From Lepiota brunneoincarnata (Eukaryota; Basidiomycota; Agaricomycetes; Agaricales; Agaricaceae), in contig JAEBUN010000068.1 in NCBI GenBank assembly GCA_023014365.1, positions 1-64,000 on the forward strand: a stretch of DNA of 64,000 nt. Direction: 5' to 3'. The translations under genes were made by a program, and so were the position numbers. The notes under the pieces are model-generated. The model saw nothing but the letters and a program-made list of their open reading frames with translations. It had not been told where the DNA came from and made no database searches. Positions 1 through 64,000 of this stretch are shown piece by piece; within the stretch, counting starts at the first letter, position 1, and every line of letters starts with the position of its first letter.

Positions 1-65
1 CTGGACATTACCAGCTTCCCCATACCCTACAACCCTTTCCACCACCTTCCCCTCCCTCCGAAAAT

Positions 66-1097
66 ATGTCTGAAACTATGGGAGACCTGCCAGCTAACCA
101 GCCACCATCAGGACCACCTGGAGGACCACCCAGAGGCCCACCAGGACTGCCTGGACCACCACATGATCCACCCTGACCACCATCACCACAACCGCAGCAC
201 AATGGCTATAAAGAACTGTTGTTCAAAAAACCAACACCGTTCGACGGCAACTGCAAGAATTTCCAGGAATTCATTAACTCTGTAACACTCTACCTTTATG
301 GTAACACCGACATCTATAACACCGATGACAAGAAAATCGTATTCTTCTTATCCTTGCTTAAAACCAGCGAAGCCAGCAACTGGAAGAACCAGTACTTTCA
401 GTCGAAGCAAATTTGGGGAGAGTTCACCCCCAGAACATATGACGAACTCATTGAAGAGTTCACCAAAGCATTCTCGCCCGTCGATGTCCCATCCCAAGCA
501 TTCCACGACCTTAACACCCTCTGCCAAGGATCCCGTAATGTTGAAGATGCCATCGCAGAGTTCAAGACTCTCATCCACCATTCAGGACTCCACGAAGATC
601 GTGCCCTCATAGAGAAGTTCCAAAACATCATCAATCGGAACCTTGCTTACAAAATCCTCACCGATCTGAACCCACCCAATACCATAAATGAATGGTACCG
701 CCACGCTATCCAGATTGACCACAACTGGTGCACCACTTCTACAATCCTTGGACTGTATCCAGGATTCCATCCATGCCCTGCCCCCACCAATAACTACCGC
801 CATACGCAACAACCATATCACCAACAGCAACAACAATTGTCCTACACTAGACCAAACTGCCATTACCAATTCCACCCATCGCGTGATCCGAACGCCATGG
901 AGATTGACAATACGTACCTTAATGAAGGTCCCAAATATTACCCTTCTTTTAATATCCCTGGTGATCTGCACCCCGATCAAGAAGAAGCTGAAGAAGACCA
1001 ACCAGATCATTTCCCCCACAATGACAACATCAATATCAACGCCATCTTCACGCCTGAAGAAAAACATGCCTACAAGAAAGGCTTATGTTTCCGCTGA
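66..1097 (+). pseudogene. gag: gypsy-1 Gag remnant
   Basis: The frame opens at ATG 66 with a proline/glycine-rich, collagen-like N-terminus (repeated GPPG-type steps), meets an in-frame TGA at 174-176 and stays open from about 219 to 1097. The middle (about 219-760) reads as a retrotransposon Gag capsid-like domain. A Gln-rich stretch follows. The C-terminus approaches a CCHC zinc knuckle (CFR at about 1086-1094, later H and C), but the TGA at 1095-1097 stands where the second cysteine is expected. Gag would form the particle and bind RNA. This copy cannot make a full protein. Confidence 0.8.
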
Positions 1098-1249
1098 TTC
1101 AAACCCAGTCACATCTCCTGCATTTGCCCCAATGTTGCCCAACTGCAACTGAAGACCAATAAAGCAACCAACATACGAAACGCCTCCCTTAAAATCCATT
1201 CTATCATTGAATCTATTCCCAAAACCGAAGCTGTTGAAGTCTACAAGAC

Positions 1250-3607
1250 TTGGTCCAAAGACCCGACTATGCAACCGTTCACAAATTTTTGATTCGGAGG
1301 TTCTGTTCAACACCAGCACCTTCCAGTTCCCCTCTCTCTTGTAATGTTGTAACTCTCGCATCTACTTCAAACAATAAATCCATATATCTTCCTTTAAAGG
1401 TGCAGAGCCTGAGAGAACAAAAAGACGTCCCGCTTATTGCCCTCCTTGACTCTGGAGCTCAAGGAAACTTCATATCAGACAACTTCGTCACCGAACATCA
1501 TTTATGGAAGCAAGAACTTCCCTGAGCAATTAACATACGTAATTTCGATGGATTGAACAATCTAAACAGAATGATTACCCATTATTCTACCTTCCACACA
1601 ATAATTGATGGTCAATTGACTCCCATCACCGCCTATGTCGCAGCAACAGGATCAAAACCAATGGTCCTTGGTTTCCCATGGCTTAACAAAGTCAACCCAA
1701 AAATCGATTGGAAATGCCATACATTCCAATGGAGAAAAGAGAAGAAGTGCAACCACCACCCTGAGTACTTAACGTACAACAACCGTCTGATCGATATTGC
1801 TACTCTCACAATGGACTGATCAAATGCATTCAACCCCGAAGGAAAGTTTTCCTACACCCCACATGAACTGATCTATGAACCTCTCCTCAATGAGGACTAC
1901 AAAGAGTTCTCTCTAGAGTCTGAGATGTGTCAGATCATCAGTACGCCCGCTGAACTCGCTCATGTTGAGCTTGAGATCAACTGAACCAGTCAAGCTACAG
2001 AACTTGCAATTAAACACGGAGACAAAAAGGTCGACGACCCCGCTGTTAAAGTCCCCCACCAATTCCACCAATGGTTGAGTCGTTTCAGCAAGAAGGCTGC
2101 TGAATGATTCCCTCCCGACAATCTTACAACCACGCTATTGAATTAAAGCCCAAATTCAAACCCATCACGATGACAGCTTACAAGCTTTCCCCAAACCAAG
2201 ATAACTCTTTGAAAGAGTTTATTTCCGAAAACCTCCGTAAAGGTTACATCCATCCATCGAAATCCCCGATGGCATCCCCATTCTTCTTCGTCGACAAAAA
2301 GGGTGGTTCACTCTGCCCCTGTCAGGATTACCGCTATGTCAAATAAACATATGGTCAAGAACGCATACCAAATCCCGATGGTTACTGAGATTATGGATAA
2401 GCTCAAAGGAGCCTGTATATTTTCCAAACTTGATGTCCATGCCGGATACAACAACATTTGCATCAAGAAAGGAGATGAATGGAAAGGTGCATTCAACACC
2501 CCACTTGGACTATTCAAACTGACCATCATGTTCTTCAGAATGTGCAACTCCCCCACAACTTTCCAGGCATTTATGGATGATATCTTAGCATCCCTGATCC
2601 ATAAAGGAGGAATCATCATTTACATGGACAACATACTCATATTTGCTTGTGACCAGGAAGAACACGACTGCATTATGGAAGAAGTTCTCAAGTGTTTGGC
2701 CCTGAACAACATCTATCTCAAAACCAAGAAATGCAAATTCTACTGCAACCGTATGGAATACCTTGGCATGATCATCACACCCAATAAAATTGAAATAGAC
2801 CCTGTCAAACTAGCCGGAATCACCCAATGGCCCATACCGAAATGTACCAAAGACATCCAAAAATTTATAGGATTCTGCAACTTCTACCGGATATTTATCC
2901 ACAGCTATTCCGCTATTGCCCGACCCCTTAATGCCCTTATGTTGACCAAACGACTATTCAAGTGGACTGATGAATGCTGTGACTCATTCGATGCTTTGAA
3001 ACTTCAGTTCTCAAAGCAACCCATGCTTACAATGCCTGATCAATTGAAACCATTCGAAATCAAATACGACGCTTTGAAATATGCTACCGGAGCCATACTT
3101 TATCAAACCAACATTAATAATCAATGCCACCCCATGGCTTTCCTATTGAAAACCCTTATGCCCGCCAAACAAAATTACGATATCCACAACCACAAGTTAC
3201 TTGCCATTATCCATGCCCTTGGTGAATGGTGTCATTATCTGGAAGGAGGACCCTTCCCCATGAAAGTTTGTACTGATCACCAAAATCTTACTTATTGGAA
3301 GAAACCGCAGGATATAAACCGGCGCCAGGCCTGCTGGCATCAATTCCTCTCCCGCTTTAATCTCCAGATCGAGCATGTACCTGGTACAAAAATACCCACC
3401 GCCAACACTCTCTCCCAATGTCCCGACCATATCCCCAACAAAGACAAAGACAACAAATCCATAACGGTATTACCCGAGACTATATTTGTCAACACCATCG
3501 ACCAAGAAACCCAAGACAATATACTTTGTCATCATAATTATGACCTGCACACTACCGAACAGATCACCACCCTCATGACTGCCCCATACGTTCCTATGGA
3601 TTCCTGA
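1250..3607 (+). pseudogene. pol: gypsy-1 Pol remnant: protease, reverse transcriptase, RNase H
   Basis: An aspartic protease motif (LLDSGAQGNFIS) lies near 1442-1475. The frame is broken by TGA at 1523-1525, 1817-1819 and 1982-1984, with a shift of frame near 2300-2346. RT runs from about 2180 to 2900 and includes SKLDVHAGYN and the tether FIGFCNFYR. The catalytic loop at 2621-2632 reads YMDN instead of YxDD, so the second metal-binding aspartate is lost. RNase H follows to about 3430. Despite the mutations, 2303-3607 is still open for 434 codons. It is clearly Ty3/gypsy by domain order and inactive by sequence. Confidence 0.85.
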
Positions 3608-3638
3608 TATTCTGTAACGCAAACCCCGAAAGGTTTAA

Positions 3639-5288
3639 TTGTTACTTATGATGGTAGGACCATTCCACCAGAAGACCTCAAACTCTGCCGATGTATCATA
3701 TGGAAATATCATAATTCCCCCACCGCAGGACACCCTGGTATCGATGCAACCCTTCACACATTGGAGCATGATTTTTACTGGCCTGGTATGGCCAGTTTCA
3801 CATGTGATTATGTCAAAGGATGCACCGACTGTCAACAGTTTAAAATTAATCAACACCCTGCCAAGCCTGCCTTTACCCCTATCCCTGCACCCAAATTGAA
3901 CTGCCCGTTCACTCAAATCATGATGGATCTCATCACCGACCTCCCTCCCTCTGCAGGTTTTGACTTGATTCTGTCCATTGTGGACCATGGACTCTCAAAG
4001 GGGGTAATTCTCACCCCTACCAACAAAGCAGCGACTGCTGATGACATCACCAATATCATTCTAAATAAAGTCTACCCACGCTACAGCCTATCTGAATGTA
4101 TCATATCCAACCACGATCCACATTTTACTGCACATTTGTTCCAGAAACTTTTGGAATGACTCAAAATAACCCCTGCAATGACCACAGCCTATCACCCCAA
4201 AGCAGATGGAGCAACCAAACATTCTCACCAGGAAACCCAAGCATATCTCTCCATTTTCTGTTCACATCATCCCGAAAACTGGTCACAGGCCCTCCCTCTT
4301 CTTGAATTTGCATACAATAGCCAACTGCATGCCTTACAAAAACAAACACTGTTTGAAATCATTATGGGAATACAACCGAAAGCACTTCCCACCATTCTCC
4401 TTGAAACCGAATCTCCCACTGTCAATAACTGCATGGAACTAATTGATTTATACTGTCAAAATGCTAAAACCACACATGAAACCGCCATGAAACACATGGA
4501 AAACTGACGCCAATCAAAGTTTACCCCGTTCCATGAAAATCAAATGGTTTGGCTCGACGCCCGGAACTTAAATACCCCATATGTCACGCACAAAATGGCT
4601 CCCAAATGCCTCGGACCATTCCATATCCTCAACGTTTTATCCCCTGTTTCATACTGACTCGAACTCCCCAAACGCTGGAAAATCCACCCTGTATTCCACG
4701 CCCAACTCCTCATGCCATATACTGAAACTGAAACGTACAGACCCAACTACATCCAACCTCCACCCCTACCATGACAGACCACTTCCCCCAGTCCCATTCC
4801 ACCCATCGCTGAAACACCAACCGCCGTCCCCATTCCCCCGCTTGTTGCTACTGTTAGCGACTATATTAACAAAGTTGACAGTGCCTCTACCCTCATCTTT
4901 TCGCTTCTTATCGCACCAACGCCAGCAGTATCAACAGAAGTACGTGATGGCTTCTTCCAACTCCGCAAAAACCTCCTCTGCCTCCGTGGCCTCAAACAAA
5001 GTGTCAAAAGAGTCAAGGAAGCAAATCAAAACACATTTAACCGCCTGTGGGCCGACCCCACCTTCCGCTGAATCTTCACCGAGCATTGCAGCTCCACAAC
5101 CGGTATATGGATTGCACCTGCAATCCCTAGTCCGATTCAACCTATGCCAGCCAACAGACTGGCCTGACGAGTCCCTGTTCACTCAACCCACTGATGAATT
5201 CGACCTGAACAACCTCCAAGCCTTACTACCCTGCCTATTATCGTACCCCCTGCCTCTGCACTACCACCCCAAACTCGACAACAAATAG
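3639..5288 (+). pseudogene. pol: gypsy-1 integrase remnant and proline-rich tail
   Basis: The HHCC zinc domain (HPGID...GCTDCQQF) lies at about 3730-3845. The DDE core has D in MMDLITDLP (near 3922), D in SNHDPHF (near 4110) and E in the HQETQAYL segment (near 4230). A TGA at 4157-4159 and a TGA at 4505-4507 interrupt the frame. The C-terminal part includes LGPFHILN and HPVFHAQLL, the usual GPY/F-type module, near 4610-4710. After that comes a Pro-rich segment with several stops to 5348. The reading continues, after undoing the inversion, into the zinc-knuckle tail at 32711-33047. Confidence 0.8.
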
Positions 5289-5348
5289 TGGATGAATTCA
5301 CCCAATGAATGGAAGCCCGTCAACAGCAGGAAACCCACCCCTTACCCC

Positions 5349-6010
5349 TGTTAGAGCCGGTGCGGGTCAGGACCGAAGCGGAGGGTCGGGGTGGTATCCT
5401 TGGTATAAGGTAACCGGGGGACAGGACGAAGTCAGTACGTAGACTTCGGGACCGAGGCGGAGTACGTCGGGCGGGGGTTGGACTTGCGGCCTCAGCTTAT
5501 GTGCTGTGCCCTCCTACTGTCCTAGTCCGTATTTCAGGAAGTCGGAGCCGAAGCGGAGTGAGGCAGAAGAGAGGAGAGGATATGGAACAGGGAGCTGGTC
5601 CGCTGCTCGATTCGATTATCAGACTGAGGAGTACAAGCCAAGTGCCTACGGTATATATACTACTAGCTTGACGAATGATGACTCATACTGACTACGTGCG
5701 GAGCGAAGCGGAGACCCATATGGTTACAAGCGGATTACGAATAATTTCGAATGGAATGGAGACCGGTATGGGTATGGAGACTGGTAACGTATTCTGATTA
5801 CGGACGGAGAATGGAGAACTGGACAATGGGAGCACCGAGGGTCAGGTGGTCGTGGCACGTGTAGAGGTAAGTCGCGTAATCGGGGCAAAGGGTTGCGGTC
5901 GGAGCCAGTCGGGGCCGAGTCGGAGGGCATAGGGTTGTCGTGTGGAGCACACGTGGAGTCGAGAAGCCGAAGCCTAATGGTTAAGCTCTAAGTTTGGTGT
6001 GGATATGACA
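5349..6010 (-). repeat. 3' LTR of chromovirus copy a (variant I)
   Basis: 662 bp. On the plus strand it starts TGTTAGAGCC and ends GGATATGACA, so it is bounded by TG...CA. Diagnostic bases (GGCAAAGG, GGTGGTCGTGG, GAATGATGAC on the plus strand) agree with the left LTR of copy b (33048-33709) and not with the other LTR of this same element. This shows that the two LTRs come from different insertions. Confidence 0.95.
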
Positions 6011-6023
6011 GTGCCCCCCCTTT
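6011..6023 (-). other. Polypurine tract of copy a
   Basis: On the minus strand the sequence AAAGGGGGGGCAC directly precedes the 3' LTR (TGTCATATCC). It is the expected primer for plus-strand DNA synthesis. The same tract precedes the right LTR of copy b at about 40250-40262. Confidence 0.8.
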
Positions 6024-6085
6024 AGGGCCGAGCCTCGAGGCCCAAGGCGGTCTAGACCGGGGCCCACCGGAAAATTCCATGAGGG

Positions 6086-6093
6086 TATAAAAA
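6086..6093 (+). promoter_or_regulatory. TATA box for the antisense gene of copy a
   Basis: TATAAAAA lies 76 bp inside the 3' LTR and about 59 bp upstream of the antisense gene's ATG at 6145, facing away from the LTR. This spacing suits a Pol II promoter with a short 5' UTR. Copy b keeps it (about 40181-40188, minus strand). Transcription from it is inferred. Confidence 0.5.
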
Positions 6094-6144
6094 AAAGGTG
6101 AACTGATTCGAATTTGAGAGGACACAACTTGACCTCCTACCCCC

Positions 6145-7296
6145 ATGAGCAGACAACCATCCCGTCAACCGACCGCTACGGAGCGCAAGGCGCGATTACT
6201 GAGAGAGAAGGCGGAGCGAGAGGAACGAGAGCGGCTCGAAATCGAGAGGCTAGAAGAAGAGGAACGGCGAGAGGAGGAGGAGCGGCGGCTGGCAATAGAG
6301 CGCCAAGAGGAGGAGCGACGGCAGCTCATAGAGCGCCAAGAGGAGGAGCGACGGCAGCTCATAGAGCGCCAAGAGGAGGAGCGACGGCAGCTCATAGAGC
6401 TGCGCCAGCGACAAGCGGAAGAGCGCGCGAAGGAGCGATATGCGGAGGAGATCAGGAGGCAGCAAGAGGAAACCGCCGAGGCAGAGCGTCGGGCGATTCG
6501 GGCCCGACTCGTTGCGACGACCACAGGGGCCTCGTCGAGCCGTCTGTCGGAAGACCCGATGCAAGTAGATACGGAGGAGTCGGATTCCGAATATACGGAT
6601 AGGGATGAGGCGAGGGACGAGGAGGAAGAGGGGGAGGAGGACTCTGGGGATTCAGGGGGTAAGGGTAAGGGGAAGGCAAAGGCGAGGGCGGCCCCGCGAC
6701 GGGGCCATGCGCACGTATTCGGGGGCGAGAATCCCTGCTGGAGGTGCCAGCGAGACGGGGTCCCATGTGAGGTGGCCGGCGGGTAAGTCATTTTGGAGGA
6801 TTTCCGGACTACATACTGATAGTTTCTTAGTAACACCAGGAGTTGCCGTCGGTGCAGCAAAATGAAAAAACGGTGCGGGGGTCAAGAGGAGACGGAGCCG
6901 AGCGGGGCCGGTGGTTTGTCGGGCCAGCAATTCGAAGGTGAGTAAGGAATCCTGTATTATGATGGATGCCAATTGATGGACCTTGTAGAGTTGAAACGGC
7001 TCATCGAAGAAAGGCACCAGGAGACCGTCAAGAAAATCTACATCCTGGAGGTGCGAATTGAGCGGTCCATCGCTCGGTTGGGGGAAAAGGTCGACAAGAT
7101 GGGGTCGCTTGCTGGCCGCTACGAGCAACTATGGCGTTGGGAGGCTCAGGTGGACGGAAATTGGTCGAGTGGAAATTTTTCGGAGACGGAGGGTTCGGAG
7201 GGGAGTGTCGGGCCCGCTTCGGAGGAGGAGGTGCGGGATTTGATGGAAGAAGTGAATGGGTCGCCCGGGCTCTCTGGAGACGACACCGATAGGTAG
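6145..7296 (+). CDS. Antisense accessory gene of the chromovirus: charged coiled-coil, Zn2Cys6-like protein (2 introns)
   Basis: Three exons are predicted: 6145-6782, 6840-6937 and 6989-7296. Introns of 57 nt (GTAAGT...CAG) and 51 nt (GTGAGT...TAG) join in frame to about 347 aa. Residues 14-125 are an almost continuous E/R/K/Q helix including three 11-residue repeats (ERQEEERRQLI type). An acidic Ser/Glu/Asp stretch follows. Six cysteines at 198, 201, 208, 215, 218 and 225 have spacing 3-7-7-3-7, the same as in Gal4, with basic residues in the second half (SKMKKR). The intron splits the cluster between Cys3 and Cys4. Exon 3 adds a second possible coiled coil and an acidic tail. The gene converges on pol, with 70 bp between the stops. 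A DNA-binding or regulatory role is inference from the cysteine pattern alone. Both element copies carry the gene. Confidence 0.7.
6301..6399 (+). repeat. 33-bp tandem repeat, 3 units, in the antisense gene
   Basis: Units at 6301-6333, 6334-6366 and 6367-6399 begin CGCCAAGAGGAGGAGCGACG and are identical. Each encodes 11 residues of the charged helix. Copy b has one unit, and its exon 1 is exactly 66 bp shorter, so the array changes length in frame. Confidence 0.9.
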
Positions 7297-7366
7297 TTGT
7301 ACGGGGTTGTTTTTTTTGGTTTGTTTAATACATGGTTGTTTCTTGGTGCGATGTGTGGTCAGTAAC

Positions 7367-10300
7367 TCAAAGTGAGTGAAGAGGACCAGGCTTTGCAGGG
7401 TAAGAGGAATGAAAAGCCTCTACGAGATCTATAGCATGTTCAAGCTCGGTGGCTGGCAACCACGAGGACTCTTCTTCAGTGTCTTCGTAACCTAACCAGA
7501 TGACTTTATAGAGGAGCTTGCACGCGCGGCGCCGATCGATCTTAGAGTCGACGATGCGGGCAATCTCGTATTCTGGTTCACCGTCAATGGAAACCGGCGC
7601 GGGCGGCGGATCCGATCGGGCAGGTATGGTGTTAGGTGTGGCTGGTTCGAGCATGGAAACATGGAAGACTGGGTGTACTCCACGCATGGAGTCGGGAAGT
7701 CGGAGTGTAAGGGAGTGAGTACCTGCTTGTGCAATGATCTCATAAGGCCCAAGGTACTTTTCGGAGAGTTTTTTGGAGGGACGGGTGGTGCGGAAGAATT
7801 GGGCTTTCACAAATACCTTTTGTCCAACCTTGAAGTCCGGGGCGGGGAGTCGGTGGGCGTCGGCGGAGGTCTGATAACGTTGCTGGGCTAGCGCTATTTC
7901 GGACTTCAGGGTGGTATGTAGGTCGTCGAGATCAACAGCAAAATGGCGGGCCCGGGCGGAGGCAAGATCGCGTTCAGGATGAACTGTGATGTTCGGATGG
8001 TATCCTTTATTAGCGAAGAATGGGGAGATACCGGTGGTGGCACTAGGAGCGTTGTTGTAAGCAAACTCAGCTAGGGGTAGTAATTCGGACCAATTGTCCT
8101 GTTGGTAGTTACAATAGACCCGAAGGTATTGTTCGAGGGTCTGGTTGGTGCGTTCCGTTTGTCCGTCGCCTTCTGGATGGTAGCCCGAGGTGAAATGTAG
8201 CTTCATGTCAAGGGCTTGTCCCAATGAGCGGAAGAAGTGGGAGACGAATTCGGAGCCGCGGTCGGAGGTAACATGTTCGGGTACGCCGTGCTTGGAGAAG
8301 ACGTGGAGGACGAATAGGCGGGCGAGGTCGGAGGAGGTGATGGTATCATAAGTCGGGATGAAGAGGGATTGCTTGGTGAGTCTGTCAACGATTACCAGGA
8401 TGGCATCATAGCCGGAGGAGGCGGGAAGTTTTTCAATGAAGTCCATGGAGATTGAATTCCAAGGGCGTTCGGGGATGGGGAGTTGCTTAAGGAGACCGTA
8501 GGGGCGATGGCGCTGGGGTTTAGACCTCATACAGGTGACGCAAGACTTACAGAAATCCTTGACGAAGGTGCGGACGCTAGGCCAGGTGTATTCGCACCGG
8601 ATGAGTTCCAGCGTTTTATTCTGACCGAAGTGGCCGGCTAGGACGTGATCATGCTTGTACTGGAGGACCCAAAGTCGGAGATTGTCGGTGTCAGGGACGT
8701 AGATTCTGTCATCTAAGAGGAGGAAACCTTTATCATTAACTGACCAACGGCCTTCTGGGCTGGCAAGATGGGCGGAAGCGGTCGGATCCGCTGGTAGGGC
8801 GGCGAGAATATCGCGGTGTAGCTGATCGAGGTCCATGACTACAGCTGCACGAAGGGAAGGGGCGTAAAGAGTGGTGGCACGGACGGAGGCCACGAGCTGT
8901 TCGTGAGTGAACACAGGCCGGAAGTTGTGCGGGTTGACTGATGCATAGTCGCTATTCCCCCCTTTAGGGTAGACGTCCCATTGTCTAGTTAGGGCGTCAG
9001 GCTTGGTGCCGAGGTGGCCGGGTCGGAAACGGATGACGAGGTGGAATTGGGATAGGAACTCGGACCAACGAGCTTGGCAGCGAGTCAGGATCTTGGTGGT
9101 GCAGAAGTATTCGAGGTTCTTGTGGTCAGTGACCACATCAATAGCAAGGGGGGCACCTTCGAGATAGTGCCGCCAGATGCGAAAGGCTTCGAATATCGCC
9201 AGGAGTTCCTTGTCGTGAGTGTCATAGTTGAGTTCGGCCGTGTTAAAGGTGCGGGAATGGAATGCAACGGGATGGACCTCCCCATTGTCGGTGACGATAG
9301 AGAGGATTGCCGCAAGGGCGTAGTCGGAGGCATCGGTCTCGACAATGATCTGAGCGTCGGGGACCCAAGGAGTGAGGACGGGGGCGGAGATAAATGCTTC
9401 CTTCAGGGAGTTAAAGGCCTCGCGACAATCATCAGTAAAATTCCACTTCACGTCTTTGCGGGTGAGGCGAGTGAGCGGAACGACGATGTCGGAGTATCCG
9501 TGAATGAAGCGACGGTAGAAATTGGCGAAGCCTAAGAAGGACTGGATGTCCTTGACTTTCTTAGGCTCAGGCCACTCCTGGATGGTCTTGACCTTAGATT
9601 GGTCCATTCGGAGGCCGTCGGGGGAGAGAATGTAGCCGAGATATTCCACTGTGTCAGAGTGGAACTGGCATTTGTCAGGGCGGGCGTATAGACCGTGTTG
9701 GCGGAGCCGCTTGAGGACCTCCTTGACTTGGTCACGATGGATACTATGGTTGTCGGAGTATATCAGAATGTCGTCAAGGTAGATAGTAACGCAGACGTCG
9801 AGCATGTCCTTGAATATATCGTTCATGAACCGCTGGAAGGTGGCGGGGGCATTGGTGAGGCCGAAAGGCATAACCATCCATTCGAAGGAGCCGTAGCGGG
9901 TCCGAAAGGCGGTCTTCCATTCGTCGCCGTCAGCAACGCGGACAAGATGGTAGGCGTGGCGGAGGTCGATCTTGGTATATACGCGAGCTTTGTGAGGGGA
10001 GTCTAAGAGGTCGGAGATGAGCGGAAGGGGATAGCGGTCCTTCTTGGTAATATGGTTGAGACCTCTAAAATCAACGCATAAGCGGAGGGAGCCGTCCTTT
10101 TTCTTGACGAAGAGGACCGGGGCTCCATGAGGGGAAGTGGAGGGGCGGATGAAACCAATAGATAAATGTTCGTCAATAAAATCACGTAGAGCTCCAAGCT
10201 CCGATTGTGACAGGGAGTAAATGGTACCGACCGGAGGCTGACCGCCATCCTCTAGGTTAATCTGGAGGTCGTAAGGGCGGTGTGGAGCAAGTGTGTCAGC

Positions 10301-11032
10301 ACGCGATTTACTGAAAACGTCAGTGAACTCGTGGTATTCCTCGGGGATGGACGAGAGGTCAGGCGGTTCCTCGGAGACAGAAGAGGACGCGGCCGATGCG
10401 GAGGCGGCGGAAAGATTGATTCGGAATTGTTGGGAGCCAGGGAGCTTGGCAGCGCGGATAAAGGCAGGAGCGTTTATCAAGGAGATGTGCGGTTTCGCAA
10501 GGGGGACAGATTGGGACGAGGTCCCGGACAGGGGTGGTGAACCTAGGTCAGGAGAGTCAGGGGCGGCCATAGGCGGAGCCGATGCGGGTGCGACGCAGGT
10601 AGAGACGGAAGCAGGATTCTCGAGTAGGGATGGCCGGAAAGTAATACTGCCCAAAGCCCAGTCAATCAACGGATTGTAGCGGGTGAGCCAGTTGTGTCCT
10701 AAGACCACAGAACAGGAAGAGTCGAGCTGGGTGACATAAGTGTCCAAAATGATAGATTCACCGGAGGGGAAGGATACAGGCAGTTGCGCAAGCTCCGTAA
10801 TGTAGGCGTTTGAGGTCCCATCAAATAACCGAAGTTCAATAGCCGGGATGGACGAGGTTGGAATACTATGAGAACGAACGAAAGAAGAGTCCACAAAACA
10901 GTGAGTAGAACCACTATCAACAAGAGCTTTGAAAGGAGAAAAAGAAGAAGAAAAGTCAGAACTAACTACATTGTCCGTTGTAGAAAGCGGGTCCGAAGCG
11001 GAGAGTACAGGAGCGGAAACAGAGGGTAACAA
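7367..11032 (-). CDS. pol: Chromovirus Pol, copy a: protease-RT-RNase H-integrase-chromodomain
   Basis: 1221 codons are open from a conventional TTG-initiated reading; the frame actually continues upstream to overlap gag. Protease DSG starts at residue 39. RT lies at about 240-480 with YLDD at 418. RNase H is at about 540-660, and the integrase HHCC near 780-830. The DDE core includes DFIEKLP, SDRGSEF and the E of GQTERTNQ. A GPY/F segment (YLGPYEI) precedes a chromodomain at about 1152-1210 (YEIARIVDSK...WLGYEDTEEESSWLP). The chromodomain places it among chromoviruses, which are thought to target marked chromatin. Two RT/RNase H positions differ from copy b by Arg to Cys or Gln changes at CpG. 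All catalytic residues I checked are present. Confidence 0.95.
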   Translation of the reverse strand: MLPSVSAPVLSASDPLSTTDNVVSSDFSSSFSPFKALVDSGSTHCFVDSSFVRSHSIPTSSIPAIELRLFDGTSNAYITELAQLPVSFPSGESIILDTYVTQLDSSCSVVLGHNWLTRYNPLIDWALGSITFRPSLLENPASVSTCVAPASAPPMAAPDSPDLGSPPLSGTSSQSVPLAKPHISLINAPAFIRAAKLPGSQQFRINLSAASASAASSSVSEEPPDLSSIPEEYHEFTDVFSKSRADTLAPHRPYDLQINLEDGGQPPVGTIYSLSQSELGALRDFIDEHLSIGFIRPSTSPHGAPVLFVKKKDGSLRLCVDFRGLNHITKKDRYPLPLISDLLDSPHKARVYTKIDLRHAYHLVRVADGDEWKTAFRTRYGSFEWMVMPFGLTNAPATFQRFMNDIFKDMLDVCVTIYLDDILIYSDNHSIHRDQVKEVLKRLRQHGLYARPDKCQFHSDTVEYLGYILSPDGLRMDQSKVKTIQEWPEPKKVKDIQSFLGFANFYRRFIHGYSDIVVPLTRLTRKDVKWNFTDDCREAFNSLKEAFISAPVLTPWVPDAQIIVETDASDYALAAILSIVTDNGEVHPVAFHSRTFNTAELNYDTHDKELLAIFEAFRIWRHYLEGAPLAIDVVTDHKNLEYFCTTKILTRCQARWSEFLSQFHLVIRFRPGHLGTKPDALTRQWDVYPKGGNSDYASVNPHNFRPVFTHEQLVASVRATTLYAPSLRAAVVMDLDQLHRDILAALPADPTASAHLASPEGRWSVNDKGFLLLDDRIYVPDTDNLRLWVLQYKHDHVLAGHFGQNKTLELIRCEYTWPSVRTFVKDFCKSCVTCMRSKPQRHRPYGLLKQLPIPERPWNSISMDFIEKLPASSGYDAILVIVDRLTKQSLFIPTYDTITSSDLARLFVLHVFSKHGVPEHVTSDRGSEFVSHFFRSLGQALDMKLHFTSGYHPEGDGQTERTNQTLEQYLRVYCNYQQDNWSELLPLAEFAYNNAPSATTGISPFFANKGYHPNITVHPERDLASARARHFAVDLDDLHTTLKSEIALAQQRYQTSADAHRLPAPDFKVGQKVFVKAQFFRTTRPSKKLSEKYLGPYEIIAQAGTHSLTLRLPDSMRGVHPVFHVSMLEPATPNTIPARSDPPPAPVSIDGEPEYEIARIVDSKIDRRRACKLLYKVIWLGYEDTEEESSWLPATELEHAIDLVEAFHSSYPAKPGPLHSL

Positions 11033-11169
11033 AGTAACTAAAGGAGAAGTTAATGTAATATGAAGAGAGTTTGGATCGGAAAGAGCGGACGCATTGAGAC
11101 GGAAACTCTCTGGAGCACAGCAGAGTTCAATGCGATCCTCAGTCTGTGCAGAGGCCTGAGGACTGCCGA

Positions 11170-12576
11170 CTATTTTTCCGAGCTCGGGAGAGCCGGCGCG
11201 TCTGTCTCGGAAATCTGAGCCTGTCGGCCTTTAGCCTTGGCGTCAGGGAATTTCTTCTTGTCGCAGTTGGCAGCCCTGTGATTGGGATCTGCGCAGACAA
11301 GGCAGAGGTTATTGTCAAAACGTCGTTGACGTTCCTCGGGGGTTAATTTACCGTCCTTACCAAGTTTACTAGTAAGGTCGGACTTTGGCGGGGCCGATTT
11401 CTGACCGGCGGACGGGTTGGGCGGATTGCCCTTGAAGATGTTATTACTGGGGGTGCTGCCTTTGTTGTTACTGTTGGCAGACTTGGCGGCAGGTTGATGG
11501 TTTGTCGCGGTGGAAGGGGATGGGTTGCCTCCCGGTTTCCTAGAGGCGGTCGGGTCCGAAGCGGCTTTGGTGCGGGCCTTCTCGCGTTGGCGTTCCCAGT
11601 AGCGAGCATCGATCTTCATCGCTGCTGCTCGCATTTCGATGAAGGTGTCGGACTTGCCGTCGGGCCGATTGGACAGAATGTCCTGGATGCGGTCGGGGAG
11701 GCCTTTGTAGTAGCGGTGACAGAATACCTCATCACCCCAGCGGAGTTGGCCGGCCAGACGGAGAAAGTCGACGTTGTAGACGGCGATCTTTTCGTCATAG
11801 CGCATTCGGAGGGAGTCAAGCTGCTCAGCAGCTTCTCCGGTCGGATCCGCGGGACCGAAATTGGTCTGCAGTTCCAGGGTGAACTGATCCCAGTCCTCGA
11901 TCCAATCGTGCATTATTCCGTGGTTGTCGGCCTCGTCGAGGCCGATTTCGAAGTGTTGCTGGGCCACGCCGGTAAGGTACGTCAACGCGAAGTTGACCTT
12001 GGTGGCGGGGATAGCGAACTGGGCCGGGTTAGTACGGAAGTAGAGTCGACATTGGAAGAGGAAAGGTTTGAGTTTGGTGGGGTCGGAACCTGTAAAGATG
12101 TCAGGTTCGCGAGCCTTGGTACGGGGGGTTCGGGGAGGCTGTGGGGGTTGAGAGTTCCCACGGCCGTCCATTTGATCGGCTATTCGTTGGAAAACTCGGA
12201 GCAGGAGTTGGTCATGGTCATTTTGGGTGTTGCCAGGCGGAATGTTGTTATTGTTGTCGTTGTTGTCTGACGGTTCGTCGTCGTCCGGGGGTCCGTCCCC
12301 ATTGTCAGGGTAGTCGTCGGGATCACCAGGGTCGCTGGGATCGGGATTTGGGTCGGGGCCACCGTCGGGGCCGTCGGGAGTCTGGAATAGTGAAGGTTGA
12401 ATATCTTCACTGAACCGGTCTGGAGTTGAGGGCACGATGGATTGTTGGCGAGGGGGAGAAACCCTCGGGGGGTCGGGTTGTAATTCCTCGGAAGGAGATT
12501 GTCGAATGATGCGTTTGCTACGGCGAGCGGCTGGAGTTACCCGAGTGCGGGGACGGGTGACTGTTCGAGAGACCAT
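11170..12576 (-). CDS. gag: Chromovirus Gag, copy a (intact)
   Basis: 468 aa. The N-terminal third is basic, then Pro/Asp/Asn-rich and probably disordered. The centre (about residues 150-330) is a retrotransposon Gag capsid-like domain (REPDIFTGSDPTKLKPFLFQC...). The C-terminus has one CCHC knuckle, CLVCADPNHRAANC, fitting CX2CX4HX4C. The start is the ATG about 50 nt downstream of the 5' LTR. Pol lies in the -1 frame and overlaps the gag end by about 60 nt, so Gag-Pol is probably made by -1 frameshifting. Copy b carries a nonsense mutation at codon 127, so copy a is the better template. Confidence 0.93.
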   Translation of the reverse strand: MVSRTVTRPRTRVTPAARRSKRIIRQSPSEELQPDPPRVSPPRQQSIVPSTPDRFSEDIQPSLFQTPDGPDGGPDPNPDPSDPGDPDDYPDNGDGPPDDDEPSDNNDNNNNIPPGNTQNDHDQLLLRVFQRIADQMDGRGNSQPPQPPRTPRTKAREPDIFTGSDPTKLKPFLFQCRLYFRTNPAQFAIPATKVNFALTYLTGVAQQHFEIGLDEADNHGIMHDWIEDWDQFTLELQTNFGPADPTGEAAEQLDSLRMRYDEKIAVYNVDFLRLAGQLRWGDEVFCHRYYKGLPDRIQDILSNRPDGKSDTFIEMRAAAMKIDARYWERQREKARTKAASDPTASRKPGGNPSPSTATNHQPAAKSANSNNKGSTPSNNIFKGNPPNPSAGQKSAPPKSDLTSKLGKDGKLTPEERQRRFDNNLCLVCADPNHRAANCDKKKFPDAKAKGRQAQISETDAPALPSSEK

Positions 12577-12616
12577 GGTTAGAAAGGATTAGAGTGTAAT
12601 GGACAGGAGGAGTTTG

Positions 12617-12627
12617 AGTCTGATAAT
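12617..12627 (-). other. Self-primer binding site, copy a
   Basis: On the minus strand ATTATCAGACT begins 2 nt after the 5' LTR. It is perfectly complementary to AGTCTGATAAT inside that LTR (12905 down to 12895), which lies about 34 nt downstream of the TATA box and so near the predicted RNA 5' end. No tRNA-like TGG primer site is seen. This is the Tf1/sushi self-priming arrangement. Confidence 0.75.
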
Positions 12628-12629
12628 AC

Positions 12630-13290
12630 TGTTAGAGCCGGTGCGGGTCGGAACCGAAGCGGAGGGTCGGGGTGGTATCCTTGGTATAAGGTAACCGGGG
12701 GACGGGACGACGTCAGTACGTAGACGGCGGGACCAAGGCGGAGTACTTCGGGCGGAGAGTGGACTTGCGGCCTCAGCTTATGTGCTGTGCCCTCCTACTG
12801 TCCGAGTCTGTATTTCAGGAAGTCGGAGCCGAAGCGGAGCGAGGCAGAGAGAGAGGAGGATAGGGAACAGGGGACTGGTCCGCTGCTCGATTCGATTATC
12901 AGACTGAGGAGTATAAGCCAAGTGCCTACGGTATATATACTACTAGCTCGACGAATTATGACTCGTACTGACTACGTGCGGAGCGAAGCGGAGACCCATA
13001 TGGTTACAAGCGGATTACGAATAATTTCGAATGGAATGGAGACCAGTACGGGTATGGAGACTGGTAACGTATTCTGATTACGGACGGAGAATGGAGAACT
13101 GGACAATGGGAGCACCGAGGGTCAGGTGATCGTGGCACGTGTAGAGGTAGGTCGCGTGATCGGGGCGAAGGGTTGCGGTCGGAGCCAGTCGGGGCCGAGT
13201 CGGAGGGCATAGGGTTGTCGTGTGGAGCACACGTGGAGTCGAGAAGCCGAAGCCTAATGGTTAAGCTCTAGGTTTGGTGTGGATATGACA
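12630..13290 (-). repeat. 5' LTR of chromovirus copy a (variant II)
   Basis: 661 bp, TG...CA. Variant-specific bases (GGCGAAGG, GGTGATCGTGG, GAATTATGAC on the plus strand) match the right LTR of copy b (40263-40923). The 5 bp outside, AATGG (13291-13295), are the reverse complement of the CCATT that follows copy b. Confidence 0.95.
12932..12939 (-). promoter_or_regulatory. LTR TATA box, copy a
   Basis: TATATATA lies 34 nt upstream (on the minus strand) of the sequence AGTCTGATAAT that pairs with the primer site. It is the likely promoter of the genomic RNA. Confidence 0.6.
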
Positions 13291-13916
13291 AATGGCCCGG
13301 ATGACGCATGCTATTCTTAATCACATGCTGATAGGGAGCTATCGGAGGCGCTTCTTCCCACAGGAAGATTATTCCTGTTGCTGTGGGTTTCAGGAGGAAA
13401 CTTGTGAGCACATGTTTCGGAGTTGCCTTAGGCACTCCATGGTGGGGGTCCCAGCTACGGTCGAGGCTCTCATTGCTTTCCTTGAGGCATCCCCGATAGC
13501 ATTCGTGTTTGCTGAGAGGGCTGGGCCCCCCCTGGGGGGTATCGGCTAGTAGCTCTGCCTGGCGCCTGGTTGGGGCCAGGCCAGGGCATTGGTTATTCCC
13601 CCGCCATCCTCGGGCAGTGTGTAGGGATTTATGTGGGAATTGACCCCTAACCCCCATTAGGGGGGGGACCTCGCTCTGGTCTGGTTCCTGTGCCGTTTGC
13701 TGGGCGGTAGCCATCTTCCTGCCTCCGTTCACTTGGGGCGGCTTTGTCCTGGACATGGGGAAACGCATGCCTGCGTCCGCAGTCACGCGTTGTATGTACA
13801 GATACCCTGTAGTGTACAGCTCGGTCATTTGTACTGTAGTACATTGCTGCATGCGGCCTCCCTACACGGCCCGTGTAATAAATTGGAGATTTTTAAAAAA
13901 AAAAAAAAAAAAAAAA
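13291..13916 (+). mobile_element. LINE-B copy B1, 3' segment with poly(A)
   Basis: This is the end of ORF2 (RNase H C-terminus and terminal Cys-rich motif, CCGFQEETCEHMFRSC) and the 3' UTR, ending AATAAATTGGAGAT plus A-tract (13895-13916). Its 5' remainder is at 40924-41017 on the minus strand. The two halves meet at AATGG/CCATT, the target duplication of the chromovirus that split them. The whole B1 is flanked by a 12-bp duplication, GAGGTCCAGGCC (13917-13928 and, in reverse, 41018-41029), so it was a 5'-truncated insertion into another LINE-B (B0). Confidence 0.85.
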
Positions 13917-14201
13917 GAGGTCCAGGCCTAGCGAGTCCACCATTTCCAGCAGGGAGGCAGCAGCAGCGGGATTGTGAGGGGCCCATGGATCCCACTGCGG
14001 CGAGCAGTAGTTAAAGTCCCCTGACATAAGGGCGTACTGCAGGAGAGAGTCAACAGCATCCGCCAGATAGCAAATGCCCAACTGCCTATCGTCCAAGTAG
14101 ATGTTGAGAAAGTACACAGCCTCCCCATGCAGGAATATGGAGACAGCCATGATGTCACAGTGATTGACGACATCACATCGAAGCGAGGGCCAGAGCCGCA
14201 T
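13917..14201 (-). mobile_element. LINE-B copy B0, endonuclease fragment (5' part)
   Basis: Read on the minus strand this is the middle of the LINE-B APE endonuclease (YFLNIYLDDRQ, GDFNYC-type motif, DSLGLDL). It continues, once B1 and the inversion are removed, into 41018-41088 and then 52009-55594 on the plus strand. It is truncated at 14201, where copia sequence starts. Confidence 0.75.
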
Positions 14202-14904
14202 CACCCTTTTACTCATTTCTACCTCTCCCAATGGCTTCCAGCACTCCCCATTTCGACAAATTGAACACTTCCAACTACCCTACATGGTCTGGAGAGATGG
14301 AGGCGTGGTTTCGAGCTTCTGGGCTGTAGAGAGTGGTATCTGGTTCTATGCTAAGTCCCTCACTCTCATCTCCCCCCACCAAAGAAGAATATCAGACTAA
14401 GGAAGCTTGGGAGGCTAAAGTGGACAAGGCAGCTGGCTGGCTGTTTCTAATGGTGGAACCTGACCAGAGGATCCATTTCAACTTGATTCAGGACGATCCT
14501 GTGAAGATGTGGAAGGCCCTAGAGCAAATACACCTCCAAAAGCATGCTGGGACGTGTTTTAATGTGTATGACGACTTATTCAGCATCAGGAAGCAAGAGG
14601 ACGAGTCCCTGCAGGCTCTGATGAACAGGGTGGATGAAAATACTCGAAAAATTGTGAATCTCCACCCCTCTGAATTCACACTAGCCCAGCTGGATGAAGA
14701 ACTGGCCTCTATGGCTCTCATCAGAGCCCTCCCTGCTGAGGAATTCTCCTCATTCACCTCTTCCCTCCTGCTCATGGACAAGCTTGACAAGGCTTCTGTG
14801 CACCAGGCCTTCGTCACAGAGGATGTTCAACATCGTAGACATGCTGGAGACACTGCAAGCTCCTCCCAGGCACTGGCAACACGCTCTGCACCCACTCCTT
14901 CATC
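14202..14904 (+). pseudogene. gag: Ty1/copia element, Gag part
   Basis: ATG at 14231 opens a copia Gag (MASSTPHFDKLNTSNYPTWS). An in-frame TAG at 14327-14329 interrupts it and the same frame continues to 14904. The middle is UBN2/Gag-like (WLFLMVEPDQRIHFNLIQ...). The frame is cut by a chimeric LINE insertion at 14905 and resumes at 18035 with the CCHC knuckle CEFCDKPGHTLLKC. The two sides read in frame through one copy of the 14-bp target CCCACTCCTTCATC. The 5' LTR is not present next to it. Confidence 0.85.
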
Positions 14905-16134
14905 GCTCCTTTCCCTCTTACCACCATCATCCCCCTCTTATATTATTTTCTACTCCTAATCTACAGGCAGCCATCCCGTTCTTAGTGGGTTGTCTACACT
15001 ATTCCACCTCTCTTCACCCTTCTGGAGTGTCCCGGGGCTGTCTGGGGTTGTTGGGGAGTTGGGTGCGCCCTTGGCAAAGGTGCTTAATGGCTGGGTATGC
15101 TGGCCACCTGATGAGCTGGCAATTCTGGGCGGTCTCTGCTGGGGTCAGTGGATCCCTGGCTGGCCGAAATGGGTTAGGAGTCCCCCTGGGCATGTCCTGG
15201 GTGGGTTCGCAGTGGGACAACTGTGCTCCTCGCCAAGCTCTCGCGAAACCTGTAGCGAGTGCGCTTCCCCCAAATACCCCCTCACGAGTAGGGAGTCTCC
15301 CGCTTGAAAACGAGGGCACGCCCGCAAGGGACCGAGAGGATAGGGGACGGTAAGAGGGGGCATAGCCGTGAAAACAAGCCAACCGAGAGGACAGACCACC
15401 CCCCTCCTGCATTCTAAGCAAGTAAAGCTCAGCCGGGTGCAGGACGTTAGTAGGGATCACCCAAACTCCGGGGCAGCTCTCACGCTGCGACTTCCATCCC
15501 GGTAGCGGCCCCTGCAAGACAGTAAGCCCGGACAGTTATACGGGGATCCATGCTTATCGTAGATCTGGGCGACCGGATCTCGATCACGAACCGGCTGCTA
15601 GGTAACGGGAAGGTGGTCCAGGGGTCACGCCCTGGGTAGCCACTGGGCCATAGCGGTTCGTTCAGAGAATGGCAAACTGGCTCAAGAGATCAAGATCTGC
15701 TGTCGATCAATCCCGGGTAAGATCCAGGTTTATTGGTTTGAGTTGTTACCACGTCAGTGGTTCTAGTGTGAGCCTGTGAGTTGAGTGGTGGAGTTTAGCC
15801 CGCCTTGTACACCCTTTAGGAAGGCCTTCTGCACTGACCCACTACCCCGGGGATTACTTAGTTGGGAGGGCAATGGGTTTGGGGTGTTCCGCGTTTTTGC
15901 GCTGCCTCATGTAAGTCCAGCCCGTTGGCTTTAGTGCCGCACCAATTAGGGAGGCTGTTAGTGTGCCGACCCATGCCCCCGGGCGCACCACCTATAGGGA
16001 AGGCCCCCACCTGTGTCTATGGCGAGTAAAGCTCAGTCTGGCATGGGAGTAACAGGCGCCGTAGCACTCATCTTACGCCAAGCGGGCCATGTTGGGATCA
16101 CATGGAGTTTGCCCGCAAGGGGCTCCTTGGACGG
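14905..16134 (+). other. Unidentified 1.23-kb 'leader' module (copy 1)
   Basis: It starts GCTCCTTTCCCTCTTACC and ends CTCCTTGGACGGG. A second copy (23986-25210) starts at the same base, and a third (55745-56193, minus strand, 5' truncated) ends at the same place. I find no convincing long reading frame, no RT or nuclease motif and no match to the LINE ORFs. It could be the true LINE-A 5' UTR, a separate non-coding RNA captured by template switching, or part of another element. Confidence 0.6.
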
Positions 16135-17569
16135 GTCCTGCGTGGTTCCTATTGCCATGTATGGATTCCGCATGTGGTATCATGAGGGTTTCCGCAACAA
16201 GGGAATCCTCAAGATGTTCAACTCCATGCAGCAGCATGCCGCTAACTGGATCATCGGTGCATTTCGCACGTCCCCAACCGAAGGGGCAGAGGCCCTGGCA
16301 GGCCTTCTGCCCTTCCGGCTGCATCTTAAGAAGCTGGCGTCCTGAACGATATTCCGGGTTGCTACTCTTGCAGCTAATCATCCGCTTCGGCCCTTGCTAG
16401 GCCATGAGTTTAGGGGGAGTTCTCTGGAACACCCGCGAGCCATCTCGACTCTCACCCCTGCACTTCGGCCTAAGGTGAAGAGTGCTCTTATGGAGGTACA
16501 GGCAGTGCTTCCGCAGCTTACTGAGCCCTTCTCCCCGTTCGCGGATGAGAACAGGCCAGGTCTCCGTCTTTTGGACCGCTTTTTGGAGCGGATCAAATTT
16601 AGACTCTACACTGTTGATCCGGAGGGGGATTCGAAGCAACGGCACCTCGATGGGCTGCACGCCTCCATTTGGAGGGCGCAGTCTGATCCGTCGTCTGTCT
16701 GTGTAGCGGCTGGTGCCCACAGGCTGCCATGCGGGAGGCTGCAGGCTGTCTCAGCAGCTTGCATGTTTGCAGGCGGGCGTTTGGGCAAGCAGGCCAGACA
16801 GGCTGCGGGGAGGGTTCTGCTCGCCGATGCGGAGCTCCACTCCATTCGGTTGGGAGTAAGCATGGTCCTGGACCGTGCGGAAACCGACCACATCTTCATC
16901 TACACCAGCTCCGCAGGCTCCACCCGCAGAGCTGTGGATCCTTCTGTACACGCTGGCCAGGCTCATTCCCTGGAGGTGTGTCGGTCCCTAGACCACTGGT
17001 TGTCTTCCAAGGCCCAGCGGACTGTTACCTTCTGGCAGGTGCCTACGGGCTCTGTTGCAGAACTTCACTCTGACGCTGTCAGGATGGCGAAGGAGCTCCA
17101 TGTATCGCTGGGCACTCGCCCGGCGACTACTATCGACTCTCTCTGGGCTGAGGTCACGAGAGGGTGTATTGACGAATGGGTGAATATGTTTCGCTCGCCC
17201 CTTTATAGGGGGAGGAATTTCCTCCCCCTGCTGGACTCCCTTGGGAAGCCAATTCAACCCTCGTACCTCTCTGGAGGTGCGTGGCTCCAAGAAATCGGCC
17301 CCCGGATGTCTGTCGCTGGTACAGCGAGGGCCGCCCGCACCATACTCGGTCATGCCCCCATCAGGGAGTACCGTGCTAGATTCCATCCCCAGGAGGACCA
17401 CTCCTGTCCCTGTGGGGTACGGCTTGAAACCCGTACTCACATACTCACTTCTTGTCCGAAGTATACGCGGCGTGGCGGCTTACCCCGCGACCTCGACGCC
17501 CTTCTGGGCTTTCTGGAACGCAATCCCTCCGCGTTTGCGTTCCTATCCCGGCCCCAAGGGGTGGGATAA
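16134..17569 (+). pseudogene. LINE-A ORF2 C-terminal part: RT end, RNase H, terminal zinc motif
   Basis: It begins within the RT thumb region (VVPIAMYGFRMWYHEGF), meets TGA at about 16343-16345 (after HLKKLAS) and then runs open 16394-17569. RNase H is visible around RVLLADAELHSIRLGVSMVL and IYTSSAGS. The C-terminal Cys/His motif is CPCGVRLETRTHILTSC. Copy A5 has CGA (Arg) at the TGA position, so the stop is a CpG transition. Confidence 0.8.
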
Positions 17570-18000
17570 CTGGGGAGGGCCTTCGGGTTATTCCCCCCTC
17601 GCAGCTTCGGTCTCGAGGAACCGGTGGTTATTCACCCCCCGCCCTAGGGTGGGGTGTAGCGATTTATGGAGAATTGACTCCTAGCGCCCTTAGGGGCGGA
17701 GACCCAAAGTTCTTAGAGCCTTAGTCCGCGGGGTGTAGGGATTTATGGAGAATCGACTCCTAACCCCCTTCGGGGGGGGGACCTGTTGGCCCTATCCACC
17801 CCTCGTCTGCCACGCTCTGGTTTCCGTCGGGGTAGCGGACTCTTTGCCCACGCGCACTTCTTTACGGAGTGTAGCCTTTCGAGTCAGCGGGACTCTCTTC
17901 CCTACCTTTATTGGTAGTTATACCATGTACTAGTTGCTTTGTTGTAGTTAGTGCACATGGACTGCATTCGAGCACCGCGTTATAAATTGTTGATTTCAAA
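17570..18000 (+). other. LINE-A 3' UTR with two hairpins
   Basis: Two related units each contain a short hairpin: CGCCC-TTAG-GGGCG at 17685-17698 and CCCCC-TTCG-GGGGG at 17764-17777. The UTR ends TATAAATTGTTGATTTC before the A-tract. Other LINE-A and LINE-B copies keep the stem while changing its bases. Confidence 0.6.
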
Positions 18001-18020
18001 AAAAAAAAAAAAAAAAAAAA

Positions 18021-20470
18021 CCCACTCCTTCATCTGGGAAATGCGAATTTTGTGACAAGCCTGGCCACACACTGCTCAAGTGCTACTCCTTTTTGGATGC
18101 CCAGAAGGATGCACATGAAAACACGTCAAAATTGTGCTCTAGACAGCCCAGGAACCATGCCAACAAGGCCCAGGATGTGTCACAAGACTCCCTGCCCTCT
18201 CCTGCATCTGAAAATGCACTCAGCACCACAGAATTTGCTGGAAACGTGAGTATAACCTCCCCCACACCTTCCCAGCTCTCCTCTGATGTTGATTGGCTTG
18301 CAGACTCAGGGGCTACTTCTCATATGACCCCACATCATCACTGGATGCATTCCTATGCTCCCCTTCACATTCCTGTCCGGTTAGCTGATGATTCAGTCAT
18401 TTACTCAGCTGGGGTGGGCTCTGTGGTGTTTCAGCCAGTTGTAGGGGGAAAAGCGACAAGTGCAGTACAGTTTTCACAAGCTCTCCATGTTCCTCAGCTT
18501 CAGAGCAATCTCCTGTCTTGCCTCTACCTTACTAGGCATAAAGGCCTTAATATACACATCTCTGCTTCGTCTATAGACTTCCAGAGGGATAGGAAGACTT
18601 TGTTCTGTGCTAGGATCCGTTCTAACAATACTGCTGTGCTTGAGGGAGTCACCATTGCTTCCCAGCTCGCTTCTGCAGCCTCTATCGCTCTCCCTCTTGA
18701 CTTGTCACTCTGGCACAGAAGGCTCATCCACCAGAACTATGCTAATGTGAAGAAGATGATCTCCCAGCAATTGGTGACTGGTCTCACTCTCACCTCTCAG
18801 ACACCTCCCGATCCTGTTTGTGAACCTTGCTTGGCTGGCAAGATGCATGCTCCCTCATTTCCTCCCTTGACCAATCATACGCGCATGCTACTTGATCTTG
18901 TGCACTCAGATCTTCATGGACCACTCCCTGTACCTACCAATCGAGGTTACAAGTACTGGATCACATTCATTGATGACTCAACACGATTCCGAGCAGCTTA
19001 CTTCCTAAAGAAGAAATTGGAGGCATTTGATGCATTTCACACTTTCAAGTCTTGGGCAGAGAACCAGCTCTCCTGCAAGATTCGCGCACTTCAGGATGAT
19101 AAAGGGGGTGAATACATGTCTAATGCCTTCATCAAATTCACCACTGACTGTGGGATTGAGTGGAGACACTCTGCACGCAACTGGCTCCAACAGAATGGTT
19201 TAGCTGAACGCGCTAATCGGACAATGGGTGAGTGTATCACTGCGATGCTTGCTGAAGCCCATCTCCCTCCTTCATTTTGGGGCAAGTGCCTCACTGCAAT
19301 GATTCATGTCTGGAATCGCCTCCCTACTGCTCCCCTTCCCAACACCACTTCTTATGAGGCCTTTTACAAACATAAGCCTGATGTTGCTCACCTACAAGTC
19401 TGGGGGTGCACTGCATACGTTCATGTACAGAAAGACAAGTGGATATCGCTTGGACCACACATGCAATGGTGTATATTCATTGGCTATCCTATTGGCTACA
19501 AGGTATGGAGGTTTTACAATCCTGTGACTAAACAAGTTGTGATCTCAGAGAGAGCCAACTTTGACGAATGGCACTTCCCTGGACTGTCTAGTGTGCAGAT
19601 GACTGCACCATGTCCACTGGCTGTCCCATCTGCTCCATCTAACTTTCCCTCACATTCCAACTCCAATCCAGGATTTACTCCTCCACCTACTGCACCAACT
19701 CCATTACCACCCTCCTCTCCGCATTCTAAGGGAGTACCACCTCTTGACAATGAGGGGGTGTCTCCAGTCATTCCATCCATTCCTATTCATCCTCCTCAAG
19801 ATGTACCACTCCCTGCTCCACCTCCTATCATTCCTCTTGTTCCTGCGCCTCCTCTTAATGTTGCACCACCTCCTGTACCACCATCACTCCCAACTGCTCC
19901 ACAACGCTCTGCACGTGTGAGACAGTCACCTGGTGAGTGGTGGAAGGTCAGAGATCCTCCACCTCCTGTCCCTGACAGTGATAATGAGGAGGAAGCTGAT
20001 CTAGCTGTTGAGGATGGCTTTCAAGATGTTGAGTTTGCTGGCAACACAGAGGACCCAGGCTTCCATACCTTCAAGGCTGCAATGTCTGCACCTGATGGGA
20101 CTCAATGGCGAGGTGCCTGCAATGACGAGATGATGTCTTTGATGGGTAACAACACTTGGCAAATCATTGAGCTCCCTTCTGGCAAGACAGCTATCAACTC
20201 AGGTTGGGTGTTCTGAGTCAAGCTTAAGGCTGATGGCTCCGTGGAGCACTACAAGGCTAGGTTGGTCGCAAAAGGGTACTCTCAATGCCCTGGATTTGAC
20301 TATACTGAAGTCTTTGCTCCCACATATCGCCTTGCATCCCTACGCCTCATTCTGGCCTTGGCAGCCAAAGAAGGCTATTCACTTTGTTCTATCAACATTT
20401 CATCTGCCTTCACTTATGGGGACTTGGATGAAGAGATCTACATGTGCCAACCTGAAGGCTACCATGAGGG
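18021..20470 (+). pseudogene. pol: Ty1/copia Pol: zinc knuckle, protease, integrase, RT start
   Basis: The frame resumes after the 14-bp duplication with the CCHC knuckle. It then has protease WLADSGATSHM (about 18294), the pre-integrase HH/CC region (LWHRRLIHQNY, CEPCLAGK), the integrase core (DLVHSDLHGPL, DDKGGEY, ENRT-like AERANRT), a Pro-rich linker, and the beginning of RT. A TGA at 20214-20216 stands between WVF and VKLKADG. RT continues (YKARLVAKGYSQ) to 20470, where a LINE-B interrupts it. Integrase placed before RT identifies copia. Confidence 0.9.
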
Positions 20471-22040
20471 TTGCAGTACGCCATGCTTGCGCCGGGCCAT
20501 CCTGTTTGTGCCCTCCTTGGTTGGGGCTACAATGGAAATCTCCAGTCTCACATCCGGTCTATAGCCAGGCTCCCTCCCCGTGAGTTGATCAAGGTGAAGG
20601 GGCCTGTCGTCAATGCTAATCAGTGTCTTGCCACCCTCACCGGGCCTTTCAATGCCATTGCGCCGGAAGCCTGGCTGGGGCGTCGTCTCTTGGATGTGTA
20701 CCCAGGTCGGGTCCACTTCCATTCGTACGACTGGGGGGCGGAGGACACCCTTGCGGCCCATGTCGCAGCTCTTGACTGGGTTCTCGCCCGGGTGCAGGCT
20801 GATCTGGTGGTTCTGGTGGCAGCGACAGACGCGAGTCTGCTGCCCGGCTGGGTCTGCCAGGCGGTTTTGGCCGCCCAAATTTTCCAGGGGCTGGACTGCA
20901 CTCACGTGGTCCAGCTTCCAGGGGGGAAGGTCACAGCTCCCGAGGCTAAGCTTTTCGCTGTCCGGCTGGCGGTGTCCAAGGCAGTTACTGTCGAGGGTAC
21001 CGCTGGCCTTGTCCTGTTCACCGACTTGATGGCTTTGGCCAGGCAGGCGGTGGACCCGTCAGTGCACTCCGCCCAGGGTCATTCCTTGGTGGTCTGCCAC
21101 CTTCTCACCGAGTGGTTTGCTGGGGGTCCAGCCTGCTCGGTTCACTTCTGGGAGGTCCCTTTGCATGCAACGTGGCCTTTCTATACTCAGGTACATGACT
21201 TCGTGCAGTCGTTGCCTCCTGTTGGGGTAGGGGTGCGTCCCCGGGCCTCGCTTGACTACCTCCATAAGGAGGAAGTACATTTGTGTCAGGACTGCTGGAT
21301 CGATTTGTTCCAGGATCCTGACCATCATGGGCATGGTTTCCTCCAGCTCACCAGGGACGACGACCGTCCCCTGCAGCCCACGTACCTCCACAGTGGGGTC
21401 TGGATCCCACACGCTCACTCGGTGTCAGTGATGGCCCAGATGATGTGTGCTATTCTTAACCATGCGCCGATAAGGAGCTATCAGAGGCATTTTTTCCCAC
21501 AGGAAGATTATTCCTGTCGCTGTGGGTTTTGGGAGGAGACCTGTGAGCATGTGTTCCAGAGTTGCCCCAGGCACTCCATGGTGGGGGTCCTGGCTACGGT
21601 CGAGGCTCTCATTGCTTTCCTTGAGGCATCCCCAACCGCATTTGCATTCGCTGAGAGGGCTGGGCCCCCCCGGGGGGTATCAGCTAGTAGCTCTGCCTGG
21701 CACCCGGTTGGGTCTGGGCCGGGGCGTTGGTTATTCCCCCGCTATCTTTGGACGGCATGTAGGGATTTATGTGGGAACTGACCCCTAACCCCCATAAGGG
21801 GGGGGACCTCGCCTCGGTTTGGTTTCCATGCTGTGCGCTGGGCGGCAGCTGTCTTCCCGCCTCCGTTCGCTCGGGGTGGCTTTGTCCTGGGTATGGGGAA
21901 ATGCATGCCCGCATCCGCGGTCATGCGTTGTGTGTACAGATACCCTGTAGCTTATGGCTCGGGTTGTACCGTAGTTAGTAGCTGCATGCGGCCTCCCTAC
22001 GTGGCCTGCGTTATAAATTGGAGATTTAAAAAAAAAAAAA
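20471..22040 (+). mobile_element. LINE-B, 5'-truncated insertion in copia RT
   Basis: It is flanked by a 14-bp duplication, GGCTACCATGAGGG (20457-20470 and 22041-22054), and ends in an A-tract after AAATTGGAGATTT. An open frame of 436 codons (20471-21781) covers the region after RT, the RNase H domain (AKLFAVRLAVSKAV, LVLFTDLM) and the terminal motif CRCGFWEETCEHVFQSC. Its lack of stops suggests a younger insertion than its neighbours. Confidence 0.9.
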
Positions 22041-22498
22041 GGCTACCATGAGGGAGGTCCTAACCATGTTTGCAAGCTCACCAAGTCCCTCTATGGCCTT
22101 AAACAAGCTGCTAGACAGTGGAACAAGAAGCTACATGACATCTTTAGCTCTCTGGACTACACCAAGCTCAAGTCAGACAACTCTGTGTATGTTTACAGCA
22201 AGGGCAACATCCGTGTTATTGTTCCCATCTTCATTGACGACATCACACTTGTGTCCAAGAACAATCAAGCCATGGACAGAACAGTAGCTGAGCTGTCGAA
22301 ACACTTCAAACTCTGTGATCTTGGTCTCACCTCCTTTCTTCTCAACATCCAGATCGCTCAGGACATCCCCAACCGCACCATCTCCCTTTCCCAATCACAC
22401 TATATTGATTTTATGCTCAAACAGTTTGGTATGGATGACTGCAATCTTGTGAAGACTCCTATGAGTCCAGGAATTGACTTAGCCAATATTACAATCTC
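22041..22498 (+). pseudogene. pol: Ty1/copia RT, third fragment
   Basis: After the duplicated target the copia RT continues: KSLYGLKQAARQWNKKL, the catalytic FIDD (about 22231), and LKQFGMDDCNLVKTPM. It is cut at 22498 by a poly(T) that belongs to a minus-strand SINE. The copia RNase H and 3' LTR are not found in the window. Confidence 0.85.
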
Positions 22499-23480
22499 TT
22501 TTTTTTTTTTTTTTTTTTTGATCAACAATTTACGAGGTATAGGGCCCTCCCATGAGGGAGGACCCTATTGCTATGCACTCTTGCAAGGCAAGCACTGGAT
22601 GCACCAGACCCTGGAATCAACTTAGACTCTAACCTGGCTTAGTCAGTCAGGAGAACCGACAGAGGATTTAGTGCACTTGAGCCAGATCGTGGGAGACTAT
22701 CCTGGCCCGCTACGGCTCACGCTTTGCCAGGGAGTTAGTATAGAGCCCTGGTTACTGGGCTTCCCATTCCCAGGCAGGTGGTTCGCTGAAGCCAACCAGC
22801 ACAGATCCCCTTGTGCCGCCCACTTTGGATGGAACACCCATGGGGGATCTAACTCTAGGGCATGCCCAGATGCGGACTCACCCAGAGCTCCAAGGTCCGG
22901 GCGGCGGACCTCCCCAATCAGCAACCCCTATGGGAGAAGCCATGGGTAACCTCAAAGCCCCAGTGCCCCACCCTTTGCCACCCAACCAGATACCTACTAC
23001 CATGGACTAACAACCGGTACTTACTTGGCTTAAGCCGGCAGCACCCGGACCAAGTGTTCCCATGTGGGGGGTTACCTGGCCCCTTATCAGGACGTTCGAT
23101 CTGTTTTTGTTAGAATTCCCCTACTTACCGTGCCCTGTACTTTTGCTCCCTTATTGGGCACAGCCGATCTGGTCTGATCAAGATCAATCCAGATCCGCCA
23201 CTTTGGGCTCCAACAATCTCTCCCCCAGATTTATCCCAGATCGGCGATTGCCAGTCACCAAATCGAGAACTGAGATCAAAGAGACTACTGAATTTCCTTG
23301 GAGATAGTTTACCCACCCGAAGAACCGAGCACACGGTAGTATCTGATGACAACCGTGCGACCTTTCCCCACTTCACAGGTATGGAGGATGAGAGGGAATC
23401 GAACCCCCAACCTTTCTAGCAGCTGTGCACAGCCACCTCTCCCCATCTTTAGTGATCAAAACCACTGGGCTAGAGGGGCC
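22499..23480 (-). mobile_element. tRNA-headed SINE, copy S1 (joined to LINE-A)
   Basis: On the minus strand it starts GGGGCCCCTCTAGCCCAGTGG and ends in poly(A) (22499-22519). Pol III box A TAGCCCAGTGG is at 23472-23462 and box B GGTTCGATTCC at 23405-23395. Near the 3' end is a 10-bp hairpin (22542-22565), then TAAATTGTTGAT. Copy S2 at 61124-62206 has about 100 bp more in the body. There is no target duplication: one side is copia and the other, beyond the SINE 5' end, is LINE-A 3' UTR. A template-switched LINE-A/SINE chimera fits better than two insertions. Confidence 0.75.
23395..23472 (-). promoter_or_regulatory. Internal Pol III promoter (box B and box A) of SINE S1
   Basis: Box A TAGCCCAGTGG and box B GGTTCGATTCC fit the consensus TRGYNNARNGG and GGTTCGANNCC. 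The distance resembles a class II tRNA with a long variable arm. Confidence 0.65.
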
Positions 23481-23985
23481 CCAGGGCGTTAGGAGTCAAT
23501 TCTCCATAAACTGCTACACCCTGCCCAAAGGGTGGGGGGCGAATAACCACCGGCTCTTCGAGGCTGAAGCCCATGAGGGGGGAATAACCTGAAGGCCCTC
23601 CCCAGTTATCCCACCCCTTGGAGCTGGGATAGGAACGCAAACGCAGAAGGATTATGTTCCAGAAAGCCCAGAAGGGTGTTGAGGTTGTGGGGTAGGCTGC
23701 CACACCGCATATACTCTGGACAGGAGGTGAGAATGTGAGTGCAGGTTTCAAGCTGCAACCCACAAGGACAGGAGTGGTCCTCCTGGGGGTGGAATCTTGC
23801 ATGGTACTCCCCTATAGGGGCATGACCGAGTATTGTGCAGACTGCCCATGCTGTGCCAGCAACAGACATCCGAGGACCGATTTCTTGGAGCTAGGTACTG
23901 CCAGAGAGGTACGAGGGTTAGAGAGGCTTCCCGAAGGAGTCCAGTAGGGGGAGGAAATTCCTCCCCTGATACAAGGGTAAGCGAT
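23481..23985 (-). mobile_element. LINE-A copy A7, 3' portion
   Basis: Minus-strand LINE-A from RNase H through the terminal zinc motif (CPCGLQLETCTHILTSC) into the 3' UTR, where it joins the SINE 5' end at GGGG/CCCT. It is interrupted by chimera 2 and continues at 26347-27500. About 100 bp of LINE-A is missing between the two halves, so the interruption deleted target DNA. Confidence 0.75.
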
Positions 23986-26346
23986 GCTTCTTTCCCTCTT
24001 ACCACCATTATCTCCACTTTACATTATTTTCTACTCTTAATCTACAGGCAGCCGTCCCTTTCTTAGTGGGCTGTCTACACTATTCCTACCCTCTTCACCC
24101 TTCTGAAGCATCCCAGGGCTGTTTGGTGCTGCTGGGGAATCGGGTGGGCCCTTGGCAAAGGTGCTTAATGGCTGGGTATGCTGGCCACCTGATGAGCTGG
24201 CGGTTCTGGACAGTCTCTGCCAGGGTCAGTGGATCCCTGGCTGGTCAAAATGGGTTAGGAGTCCCCCTGGGCACGTCCTGGGTGGGTTTGCAGTAGGACA
24301 ACCGCGCTCCTCACCAAGCTCTTGTGAAACCTGTAGCGAGTGCACTTCCCCCAAATACCCCCTCGTGAGTAGGGAGTCTCCCGCTTGAAAATGAGGGCAC
24401 GCCCGCAAGGGACCGAGAGGATTGGGGATGGTAAGAGGGGGCATTGAGGTGAGAACAAGCCAACCAAGAGGACAGGCTACCCCCCTCCTGCATTCCAAGC
24501 AAGTAAAGCTCAGCTGGATGCAGGACGTTAGTAGGGATCACCCAAACTCCAGGGCAGCTCTCATGCTGTGACTTCCATCCTGGTAGTGGCCCCTGCAAGA
24601 TGGTAAGCCCAGACAGTTATACGGGGATCTGTGCTTATCATAGATCTAGGCAACTGGATCTTGATCACGAACCGGCTGCTGGGTAATGGGAAGGTAGTCC
24701 AGGGGTCAAGCCCTGGGTAGCCACTGGGCTGTAGCGGTTTGTTCAGAGAATGGCGAACCGGCTCAAGAGGTCAAGATCTGCCATCAATCAATCCTGGGTA
24801 AGATCTGGGTTTATTGGTTTAAGTTGTTACCATGTCAGTAGTTCTAGCGTGAGTCTGTGGGGTGAGTGGTGGAGTTTAGCCCACCTTGTACACCCTTTAG
24901 GAAGGCTTCATGCCAACCCACTACCCTGGGGATTACCTAGTTGGGAGGGCAACGGGTTTGGGGCGTTCTGCAATTTTGCGCCGCCTCATGTAAGTCCAGC
25001 CCGTTGGCTTTAGTGCCGCACCAATTAGGGAGGCTGTTAGTGTGCCGACCCATGCCCCTGGGCACACCACCTATAGGGGAGGCCCCTGCCTGTGTCTATG
25101 GCGAGTAAAGGTTAGTCTGACATGGGAGTAATGGGTGCTGTAGCACTCATCTCATGCCAAGCAGACCATGTTGGGGCTATGCAGAGTTTGCCTGCAAGGG
25201 ACTCCTTGGATTGTGCTGAAACTGATCACATCCTTATATACACAGGCTCTGCCTGCAGAGCTGTTGATCCCTCTGTGCACACCGGCCGGGCTCATTCCCT
25301 GGAGGTGTGCCGGTCTCTGGATTGCTGGTTGTCTGCCAAGGCCCAGCGAACTGTCACTTTCTGGCAGGTGCCTTTGGGCTCTGTTGCAGAGCTTCATTCC
25401 AACGCTGTTGCGATGGCAAAGGAACTCCATGTCTCGCTGGGCGTTCGCCCAGCGACTACAATTGACTCCCTCTGTGCTGAGGTCACGAGGGGGTGCATTG
25501 ATGAGTGGGTGAATATGTTTCACTTGCCCTTGTATCGGGGTAGGAACTTCCTCCCCCTGCTGGACTCCTTCGGGAGGCCTCTTCAACCCTCGTACCTCTC
25601 TGGCAGTACTTGGCTCCGAGAAATTGGTCCTCAGATGTCTGTTGCTGGCACGGTGTGGGCAGTCTGCACTATACTCAGTCATGCCCCTATAGGGGAGTAC
25701 CACACTAGATTCCACCCCCAGGAGGGTCACTCCTGTCCCTGTGGGTTGCGGCTTGAAACCCGCACCCACATCCTCACCTCCTGTCTGGAGTATACACGAC
25801 GTGGTGGCTTACCCCACAACCTCAACGCCCTTCTGGGCTTTCTGGAATGCAATCCCTCCACTTTTGTGTTCCTATCCCGGCCCCAAGGGGTGGGATAACT
25901 GGGGCGGGCCTTCAGGTTATTCCCCCCTCGCAGGCTTCGGTCTCGAGGAGCTGACAGTTATTTGCCCCCCATCCTTGGGCAGGGTGTAGCAATTTATGGA
26001 GAATTGACTCCTAACACTCCTAGGGGTGGAGACCTGAAGCTCTTAGAGCTTTAGTCTGAGAGGTGTAGGGATTTACGGAGAATTGACTCCTAGTACCCTT
26101 AGGGGCAGGGACCTGATGGCCCTATCCACCCCTCATCTGTCGCGCCCCGGTTTCTGTCAGGGTAACAAACTCTTCACCCACACGCACTTCTTTATGGAGT
26201 GTAGCCTTTTGAGTCAGCGGGACTCTCTTCCCTACCTTCATTGGTAGTTATACCATGTATTAGTTGCCTTGTACATAGCTAGTGCACATAGACTGCATTC
26301 GAGCACCGCATTATAAATTGTTGATTTCAAAAAAAAAAAAAAAAAA
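23986..26346 (+). mobile_element. Leader/LINE-A chimera 2
   Basis: 23986-25210 is a second copy of the leader module, starting GCTTCTTTCCC. It is fused at the shared hexamer CTTGGA to LINE-A RNase H (TTGTGCTGAAACTG...). The LINE-A part is open from 25122 to 25898 in a frame that includes the fused leader. RNase H and the terminal motif CPCGLRLETRTHILTSC are present, then 3' UTR and A-tract (26329-26346). No target duplication is visible. Confidence 0.75.
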
Positions 26347-27500
26347 GAGCACCCAACGATACATGGAGCTCTTTTGCCATCGCAACAGTGTTGGAGTGAA
26401 GTTCTGCAACAGAACCCGAAGGCACCTGCCAGAAAGTAACAGTCTGCTGGGCCTTGGCAGACAACCAGTAATCCAGAGACCGGCACACCTCCAGGGAATA
26501 AACCTGGCCAGTGTGCACAGAGGGATCAACAGCTCTGTGGGCAGAGCCTATGTATATAAGGATGTGATCAGTTTCAGCACGATCCAAGACCATGCCTACT
26601 CCCAATTGAATGGAGTGGAGCTCTGCGTCAGCGAGCAGAACCCTCCCATGGCCTGCCTGGCCTGCCTAACTGTTAGGGGAAGTAAGAGCACCGGAACCAA
26701 GTTGATATTTGGGTGGCGAATACAATCGACACCCACACTACTTATATACATAGAGGCCTGCGCACAGACTGGGTAGCCAAACACTACGTAGCTACTAGAA
26801 CATAATGTACGCAAACAATATACAAACAACATCAGTCGCACGTGGGTTAGACTCGGGGATGGGGGTGGCCGAAGGCCGAGGCTGGGCTTAGGCATTGGGC
26901 ATCGGCTAGAGAGGCCGAGCACGGATACCCAACCACAGACCCCTAGACGTACCTTGCGTAAGGGGGTATAGTCCCCTTACACTAACCAGGTGCCTGCCTG
27001 CAAACATGCAAGCCACCAAAACAGCCTGCAGCTTCCCATGGGCACCAGCTGCTATGCAAGCAGACGATGGGTCAGCCTGCGCTCTCCAGATGGAGGTGTG
27101 CAGCCTGTCAAGATGCTGTTGCTTTGAATCCCCCTCTGGATTAACGGTGTAGAGCATGAATTTGATCTGCTCTGAGAAGCAGTCCAAAAGTTGGAGACCT
27201 GGCCTGTTCTTGTCTGCAAATGGGCTGAACGGCTCAGTAAGCTGCGGAAGTACTTCCTGTACCTCCATGAGAGCACTCTTCACCCTGGACCGAAGCGCCG
27301 GGGTGAGAGACAAAATAGAATGAGGGTGCACCGGGAGCTCCCTCTAAACTTGTGGCCCAGCAAGGGCTGAAGTGGATGATTTGCCACAAGTGTGGTGACC
27401 TGGAATATTGTTCAGGAAGCCAACTTCTTGAGATGCAGCTGGAAGGGCAGAAGGCCTGCAAGGGCCTCTGCCCCCCCAGAGAGGGATGTGTAGAATGCAC
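26347..27500 (-). mobile_element. LINE-A copy A7, 5' portion
   Basis: Minus-strand LINE-A covering the RT C-terminal part to mid RNase H (PALRSRVKSALMEVQEVLPQ, VLDRAETDHILIYIGSA). It is interrupted by a solo LTR at 26671-26981. It begins abruptly at 27500 where a plus-strand LINE-A 5' end starts, giving a head-to-head join. Confidence 0.75.
26671..26981. repeat. Solo LTR of a different family
   Basis: 311 bp beginning TGTTAGGGGA and ending TCCCCTTACA. It is flanked by a perfect 5-bp duplication, CTAAC (26666-26670 and 26982-26986), inside LINE-A. It contains a TATATA run. It does not resemble the chromovirus LTR. The orientation is unclear because the ends are inverted repeats. Confidence 0.85.
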
Positions 27501-27742
27501 TGATGATCATCGCTTCTTGATCTGGTACTTCCACCAGCAACATGCACAGCCACACCCACCTTGATGCTAAACCTCTTGTCCTGCACACCCCTGCTATTAG
27601 ATCCCCCTAGTGGTACCAGCATCCTCACATGTCTTCCTCCGCCTTGCAACAGACAGTGCAAGGAGGGGCGGATCACCTGCAAGCAATAGTGGAGTCATTT
27701 GAGCTCACCACAGAGTACTTGGTAAAGCACACCGAGCATCCC
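27501..27742 (+). mobile_element. LINE-A 5' end fragment (5' UTR and start of ORF1)
   Basis: It begins CGCTTCTTGATCTGG, as does LINE-A copy A6 at about 56783, suggesting a real 5' end. ORF1 starts at ATG 27629 (MSSSALQQTVQGGADH). About 360 bp present in A6 are missing between two GATC sites, leaving LQAIVESFELTTEYLVKHTE. It is cut by the 5' end of a LINE-B. Confidence 0.6.
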
Positions 27743-27935
27743 TTCTTGGACTTCAACCGCCATCAACTCACTTGCACAGCCACCACCTACCCCTACCATC
27801 GTCCTCTGCAACGAGCTCTGCTTGCTTGATCTATGATCTTAAAGTCCTACGCACATGCCTCCAAGGTCTACTCACTCCACTCAGGGGGTGGGAGCTTCTC
27901 CGCCACCAGATCCCTCGTCACCAGACCCTCTCACC

Positions 27936-29993
27936 ATGGCTCTTTCTCACACTCAGGATGCCCCCCCCAGCTCCTCTCAACCCGGCTACAGCTCTGCATC
28001 GCAGGCTACTGCCCCTGCTCTGGCTGCCAAGGCCCCCAAGAGATCTCGTGAGTCCGTCATCTACCCGGATGATGCCCCAGTGACCCCTCATCCCAAGCAC
28101 ACCCACACACCCAAGCCGTCCACCTCCTTCAGGTAGGACCTCAACCTCAAATTGGTCTCCAGTTCTGCCAGGATGGCTGTCGACACCCCTGGCCCCAAGC
28201 CATCCCCCGGCCCCACCTTTGCTGCAGATGAGGAGGAGAACCCCAACTTCATCCCCACCTTTCTCGCCCTTTCCCACAGTCTTGCAGATGTAGAGGGTGA
28301 GACTGGGATCGTGGCAGACACACTTGACACAGTCACCCTTTGGCTGGAGAGAGCCAAGAGGGTGCGTCTTTCTGAGGGCAGCAGCGTGGAGGTCACCCAC
28401 TCCCTGGCCAGGCTCTTCCACAAGGTGGAGGAGCATGACTGGGATGATATCCCCTTTACAGAGGGTGAGCGCACCCATAGGCTCCACAAGTGGGCCTCTG
28501 AGGTGTATGGTCTGTCCAGGCTGGGCACCCCCACCCCTGCGCAAGGGAGGGGCAAATGGCTGGACTCTGCTGTGACTGCTGCTCCTGTTGGGGTGGCAGG
28601 CAGTATGCACGCCCCCTCTCCTAGGGCCTCTGTGGCTCCTATAGAGGTGGATGGCACTTCACGGGCTGGTGGCTCTTGCCACCCCCCTGTGGAGGGTAAC
28701 CCCCCCCTGCTTCCCCCCCCCCCCCCCCCCCCGGCAGAGGATCTGGGGCATTTTCCTGTGGGGTACGCACATCCTGCACCTACCCAGCAATTGTTCAGGA
28801 ACCTGGCCCGTATGGGGTTGGGCAATCCTGTCCCAGTGGCTCGCAACCCCAGTGCAGGGCAGCGGCCATCTCGCATCAGGGCGGTGCATGCTGCCCTCGT
28901 TCCTCCGCTGTTGGTAGTGGACAGGGCTCAGCTGGCTGCTAGGCCGCCCCCCAGTCCCCCCCCTCTGTGTGTCAACTTGGCTACCAAGCCTCATTCCCCA
29001 TCCTGCACCTATGCAGCTGCGGCTGTCTCTTCGCCGTCGGGTCTCATCGACCTGGTGCATGCTATTCCAGGGCTACCTTCTCATAAGGTGGTCTCGTTTC
29101 ATTGGCAGGCGGCAGCCACCCAGCAGCCACCCAAGGCTCCTAAGCCTAGGATGACTATGTCTGGGCTTTTGCACAAGCAGGTCATGCTCACCCTTGTGAG
29201 GGGCAGTCTCCCAGTTAACCTGGGCCCTGTCATCTGCACAGAGATTCATCGAGTGGCTGCCACTGCTCTAGCTTCTGCAGGCTTGCTCATTTGTATTGAG
29301 TGGGTCCAGCAGATGGATGCGCATGTAGCCTGCTACACCACCACTGTGCCCAGCAAACTGGACATTGGCACTATCAGGAATGCGGTCTGCGCAAACTGGC
29401 CTCAGGCTGTTATGGACATGAACCTTCCTCAGTCAAAGAGTTACCTTAAGCTCCTCGACATGCCTATGTTCCGGGGCAGTCAGCCTTGGCTCACTCCCAA
29501 CAGGGTTGTCAAGGCCATGCAGTGCTCTGTGCGGTCTGAGTATTTCATGCTGGCCACCAGGCTGCACATTGTCAAGAACTTGAGGGCCACTAATACGGCC
29601 ACCATGTTTTTTGAAATCTGGAACTCTCAACAGAGCTCCAATGCGAAGACTGTCTCTCGGTGAGTAATCACTATTGATGGCACTCCGTGCAGGATTATTC
29701 CCATGAAGGCCAATCCCAGTGTTCCCCTCTGCCAGTGCTGCTGGAAGTGGGGGCACCCCTCTCTAGCCTGCCAATGCGAGGCTATCCGCTGCTCGCACTG
29801 CGGTGGTCCATATTCCCTGACTAACCATTGGGCATTTGCCTCATGCTGCAAGGGCCAGCCCAACCATAGGCTGCCTATTGCCCCTACCCCTGCTGACTGC
29901 CCCTGCCCCCACACCCCTGTGTGTGTGAACTGCAGTGGTGCTCACGCTGCGTTAGCTTCGGCCTGCCCATTCTGGGCTCACTGCTTTGATTAG
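27936..29993 (+). pseudogene. LINE-B ORF1 (Gag-like RNA-binding protein), copy B4
   Basis: ATG 27936 (MALSHTQDAPPSSSQ) starts a frame with TAG at 28134-28136 where copy B2 has CAG. It is then open from 28152 to 29663, with TGA at 29661-29663 where B2 has TGG. After a Pro-rich region come the conserved core (KPRMTMSGLLHKQVMLTLV...) and three Cys/His knuckles: CQCCWKWGHPSLAC, CSHCGGPYSLTNHWAFASC and CVNCSGAHAALASAC. ORF1 proteins of Tad-type LINEs bind the element RNA. ORF1 originally ended at TGA 30066-30068, overlapping the ORF2 ATG. Confidence 0.8.
28713..28732 (+). repeat. Poly-C tract in LINE-B ORF1
   Basis: A run of 20 C encodes polyproline. The matching stretch of copy B2 is short, so the tract has expanded here. 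Confidence 0.9.
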
Positions 29994-30064
29994 GAGTGGA
30001 TTGAGCACCAGTATGATTCTCCAGTAAGGGTTCGTTCCCCACTGCATCAGCCTCACTTACCCCA

Positions 30065-32270
30065 ATGAATAGGGACCATCAGGAACCTAGGAGTTTGAGG
30101 CAGGCTTGTTGTATCTGGTCTCAGAATGTATTTCATAGTTACATTCTTGTAGACACTTTACTTGAACAATTCAAGGACGATGTGGATATGTTCCTATTAC
30201 AGGAGCCACCCTGGTGCTCCATCCATCGCATTCTGTCCTCCTCTGACCCTGATGGGGATGAGGTTGTCAGGGTGCCCAAGCATCCAGAGTGGCTGTGCCT
30301 GTTCCACCCTCCTTCTTCCCCGGATCAACCTCCTCAGGTTATGGCATATGTGCATAACCAGATAATGCGGCTCCAGCCCTTGCTTCAACATGACATCATC
30401 AATCACTGTGACATCATGGCTATCTCCATGTTTTTGCATGGGGAGGCTGTGTACTTCCTCAATATCTATTCGGACGACAGGCAGTTGGGTATCCGCTATC
30501 TGGCAGATGCCGTTAACTCTCTCCCACAGTGTGCCCTCATGTTGAGGGACTTTAACTACTACCACGTGCTGCAGTGGGACCCATGGGCTCCCCACAACCC
30601 CACTGCTGCTGCCTCCCTGCTGGAAACAGCAGATTCGTTGGGCCTGGACCTCTCACTTCCTGAGAACCCTGGCCCCACACACTTCCCCTTCGAGGAGGGG
30701 CTTGCTCCTACCATGATCAACCTTGTATTTGCGAGGGTGGCTGCAGGCCATTTGCCACTTCCCATGCAGTGTCCTGATCTGTGGGGTCAATCTGACCATT
30801 GCCCCCTTCAGATCACTGTCCCTCTGGAAGCCTTCAAGGAGGCTGTGCCCAGGCACTCACTGAGGCGGGACTTGGACAAGAAGGCCAAGTTCCTTGCTGA
30901 GGTCTCAACAGGGCTTATGGGTCTGGACTTTCCGGACCTGGGCTCATCCGGCAGGATTGATAAGGTGGCTATGGCCATCTCTGCGGTCTTCTCCGGGGCA
31001 TGGCTTGCCCACTCCAAGGAGATCTGTGTCATCTCACGGTCCAAGCCATGGTGGGATGACGAGTGCTCATGCACTTATGCAGCGTATTCTCGGTCCTGGG
31101 ACCAGGAGGATGCTTGTATGTTTAAGCGGACCTGGAAGGCTGCCAAGCGCAAGTTCTTTGATAAGTGCATTGAGGAGATTGCTTCCACCAACAAGCACCC
31201 CTGGGACCTGATGGATTGGGTTAGAGTGTGCAAGTTGCCTCCCTGCAAGGTGATCTGCTATCATGATCGCCCCTGCAATACTCTCAAGGAGCTTTGGGAA
31301 GGGCTCCATGGCTCTTACAATGCTGCCAACAATTGTCTGATCAATGTCAGGGTTCTTGATCAGATCAATCCACTCCTGCCATGGGAGTGGCCAGTCTTCT
31401 CTGATTTGGAGATGCACAAGGCCTTGTGTGCATGCTCCTCCTTGTCATCACCCGGTCTGGACCACATCACATGGACGCACCTCAAGTCTGTTCTGGCAGG
31501 CCTGACAGTTACACGTTTGGTCTGTCGGATTGCTGATGCCTGCATGGAGTGCAGGCATTGGCCTTGTCACTTTAAGGAGAGTGTGTCAGTTATCATACCG
31601 AAGCCTGGCAAGCCCTCCTATGCTACTCCGAAGGCATTCAGACCGATCGTCCTTCTTAATACTCTTGGTAAACTTATCAAGAAAATGATCTCACACCGCT
31701 TGCAGTTTGAGGCTGTTAAGTTTGGCATGTTCCATCCAAACCAGTTTGGCGGTGTGATCCAGCAGTCCACTGATGCATCCATGCGGTCCGGCTTCTGGGA
31801 GGGAAGGTTACAGCTCCCAAGGCCAAGCTTTTTGCCATCCAGCTGGTGGTGTCCAGGGCAGTTACTGTCAAGGGCGCTGCTAGTCTTGTCCTGTTCACCG
31901 ACCCGATGGCCTTGGCCAGGCGGGCGGTGGACCCATCAGTACATTCTGCCCAGGGTCACTCCTTGGTGGTCTGCCACCTTCTCACCAAGTGGTTTGCCAG
32001 GGGTCCAGCCCGCTCGGTCCATTTCTGGGAGGTCCCTTCATGCACGAGGTGGCCTTTCCATACTCAGGTGCACAACTTTGCTAGGTTGTTGCCTTTTGTT
32101 GGGGTAGGGGCTTGTCCCCAGGCCTCGCTTGACTACCTCCGTAAGGAGGAAGTACGTTCATGTCAGGACTGCTGGATTGACTTGTTCCAGGATCCTGACC
32201 ATTGTAGGCATGGTTTCCTTCAGCTCGCCAGGGATGACGACCGTCCCTTGCAGCCCACATATCTCCATGG
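30065..32270 (+). pseudogene. LINE-B ORF2 (endonuclease, RT, RNase H), copy B4, internally deleted
   Basis: ATG 30065 overlaps the ORF1 stop as ATGA. The APE-type endonuclease is recognisable: WSQNV, LLQEPPW, RDFNYY (for GDFN), SDHCPL. The linker NKHPWDLMDWVR and the first RT blocks follow (IIPKPGKPSYATPKAFRPIVLLNTLGKL, FHPNQFGGVIQ). At about 31771 the frame jumps to RNase H (LPSSWWCPGQ out of frame; AVTVKGAASLVLFTDPMALA in frame from 31846). The catalytic YVDD segment lies in the deleted part, so this copy cannot reverse transcribe. Confidence 0.85.
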
Positions 32271-32622
32271 TGTTATGCTGGTTAGGCATCTGCAAGGCTC
32301 AATGCGATTAACAACAAGTTAACTGTTGAGTAATGCGAGCAAGTCTAAGGTGATGCCAAAGAGCAGGAACAAATACTGTGTATAATAAGACAAAGCTAGA
32401 GATTACAAGTAATATCTAGGTCTATATATACTACTGGGGCGATTGGCATGTGATAAAGGTGAGAATCACATGCAAATGAGTGGAAATCACAAGCCAAAGG
32501 TGAACTAACTATAGATGAATGGCGGCATGTGATAAGTAAATATAACTGAGCACTGACAGTGGGCGGTGACATGTGATAAGCGAAAATAAACAGGTGGATG
32601 TGTAAGAGGGAAAATGGTAACA
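32271..32622 (-). repeat. 3' LTR of gypsy-1
   Basis: 352 bp, TGTTATGCTG...GGTAACA on the plus strand (TGTTACC...CATAACA in element sense). A polypurine tract (AAAAGGGGG) precedes it on the minus strand. A TATATATA run at about 32433 suits an LTR promoter. It interrupts LINE-B B4 at CATGG. Confidence 0.85.
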
Positions 32623-33047
32623 TTACCCCCTTTTAATCTTCAAACTCTGTTTCAAAGCCAACAAGCAGCAGGGTACGGGCGTTGGGTATGGATCGTGGAA
32701 GTAGTCGTTTCTAGTCATAGCCATAACCATTGTAGGCATAGTCGTAGTCGTTGTATTGGCCATCGCCAATGATATCGTACATTTGTCCAAAGGTATTGGG
32801 ATAGCGTTGTGCCATCCTTTCAAGTGCAGCGTTTCGTTGATTCTGGTGATAAATGGGGCAAGTTTGCATGTAATGTCTGGGCACGGAGCAGTTGCAGTGG
32901 TGGCAGGTGTATTGGGGGCAACTGTGTGCCCAGTGGCCAATTTGATGGCACTCGAAACAGCGATTTCTTCCAACATCGTACAAATGGGTTGTCGTGGCTT
33001 GGGGTGTGATGGTGGGGGTAGTACAATGTTGAGGGGGTCTTTGGGGT
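32623..33047 (-). pseudogene. pol: gypsy-1 Pol C-terminal tail with zinc knuckles
   Basis: Read on the minus strand from 33047, this continues the gypsy-1 frame that breaks at 5348. It has a Pro/Thr-rich stretch, then CFECHQIGHWAHSC, CHHCNC and RHYMQTC, a compact CCHC-type array, and a Tyr/Asp/Gly-rich end at 32711 followed by the polypurine tract. A knuckle array after the integrase is unusual beside the normal Gag knuckle. A role in nucleic-acid binding is inferred. Confidence 0.7.
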
Positions 33048-33709
33048 TGTCATATCCACACCAAACCTAGAGCTTAACCATTAGGCTTCGGCTTCTCGAC
33101 TCCACGTGTGCTCCACACGACAACCCTATGCCCTCCGACTCGGCCCCGACTGGCTCCGACCGCAACCCTTTGCCCCGATCACGCGACCTACCTCTACACG
33201 TGCCACGACCACCTGACCCTCGGTGCTCCCATTGTCCAGTTCTCCATTCTCCGTCCGTAATCAGAATACGTTACCAGTCTCCATACCCGTACCGGTCTCC
33301 ATTCCATTCGAAATTATTCGTAATCCGCTTGTAACCATATGGGTCTCCGCTTCGCTCCGCACGTAGTCAGTACGAGTCATCATTCGTCGAGCTAGTAGTA
33401 TATATACTGTAGGCACTTGGCTTGTACTCCTCAGTCTGATAATCGAATCGAGCAGCGGACCAGCTCCCTGTTCCATATCCTCTCCTCTCTTCTGCCTCGC
33501 TCCGCTTCGGCTCCGACTTCCTGAAATACGGACTAGGACAGTAGGAGGGCACAGCACATAAGCTGAGGCCGCAAGTCCAACCCCCGCCCGACGTACTCCG
33601 CCTCGGTCCCGAAGTCTACGTACTGACTTCGCCCTGTCCCCCGGTTACCTTATACCAAGGATACCACCCCGACCCTCCGCTTCGGTCCCGACCCGCACCG
33701 GCTCTAACA
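33048..33709 (+). repeat. 5' LTR of chromovirus copy b (variant I)
   Basis: 662 bp, TGTCATATCC...CTCTAACA. At the diagnostic bases it agrees with the LTR at 5349-6010, its original partner before the inversion. Confidence 0.95.
33399..33443 (+). promoter_or_regulatory. LTR promoter and predicted RNA start, copy b
   Basis: TATATATA (33399-33406) precedes AGTCTGATAAT (33433-33443) by 34 nt. The latter is the 11-mer complementary to the primer site after the LTR, so transcription probably starts at or just before it. Confidence 0.65.
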
Positions 33710-33711
33710 GT

Positions 33712-33722
33712 ATTATCAGACT
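33712..33722 (+). other. Self-primer binding site, copy b
   Basis: ATTATCAGACT begins 3 nt after the LTR end (33709) and is a perfect 11-nt complement of 33433-33443. This matches the layout of copy a and of Tf1-type self-priming elements. Confidence 0.75.
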
Positions 33723-33762
33723 CAAACTCCTCCTGTCCATTACACTCTAATCCTTTCTAACC

Positions 33763-35169
33763 ATGGTCTCTCGAACAGTCACCCGTCCCCGCACTCGGGT
33801 AACTCCAGCCGCTCGCCGTAGCAAACGCATCATTCGACAATCTCCTTCCGAGGAATTACAACCCGACCCCCCGAGGGTTTCTCCCCCTCGCCAACAATCC
33901 ATCGTGCCCTCAACTCCAGACCGGTTCAGTGAAGATATTCAACCTTCACTATTCCAGACTCCCGACGGCCCCGACGGTGGCCCCGACCCAAATCCCGATC
34001 CCAGCGACCCTGGTGATCCCGACGACTACCCTGACAATGGGGACGGACCCCCGGACGACGACGAACCGTCAGACAACAACGACAACAATAACAACATTCC
34101 GCCTGGCAACACCCAAAATGACCATGACCAACTCCTGCTCTGAGTTTTCCAACGAATAGCCGATCAAATGGACGGCCGTGGGAACTCTCAACCCCCACAG
34201 CCTCCCCGAACCCCCCGTACCAAGGCTCGCGAACCTGACATCTTTACAGGTTCCGACCCCACCAAACTCAAACCTTTCCTCTTCCAATGTCGACTCTACT
34301 TCCGTACTAACCCGGCCCAGTTCGCTATCCCCGCCACCAAGGTCAACTTCGCGTTGACGTACCTTACCAGCGTGGCCCAGCAACACTTCGAAATCGGCCT
34401 CGACGAGGCCGACAACCACGGAATAATGCACGATTGGATCGAGGACTGGGATCAGTTCACCCTGGAACTGCAGACCAATTTCGGTCCCGCGGATCCGACC
34501 GGAGAAGCTGCTGAGCAGCTTGACTCCCTCCGAATGCGCTATGACGAAAAGATCGCCGTCTACAACGTCGACTTTCTCCGTCTGGCCGGCCAACTCCGCT
34601 GGGGTGATGAGGTATTCTGTCACCGCTACTACAAAGGCCTCCCCGACCGCATCCAGGACATTCTGTCCAATCGGCCCGACGGCAAGTCCGACACCTTCAT
34701 CGAAATGCGAGCAGCAGCGATGAAGATCGATGCTCGCTACTGGGAACGCCAACGCGAGAAGGCCCGCACCAAAGCCGCTTCGGACCCGACCGCCTCTAGG
34801 AAACCGGGAGGCAACCCATCCCCTTCCACCGCGACAAACCATCAACCTGCCGCCAAGTCTGCCAACAGTAACAACAAAGGCAGCACCCCCAGTAATAACA
34901 TCTTCAAGGGCAATCCGCCCAACCCGTCCGCCGGTCAGAAATCGGCCCCGCCAAAGTCCGACCTTACTAGTAAACTTGGTAAGGACGGTAAATTAACCTC
35001 CGAGGAACGTCAACGACGTTTTGACAATAACCTCTGCCTTGTCTGCGCAGATCCCAATCACAGGGCTGCCAACTGCGACAAGAAGAAATTCCCTGACGCC
35101 AAGGCTAAAGGCCGACAGGCTCAGATTTCCGAGACAGACGCGCCGGCTCTCCCGAGCTCGGAAAAATAG
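33763..35169 (+). pseudogene. gag: Chromovirus Gag, copy b (one nonsense codon)
   Basis: It is collinear with the 468-aa Gag of copy a but has TGA at 34141-34143 (codon 127), where copy a has CGA. The rest is open to TAG 35167-35169, with the capsid-like domain and CCHC knuckle intact. A single CpG transition explains the loss. Confidence 0.9.
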
Positions 35170-38100
35170 TCGGCGGTCCTCAGGCCTCTGCACAGACTGA
35201 GGATCGCATTGAACTCTGCTGTGCTCCAGAGAGTTTCCGTCTCAATGCGTCCGCTCTTTCCGATCCAAACTCTCTTCATATTACATTAACTTCTCCTTTA
35301 GTTACTTTGTTACCCTCTGTTTCCGCTCCTGTACTCTCCGCTTCGGACCCGCTTTCTACAACGGACAATGTAGTTAGTTCTGACTTTTCTTCTTCTTTTT
35401 CTCCTTTCAAAGCTCTTGTTGATAGTGGTTCTACTCACTGTTTTGTGGACTCTTCTTTCGTTCGTTCTCATAGTATTCCAACCTCGTCCATCCCGGCTAT
35501 TGAACTTCGGTTATTTGATGGGACCTCAAACGCCTACATTACGGAGCTTGCGCAACTGCCTGTATCCTTCCCCTCCGGTGAATCTATCATTTTGGACACT
35601 TATGTCACCCAGCTCGACTCTTCCTGTTCTGTGGTCTTAGGACACAACTGGCTCACCCGCTACAATCCGTTGATTGACTGGGCTTTGGGCAGTATTACTT
35701 TCCGGCCATCCCTACTCGAGAATCCTGCTTCCGTCTCTACCTGCGTCGCACCCGCATCGGCTCCGCCTATGGCCGCCCCTGACTCTCCTGACCTAGGTTC
35801 ACCACCCCTGTCCGGGACCTCGTCCCAATCTGTCCCCCTTGCGAAACCGCACATCTCCTTGATAAACGCTCCTGCCTTTATCCGCGCTGCCAAGCTCCCT
35901 GGCTCCCAACAATTCCGAATCAATCTTTCCGCCGCCTCCGCATCGGCCGCGTCCTCTTCTGTCTCCGAGGAACCGCCTGACCTCTCGTCCATCCCCGAGG
36001 AATACCACGAGTTCACTGACGTTTTCAGTAAATCGCGTGCTGACACACTTGCTCCACACCGCCCTTACGACCTCCAGATTAACCTAGAGGATGGCGGTCA
36101 GCCTCCGGTCGGTACCATTTACTCCCTGTCACAATCGGAGCTTGGAGCTCTACGTGATTTTATTGACGAACATTTATCTATTGGTTTCATCCGCCCCTCC
36201 ACTTCCCCTCATGGAGCCCCGGTCCTCTTCGTCAAGAAAAAGGACGGCTCCCTCCGCTTATGCGTTGATTTTAGAGGTCTCAACCATATTACCAAGAAGG
36301 ACCGCTATCCCCTTCCGCTCATCTCCGACCTCTTAGACTCCCCTCACAAAGCTCGCGTATATACCAAGATCGACCTCCGCCACGCCTACCATCTTGTCCG
36401 CGTTGCTGACGGCGACGAATGGAAGACCGCCTTTCGGACCCGCTACGGCTCCTTCGAATGGATGGTTATGCCTTTCGGCCTCACCAATGCCCCCGCCACC
36501 TTCCAGCGGTTCATGAACGATATATTCAAGGACATGCTCGACGTCTGCGTTACTATCTACCTTGACGACATTCTGATATACTCCGACAACCATAGTATCC
36601 ATCGTGACCAAGTCAAGGAGGTCCTCAAGCGGCTCCGCCAACACGGTCTATACGCCCGCCCTGACAAATGCCAGTTCCACTCTGACACAGTGGAATATCT
36701 CGGCTACATTCTCTCCCCCGACGGCCTCCGAATGGACCAATCTAAGGTCAAGACCATCCAGGAGTGGCCTGAGCCTAAGAAAGTCAAGGACATCCAGTCC
36801 TTCTTAGGCTTCGCCAATTTCTACCGTCGCTTCATTCACGGATACTCCGACATCGTCGTTCCGCTCACTCGCCTCACCCGCAAAGACGTGAAGTGGAATT
36901 TTACTGATGATTGTCGCGAGGCCTTTAACTCCCTGAAGGAAGCATTTATCTCCGCCCCCGTCCTCACTCCTTGGGTCCCCGACGCTCAGATCATTGTCGA
37001 GACCGACGCCTCCGACTACGCCCTTGCGGCAATCCTCTCTATCGTCACCGACAATGGGGAGGTCCATCCCGTTGCATTCCATTCCCGCACCTTTAACACG
37101 GCCGAACTCAACTATGACACTCACGACAAGGAACTCCTGGCGATATTCGAAGCCTTTCGCATCTGGCGGCACTATCTCGAAGGTGCCCCCCTTGCTATTG
37201 ATGTGGTCACTGACCACAAGAACCTCGAATACTTCTGCACCACCAAGATCCTGACTCGCCGCCAAGCTCGTTGGTCCGAGTTCCTATCCCAATTCCACCT
37301 CGTCATCCGTTTCCGACCCGGCCACCTCGGCACCAAGCCTGACGCCCTAACTAGACGATGGGACGTCTACCCTAAAGGGGGGAATAGCGACTATGCATCA
37401 GTCAACCCGCACAACTTCCGGCCTGTGTTCACTCACGAACAGCTCGTGGCCTCCGTCCGTGCCACCACTCTTTACGCCCCTTCCCTTCGTGCAGCTGTAG
37501 TCATGGACCTCGATCAGCTACACCGCGATATTCTCGCCGCCCTACCAGCGGATCCGACCGCTTCCGCCCATCTTGCCAGCCCAGAAGGCCGTTGGTCAGT
37601 TAATGATAAAGGTTTCCTCCTCTTAGACGACAGAATCTACGTCCCTGACACCGACAATCTCCGACTTTGGGTCCTCCAGTACAAGTATGATCACGTCCTA
37701 GCCGGCCACTTCGGTCAGAATAAAACGCTGGAACTCATCCGGTGCGAATACACCTGGCCTAGCATCCGCACCTTCGTCAAGGATTTCTGTAAGTCTTGCG
37801 TCACCTGTATGAGGTCTAAACCCCAGCGCCATCGCCCCTATGGTCTCCTTAAGCAACTCCCCATCCCCGAACGCCCTTGGAATTCAATCTCCATGGACTT
37901 CATCGAAAAACTTCCTGCCTCCTCCGGCTATGATGCCATCCTGGTAATCGTTGACAGACTCACCAAACAATCCCTCTTCATTCCGACTTATGATACCATC
38001 ACTTCCTCCGACCTCGCCCGCCTATTCGTCCTCCACGTCTTCTCTAAGCACGGCGTGCCCGAACATGTTACCTCCGACTGCGGCTCCGAATTCGTCTCCC

Positions 38101-38972
38101 ACTTCTTCCGCTCATTGGGACAAGCCCTTGACATGAAGCTACATTTCACCTCGGGCTACCATCCAGAAGGCGACGGACAAACGGAACGCACCAACCAGAC
38201 CCTCGAACAATACCTTCGGGTCTATTGTAACTACCAACAGGACAATTGGTCCGAATTACTACCCCTAGCTGAGTTTGCTTACAACAACGCTCCTAGTGCC
38301 ACCACCGGTATCTCCCCATTCTTCGCTAATAAAGGATACCATCCGAACATCACAGTTCATCCTGAACGCGATCTTGCCTCCGCCCGGGCCCACCATTTTG
38401 CTGTTGATCTCGACGACCTACATACCACCCTGAAGTCCGAAATAGCGCTAGCCCAGCAACGTTATCAGATCTCCGCCGACGCCCACCGACTCCCCGCCCC
38501 AGACTTCAAAGTTGGACAAAAGGTATTTGTGAAAGCCCAATTCTTCCGCACCACCCGTCCCTCCAAAAAACTCTCCGAAAAGTACCTTGGGCCTTATGAG
38601 ATCATTGCACAAGCAGGTACTCACTCCCTTACACTCCGACTTCCCGACTCCATGCGTGGAGTACACCCAGTCTTCCATGTTTCCATGCTCGAACCAGCCA
38701 CACCTAACACCATACCCGCCCGATCGGATCCACCGCCCACGCCGGTTTCCATTGACGGTGAACCAGAATACGAGATTGCCCGCATCGTCGACTCTAAGAT
38801 CGATCGGCGCCGCGCGTGCAAGCTCCTCTATAAAGTCATCTGGTTAGGTTACAAAGACACTGAAGAAGAGTCCTCGTGGTTGCCAGCCACCGAGCTTGAA
38901 CATGCTATAGATCTCGTAGAGGCTTTTCATTCCTCTTACCCTGCAAAGCCTGGTCCTCTTCACTCACTTTGA
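35109..38972 (+). CDS. pol: Chromovirus Pol, copy b (in -1 frame to gag)
   Basis: The pol frame is open from 35109, overlapping gag by 61 nt, with no ATG near its beginning. The stretch GGAAAAATAG at the gag stop is a plausible slip site. From 35307 on it matches the 1221-codon Pol of copy a: protease DSG, RT with YLDD at 36558-36569, RNase H, integrase and chromodomain. One integrase position next to the second catalytic Asp reads SDCGSEF instead of SDRGSEF (CGC to TGC), so activity may be reduced. Confidence 0.93.
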   Translation, partial: RPTGSDFRDRRAGSPELGKIVGGPQASAQTEDRIELCCAPESFRLNASALSDPNSLHITLTSPLVTLLPSVSAPVLSASDPLSTTDNVVSSDFSSSFSPFKALVDSGSTHCFVDSSFVRSHSIPTSSIPAIELRLFDGTSNAYITELAQLPVSFPSGESIILDTYVTQLDSSCSVVLGHNWLTRYNPLIDWALGSITFRPSLLENPASVSTCVAPASAPPMAAPDSPDLGSPPLSGTSSQSVPLAKPHISLINAPAFIRAAKLPGSQQFRINLSAASASAASSSVSEEPPDLSSIPEEYHEFTDVFSKSRADTLAPHRPYDLQINLEDGGQPPVGTIYSLSQSELGALRDFIDEHLSIGFIRPSTSPHGAPVLFVKKKDGSLRLCVDFRGLNHITKKDRYPLPLISDLLDSPHKARVYTKIDLRHAYHLVRVADGDEWKTAFRTRYGSFEWMVMPFGLTNAPATFQRFMNDIFKDMLDVCVTIYLDDILIYSDNHSIHRDQVKEVLKRLRQHGLYARPDKCQFHSDTVEYLGYILSPDGLRMDQSKVKTIQEWPEPKKVKDIQSFLGFANFYRRFIHGYSDIVVPLTRLTRKDVKWNFTDDCREAFNSLKEAFISAPVLTPWVPDAQIIVETDASDYALAAILSIVTDNGEVHPVAFHSRTFNTAELNYDTHDKELLAIFEAFRIWRHYLEGAPLAIDVVTDHKNLEYFCTTKILTRRQARWSEFLSQFHLVIRFRPGHLGTKPDALTRRWDVYPKGGNSDYASVNPHNFRPVFTHEQLVASVRATTLYAPSLRAAVVMDLDQLHRDILAALPADPTASAHLASPEGRWSVNDKGFLLLDDRIYVPDTDNLRLWVLQYKYDHVLAGHFGQNKTLELIRCEYTWPSIRTFVKDFCKSCVTCMRSKPQRHRPYGLLKQLPIPERPWNSISMDFIEKLPASSGYDAILVIVDRLTKQSLFIPTYDTITSSDLARLFVLHVFSKHGVPEHVTSDCGSEFVSHFFRSLGQALDMKLHFTSGYHPEGDGQTERTNQTLEQYLRVYCNYQQDNWSELLPLAEFAYNNAPSATTGISPFFANKGYHPNITVHPERDLASARAHHFAVDLDDLHTTLKSEIALAQQRYQISADAHRLPAPDFKVGQKVFVKAQFFRTTRPSKKLSEKYLGPYEIIAQAGTHSLTLRLPDSMRGVHPVFHVSMLEPATPNTIPARSDPPPTPVSIDGEPEYEIARIVDSKIDRRRACKLLYKVIWLGYKDTEEESSWLPATELEHAIDLVEAFHSSYPAKPGPLHSL

Positions 38973-39041
38973 GTTACTGACCACACATCACACCAAGAAA
39001 CAACCATGTATTAAACAAACCCAAAAAACAACCCCATACAA

Positions 39042-40127
39042 CTACCTATCGGTGTCGTCTCCAGAGAGCCCGGGCGACCCATTCACTTCTTCCATCAAAT
39101 CCTGCACCTCCTCCTCCGAAGCGGGCCCGACACTCCCCTCCGAACCCTCCGTCTCCGAAAAATTTCCACTCGACCAATTTCCGTCCACCTGAGCCTCCCA
39201 ACACCGTAGTTGCTCGTAGCGGCCAGCAAGCGACCCCATCTTGTCGACCTTTTCCCCCAACCGAGCGATGGACCGCTCAATTCGCACCTCCAGGATGTAG
39301 ATTTTCTTGACGGTCTCCTGGTGCCTTTCTTCGATGAGCCGTTTCAACTCTACAAGGTCCATCAATTGGCATCCATCATAATACAGGATTCCTTACTCAC
39401 CTTCGAATTGCTGGCCCGACAAACCACCGGCCCCGCTCGGCTCCGTCTCCTCTTGACCCCCGCACCGTTTTTTCATTTTGCTGCACCAACGGCAACTCCT
39501 GGTGTTACTAAGAAACTATCAGTATGTAGTCCGGAAATCCTCCAAAATGACTTACCCGCCGGCCACCTCACATGGGACCCCGTCTCGCTGGCACCTCCAG
39601 CAGGGATTCTCGCCCCCGAATACGTGCGCATTGCCCCATCGCGGGGCCACCCTCGCCTTTGCCTTCCCCTTACCCTTACCCCCTGAATCCCCAGAGTCCT
39701 CCTCCCCCTCTTCCTCCTCGTCCCTCGCCTCATCCCTATCCGTATATTCGGAATCCGACTCCTCCGTATCTACTTGCATCGGGTCTTCCGACAGACGGCT
39801 CGATGAGGCCCCTGTGGTCGTCGCAACGAGTCGGGCCCGAATCGCCCGACGCTCTGCCTCGGCGGTTTCCTCTTGCTGCCTCCTGATCTCCTCCGCATAT
39901 CGCTCCTTCGCGCGCTCTTCCGCTTGTCGCTGGCGCAGCTCTATGAGCCGCCGTTGCTCCTCCTCTTGGCGCTCTATTGCCAGCCGCCGCTCCTCCTCCT
40001 CTCGCCGTTCCTCTTCTTCTAGCCTCTCAATTTCGAGCCGCTCTCGTTCCTCTCACTCCGCCTTCTCTCTCAGTAATCGCACCTTGCGCTCCGTAGCGGT
40101 CGGTTGACGGGATGGTTGTCTGCTCAT
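39042..40127 (-). pseudogene. Antisense Zn2Cys6-like gene, copy b (nonsense at codon 25)
   Basis: Exons at 40127-39556, 39498-39401 and 39349-39042 have the same introns (57 and 51 nt) and the same splice sites as copy a. TGA at 40055-40053 replaces CGA (Arg 25). The helix has one 33-bp unit instead of three. The six cysteines and their spacing are kept; one basic residue (CRRC) is changed to CRWC. The introns are preserved unspliced, as expected for a gene antisense to the genomic RNA. Confidence 0.7.
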
Positions 40128-40262
40128 GGGGGTAGGAGGTCAAGTTGTGTCCTCTCAAATTCAAATCAGTTCACCTTTTTTTTTATACCCTCGTGGAATT
40201 TTCCGGTGGGCCCCGGTCTAGACCGCCTTGGGCCTCGAGGCTCGGCCCTAAAGGGGGGGCAC

Positions 40263-40923
40263 TGTCATATCCACACCAAACCTAGAGCTTAACCATTAGG
40301 CTTCGGCTTCTCAACTCCACGTGTGCTCCACACGACAACCCTATGCCCTCCGACTTGGCCCCGACTGGCTCCGACCGCAACCCTTCGCCCCGATCACGCG
40401 ACCTACCTCTACACGTGCCACGATCACCTGACCCTCGGTGCTCCCATTGTCCAGTTCTCCATTCTCCGTCCGTAATCAGAATACGTTACCAGTCTCCATA
40501 CCCATACCGGTCTCCATTCCATTCGAAATTATTCGTAATCCGCTTGTAACCATATGGGTCTCCGCTTCGCTCCACATGTAGTCAGTACGAGTCATAATTC
40601 GTCGAGCTAGTAGTATATATACCGTAGGCACTTGGCTTATACTCCTCAGTCTGATAATCGAATCGAGCAGCGGACCAGTCCCCTGTTCCCTATCCTCCTC
40701 TCTCTCTGCCTCGCTCCGCTTCGGCTCCGACTTCCTGAAATACGGACTTGGACAGTAGGAGGGCACAGCACATAAGCTGAGGCCGCAAGTCCACTCTCCG
40801 CCCGAAGTACTCCGCCTCGGTCCTGCTGTCTACATACTGACGTCGTCCCGTCCCCCGGTTACCTTATACCAAGGATACCACCCCGACCCTCTGCTTCGGT
40901 TCCAACCCGCACCGGCTCTAACA
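40263..40923 (+). repeat. 3' LTR of chromovirus copy b (variant II)
   Basis: 661 bp, preceded by the polypurine tract AAAGGGGGGGCAC. At the diagnostic bases it matches 12630-13290. It is followed by CCATT. Confidence 0.95.
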
Positions 40924-41017
40924 CCATTACTGACACCGAGTGAGCGTGTGGGATCCAGGCCCCACTGTGGAGGTATATGGGCTGCAGGGGACAGTTGTCA
41001 TCCCTGGCAAGTGGGAG
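40924..41017 (-). mobile_element. LINE-B copy B1, 5' segment
   Basis: Minus-strand LINE-B from just before the RNase H C-terminus (ARDDNCPLQPIYLHSGAWIPHAHSVSVM) up to the chromovirus insertion. It joins 13291-13916 after undoing the inversion. Its 5' end abuts the 12-bp duplication at 41018-41029. Confidence 0.8.
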
Positions 41018-41088
41018 GGCCTGGACCTCTCGCTCCCTGAGAATCCGGGCCCCACGCACTTCCCCTTCGAGGAGGGGCTTGCTTCCAC
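41018..41088 (+). mobile_element. LINE-B copy B0, middle fragment of endonuclease
   Basis: Plus-strand endonuclease codons (GLDLSLPENPGPTHFPFEEGLAST) between the B1 and B2 insertions. The last 15 bp, GGGGCTTGCTTCCAC (41074-41088), are repeated at 52009-52023, marking the B2 insertion. Confidence 0.8.
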
Positions 41089-42979
41089 TTTTTTGTTTTT
41101 TTTTGTTTTTTTTTTTTTTTAAATCTCCAATTTATAACATGGGCCGCGTAGGGAGGCCGCGTGCAGCTACTAACTATGGTACAACCCGAGCCGTAAGCTA
41201 CAGGGTATCTGTACATACAATGCATGACCACGGATGCGGGCATGCGTTTCCCCATGCCCAGGACAAAGCCACCCCAAGCAAACGGAGGCGGGAAGACGGC
41301 TACCGCCCAGCGCACAGCATGGAAACCAAACCGAGGCGAGGTCCCCCCCCAAATGGGGGTTAGGGGTCAGTTCCCACGTAAATCCCTACATGCCGCCCAA
41401 AGATGGCGGGGGAATAACCAACGCCCTGGCCCAGACTCAACCGGGCACCAGGCAGAGCTACTAGCTGATACCCCCTGGGGGGGGCCTGGCCCTCTCAGCA
41501 AATGTGAACGCCGTCGGGGACACCTCGAGGAAAGCAATGAGAGCCTTGACTGTAGCCAGGACCCCTGCCATGGAGTGCTTGGGGCAACTCCGGAACACAT
41601 ACTCACAGGTCTCCTCCTGAAACCCGCAGCGACAGGAATAATCTTCCTGTGGGAAAAAATGCCTCTGATAGCTCCCTATCGGTGCATGGTTAAGAATAGC
41701 ATGCGTCATCTGGGCCATCACTGACACTGAGTGAGCGTGTGGGATCCAGGCCCCACCATGGAGGTACGTGGGCCACAGGGGACGGTCATCATCCCTGGCG
41801 AGCTGGAGGAAACCATGCCCACGATGGTCAGGATCCTGGAACAAATCGATCCAGCGGTCCTGACATGAACGTACTTCCTCCTTACGGAGGTAGTCAAGCA
41901 AGGCCCAGGGGCGCACCCCTACCCCAACAGGAGGCAACAACCGTGCAAAGTCATGTACCTGAGTATGGAAAGGCCACCTCGCATGCAAGGGGACCTCCCA
42001 GAAGTGGACCGAGTGGGCCAGACCCCTGGCAAACCACTTGGCGAGAAGGTGGCAGACCACCAAGGAATGACCCTGGGCGGAGTGCACCGACAGGTCCACC
42101 GCCTGCCTGGCCGAAGCCATCAAGTCGGTGAACAGGACAAGGCCAGCAGCGCCCTCGACAGTAACTGCCTTGGACACCACCAGCTGGATGGCGAAAAGCT
42201 CAGCCTCGGGAGCTGTGACCTTCCCCCCTGGAAGCCAGACCGCATGAATGCAGTCCAGCCCCTGGAAAATCTGGGTGGCCAAGACCATCTGGTGGACCTG
42301 GCAGGGCAGCAGACTCGCGTCCATCGCTGCCACCAGAACCCCCGGATCAGCCTGCACCCGGGCAAGGACCCGGTTGAGAGCTGCGACGTGGGCCGCAAGG
42401 ATGCCCTCCGCCCCCCAGTCATACGAATGGAAGTGGACCCGACCTGGGTACACATCCAAGAGATGACGCCCTGGCCAGGCTTCCAGTGCAACAGCGTCGA
42501 AAGGCCCAGCAAGGGCGGCAAGACGCTGGTTAGTGTCAACAACAGGCCCCTTCACCTTGATCAACTCATGGGGAGGGAGCCTGGCTATAGACCGGACGTG
42601 AGACTGGAGATTTCTGCTGTAGCCCCAACCAAGGAGGGCACAAACGGGATGGCCCGGTGCAAGCGTGGCGTACCGCAACTCAGCACGATCACGGAGCTTC
42701 CAGAGATGAAGATGAATGGGGATCAGGCCTGCAATGGCCCCAACCCCCCCATCGGGCAACGTCCTAAAGGCACCAGTAACCCAGAGTGCAGCCCGATGCT
42801 GCATCCAGCGAAGGTGGTCCAAAGCACCCTTATACCTGGCACCCTGGTAGTACCACAAGCGGAAGCCATATGTGGCGATGGGAACCATGCACGACCGATA
42901 AAGAAGGTGCTTCTGGTCTGGCAGAAGCCCCCGGACGGAGTTACCAAGCATTCCCATGGCCTTGACCATAGAGATAGCC

Positions 42980-43603
42980 TGTTAGGGCCGGTGTGGGTCG
43001 GGACTGAAGTGGAGGATCAGGGTAGTATCCTTGGTATAAGGTAACTGGGGGACAGGGCGAAGTCAGTACATAGACTTTGGGACCGAGGCGGAGTACGTCG
43101 GGCGGGGGGTTGGACTTGTGGCCTCAGCTTATGTGCTGTGCCCTCCTACTGTCCTAGTCCATATTTCAGGAAGTTGGAGCTGAAGCGGAGCAAGGCAGAA
43201 GAGAGGAGAGAATAGGGGACAGGGAGCTGGTCTGCTACTCGATTCAATTATCAGACTGAGGAGTACAAGCCAAGTACCTACGGTATATATACTACTGGCC
43301 TTACGAGCTATGACTTGTACTGACTACGTGTGGAGTGAAGCAGAGACCGATCTAGTTACAAATGGATTATGAATGGATTATGAATGGAATGGAAACGGGT
43401 ACAGGTATGGAGACGGGGGTATGAGACACCAAGGGTCAGGTGACCACGGCACGTGTGGAGGTGGTTGCGTGATCGGGGCAGTGGGTTGCGGTCGGAGCAG
43501 GTTGGGGCCGAGTTGGAGGGCAGAGGGTTGTTGTGTGGAACACACGTGGAGTCGAGAAGCCGAAGTTTAAATGATTAGACTCTGAGTTGGCATGGATATG
43601 ACA
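42980..43603 (-). repeat. Solo LTR of the chromovirus family (1)
   Basis: 624 bp, TGTTAGGGCC...GATATGACA, with a perfect 5-bp duplication TAGCC (42975-42979 and 43604-43608). It is more diverged than the element LTRs, mostly by CpG transitions, so it is older. It was left by LTR-LTR recombination inside LINE-B B2. Confidence 0.95.
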
Positions 43604-45386
43604 TAGCCTTAGTAGAGTAGAAGCAAACATGCTCCCTAAACGTAAGGGCACAATCGAAATAGAAGCCCAAGTACCTCCAATAGGTCTTGGGCCAAAGGGG
43701 AGTAGCACCAGTGAACAGGAGAAACCCCAAGTCCACCAGGGGATTCTCACCGGAACGATCCTGTGAGAAATGGAAGAGCTTGGACTTATTGTGCTCCACA
43801 ACAAGTGCGAACCAAGTGAAGGTGTCATAGACAACCTCATAAGATCTGTGGAGCAGGATGCAGTTAGCGTCCAGGTCCCAGGCCTGCGCCACAATGGTAC
43901 TATCATCAATGTAAGATAGAAGCGAGAGGTCCGGCTGAGGGAGCTTCTGCTCAATAATATACATGGCAGGAGCCAGGTAGAGGCCGGACAGGACAGGTGA
44001 GAGGGCAGACCCCTGGCCCACCCCCACCTCCACCCAGAATGGTTCAGACAGGAAGGAGTTCCAGGCATAGCTGGTAAACCTCCCCATGAGATAAGAAGCA
44101 AAGAACTGGCCCATGCAAGGGGAGAACCCCTGCTGAGCCAGTACTGCGAGAAGCATCCCATGGTTCAGGGATGGGAAGAACTGTGCAATGTTGAAGGTGA
44201 GACCACTTGTCTTCAACCCACAGGCCCACCCGGCACGGACAAGGTGCACAAGGTAGGCACCAGCATCTTTGGTGGACCGCTGGATCACACTGCCAAACTG
44301 GTTTGGATGGAACACACCAAACTTGACAGCCTCAAACTGCAAGCGGCGTGAGATCATTTTCTCGATAAGTTTACTGAGAGTATTGAGAAGGACAATCGGT
44401 CTGAACACCTTCGGAGTAGCATAGGAGGGCTTACCAGGCTTCGGTATGACAACTGACACACTCTCCTTAAAGTGACGAGGCCAATGCCTGCACCCCATGC
44501 AGGCATCGGCAATCCGGCGGACCAGGTGGGTAACTGTAGGGCCTGCCAGAACAGACTTGAGGTGCATCCACGTGATGTGGTCTGGACCGGGTGATGACAA
44601 AGAGGAGCATGCGCGTAGAGCCTCGTGCATCTCCAAGTCGGAGAAGACTGGCCACTCCTGCGGTGGGAGCAGATCAATCTATTCAAGAATCCCAACATCA
44701 ACTGGGCGGTCATTGGTGGCATTGTAAGAACCGCGGAGCCCTTCCCAGAGCTCCTCAAGAGTATTGCAGGGGCAGTCCCGATAGCAGATCGCCTTGCAGG
44801 GAGGCAACTTGCGCGCCCTGACCCAATCCATCAGGTCCCAGGGGCACTTGTTGGTAGAAGCAATCTCCTCAATGCGCTCATCGAAGAACTTGCACTTGGC
44901 GGCTTTCCAGGTCCGCTTAAACGTGTGAGCGTCCTCCCGGTCCTGAGACCAAGAATACACCACGTAAGTGTGCCAGCACTTGTCATCCCACCACGGTTTA
45001 GACCATGAGACAACACAGATTTCCTTGGAGTGGACAAGCCACGCCTCGGAGAAGATTGCAGAGATAGCCAGGGCCACCTCGTTGATCCTGTCAGATGAGC
45101 CCAGGTCTGGATAGTCCAGACCCATAAGCCCCATCAAAACCTTGGCTAGGAACTTGGCCTCCTTGTCCGAATCCCGCTTCAGCAAGCACCTGGGTACAGC
45201 CTCCTCAAAGGCCTCCAGAGGGACAGTGATCCAAAGGGGGCAATGGTTAGATTGACCCTGCAGATTGGGAAACTGCGTGGGAAGTGGCAGATGGCCCGTA
45301 GCCGCCCTCGCAAACACAAGGTCAATCATGGTAGAAGCAAGCCCCTCCTCAAAGGGGAAGTGCATGGGGCCTGGGTTCTCAGGGAG

Positions 45387-46037
45387 TGTCATATCCATGC
45401 CAACTATAAGTCTAATCACTTAAACTTCGGCTTCTCGACTCCACGTGTGTTCCACACAACAACCCTCTGCCCTCCGACTCGGCCCCGACTCACTCCGACC
45501 GCAACCCACTGCCCCGATCACGCGACCACCTCCGCATGTGCCGTGGTCACCTGAACCTCGCTGTCTCTATTTCCCCGTCTCCATTTCCCGTCCGTAGTCA
45601 AGATACGTTACCAGTCTCCATACCCGTACCGGTCTCCATTTCGTTTGTAATCCGTTTGTAACCATATGGGTCTCCGCTTCACTCCGCACGTAGTCAGTAC
45701 GAGTCATAGTTCGTAAGGCCAGTAGTATATATACCGTAGGTACTTGGCTTGTACTCCTCAGTCTGATAATCGAATCGAGCAGCGGACCAGCTCCCTGTTC
45801 CATATCCTCTCCTCTCTTCTGCCTCGCTCCGCTTCGGCTCCGACTTCCTGAAATACGGACTAGGACAGTAGGAGGGCACAGCACATAAGCTGAGGCCGCA
45901 AGTCCAACCCCCCGCCCGACGTACTCCGCCTCGGTCCCGAAGTCTACATACTGACTTCGCCCTGTCCCCCGGTTACCTTATACCAAGGATACCACCCCGA
46001 CCCTCCGCTTCGGTCCCGACCCGCACCGGCTCTAACA
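45387..46037 (+). repeat. Solo LTR of the chromovirus family (2)
   Basis: 651 bp, TGTCATATCC...CTCTAACA, with a perfect 5-bp duplication GGGAG (45382-45386 and 46038-46042) inside the LINE-B endonuclease. It is opposite in orientation to the solo LTR at 42980. Confidence 0.95.
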
Positions 46038-48407
46038 GGGAGCGAGAGATCCAGGCCCAACGAGTCCGCCATTTCCAGCAGGGAGGCGGCGGCAGCAGGA
46101 TTGTGAGGAGTCCACGGGTCCTACTGCGGTGAGCGGTAGTTAAAGTCCCCCAACATGAGCGTGCACTGCAGGAGAGAGTCAACAGCATCTGCTAGATAGC
46201 GAATGCCCGACTGCCTGTCATCTGAGTAGATGTTGAGGAAGTACACGGCCTCCCTATGTAGAAACATGGAGACCGCCATGATGTCACGGTGGTCAACGAC
46301 ATCACGTTGAAGTGAGGGCCAGAGCCACATCATCCATTTATGGACATACGCCATAACCCGAGGAGGCTGATCCGGGGAAGAAGGAGGGCAGAACAAGCAC
46401 AGCCACTCCGGATGCTTGGGCACCCCAACAACCTCATCCCCGTCAGGGTCAGAGGAGGACAGAATACGGCGGATGGAGCGCCAAGGTGGCTCCTGCAGTA
46501 GGAACATATCCATATCACCCTTGAATTGTTCTAGTATAGAGTCAACAAGAATGTAACTACAGAATACATTCTGTGACCAGATGCAACATGCCTGCCTCAA
46601 TCTCCTAGGTTCTGGATGGTCCCTATTCATTGGGGTAAGTGAGGTTGACGCGGTGGGGAATGAACCCTTACCGGAGAATCATACCAGCGCTCAATCCACT
46701 CCCAATTGAAGCGGTGAGCCCAGAATAGGCAGGCCGAAGCCGAAGCAGCATGAGCGCTGCTGTAGTTCACGCAAACAGGGGCGTGAGGGCAGGGATGGTC
46801 AGCAGGGGTGGGTGCAATGGGTGGCCTATGGTTGGGCTGCCCCTTGCAACACGACACAAATGCCCGATGGTTAGTCGGAGAATGCGGACCGCCGCAGTGA
46901 GAGCAGCAGATAGCCTTGCGTCAGCAGGCTAGAGAAGGGTGCCCCCACTTCCAGCAGTGCTAGCAGAGGGGAATGCCGGGGTTGGCCTTGGCAGGGATAA
47001 TCCTGTACAGAGTGCCGTCGATAGTGATGACCCACCAAGAGACAGTCTTCGCATTGGAACCCTGCTGAGAGTTCCATATCTCGAAGAACACGGTCGCCAT
47101 GTTGGCAGTGCATGAGTTCTTGACGATGCAAGGCCTGGTGGCCAGCACAAAATACTCGGACCATACAGAACGCTGCATAGCCTTGACCACCCTGTCGGGC
47201 ACGAGCCAGGGCTGCCTGCCCCAGAACATAGGCACGTCAAGGAGCTTGAGGTAGCTCTTTGACCGAGGAAGGTTCGCATCCATGACAGCCTGGGGCCAGT
47301 TTGCATGGACCGTGTTCCTGATAGTGCCAATGTCCAGTTCACTGGGCACGGCGGTGGTGTAGCAAGCTACATGGGTGTCCATCTGCTGGACCCACTTGAT
47401 ACGAATGAGCAAGCCTGCAGAGGCCAGAGCAGTAGCAGCCACCCGATGAATCTCCACGCAGACGACGGGGCCCAGATTAACCGGGAGACCGCCCCCTGCA
47501 AGGGTGAGCATGACCTGCTTACGTGAAGGTCCAGATGTGGTCATCCTAGGCTTGGGAGCCTTGGGTGGCTGCTGGGTGGCTCCCGCCTGCCGATGAAACA
47601 AGACCACCTTGTGAGAAGGTAGCTCCGGAAGAGCATGCGCCAGGTCAACAAGACCTGATGGGGACGAGACAGCGGCAGCCGCATACGAGCGGGGCGGGGA
47701 ATGAGGCTTGGTAGCCAAGTTGATGCGCAGAGGGGGGGGACCAGGGGGTGCAGCCTTGCAGCCAACCAAGCCCTGTCTGCCGCTGACAGCAGAGGAATGA
47801 GGGCAGCCCATGCCGCCCTGATGTAAGATGGCCGCTGCCCCGCACCGGGGTTACAAGCCACTGGAACAGGATTGCCCAACCCTGTGTGGGCCAGGTTCCT
47901 GAAGAATTGTTGAGTAGGTGCCGGACGCACATACCCAGCAGGAAAACACCCCAAATCCTCTGGCAGGGGGGGAGGCAGGGGGAGGTTACCCCCCACAGGG
48001 GGGCAGCGAGAGCCACCAGCCTGTGAAGTGCCATCCACCTCCATAGGAGCCACAGAGGCCCTAGGAGAGGGGGCGTGCATACTGCCTGCAACCCCAACAG
48101 GGGCAGCCGCCGCAGCAGAGTCTGGCCGTTTGCCTTTCCCTTGCACAGGGGTAGGGGTGCTCGGCCTGGACTGACCATACACCTCAGAGGCCCACTCATG
48201 GAGCCTGTGGGTGTGCTCACCCTCCTTGAAGGGGACATCATCCCAGTCATACTCCTCCACCTCGTGGAAGAGCCTGGCCAGGGAGCGGGTGACCTCTGAC
48301 CTGCCGCCATCAGAGAAAGGGGCCCTCCTAGCTCTCTCCAGCCAGAGGGCAACCGTATTGAGTGCATCTGCCATGATCCCAGCCTCACCCTCTACATTTG
48401 CAGTGCC

Positions 48408-51307
48408 GGAATGATGACTGTACCGCTGCCATTAGGGCGTATCGGGCCTCCCCTTCTGGGGAGGGGTGGTATGAGTTCCGGCAGACTGCTAAAGCCGTCA
48501 AACGCAAGTTCTTCGATGAGAAGATCGAGGAGATTGCTTCTGCGAACAAGCACCCCTGGGACCTGATGGCCTAGGTTAAACAGCGCAAGTTACCTGCTTG
48601 TGACGCGATACAGCACGATGGCGTGCTGTGTCATGATATGGACTCCCTCTGGGATGCCCTGCACAGTACCTACAACACGGCCTCTGGCCGCACTGTAGAT
48701 CCCTCAGTGTTGGATGCTCTCCCTGCGCAGGCGGAGAGAGCGTGGTACCCCTTCTCCGCTTTGGAGCTTGAGGACGCCCTGCATTCTTGCGCGAAGAAGT
48801 CTGCTCCTGGGCCTGACCATGTTATGTGGTCGTACCTGAAGGATATCATGGTGGACCATGTGTCCTGCCGCGTGTTCGTCGATCTCGCCAATGCCTGCCT
48901 TACGGCAGGGCATTGGCCTGATTACTTCAAGGAGTCTAACTTGGTGGTCATACCTAAGCCAGGAAAGCCCTCATACTCTACCCCCAAGGCCTTTCGGCCG
49001 ATTGTGTTGCTCAACACATTGGGTAAACTCATGGAGAAGATGATCTCCAACTGCCTCCAGTTTGATTGTGTCAAATGGGGGGTGTTTCATCCCAACCAGG
49101 TTGGCAGTATCCGCCAGAAGTCTACTGAGGATGCCAGGTTGATCCTCACCCATCTCGTTCATGCGGGGTGGGCTCAGGGCTTGCAGACTAGCGTTGTGGC
49201 CTTTAACATCGCTCAGTTCTTCCCTTCGCTGAATCACGATATGATTCTGGTGGTGCTGTCATGGTCGGGCTTCGCACCGGAGTTGGTGCGGTTCTTTGGC
49301 TCTTATTTGGTTGGGAGGTCTACCACGTATTTGTGGAATTCGTTCCGGTCTGACCCCAGAAGGGCGGACGTGGGTGTGGGGCAGGGCTCTGCTCTGTCCC
49401 CAGTCTTGTCTGCCTTGTATCTCGCCCCCCTAGTGTACTTGTATTACCAGCGGACCCCCAGCCTCGGCGTTGACATGCTTTCGTATGTTGATGACGGGAC
49501 CCTTATAGTCCAGACCAAGACATGGGAGGACAACGTTACTGCCCTGCAGGCAGCTTACCGCTGCATGCATGGGCTCTTTGGCTCTTTTGGCCTCACGCTT
49601 GAGCATACCAAGTCTGAGGTCTTTCACTTCTCTTGCAACCCGAGGGATGCCAATCCACCCATTGACTTGGGCTTCCATCCGTATACGGGGGATACCCCAT
49701 TGAGGCCCAAGCCGTTCTGGCAGTACTTGGGCTTCTACTTCGACCGTGCCCTCACTTTTTGCGAGCACATCCGCTACTATTCTACCAAGGCTTTTTCCAT
49801 GGTTGGAGCGATGGGGATGCTTGGTAATTCAACCCAGGGTTTGCTTCCTAACCAGAAGCGCCTCCTTTACCGGTCCTGCGTGGTTCCTATTGCCATGTAT
49901 GGATTTCGTATGTGGTATCACGAGGGTTTCCACAACAAGGGAATTCTCAAGATGTTTAACTCCATGCAGCGGCGAGCCACTAATTGGATCATCGGTGCGT
50001 TTCACACGTCTCCAACCGGGGGGGCAGAGGCCCTTGCAGGCCTCCTGCCCTTCCGGCTGCATCTTAAGAAGTTGGCCTCCTGAACGATATTCCGGGTTGC
50101 CACTCTTGCGGCTAATCATCCACTTCGGCCCTTGCTGGGCCATGAGTTCAGGGGAAGTTCTTTGGAGCATCCTCGGGCTATCTTGACTCTCACCCCTGCA
50201 CTTCGGCCTAAGGTGAGGAGTGCTCTTGTGGAGGTACAAACAGTGCTTCCGCAGCTTACTGAGCCATTCTCCCCATTCGCGGACGAGAACAGGCCAGGTC
50301 TACGTCTTTTGGACTGCTTCTCAGAGCGGATCAAATTTAAGCTTTACACCGTTGATCCGAAGGGGGATTCGAAGCAACAGCATCTCGACGGATTGCACGC
50401 CTCCATCCGGGGGGCGCAGTCCGACCCATCGTCTGCTTGTATAGCGGCTGGTGCACACCGGCTGCGGTGCGGAAGGCTGCAGGCTGTCTCAGCAGCTTGT
50501 GTGTTTGCAGGCAGGCATCTGGTCAGGCAGGCCAGGCAGGCCGCGGGGAGGGTTCTGCTTGCTGATGCAGAACTCCACTCCATTCGGTTGGGAGTAAGCA
50601 TGGTCCTGGACCATGCGGAAACCGACCACATCCTCATCTACACCAGCTCCGCAAGCTCCGCCCGCAGAGCTGTGGATCCTTCAGTGCATGCTGGCCAGGT
50701 TCACTCCCTGGAGGTGTGCTGGTCCCTGGACTGCTGGCTGTCTTCCAAGGCCCAGCGGACTGTTACCTTCTGGCAGGTGCCTTCGGGCTCTGTTGCAGAG
50801 CTTCACTCTGACGCCATCGCAATGGCAAAGGAGCTCCATGTGTCGTTGGGCGTTTGCCCGGCAACTACTATCGACTCTCTCTGGGCTGAGGTCACGAGGG
50901 GGTGCATCGACGAGTGGGTGAACATGTTTCACTTGCCCCTCTATAGGGGGAGGAATTTCCTCCCCCTGCTGGACTCCCTTGGGAAGCCAATCCAACCCTC
51001 GTACCTCTCCGGAGGTGCGTGGCTCCGAGAAATTGGCCCCCAGATGTCCGTCGCTGGTACAGCGAGGGCCGCCCGCACCATACTCGGTCACACCCCTATC
51101 GGGGAGTACCACGCTAGATTCCACCCCCAGGAGGATCATTCCTGTCCCTGTGGGTTGCGGCTTGAAACCCACACCCACATACTCACTTCCTGTCCAAAGT
51201 ATACATGGCATGGCGGCTTACCCCGCAACCTTGATGCCCTTCTGGGCTTTCTGGAACGCAATCCCTCCGCGTTTGCATTCCTATCCCGGCCCCAAGGGGT
51301 GGGATAA
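48408..51307 (+). pseudogene. LINE-A ORF2 of copy A2: RT, RNase H, zinc motif
   Basis: TAG near 48573 (MA*VKQRK, Trp in copy A6) precedes a 486-codon frame (48623-50083) with all RT blocks: VIPKPGKPSYSTPKAFRPI, FNIAQFFPSLNH, GQGSALSPVLSALY and YVDDG (near 49488). TGA follows HLKKLAS at 50081-50083. RNase H and the C-terminal motif CPCGLRLETHTHILTSC fill 50132-51307. The domain order is that of the fungal Tad clade of non-LTR elements. Confidence 0.9.
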
Positions 51308-51755
51308 CTGGGGAGGGCCTTCGGGTTATTCCCCCCTCATGGCTTCGGTTTTGAGGGACTGGTGGTTATTTGCCCCCCGCCCTAGGGCGGGGTGTAGCGA
51401 TTTATGGAGAATTGACTCCTAACGCCTGTTAGGGCGGAGACCCAAAGTCCTTAGAGCTGTAGTCTGCGGAGTGTAGGGATTTACGGAGAACTGACTCCTA
51501 ACCCCCTTCAGGAGGGGGACCTGTTGGCCCTATCCACCCTTGTCTGCTGTGCCCTGGTTTCTGTCAGGGTAGCAGACTCCTCGCCCACGCGCACTTCTTT
51601 ATGGAGTGTAGCCTTTTGAGTCAGCGGGACTCTCTTCCCTACCTTTATTGGTAGTTATACCATGTACTAGTTACTTTGTTGTAGTTAGTGCACGCGGACT
51701 GCGTTCGAGCACCGCGTTATAAATTGTTGATTTCAAAAAAAAAAAAAAAAAAAAA
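48408..51755 (+). mobile_element. LINE-A copy A2, 5'-truncated insertion
   Basis: 3348 bp flanked by a perfect 15-bp duplication, TACATTTGCAGTGCC (48393-48407 and 51756-51770), ending TATAAATTGTTGATTTC plus poly(A). It starts in the ORF2 linker after the endonuclease. Confidence 0.95.
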
Positions 51756-52008
51756 TACATTTGCAGTGCCACGAGAGAGGGCAAGAAAGGTGGGGACAAA
51801 GTTGGGATCCTCCTCCTCCTCCACGACGAAAGCAGGGCCGGGGGACGGCTTGGGGCCAGGGGTGTCAACCACCATTCTGGCTGAACCGGAGACCGATTCA
51901 AGGTCGAGGTCCTGCCTGAAGGAGGTGGACGGCTTGGGTGTGTGGGTATGCTTGGGACAAGGGGTCACCGGAGTGTTATCCGGGTAGACGGTGGACTTGT
52001 GAGGCCTT

Positions 52009-55000
52009 GGGGCTTGCTTCCACCGTGATCGACCTCATGTTTGCGAGGGTGGCTGTGGGCCATCTGCTGCTTCCCATGCAGTGTCCCAATCTGTGGGGTC
52101 AATCTGATCACTGCCCCCTTTGGATCACTGGCCCTCTGGAGGCCTTCGAGGAGGCTGTGCCCAGACGCTTGCTGAAGTGGGACTTGGACGAGGAGGCCAA
52201 GTTCCTAGCTGAGGTTTTGACGGGGCTTGTGGGTCTGGAATTCCTGGACCTGGGCTCATTCAGCAGGATCGACAAAATGGCCCTGGCTATCTCTGCAATC
52301 TTCTCCAAGGCGTGGCTTGTCCACTCCAAGGAGATCTGTGTTGTCTCACAGTCTAAACCATGGTGGGACGACAGGTGCTTGTGCACTTACGCAGTGTATT
52401 GTTGGTCTCGGGATCAGGAGGATGCTTGCACATTTAAGCAGACCTGGAAGGCTGCCAAGCACAAGTTCTTCAATGAGCGTATCAAGGAGATTGCTTCTAC
52501 CACAAGTGCCTCTGGGACCTGATGGATTGGGTCAGGGCGCGCAAGTTGCCTCCCTGCGAGGTGATCTGCCATTGGGACCACCCCTGCAATACTCTCGAGG
52601 AGCTCTGGGAAGGGCTCCATGGTTCTTACAATGCTGCCAATGACCGACTGGTCGATGTTGGGGTTCTTGACCAGATCGATCCACTCCCACCATGGGAGTG
52701 GCCAGTCTTCTCCGACTTGGAGATGCACGAGGCCTTGTGCGTGTGCTCCTCTTTGTCTTCACCCAGTCGGGACCAGGTCACATGGATACACCTCAAGTTC
52801 GTTCTGGCAGGCCTGATGGTTACCCATTTGGTCTGTCAGATCGCCAATGCCTGCATGGAGTGCAGGCATTGGCCTCGTCACTTTAAGGAGAGCGTGTCGG
52901 TTATCATACCAAAGCCTGGCAAGCCCTCCTATGCTACTCTGAAGGCGTGCCAACCGATCGTCCTTCTCAACACTCTCAGTAAACTTATTGAGAAAATGAT
53001 CTTGCACCACTTGCAGTTTGAGGCTGTCAAGTTTGGCATGTTCCATCCAAACCAGTTTGGTGGTGTGATCCAGCGGTCCACCGAAGACGCTGGTGCCTAC
53101 CTCATGCACCGCAGGTTGAAGACGAGTGTTCTCGCCTTCGACATCGCACAGTTCTTCCTATCCCTGAATCATGGGATGCTTCTTGCAGTCCTGGCTCAGC
53201 AGGGGTTTTCCCCTTGCATAGGCCGGTTCTTTGCTTCTTATCTCATGGGGGGGTTTACCAGCTACGCCTGGAACTCCTTCCTGTCTGAACCGTTCCGGGT
53301 GGAGGTGGGGGTGGGCCAGGGGTCTGCCCTCTCACCCGTCCTGTCCAGCCTCTACTTGGCCCCCGCCATGTATATTATTGAGCAGAGGCTCCCTCAACCA
53401 GGCCTCTTGCTCCTGTCTTACGTCGACGATGGCACTATCGTGGCATAGGCCTGGGACTTGGACGCTAATTGCGTCCTCCTCCGCAGATCTTATGAGGTTG
53501 TCCATGACACCTTTACTTGGTTCGCACTAGTTGTGGAGCATGACAACTCCGAGCTCTTCCATTTCTCATGGGATCGTTCCAGTGGGAATCCCCCAGTGGA
53601 CTTGGGGTTTCCCCCATTCACTGGCACTACCCCTCTTTGGCCCAAGACCTATTGGAGGTATCTGGGCTTCTATTTCGATTGTGCCCTTACGTTTAAGGAG
53701 CATGTTTGCTTCTACTCTACTAAGGCTATTTCCATGGTCAAGGCCATGGGAATGCTTGGTAATTCCATCCAGGGGCTTCTGCCAGACCAGAAGCGCCTTC
53801 TTTATCGGTCGTGCATGGTTCCCATTGCCACATACGGCTTCTGCTTGTGGTACTACCAGGGCACCAGGTGTAAGGGCGCCTTGGACCACCTTCACCAGAT
53901 GCAGTGTCGGGCTGCACTCTGGATCACTGGTGCCTTTAGGACGTCGCCCGATGGGGGGGTTGGGGTCATTGTGGGCCTGATCCCCATTCATCTTCATCTC
54001 TGGAAGCTTCGTGACCATGCCAAGTTGCGGTATGCCACGCTTGCTCCAGGCCATCCCATCTGTGCCCTCCTTGGCTGGGGCTACAGTGGTAACCTCCAGT
54101 CTCATATCCAGTCCATAGCCAGGCTCCCTCCCCGCGAATTGGTCAAGGTGAAGGGGCCTGTTGTCGACACTAACCAGCATCTTTCTGCCCTCACCGGGCC
54201 CTTCGACGCCGTTGCGCCAGAGGCTTGGCCGGGGCATCATCTCTTGGATGTGCACCCAGGCCGGGTCCACTTCCACTTGTATGACTGGGGGGTGGAGGAT
54301 GCCCTCGCAGCTCTCGACTGGGTTCTTGCCCAGGCGCAGGCTGATCCAGGGGTTCTGGTGGCAGTGATGGACACAAGTCTGCCACCCCACCAGGTCCACC
54401 AGGCAGTTTCGGCCACCCAAGTTTTCCAGGGGCTGGACTGCATTCACGTGGTCCAGCTTCTGGGGGTGAAGGTTACAGCACCCGAGGCCAAGCTTTTCGC
54501 CATTCGGCTGGCAGTGTCCAAGGCAGTTACTGTCGGAGGCACTGCCGGCCTTGTCCTGTTCACCGACTTGATGGCTTCAGCCAGGTGGGCGGTGGACCCA
54601 TTGGTGCACTCCACCCAGGGTCATTCCTTGGTGGTCTGCCGCCTTCTCGCCAAGTGGTTTGCCGGGGGTTCAGCCCGCTCGGTTCATTTCTGGGAGGTCC
54701 CTTCGCACACAAGGTGGCCTTTCCATACTCAGGTGCATGACTTTGCTCGGTCGTTGCCTCCCATTGGGGTAGGGTCTTGTCCCCAGGCCTCACTCAACTA
54801 CCTCCGCAAGGAGGAAGTACATTCATGTCAGGACCGCTGGATCAATTTGTTCCAGGATTCTGACCATCGCGGGCACGGTTTCCTCCAGCTCGCCAGGGAC
54901 AATGACCGTCCCCTGCAGCCCACGTACCTCCATGGTGGGGCCTGGATCCCACATGCTCACTCGGTGTCAGTAATGGCCTAGATGATGCATGCTATTCTTA

Positions 55001-55605
55001 ATCACGTACCGATAGGGAGCTACCGGAGGTGCTTCTTCCCACAGGAAGATTATTCCTGTCACTGCAGGTTTCAGGAGGAAACTTGTGAGCACATGTTTCA
55101 GAGTTGCCCTAGGCACTCCATGGTGGGGGTCCCGGCTACGGTCAAGGCTCTCATTGCTTTCCTCGAGGTGTCCCCGATGGCGTTCACATTCGCTGAGAGG
55201 GCTGGGCCCCCCCCGGGGGGTATCGGCTAGTAGCTCTGCCTAGCGCCCGGTTGGGGCTGGGCCGGGGTGTTGGTTATTCCCCCACTGTCCTCGGGTGGTG
55301 TGTAGGGATTTATGTGGGAATTGACCCCTAACCTCCATTAGGGGGGGAACCTTGCTCTGGTCTGGTTCCTGTGCCGTGCGCTGGGCAGTAGCTGTCTTTC
55401 CACCTCTGTTCACTTGGGGTGGCTTTATCCTGGGCATGGAGAAACACATGCCCATGTCCACAGTCACGTGTTGTATGTACAGATACCCTGTAGTGTACGG
55501 CTCAGTCATTTGTACTGTAGTACGTTGCTGCATGCAGCCTCCCTACATGGCCCCCGTAATAAATTGGAGATTTAAAAAAAAAAAAAAAAAAAAATCACGG
55601 ATGTC
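52009..55605 (+). mobile_element. LINE-B copy B0, main part to poly(A)
   Basis: It resumes after the 15-bp duplication with the endonuclease end (DLMFARV, SDHCPLWI), linker and RT (52522-53445: VIPKPGKPSYATLKACQPI, FDIAQFFLSLNH, YVDDG). A TAG at 53446 is followed by the RT end and RNase H (53458-54981). TAG at 54979-54981 precedes the terminal motif CHCRFQEETCEHMFQSC, then 3' UTR and A-tract (55574-55594). A short in-frame loss removes the LVRAGW-type segment before motif A. The last 11 bp, TCACGGATGTC, separate it from the next element. Confidence 0.85.
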
Positions 55606-56193
55606 TTTTTTTTTTTTTTTTTTTAAATCAACAATTTATAATGCGGTGCTCGAACGCAGTCCACATGCACTAGCTACATACAAGGCAACTAATACATGGT
55701 ATAACTACCAATAAAGGTAGAGAAAAGAGTCCTGCTGACTCGAACCCATCCAAGAAGTCCCTTGCAGGAAAACTCCACGTAGCCCCAACATGGTCCACTT
55801 GGCATGACATGAGTGCTACAGCGCCCGTTACTCCCATGCCAGACTGAGCTTTACTCACCATAGACACAGGCGGGGGCCTCCCCTATAGGTGGTACACCCA
55901 GGGGCATGGGTTGGCACACTAACAGCCTCCCTAATTGGTGTGGCACTAAAGCCAATGGGCCGGACTTACATGAGGCAGCACAAAATCGCGGAATGCCCCA
56001 AACCCGTTGCCCTCCCAACTAGGTAATCCCCAGGGTAGTGAGTTGGTACAAAGCCTTCCTAAAGGGTGTACAAGGTGGGCTAAACTCCGCCACTCACCCC
56101 ACAGACTCATGCTAGAACTACTGACATGGTAACAACTTAAACCAATAAACCTGGATCTTACCTGGGATTGATCGACAGCAGATCTTAACCTCT
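55606..56193 (-). mobile_element. Leader/LINE-A mini-element (chimera 3)
   Basis: On the minus strand the 3' 449 bp of the leader (56193-55745, ending ...CTTCTTGGATGGG) are joined directly to the last 120 bp of LINE-A (55744-55625, TTCGAGTCAGC...TTGTTGATTT) and poly(A) (55606-55624). It has no coding sequence. It resembles a non-autonomous element with a foreign body and a LINE 3' end. Confidence 0.75.
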
Positions 56194-56782
56194 CATTCTA
56201 CCAAGGCCTTCTCCATGGTTGGTGCGATGGGAATGCTTGGTAATTCAACCCGGGGGTTGCTTCCTGATCAGAAGCGCCTCCTCTACCGGTCCTGCGTGGT
56301 TCCTATTGCCACGTATGGGTTTCATATGTGGTATCACAAGGGTTTCCACAACAAGGGAATCCTCAAGATGTTTAACTCCATGCAGCGGCGAGCCGCTAAC
56401 TGGATTATCGGTGCGTTTCGCACATCCCCAACCGGAAGGGCAGAGGCCCTGGCGGGCCTTCTGCTCTTCCGGCTGCATCTTAAGAAGTTAGCTTCCTGAA
56501 TGATATTCCGGGTTGCTACTCTTGCGGCTAATCACCCACTTCGGCCCTTGCTGGGCCATGAGTTCAGGGGGAGTTCTCTGGAGCACCCTTGGGCCATTTC
56601 GTCTCTCACCCCTGCGCTTCGGCCTAAGGTGAAGAGTGCTCTTATGGAGGTACAAGCAGTGCTTCCGCAGCTTACTGAGCCGTTCTCCCCATTTGCGGAT
56701 GAGAATAGGCCAGGTCTCCGTCTTTTGGACCGCTTCTTAGAGTAGATCAAATTTAGACTCTATGCTGTTGATCCAGAGGGGG
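56194..56782 (+). mobile_element. LINE-A copy A4 fragment
   Basis: Plus-strand LINE-A from the RT end (STKAFSMVGAMGMLGNSTRG) to the start of RNase H. It has the recurrent TGA after HLKKLAS (56497-56499) and a TAG at 56743-56745. It is cut at 56782 by the 5' end of LINE-A A6. Confidence 0.8.
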
Positions 56783-58163
56783 ACATTGCTTCTTGATCTG
56801 GTACCACCACCAGTAACGTGCACAGCCACACCCACTTCATCGCTCAACGTCTTGTACTGCGCACCCCCACTGTTGGATTCGACCAGTGGTACTTTCAACC
56901 AAACATGTCCTCCTCGGCCTCACAACAGGCAGCGCGAGGAGGGGCAGATCGTGGCAGATCCCGCGGTTCAGGCCATGGCCCCCCCCCTACCCCCTCCACT
57001 GACCCATTGGACGTCCTGTCCCCCGGCTCCCCGAGGAGCCCTCTTCAAGAGCCCGCTGGCCACTACGGTACAGCGGCAAACATGCATGCTGCGGTTTCCC
57101 CACCTTATGGGATGGCCGTCGACCCGGTGGAGACGCCGCGACAGGCTTGACCTGTCTCCCGCCTCTCTGCGTTTTCTAACGACTCACGGTTGTCTTCCAA
57201 ACGGCCGCAGCGTAACTCCAGCGAGGGGGGTCACCCCCTCTTTGCTCCCCCTGCGATATCCCCCCTGCGGGTTGACTTGACCGCTGAGCCCAGCAGCGAC
57301 AGTCAGGCTGATCACCTGCAGGCGATAGTGGAGTCGTTCGATCAGGCGACGGACTACCTGGTAAAGCACACCGAGGTCCTCATGACAGGCCCCTCTTGGG
57401 AGAGGGCCTGGCACGCCTTTGATGGTCTCCTGCGGCGCACTGGGTGCTGCGGGTTCCTTGACTATGGGCTGAAGTGTAAGGGGAATGACGAGTCTACCCT
57501 CCGTCAGTCCATTATCGATGGGATGCGCCCTTTTGGGAGGGACATCTCGGACGTCCCTGCGGTGGTAGGGCCCCCCAGCCAGGTGAAACCTGCTGAAGGC
57601 GCCCCGCCCGCCCACCCAGCCATAATGCCGGCGCCTATGGATACAGCCCCTGACGCAAGAGCCACCTCGGCCGTGCCGTCTGGTGGGGCTACGTCCTCCA
57701 AATTCAAGGGGAAGGGCAAGGCCCCCCCACCCCCCGCACCGCCGCCCAACCCTAGGGGTCCGGGCCCGTCGCAGGCAGGCACATCTTATGCGCGGTCGGC
57801 GGTCCCGCCGCCGCCGCCTAAGGTGAATCTCTCCACCAAGCCCAGGGGCGCGAAGTGCTCCTTCGCTCAGGTGGCTGCCGCCCCCCCGGTCTCTAGGGAT
57901 GGTGATACGAAGGTTGCGGAGGCCATTGCCGCCATGGCGAGGGCCTTCCCACACCTCTCCCCCGCGGATATCCTCCATACCATTGGTAGGGGATCCCCCA
58001 CTCCATCGTCTGGGAGGCCTCGCAACACTACCGCTGGCCCCACTAGGCGCCAGATCGTCATCCTATTCGTGGGTCCTAGGCCCCCGATTAAGGACTTGTC
58101 TCAGGTCGTCGCGGGAGCTAATCGTGCCCTCCTCAATGCGAAGTCCTCTCTCAATGTCACATC

Positions 58164-60783
58164 TTTTTTTTTTTTTTTTTTTTGAGATCAACAATTTATA
58201 ATGCGGTGCTTGAACGCAGTCCGTGTGCACTAGCTACGTACAAGGCAACTAATACATGGTATAACTACCAATAAAGGTAGGGAAGAGAGTCCCACTGACT
58301 CAAAAGGCTACACTCCATAAAGAAGTGCGTGTGGGCGAAGAGTCCGCTACCCCGATGGAGACCAGGGTGCGGCAGACGAGGGGTGGATAGGGCCAACAGG
58401 TCCCCCCCCCCAATCGCTACACCCCACCCGAAGACGGGGGGCGAATAACCACCGGTTCCTCGAGGCCAAAGCTGCGAGGAGGGAATAACCTGAAGGCCCT
58501 CCCCAGTTATCCCACCCCTTGGGGTCGGGATAGGAACGCAAACGCGGAGGGGTTGCGTTCCAGAAAGCCCAGAAGGGCATCGAGGTCACGGGGTAAGCCG
58601 CCACGTCGCGTGTACTTCAGACAGGAAGTGAGTATGTGGGTGCGGGTTTCAAGCCGCATCCCACAGGGACAGGAGTGATCCTCCTGGGGATGGAATCTAG
58701 CGCGGTACTCCCCAATAGGGGCGTGACCGAGTATAGTGTGGGCAGCCCTTGCTGTACCAGTGACGGACATCCGGGGACCGATTTCTCGGAGCCACGCACC
58801 TCCGGAGAGATATGAGAGTTGGATAGGCTTCCCGAGGGAGTCCAGTAGGGGGAGGAAATTCCTTCCCCTGTAAAGGGGTGAGCAAAACATATTCACCCAC
58901 TCGTCAATACACCCTCTCGTGACCTCAGCCTGGAGAGAGTCGATAGTAGTCGCTGGACGAGCGCCCAGCGATACACGGAGCTCCTTCACCATTGCGACGG
59001 CGTCAGAGTGAAGCTCTGCAACAGAGCCCAAAGGCACCTGCCAGAAAGTAACAGTCCGCTGGGCCTTGGAAGACAGCCAGCGGTCCAGGGACCAGCACAC
59101 CTCCAGGGAGTGAACCTGGCTGGCGTGCACAGAGGGATCCACAGCTCTGCGGGCGGAGCCCGCGGAGCTGGTATAGATGAAGATGTGGTCGGTTTCCGCA
59201 CAGTCCAGGACCATGCTTACTCCCAACCGAATGGAGTGGAGCTCCACGTCAGCGAGCAGAACCCTCCCTGCGGCCTGCCTGGCCTGCTTGACCAGACGCC
59301 CACCTGCAAACACGCAAGCTGCCGAAACAGCCTGCAGTCTCCCGCATGGCAGCTGGTGGGCACCAGCCGCTACGCAGACAGACAACGGATCAGACTGCGC
59401 CCTTCAAATGGAGGCGTGCAGTCCGTCAAGATGCCGTTGCTTCAAATCCCCCTCCGGATCAACAGTGTAGAGTCTAAATTTGATCCGCTCCAAAAAGTGG
59501 TCCAAAAGATGGAGACCTGGCCTATTCTCATCCGCAAATGGGGAGAAAGGCTCCGTAAGCTGTGGAAGCACCGCCTGTACCTCCATAAGAGCACTCTTCA
59601 CCTTAGGCCGAAGTGCAGGGGTGAGAGTCAAGATAGCTCGTGGGTGTTCCAGAGAACTCCCCCTAAACTCATGGCCCAGCAAGGGCCGAAGCGGGTGGTT
59701 AGCCGCAAGAGTGGCAACCCGGAATATCGTTCGGGACACCAGCTTCTTAAGATGCAGCCAGAAGGGCAGAAGGCCTGCCAGGGCCTCTGCCCCTCCGGTT
59801 GGGGATGTGCGAAACACACCGATGATCCAGTTAGCGGCTCGCCGCTGCATGGAGTTGAACATCTTAAGGACTCCCTTGTTACAGAAACCCTCGTGATACC
59901 ACATACGAAATCCATACGTGGCAATGGGCACCACGCAGGATCGGTAGAGGAGGCGCTTCTGGTCAGGAAGCAACCCCCAGGTTGAATTACCAAGCATCCC
60001 CATCGCACCAACCGTGGAGAATGCCTTGGTAGAATAGTAGCGGACGTGCTCGCAGAAAGTGAGAGCACGGTCGAAATAGAAGCCCAGGTACCACCAGAAC
60101 GGCTTGGGTTTCAAAGGGGTGTCCCCCGTGTACGGATGGAAGCCCAGGTCAATGGGCGGGTTGGCATCCCTCGGGTTGCGAGAGAAGTGGGAGACCTCCG
60201 ACTTGGTATGCTCAAGCGTGAGGCCAAAGGAGTCAAAGAGCCCGTGCACGCAGCGATAAGCCGCCTGCAGGGCAGTAACATTGTCCTCCCAATTCTTGGT
60301 CTGGACTATAAGGGTCCCATCATCGACATACGAAAGCATGTCGATGCCGAGGCCGGGGGTCTGCTGGTAATACAAGTACACCAGGGGTGTGAGATACAGG
60401 GCGGACAAGACGGGGGACAAAGCAGAGCCCTGCCCGATGCCCACATCTGCCTGCCTAGGATCAGACTGAAAGGAATTCCACAAATACGTGGTAGACCTCC
60501 CAACCAGGTAGGAGCCGAAGAATCGCACCAACTCAGGTGCGAAACCCGACCATGACAGCACCGCTAGAATCATATCATGATTCAGCAAAGGGAAGAACTG
60601 AGCGATGTCAAAGGCTACAACGCTAGTTCGCAGTCCCCGAGCCCACCCCGCACAAACGAGATGAGTGAGGATCAACCCGGCGTCCTCAGTGGACTTCTGG
60701 CGAATACCGCCAACCTGGTTGGGATGAAACACTCCCCACTTGACGCAGTCAAACTGGAGGCGGTTGGAGATCATCTTCTCCAT
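58164..60783 (-). mobile_element. LINE-A copy A5, 5'-truncated, inserted in A6 ORF1
   Basis: Its flanks are CTCAATGTCACATC (58150-58163) and CTCAACATCATGTC (60784-60797). They differ at four positions, all explained by CpG decay of one ancestral 14-mer. The tail is TTGTTGATCTC plus poly(A). A 459-codon frame (60783-59404) carries RT with FDIAQFFPLLNH and YVDDG. TGA at 59404 replaces Trp, then RNase H and CPCGMRLETRTHILTSC continue to 58507. This copy keeps Arg (CGA) after HLKKL, unlike three others. Confidence 0.88.
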
Positions 60784-61123
60784 CTCAACATCATGTCAGC
60801 CTCCCCGGCGTACGACGGCGTCTCTCTTGCGACTGACCCGGTTGCGTCCACTGCGGATCTTAACGTGATCCAAGACTGGGCTTCCCGGTTCTTCCCAGCG
60901 GGATCACAGCCTATGGCCACGGTCCCCTCCTCCAAGTCCTTCATGAAAGTGTTGGACATCCCCTTCTTTGCCCCTGACGGGTCCCATATTACCAGTCAGT
61001 GGATCGAGAACATCATGCGACAGTCGTCGCATCGAGGTTTCCTTAACCTCCAGGACCCCCCTAGGGTCCGGAGGAACTCTGACAAATCAGACACTACAAC
61101 TGTCTGGTTCGAAATTTGGGACT

Positions 61124-62206
61124 TTTTTTTTTTCTTTTTTTTTTTTTGAAATCAACAATTTACGAGGTATAGGGCCCTCCCGTGAGGGAGGACCCTATTG
61201 CTATGCACTCTTGCGAGGCAAGCACCGGATGCACCAGACCCCGGAATCAACTTAGACTCTAACCTGGCTTAGTCAGTCAGGAGAACCGACAGAGGATTTA
61301 GTGCACTCGAGCTGGGTCGCGGGAGACTGTCCCGGCCTGCTACGGCTCATGCTTTGCCAGGGAGTTAGTATAGAGCCCCGGTTACTGGGCTTCCCGTTCC
61401 CAGGCAGGTGGTTCGCTGATGCCAACCGGCGTGGATCCCCACCTGTCCCAGGTCTCTGCCTCGCCCACAGCCAACCACATTGCACTTCCAGAGGTCCGTG
61501 GACCAGTGGCGTGGAGTTGTTTCAGCACCCTAAGCCTGCACCGCCCACTTCGGACGGAACACCCACGGGGGATCTAACCCCAGGGCATGCCCAGATGCGG
61601 ACTCACCCAGAGCTCCAAGGTCCGGGCGGCGGACCTCCCCAATCGGCAGCCCCTATGGGAGAAGCTGTGGGTAACCCCAAAGCCCCAGTGCCCCACCCTT
61701 TGCCACCCAACCGGATACCTACTACCATGGACTAACGACCGGTACTTACTTGGCTTAAGCCGGCGGCACCCGGACCAAGCGTTCCCATGTGGGGGGTTAC
61801 CTGGCCCCTTATTGGGACGTTCGATCTGTTTTTGTTAGAATTCCCCCGCTTACCATGCCCTGTGCTTTCGCTCCCTTATCGGGCACAGCCGATCCAGTCC
61901 GATCAAGATCGATCCAGATCCGCCACTTTGGGCTCCAACGATCTCTCCCCCAGATTTACCCCAGATTGGCGATTGCCAGTCGCCAAATCGAGAACTGAGA
62001 TCAAGGAGACCATCGAATTTCCTCGGAGATAGTTTACCCACCCAAAGAACCGAGCACACGGTAGTATCCAATGACAACCACGCGACCTCTCTCCACTTCA
62101 CAGGTATGGAGGATAAGAGGGAATCGAACCCCCAACCTTTCCGGCAGCTGTGTGCAGCCACCTCTCCCCATCTTTAGTGATTGAAACCACTGGGCTAGAG
62201 GGGCCC
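61124..62206 (-). mobile_element. tRNA-headed SINE, copy S2 (complete)
   Basis: 1083 bp flanked by a perfect 16-bp duplication, TTCGAAATTTGGGACT (61108-61123 and 62207-62222). On the minus strand it begins GGGCCCCTCTAGCCCAGTGG, with box A at 62197-62187 and box B GGTTCGATTCC at 62130-62120. It ends with a 10-bp hairpin (61172-61195) and TAAATTGTTGATTTCAAA plus poly(A). I see no TTTT on its sense strand before the tail, compatible with a 1-kb Pol III transcript. It has no long ORF. The 3' tail equals that of LINE-A and differs from LINE-B. Confidence 0.85.
62120..62197 (-). promoter_or_regulatory. Internal Pol III promoter of SINE S2
   Basis: Box B (62130-62120) and box A (62197-62187) are conserved with copy S1 despite divergence around them. 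Confidence 0.65.
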
Positions 62207-62669
62207 TTCGAAATTTGGGACTCGCAGACTGGGTCCACTTCCAAGTCGATGATCGGGAGATCGTTGGCCGTTGGGCCCCGCGCTTGCCCTATAAGTGCGG
62301 CTTCCCAGCAGGTAGGGACGTCCCTCTGCCGCCATTGCTGGCGGTGGGGGCACCCGACTAATGTCTGCAGGGCGAGATTCCTGACCTGCCCCATATGCTC
62401 CGAGCCCCACAGCGAGGAGAATCATAGGTCGATGGCGGGGTGCTGCAAGGCCCGCCCCAACGCGAACCCACCGGTTGCCAGTACTGCTGAGGGCACGGAG
62501 TGCCCTCATCAACCCCGTTGTAGGAACTGTGGCGGCCCTCATGCCGCCCATGATAAGAAATGCCCATTTTGGCGCAAGCGTTTTGAAGACGGTTGGGCCA
62601 AGAAACGATATCAGGAGGTACGCGGTTCCCCTACCGCCCCCAAGGTCTCGCTAACTCAGCCTAGGAGTA

Positions 62670-64000
62670 ATGCCTAGGTACCTGAACGAGTTACGTATAT
62701 GCTCTCAGAATGTAAACCGTAACTACATTCTGCTGGACACTTATCTCAAATTATATAAAAATGATTTTGACATCTTTTTCGTGCAAGAGCCCCCTTGGTG
62801 AAATCTCCGTAAGGCTCCCTCTGCTGTCTCCAGGGACGGCGAGGATGTTGTAGGTGCCCCACTCCATCCGGAGTGGGTGTGCATCTGGAACCCTCAGCCG
62901 GGTGATTCGTCCCCGCGAGTGTTGGCTTACGTCCACTTGAGGCTGAAGATGCTGCGACCTTCCCTCCGCAGGGATCTGGTCGATCACTGCGACATTATGG
63001 TTGTGTCCCTGTGGCAAGGGGGGCACACCTATAATCTTATGAACGTCTATTCGGACAACCGCCACACCGCCATCCTGGTCCTTCGGGGGCTGGTGGACTC
63101 TCTGTCTGCCATGACGTATATGGTGGGCGACTTCAATTGCCACTTGGAGCAGTGGGATCCTAATCGGGTCTCGCATCCGGGGATCACCCAATCTCTGTTG
63201 GAGGTTGGGATGGATCTGGGGCTTGATTTGGTACTCCCAGTGGTTCTGGGCCCAACTCACTTCCCGCACGATATGAATCTGTCACCATTGGTGATCGATC
63301 TCGTCTTCCTCCCGATGGCTCGAGATCCTGATCTCAGGCCCCTTCCGGTCACTCGATTTATGACCGGAGTGGTCCGTCGTGTTCTGAAGCCCGATAGCGA
63401 CAAGGAGTTGAAGTTCGTGGCTCAGGTATGTGAGGGGCTTGCCGCTCTGCGGCTGCCCTTGGTCACTCCTGTGGAGGTGGAGTCCGCGGCCCTGGCTGTG
63501 GCTCGCATCGTCTCTCAAGCCTGGGATGCCTTCTCCGAGGAGGTATTCATTGTGGGGCGGTCTAATCCTTGGTGGAATGACGACTGCACTGCTGCCATTA
63601 GGGCGTATTGGGCTTCCCCCTTGGGGGAGGCGTGGTATGAGTTCCGGCGCGCCACTAAGGCCGTCAAGCGCAAGTTCTTCGATGAGAAGATTGAAGAGAT
63701 TGCCTCTGCGAACAAGCGCCCCTGGGACCTAATGGCCTGGGTTAAGCAGCGCAAGTTACCCGCATGCGACGCGATTCAGCACGACGGCGTGCTGTGTCAT
63801 GATATGGACTCCTTGTGGGATGCCCTCCACGGTACCTACAATGCGGCCTCTGGCCACACTGTAGATACCTCCGTATTAGACACTCTCCCCACGCAGGCGG
63901 AGAGGGCGTGGTACCCCTTCTCCACTTTGGAACTCAAGGACGCTTTACGTTCTTGCGCGAAGAAGTCTGCTCCCAGGCCCGACCACGTTACGTGGTCGTA
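62670..64000 (+). pseudogene. LINE-A ORF2 of copy A6, N-terminal part (endonuclease to RT start)
   Basis: ATG 62670 overlaps the ORF1 stop (ATGCCTAG). The APE endonuclease starts ICSQNVNRNYILLDTY, with VQEPPW followed by TGA at 62799-62801 (probably from CGA). The frame then stays open to the window end: GDFNCHLEQWDP, DLVFLP, the linker NPWWNDDCTAAIRAYWAS and KRPWDLMAWVKQRK. I do not find the SDH catalytic motif expected between DLVF and the linker. Apart from that and the single stop it is the best-preserved LINE-A start in the window. Confidence 0.8.

Follow-up and report, generated by a model that had tools for sequence, protein, structure and literature searches.

An antisense gene with predicted introns and a zinc-cluster-like motif, under purifying selection, between pol and the 3' LTR of a fungal chromovirus

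The window analysed here, a 64,000-nucleotide stretch of Lepiota brunneoincarnata DNA, contains a chromodomain Ty3/Gypsy retrotransposon with an additional gene between pol and the 3' LTR, on the opposite strand. As far as sequence can tell, this antisense gene is real: its place, strand, conserved splice sites, TATA box, ATG, six cysteine codons and purifying selection can all be read from the DNA. We assign a probability of about 50% to the reading that it encodes a zinc-cluster-like, coiled-coil protein that binds CGG-type sites in the LTR and in the antisense promoter and tunes transcription of the element. Antisense genes at this place are already known; the one here is a new version, in which the protein is zinc-cluster-like, introns are predicted and purifying selection has acted.

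The element and its antisense gene

The retrotransposon, element A, lies at 5349..13290 and was delimited by self-alignment, its LTRs and its pol domains; it and its parts described here are on the minus strand. The 3' LTR (5349..6010; TGT...ACA, 662 bp) is 95.3% identical to the 5' LTR (12629..13290). The gag gene (11170..12576; ORF list and direct reading) encodes 468 aa with a CX2CX4HX4C knuckle, and pol (7367..11032) encodes 1221 aa with RVP_2, RVT_1, RNase H, integrase, SH3_Tf2-1 and Chromo domains according to Pfam. Reverse transcriptase, RNase H, integrase and the chromodomain at the C-terminus of pol all scored above the Pfam cut-off, and the LTRs, a polypurine tract and a 5-bp target duplication are present as in a chromovirus. 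The polypurine tract, identified by direct reading, adjoins the 3' LTR at 6011..6023; 12 of its 13 columns are invariant in all 44 copies scored in this study, and the remaining one is conserved in 43. A space of 1.3 kb separates the end of pol (stop at 7367) from the polypurine tract and 3' LTR. Downstream of the 5' LTR, at 12611-12628, there is no TGG start, and the primer-binding site looks unusual. A different Ty3/Gypsy element with many stops, whose pol is ~29% identical to that of element A, occupies 1-5340 beside it.

The antisense gene is located in the 1.3-kb space, on the plus strand. The initial annotation had given it a TATA box of its own; this is present at 6086..6094 and reads TATAAA in 40 of the 44 copies. 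Exon 1 (6145..6782) encodes a charged coil, an acidic stretch, a basic stretch and the first half of a cysteine cluster. Predicted intron 1 (6783..6830) has the form GTAAGT...CTGAT...TTTCTTAG, and exon 2 (6831..6937), free of stops, encodes the second, basic half of the cluster. Predicted intron 2 (6938..6988) is followed by exon 3 (6989..7296), whose frame is predicted by splicing and which encodes a predicted coiled coil, placed by its heptad register, an acidic tail and the TAG stop. The spliced frame runs from the ATG at 6145 to the TAG at 7294-7296 and specifies 350 aa, in which the only cysteines are the six of the cluster (Cys198/201/208/218/221/228; 6736..6876, divided by intron 1). 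A 33-bp in-frame repeat at 6274..6400 (plus strand; TRF) has 3.8 copies in the window copy; the alignment shows a smaller number of units in each of the 20 other intact copies. Of the 44 copies, 4 have AATAAA and 25 have AATACA no more than 70 nt from the stop codon.

Element B (~33048-40923) is an inverted second copy, 97.7% identical to element A over the aligned length. Both window copies had been described as carrying the antisense gene, and both do, but the gene of element B (39042..40127, minus strand) has a premature stop at codon 25, so that one of the two is intact. The 5-bp target duplications are swapped between A and B (ACCCC/GGGGT and AATGG/CCATT; 5344-5348, 13291-13295, 33043-33047, 40924-40928), and LTR identity is higher between the elements (98.5% and 97.9%) than within the element (95.3%). 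The exchanged duplications and the closer between-element LTRs are best explained by inversion through recombination between the inverted copies.

Spread of the gene and conservation of its splice sites

In a census of pol, 150 SH3_Tf2-1 hits were scored out of 1045 candidates in the genome. The antisense gene lies downstream of pol in 115 of the 150, on the opposite strand in 115/115, at a distance of ~0.9 kb in 112 and 0.5-0.8 kb in 3. Position, orientation and presence in most copies match those of the antisense ORFs described at this place in other elements. Gene matches numbered 290 as reported in the 55.6-Mb assembly, with 150 places listed. The scored set (n = 44) consisted of the two window copies, three loci retrieved by the genome search and 39 loci spanning the identity range of the 150 listed places; a 45th aligned copy, L048, which breaks off after exon 1, was left out. 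The assembly also gave 77 matches to DUF6533, a domain that marks agaricomycetes, and 35 to hydrophobin; 14 control genomes contained neither, and the host is therefore most likely an agaricomycete. Three contig pairs (C13/C29, C28/C78 and C49/C72) gave the same E-values at parallel positions, and such apparently duplicated contigs may have inflated the copy counts somewhat.

The claim of two canonical short introns was borne out by the alignment: GT-AG ends at both predicted introns, the ATG and the six Cys codons were found in 44/44 copies, and the TAG stop codon was kept in 42/44. Four of the six Cys codons switch between TGC and TGT, with no other change. Across the aligned copies, the conservation of splice ends, ATG and Cys codons is far above chance. 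Among 16 additional, mostly decayed copies, the four splice ends were kept in 12 and the six Cys codons in 10. Intron 1 measures 47-51 nt and intron 2 49-52 nt over the copies; all 44 copies have a CTRAY branch motif in intron 1, whereas just 18 have one in intron 2.

After splicing, 21 of the 44 copies showed no premature stop or frameshift, and 23, window copy B included, were broken. When read unspliced, all 21 intact copies have a stop within intron 1; in the window copy this stop is in frame and, as the initial annotation had it, the cluster is assembled only with intron 1 removed. At least one intron has a length that is not a multiple of 3 in 18 copies, 7 of them intact, and where the spliced frame is open the frame is restored only by intron removal. 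Such a frame shift was rejected as evidence in the window copy, where the introns (48 and 51 nt) are both multiples of 3 and all exons thus share one genomic frame; splicing there is supported by the stop that intron 1 places in frame and by the changing intron lengths elsewhere. Comparison of the window copy with L025 or L044 gave 45-47% identity for intron bodies and 72-86% for exons. Over the ten pairs used for the frame control below, intron identity ranged from 42 to 100%, a wide range because some copies are recombinant. Compared with the window copy, L029, L030 and L023 are mosaic, their N- and C-terminal parts resembling different subfamilies; the switch points around the cluster exon suggest template switching.

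Since the gene is antisense, its introns are reverse-complemented in the sense genomic RNA and should survive retrotransposition. Antisense placement would offer a retroelement a way to retain introns from one retrotransposition cycle to the next.

Selection on the coding frame

We calculated dN/dS for 11 intact representatives, restricted to the 21 copies without a premature stop (55 pairs, which are not independent). The ratio was 0.12-0.36 in the 50 pairs with dS > 0.1; among the five closest pairs, it was 0.31 in one and 0.44-0.89 in four. Low ratios between distant copies and high ratios between close ones are the pattern expected of an element that is under selection during transposition and decays once inserted.

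A frame control covered six frames, four exon stretches and ten pairs. In all three exons, the spliced plus frame alone was both free of stops and low in dN/dS, at 0.12-0.18 (0.14 and 0.17 in exon 1, 0.12 in exon 2 and 0.18 in exon 3). An artefact of an open mirror frame was rejected, as the best reverse frame gave 0.17-0.32 with 0.3-2.8 stops per pair. For the C-terminus of pol in the same copies, dN/dS was 0.02-0.09 in most sufficiently divergent comparisons and up to 0.29 for the short fragment L046; the constraint on the antisense gene is weaker than that on pol. These ratios support the prediction that the antisense gene is protein-coding and under purifying selection. The initial annotation had proposed neutral substitution and loss of the cysteines as grounds for abandoning its reading; a test of the copies for these two signs did not refute it.

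The functional product might instead be the antisense RNA, acting through double-stranded RNA, silencing or transcriptional interference. The conserved promoter-like TATA would suit this possibility, and such roles are discussed for other elements in the accessible text of PMC7264820. Against it, selection at the protein level is frame-specific in all three exons, and variation at the cysteines is only synonymous in 44/44 copies; we consider a purely RNA-level product very unlikely. A recently captured host gene, riding within the element as an unselected passenger, would account for the near-neutral ratios of 0.44-0.89 in the four close pairs, the stops or frameshifts in 23/44 copies and the amplification of copies without the cluster described below. 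Constraint between subfamilies extends up to a dS of ~1.1, however, and the gene is at the same place for 115/150 pol hits. The passenger explanation is contradicted by the selection analysis and the frame control, and there is hardly any chance that it is correct.

Cysteine spacing and the relation to zinc clusters

The position of the intron 1 acceptor determines the spacing of the six cysteines. The frame stays open with an AG at 6830, 6839 or 6842 as acceptor, and also with the donor/acceptor pair 6772/6822. The acceptor at 6830 has the best context, with TTTCTTAG directly after the CTGAT branch motif. The amino acids of the Asn-Thr-Arg codons between 6830 and 6839 are invariant in the 21 intact copies, and third positions vary (AAC/AAT, ACC/ACT), which fits coding after 6830. 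Intron 1 therefore probably ends at 6830 rather than at 6839, and the likely spacing is 3-7-10-3-7 (C-X2-C-X6-C-X9-C-X2-C-X6-C). The initial annotation was right about six cysteines, but the 3-7-7-3-7 spacing that it called identical to Gal4 needs the downstream AG at 6839, which is also present and less supported.

The predicted protein has, in order, a charged coil, an acidic stretch, a basic stretch, the six-Cys cluster, a short linker, a predicted coiled coil and an acidic tail. In the best of the seven heptad registers, a/d hydropathy of the coiled coil was 1.31, compared with -1.53 elsewhere. Zn2Cys6 proteins have the pattern CX2CX6CX5-12CX2CX6-8C, and the 3-7-10-3-7 spacing falls within it. 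A basic cluster half with a subsequent coil is the layout of zinc-cluster transcription factors.

We searched the protein with the PF00172 (Zn_clus) profile, whose cut-off is 21 bits. The whole window protein scored 14.1 bits, pieces of 120-123 aa scored 17.8-18.4, and a 55-aa piece scored 21.3; among relatives, a 55-aa piece of L029 reached 21.4 bits and a 110-aa piece of L025 11.1. Only short fragments attain the cut-off, and the score depends on piece length. At E up to 1, 3/6 members of alignment A1 matched (member 1 at 15.3 bits). In every case the best stretch aligned the first Cys half to the latter half of the profile (positions 15-31 of 39 when this half was searched alone), and the second half alone (CRRCSKMKKRC) gave no PF00172 match. 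For the whole cluster, an additional weak stretch was reported, its position not given. The order with the basic half first, as in PF00172, was not found. CRRCSKMKKRC, which is basic, resembles the DNA-contacting first half of Gal4. A very weak in-order alignment with the Zn2Cys6 of Pho7 in a search of PDB by sequence (E 2.9-6.5) counts against a half swap. Our reading of the motif is a zinc cluster with swapped halves rather than an ordinary member of PF00172. Of the description as a Zn2Cys6-like gene, the likeness of the cluster was retained, but the whole protein falls below the cut-off and its halves appear in an unusual order. The antisense protein shares CX2CX6C-X9-CX2CX6C, a basic half and a subsequent coil with fungal Zn2Cys6 (Gal4-type) factors; unlike them, it has an apparently swapped half order, scores below the cut-off as a whole and is encoded by a retroelement.

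All PDB matches by sequence were weak. No match was found to NCBIfam in 6 relatives, to TRP28 (PF04195) in 6 relatives at E up to 1, or to bZIP in Pfam at E up to 10 for the antisense protein. The spliced protein (region 105-350) had no homologue at E up to 0.01 among 2762 candidates, and alignment A1 had none at E up to 0.1 among 7997 scored candidates, in collections believed to be poor in fungal proteins, so that absence from other fungi is not implied. The viral contigs and genome contigs searched contained no relatives of the gene.

Under the proposed mechanism, the antisense gene would be transcribed from its own TATA and its two introns would be spliced out. Splicing, zinc binding and dimerisation are predictions: the six-cysteine cluster of the spliced product would bind zinc and the coiled coil would dimerise. 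We infer that the protein acts in the nucleus, where it would recognise a CGG-N6-CCG before the antisense TATA and repeated CCG-N3-CGG in the LTR. Once bound, it may feed back on the element by tuning sense or antisense transcription, with HBZ of HTLV-1 as the working analogy.

Candidate target sites

A candidate binding site is the inverted repeat CGG-N6-CCG (6048..6059, no strand assigned), which precedes the antisense TATA, on the side of the polypurine tract, and occurs in 32/44 copies. Its spacer differs between subfamilies, and the half-sites change only sporadically, by transitions and one deletion. The spacing is that bound by yeast Ppr1. Next to the repeat is a block whose conservation may serve plus-strand priming. 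Beside the polypurine tract, the segment 6024-6047, with GGGCC/GGCCC, is almost invariant in the 44 copies.

The 3' LTR of element A contains five CCG-N3-CGG sites, compared with 0.25 expected, a number reached in 0/300 shuffles; this enrichment should be read with care, since 39 motif classes were tried. Conservation was 0.884 for the CCG-N3-CGG columns and 0.887 for other CpG columns. A role as conserved binding sites was rejected on this basis, as the enrichment of the sites is not matched by conservation above that of CpG columns elsewhere, and they remain candidates only.

The candidate sites contain CpG, which would suit an anti-silencing or host-directed factor, that is, a protein that binds CpG/CGG sites of the element or host promoters and counters methylation-linked silencing or alters host transcription. 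In 17 copies of the window subfamily, CpG transitions account for 71% of 2968 pairwise differences, while only 27% of C/G bases are in CpG. This excess indicates ongoing mutation of the copies at CpG, which cytosine methylation would be expected to cause; CpG-type RIP would produce an identical pattern. The searches above found no homologue, and Pfam gave no anti-silencing match. An anti-silencing role is the strongest rival to self-regulation by the encoded protein, and we consider it unlikely.

Comparison with known antisense genes

The plant elements Grande (gene23), RIRE2 and Retand (TRP28) are described as carrying antisense ORFs in the interval from pol to the 3' LTR; according to the accessible text of PMC7264820 and PMC11963269, they are present in most copies, a regulatory or DNA-binding role has been suggested, and their function is unknown. 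The word "intron" is absent from the main text of both papers on these ORFs. The plant ORFs agree with the gene described here in position, orientation and presence in most copies. Retand belongs to a non-chromovirus lineage, whereas the element here is a chromovirus.

Boty of Botrytis cinerea reportedly has an antisense gene called brtn (attributed to Zhao, 2011). Boty/brtn, a fungal chromodomain element with an antisense gene, is likened to element A by description. In the text accessible to us, Boty is a fungal element with a chromodomain (PMC4227169) and an additional antisense gene (PMC7264820, PMC8365987). In the literature searched, mostly without subscription journals, no fungal LTR element was listed with an antisense gene that is of Zn2Cys6 type or bears introns.

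HBZ, the antisense gene that HTLV-1 has at its 3' end, gives rise to a spliced transcript and a transcription-factor-type protein, as far as the accessible text of PMC10186651 describes it. The gene here resembles it in being antisense, at the 3' end, spliced (by prediction) and of transcription-factor type. HBZ is a bZIP protein with its promoter inside the 3' LTR, whereas here a zinc cluster is encoded and a promoter-like TATA lies just inside the LTR. For antisense genes in this position, whether in plants or in fungi, the question of function becomes testable here, because one genome combines many copies, a recognisable DNA-binding-type motif, strong and frame-specific selection and natural loss variants.

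Copies and families without the cluster

Of the 35 pol hits without a gene call, 30 were inspected by tblastn. Part or all of the antisense gene was found at 14 loci, and the remaining 16 gave no tblastn match: nine from other chromovirus families and seven from the same family, one of which ends with its contig.

Four copies (L049, L050, L051 and L053) share a common deletion that removed both introns and the whole cluster and left the promoter, the ATG and the C-terminal tail. They are mutually 98.5-99.2% identical, gaps aside. A residual 71-aa frame is present in three of them and is truncated by a later stop in the fourth. L052 lost the cluster through a different deletion. The pol frames of all five are 1181-1286 aa long. 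The four copies are an amplified sub-lineage that does without the cluster; with at least four near-identical copies lacking it, the cluster is not needed in cis. Its loss also counts against the self-regulation reading.

This bears on the possibility that the product is an accessory protein of the integration complex or genomic RNA, serving in nuclear import, tethering or as a chaperone, with the cluster and coils making protein or RNA contacts. The coil is highly charged, with acidic and basic stretches, and a role in transposition is a standing suggestion for plant antisense ORFs in the accessible text of PMC7264820. That an amplified lineage has lost the cluster speaks against this, because any accessory role would have to be dispensable or suppliable in trans. 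The basic cluster half with its coil, being a transcription-factor layout, is a further argument against an accessory protein, which we regard as quite improbable. Returning to self-regulation, a bolder version would have the retrotransposon encode its own half-swapped, CGG-recognising zinc-cluster transcription factor from an intron-protected antisense gene, with the cluster-less sisters exploiting it in trans; we put this forward tentatively and think it rather doubtful.

At the nine loci of other chromovirus families (L063-L068, L079, L081 and L082), there was no gene match and no CX2CX6C antisense downstream of pol; the pol C-terminus of these families is 39-42% identical. L066 (G000:C5:394400-397800) has a 179-residue antisense frame ~1.3 kb after pol, rich in charged coil and with no CX2CX6C. 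The large antisense frames at L068, L079 and L082 appear by eye to be other retroelements.
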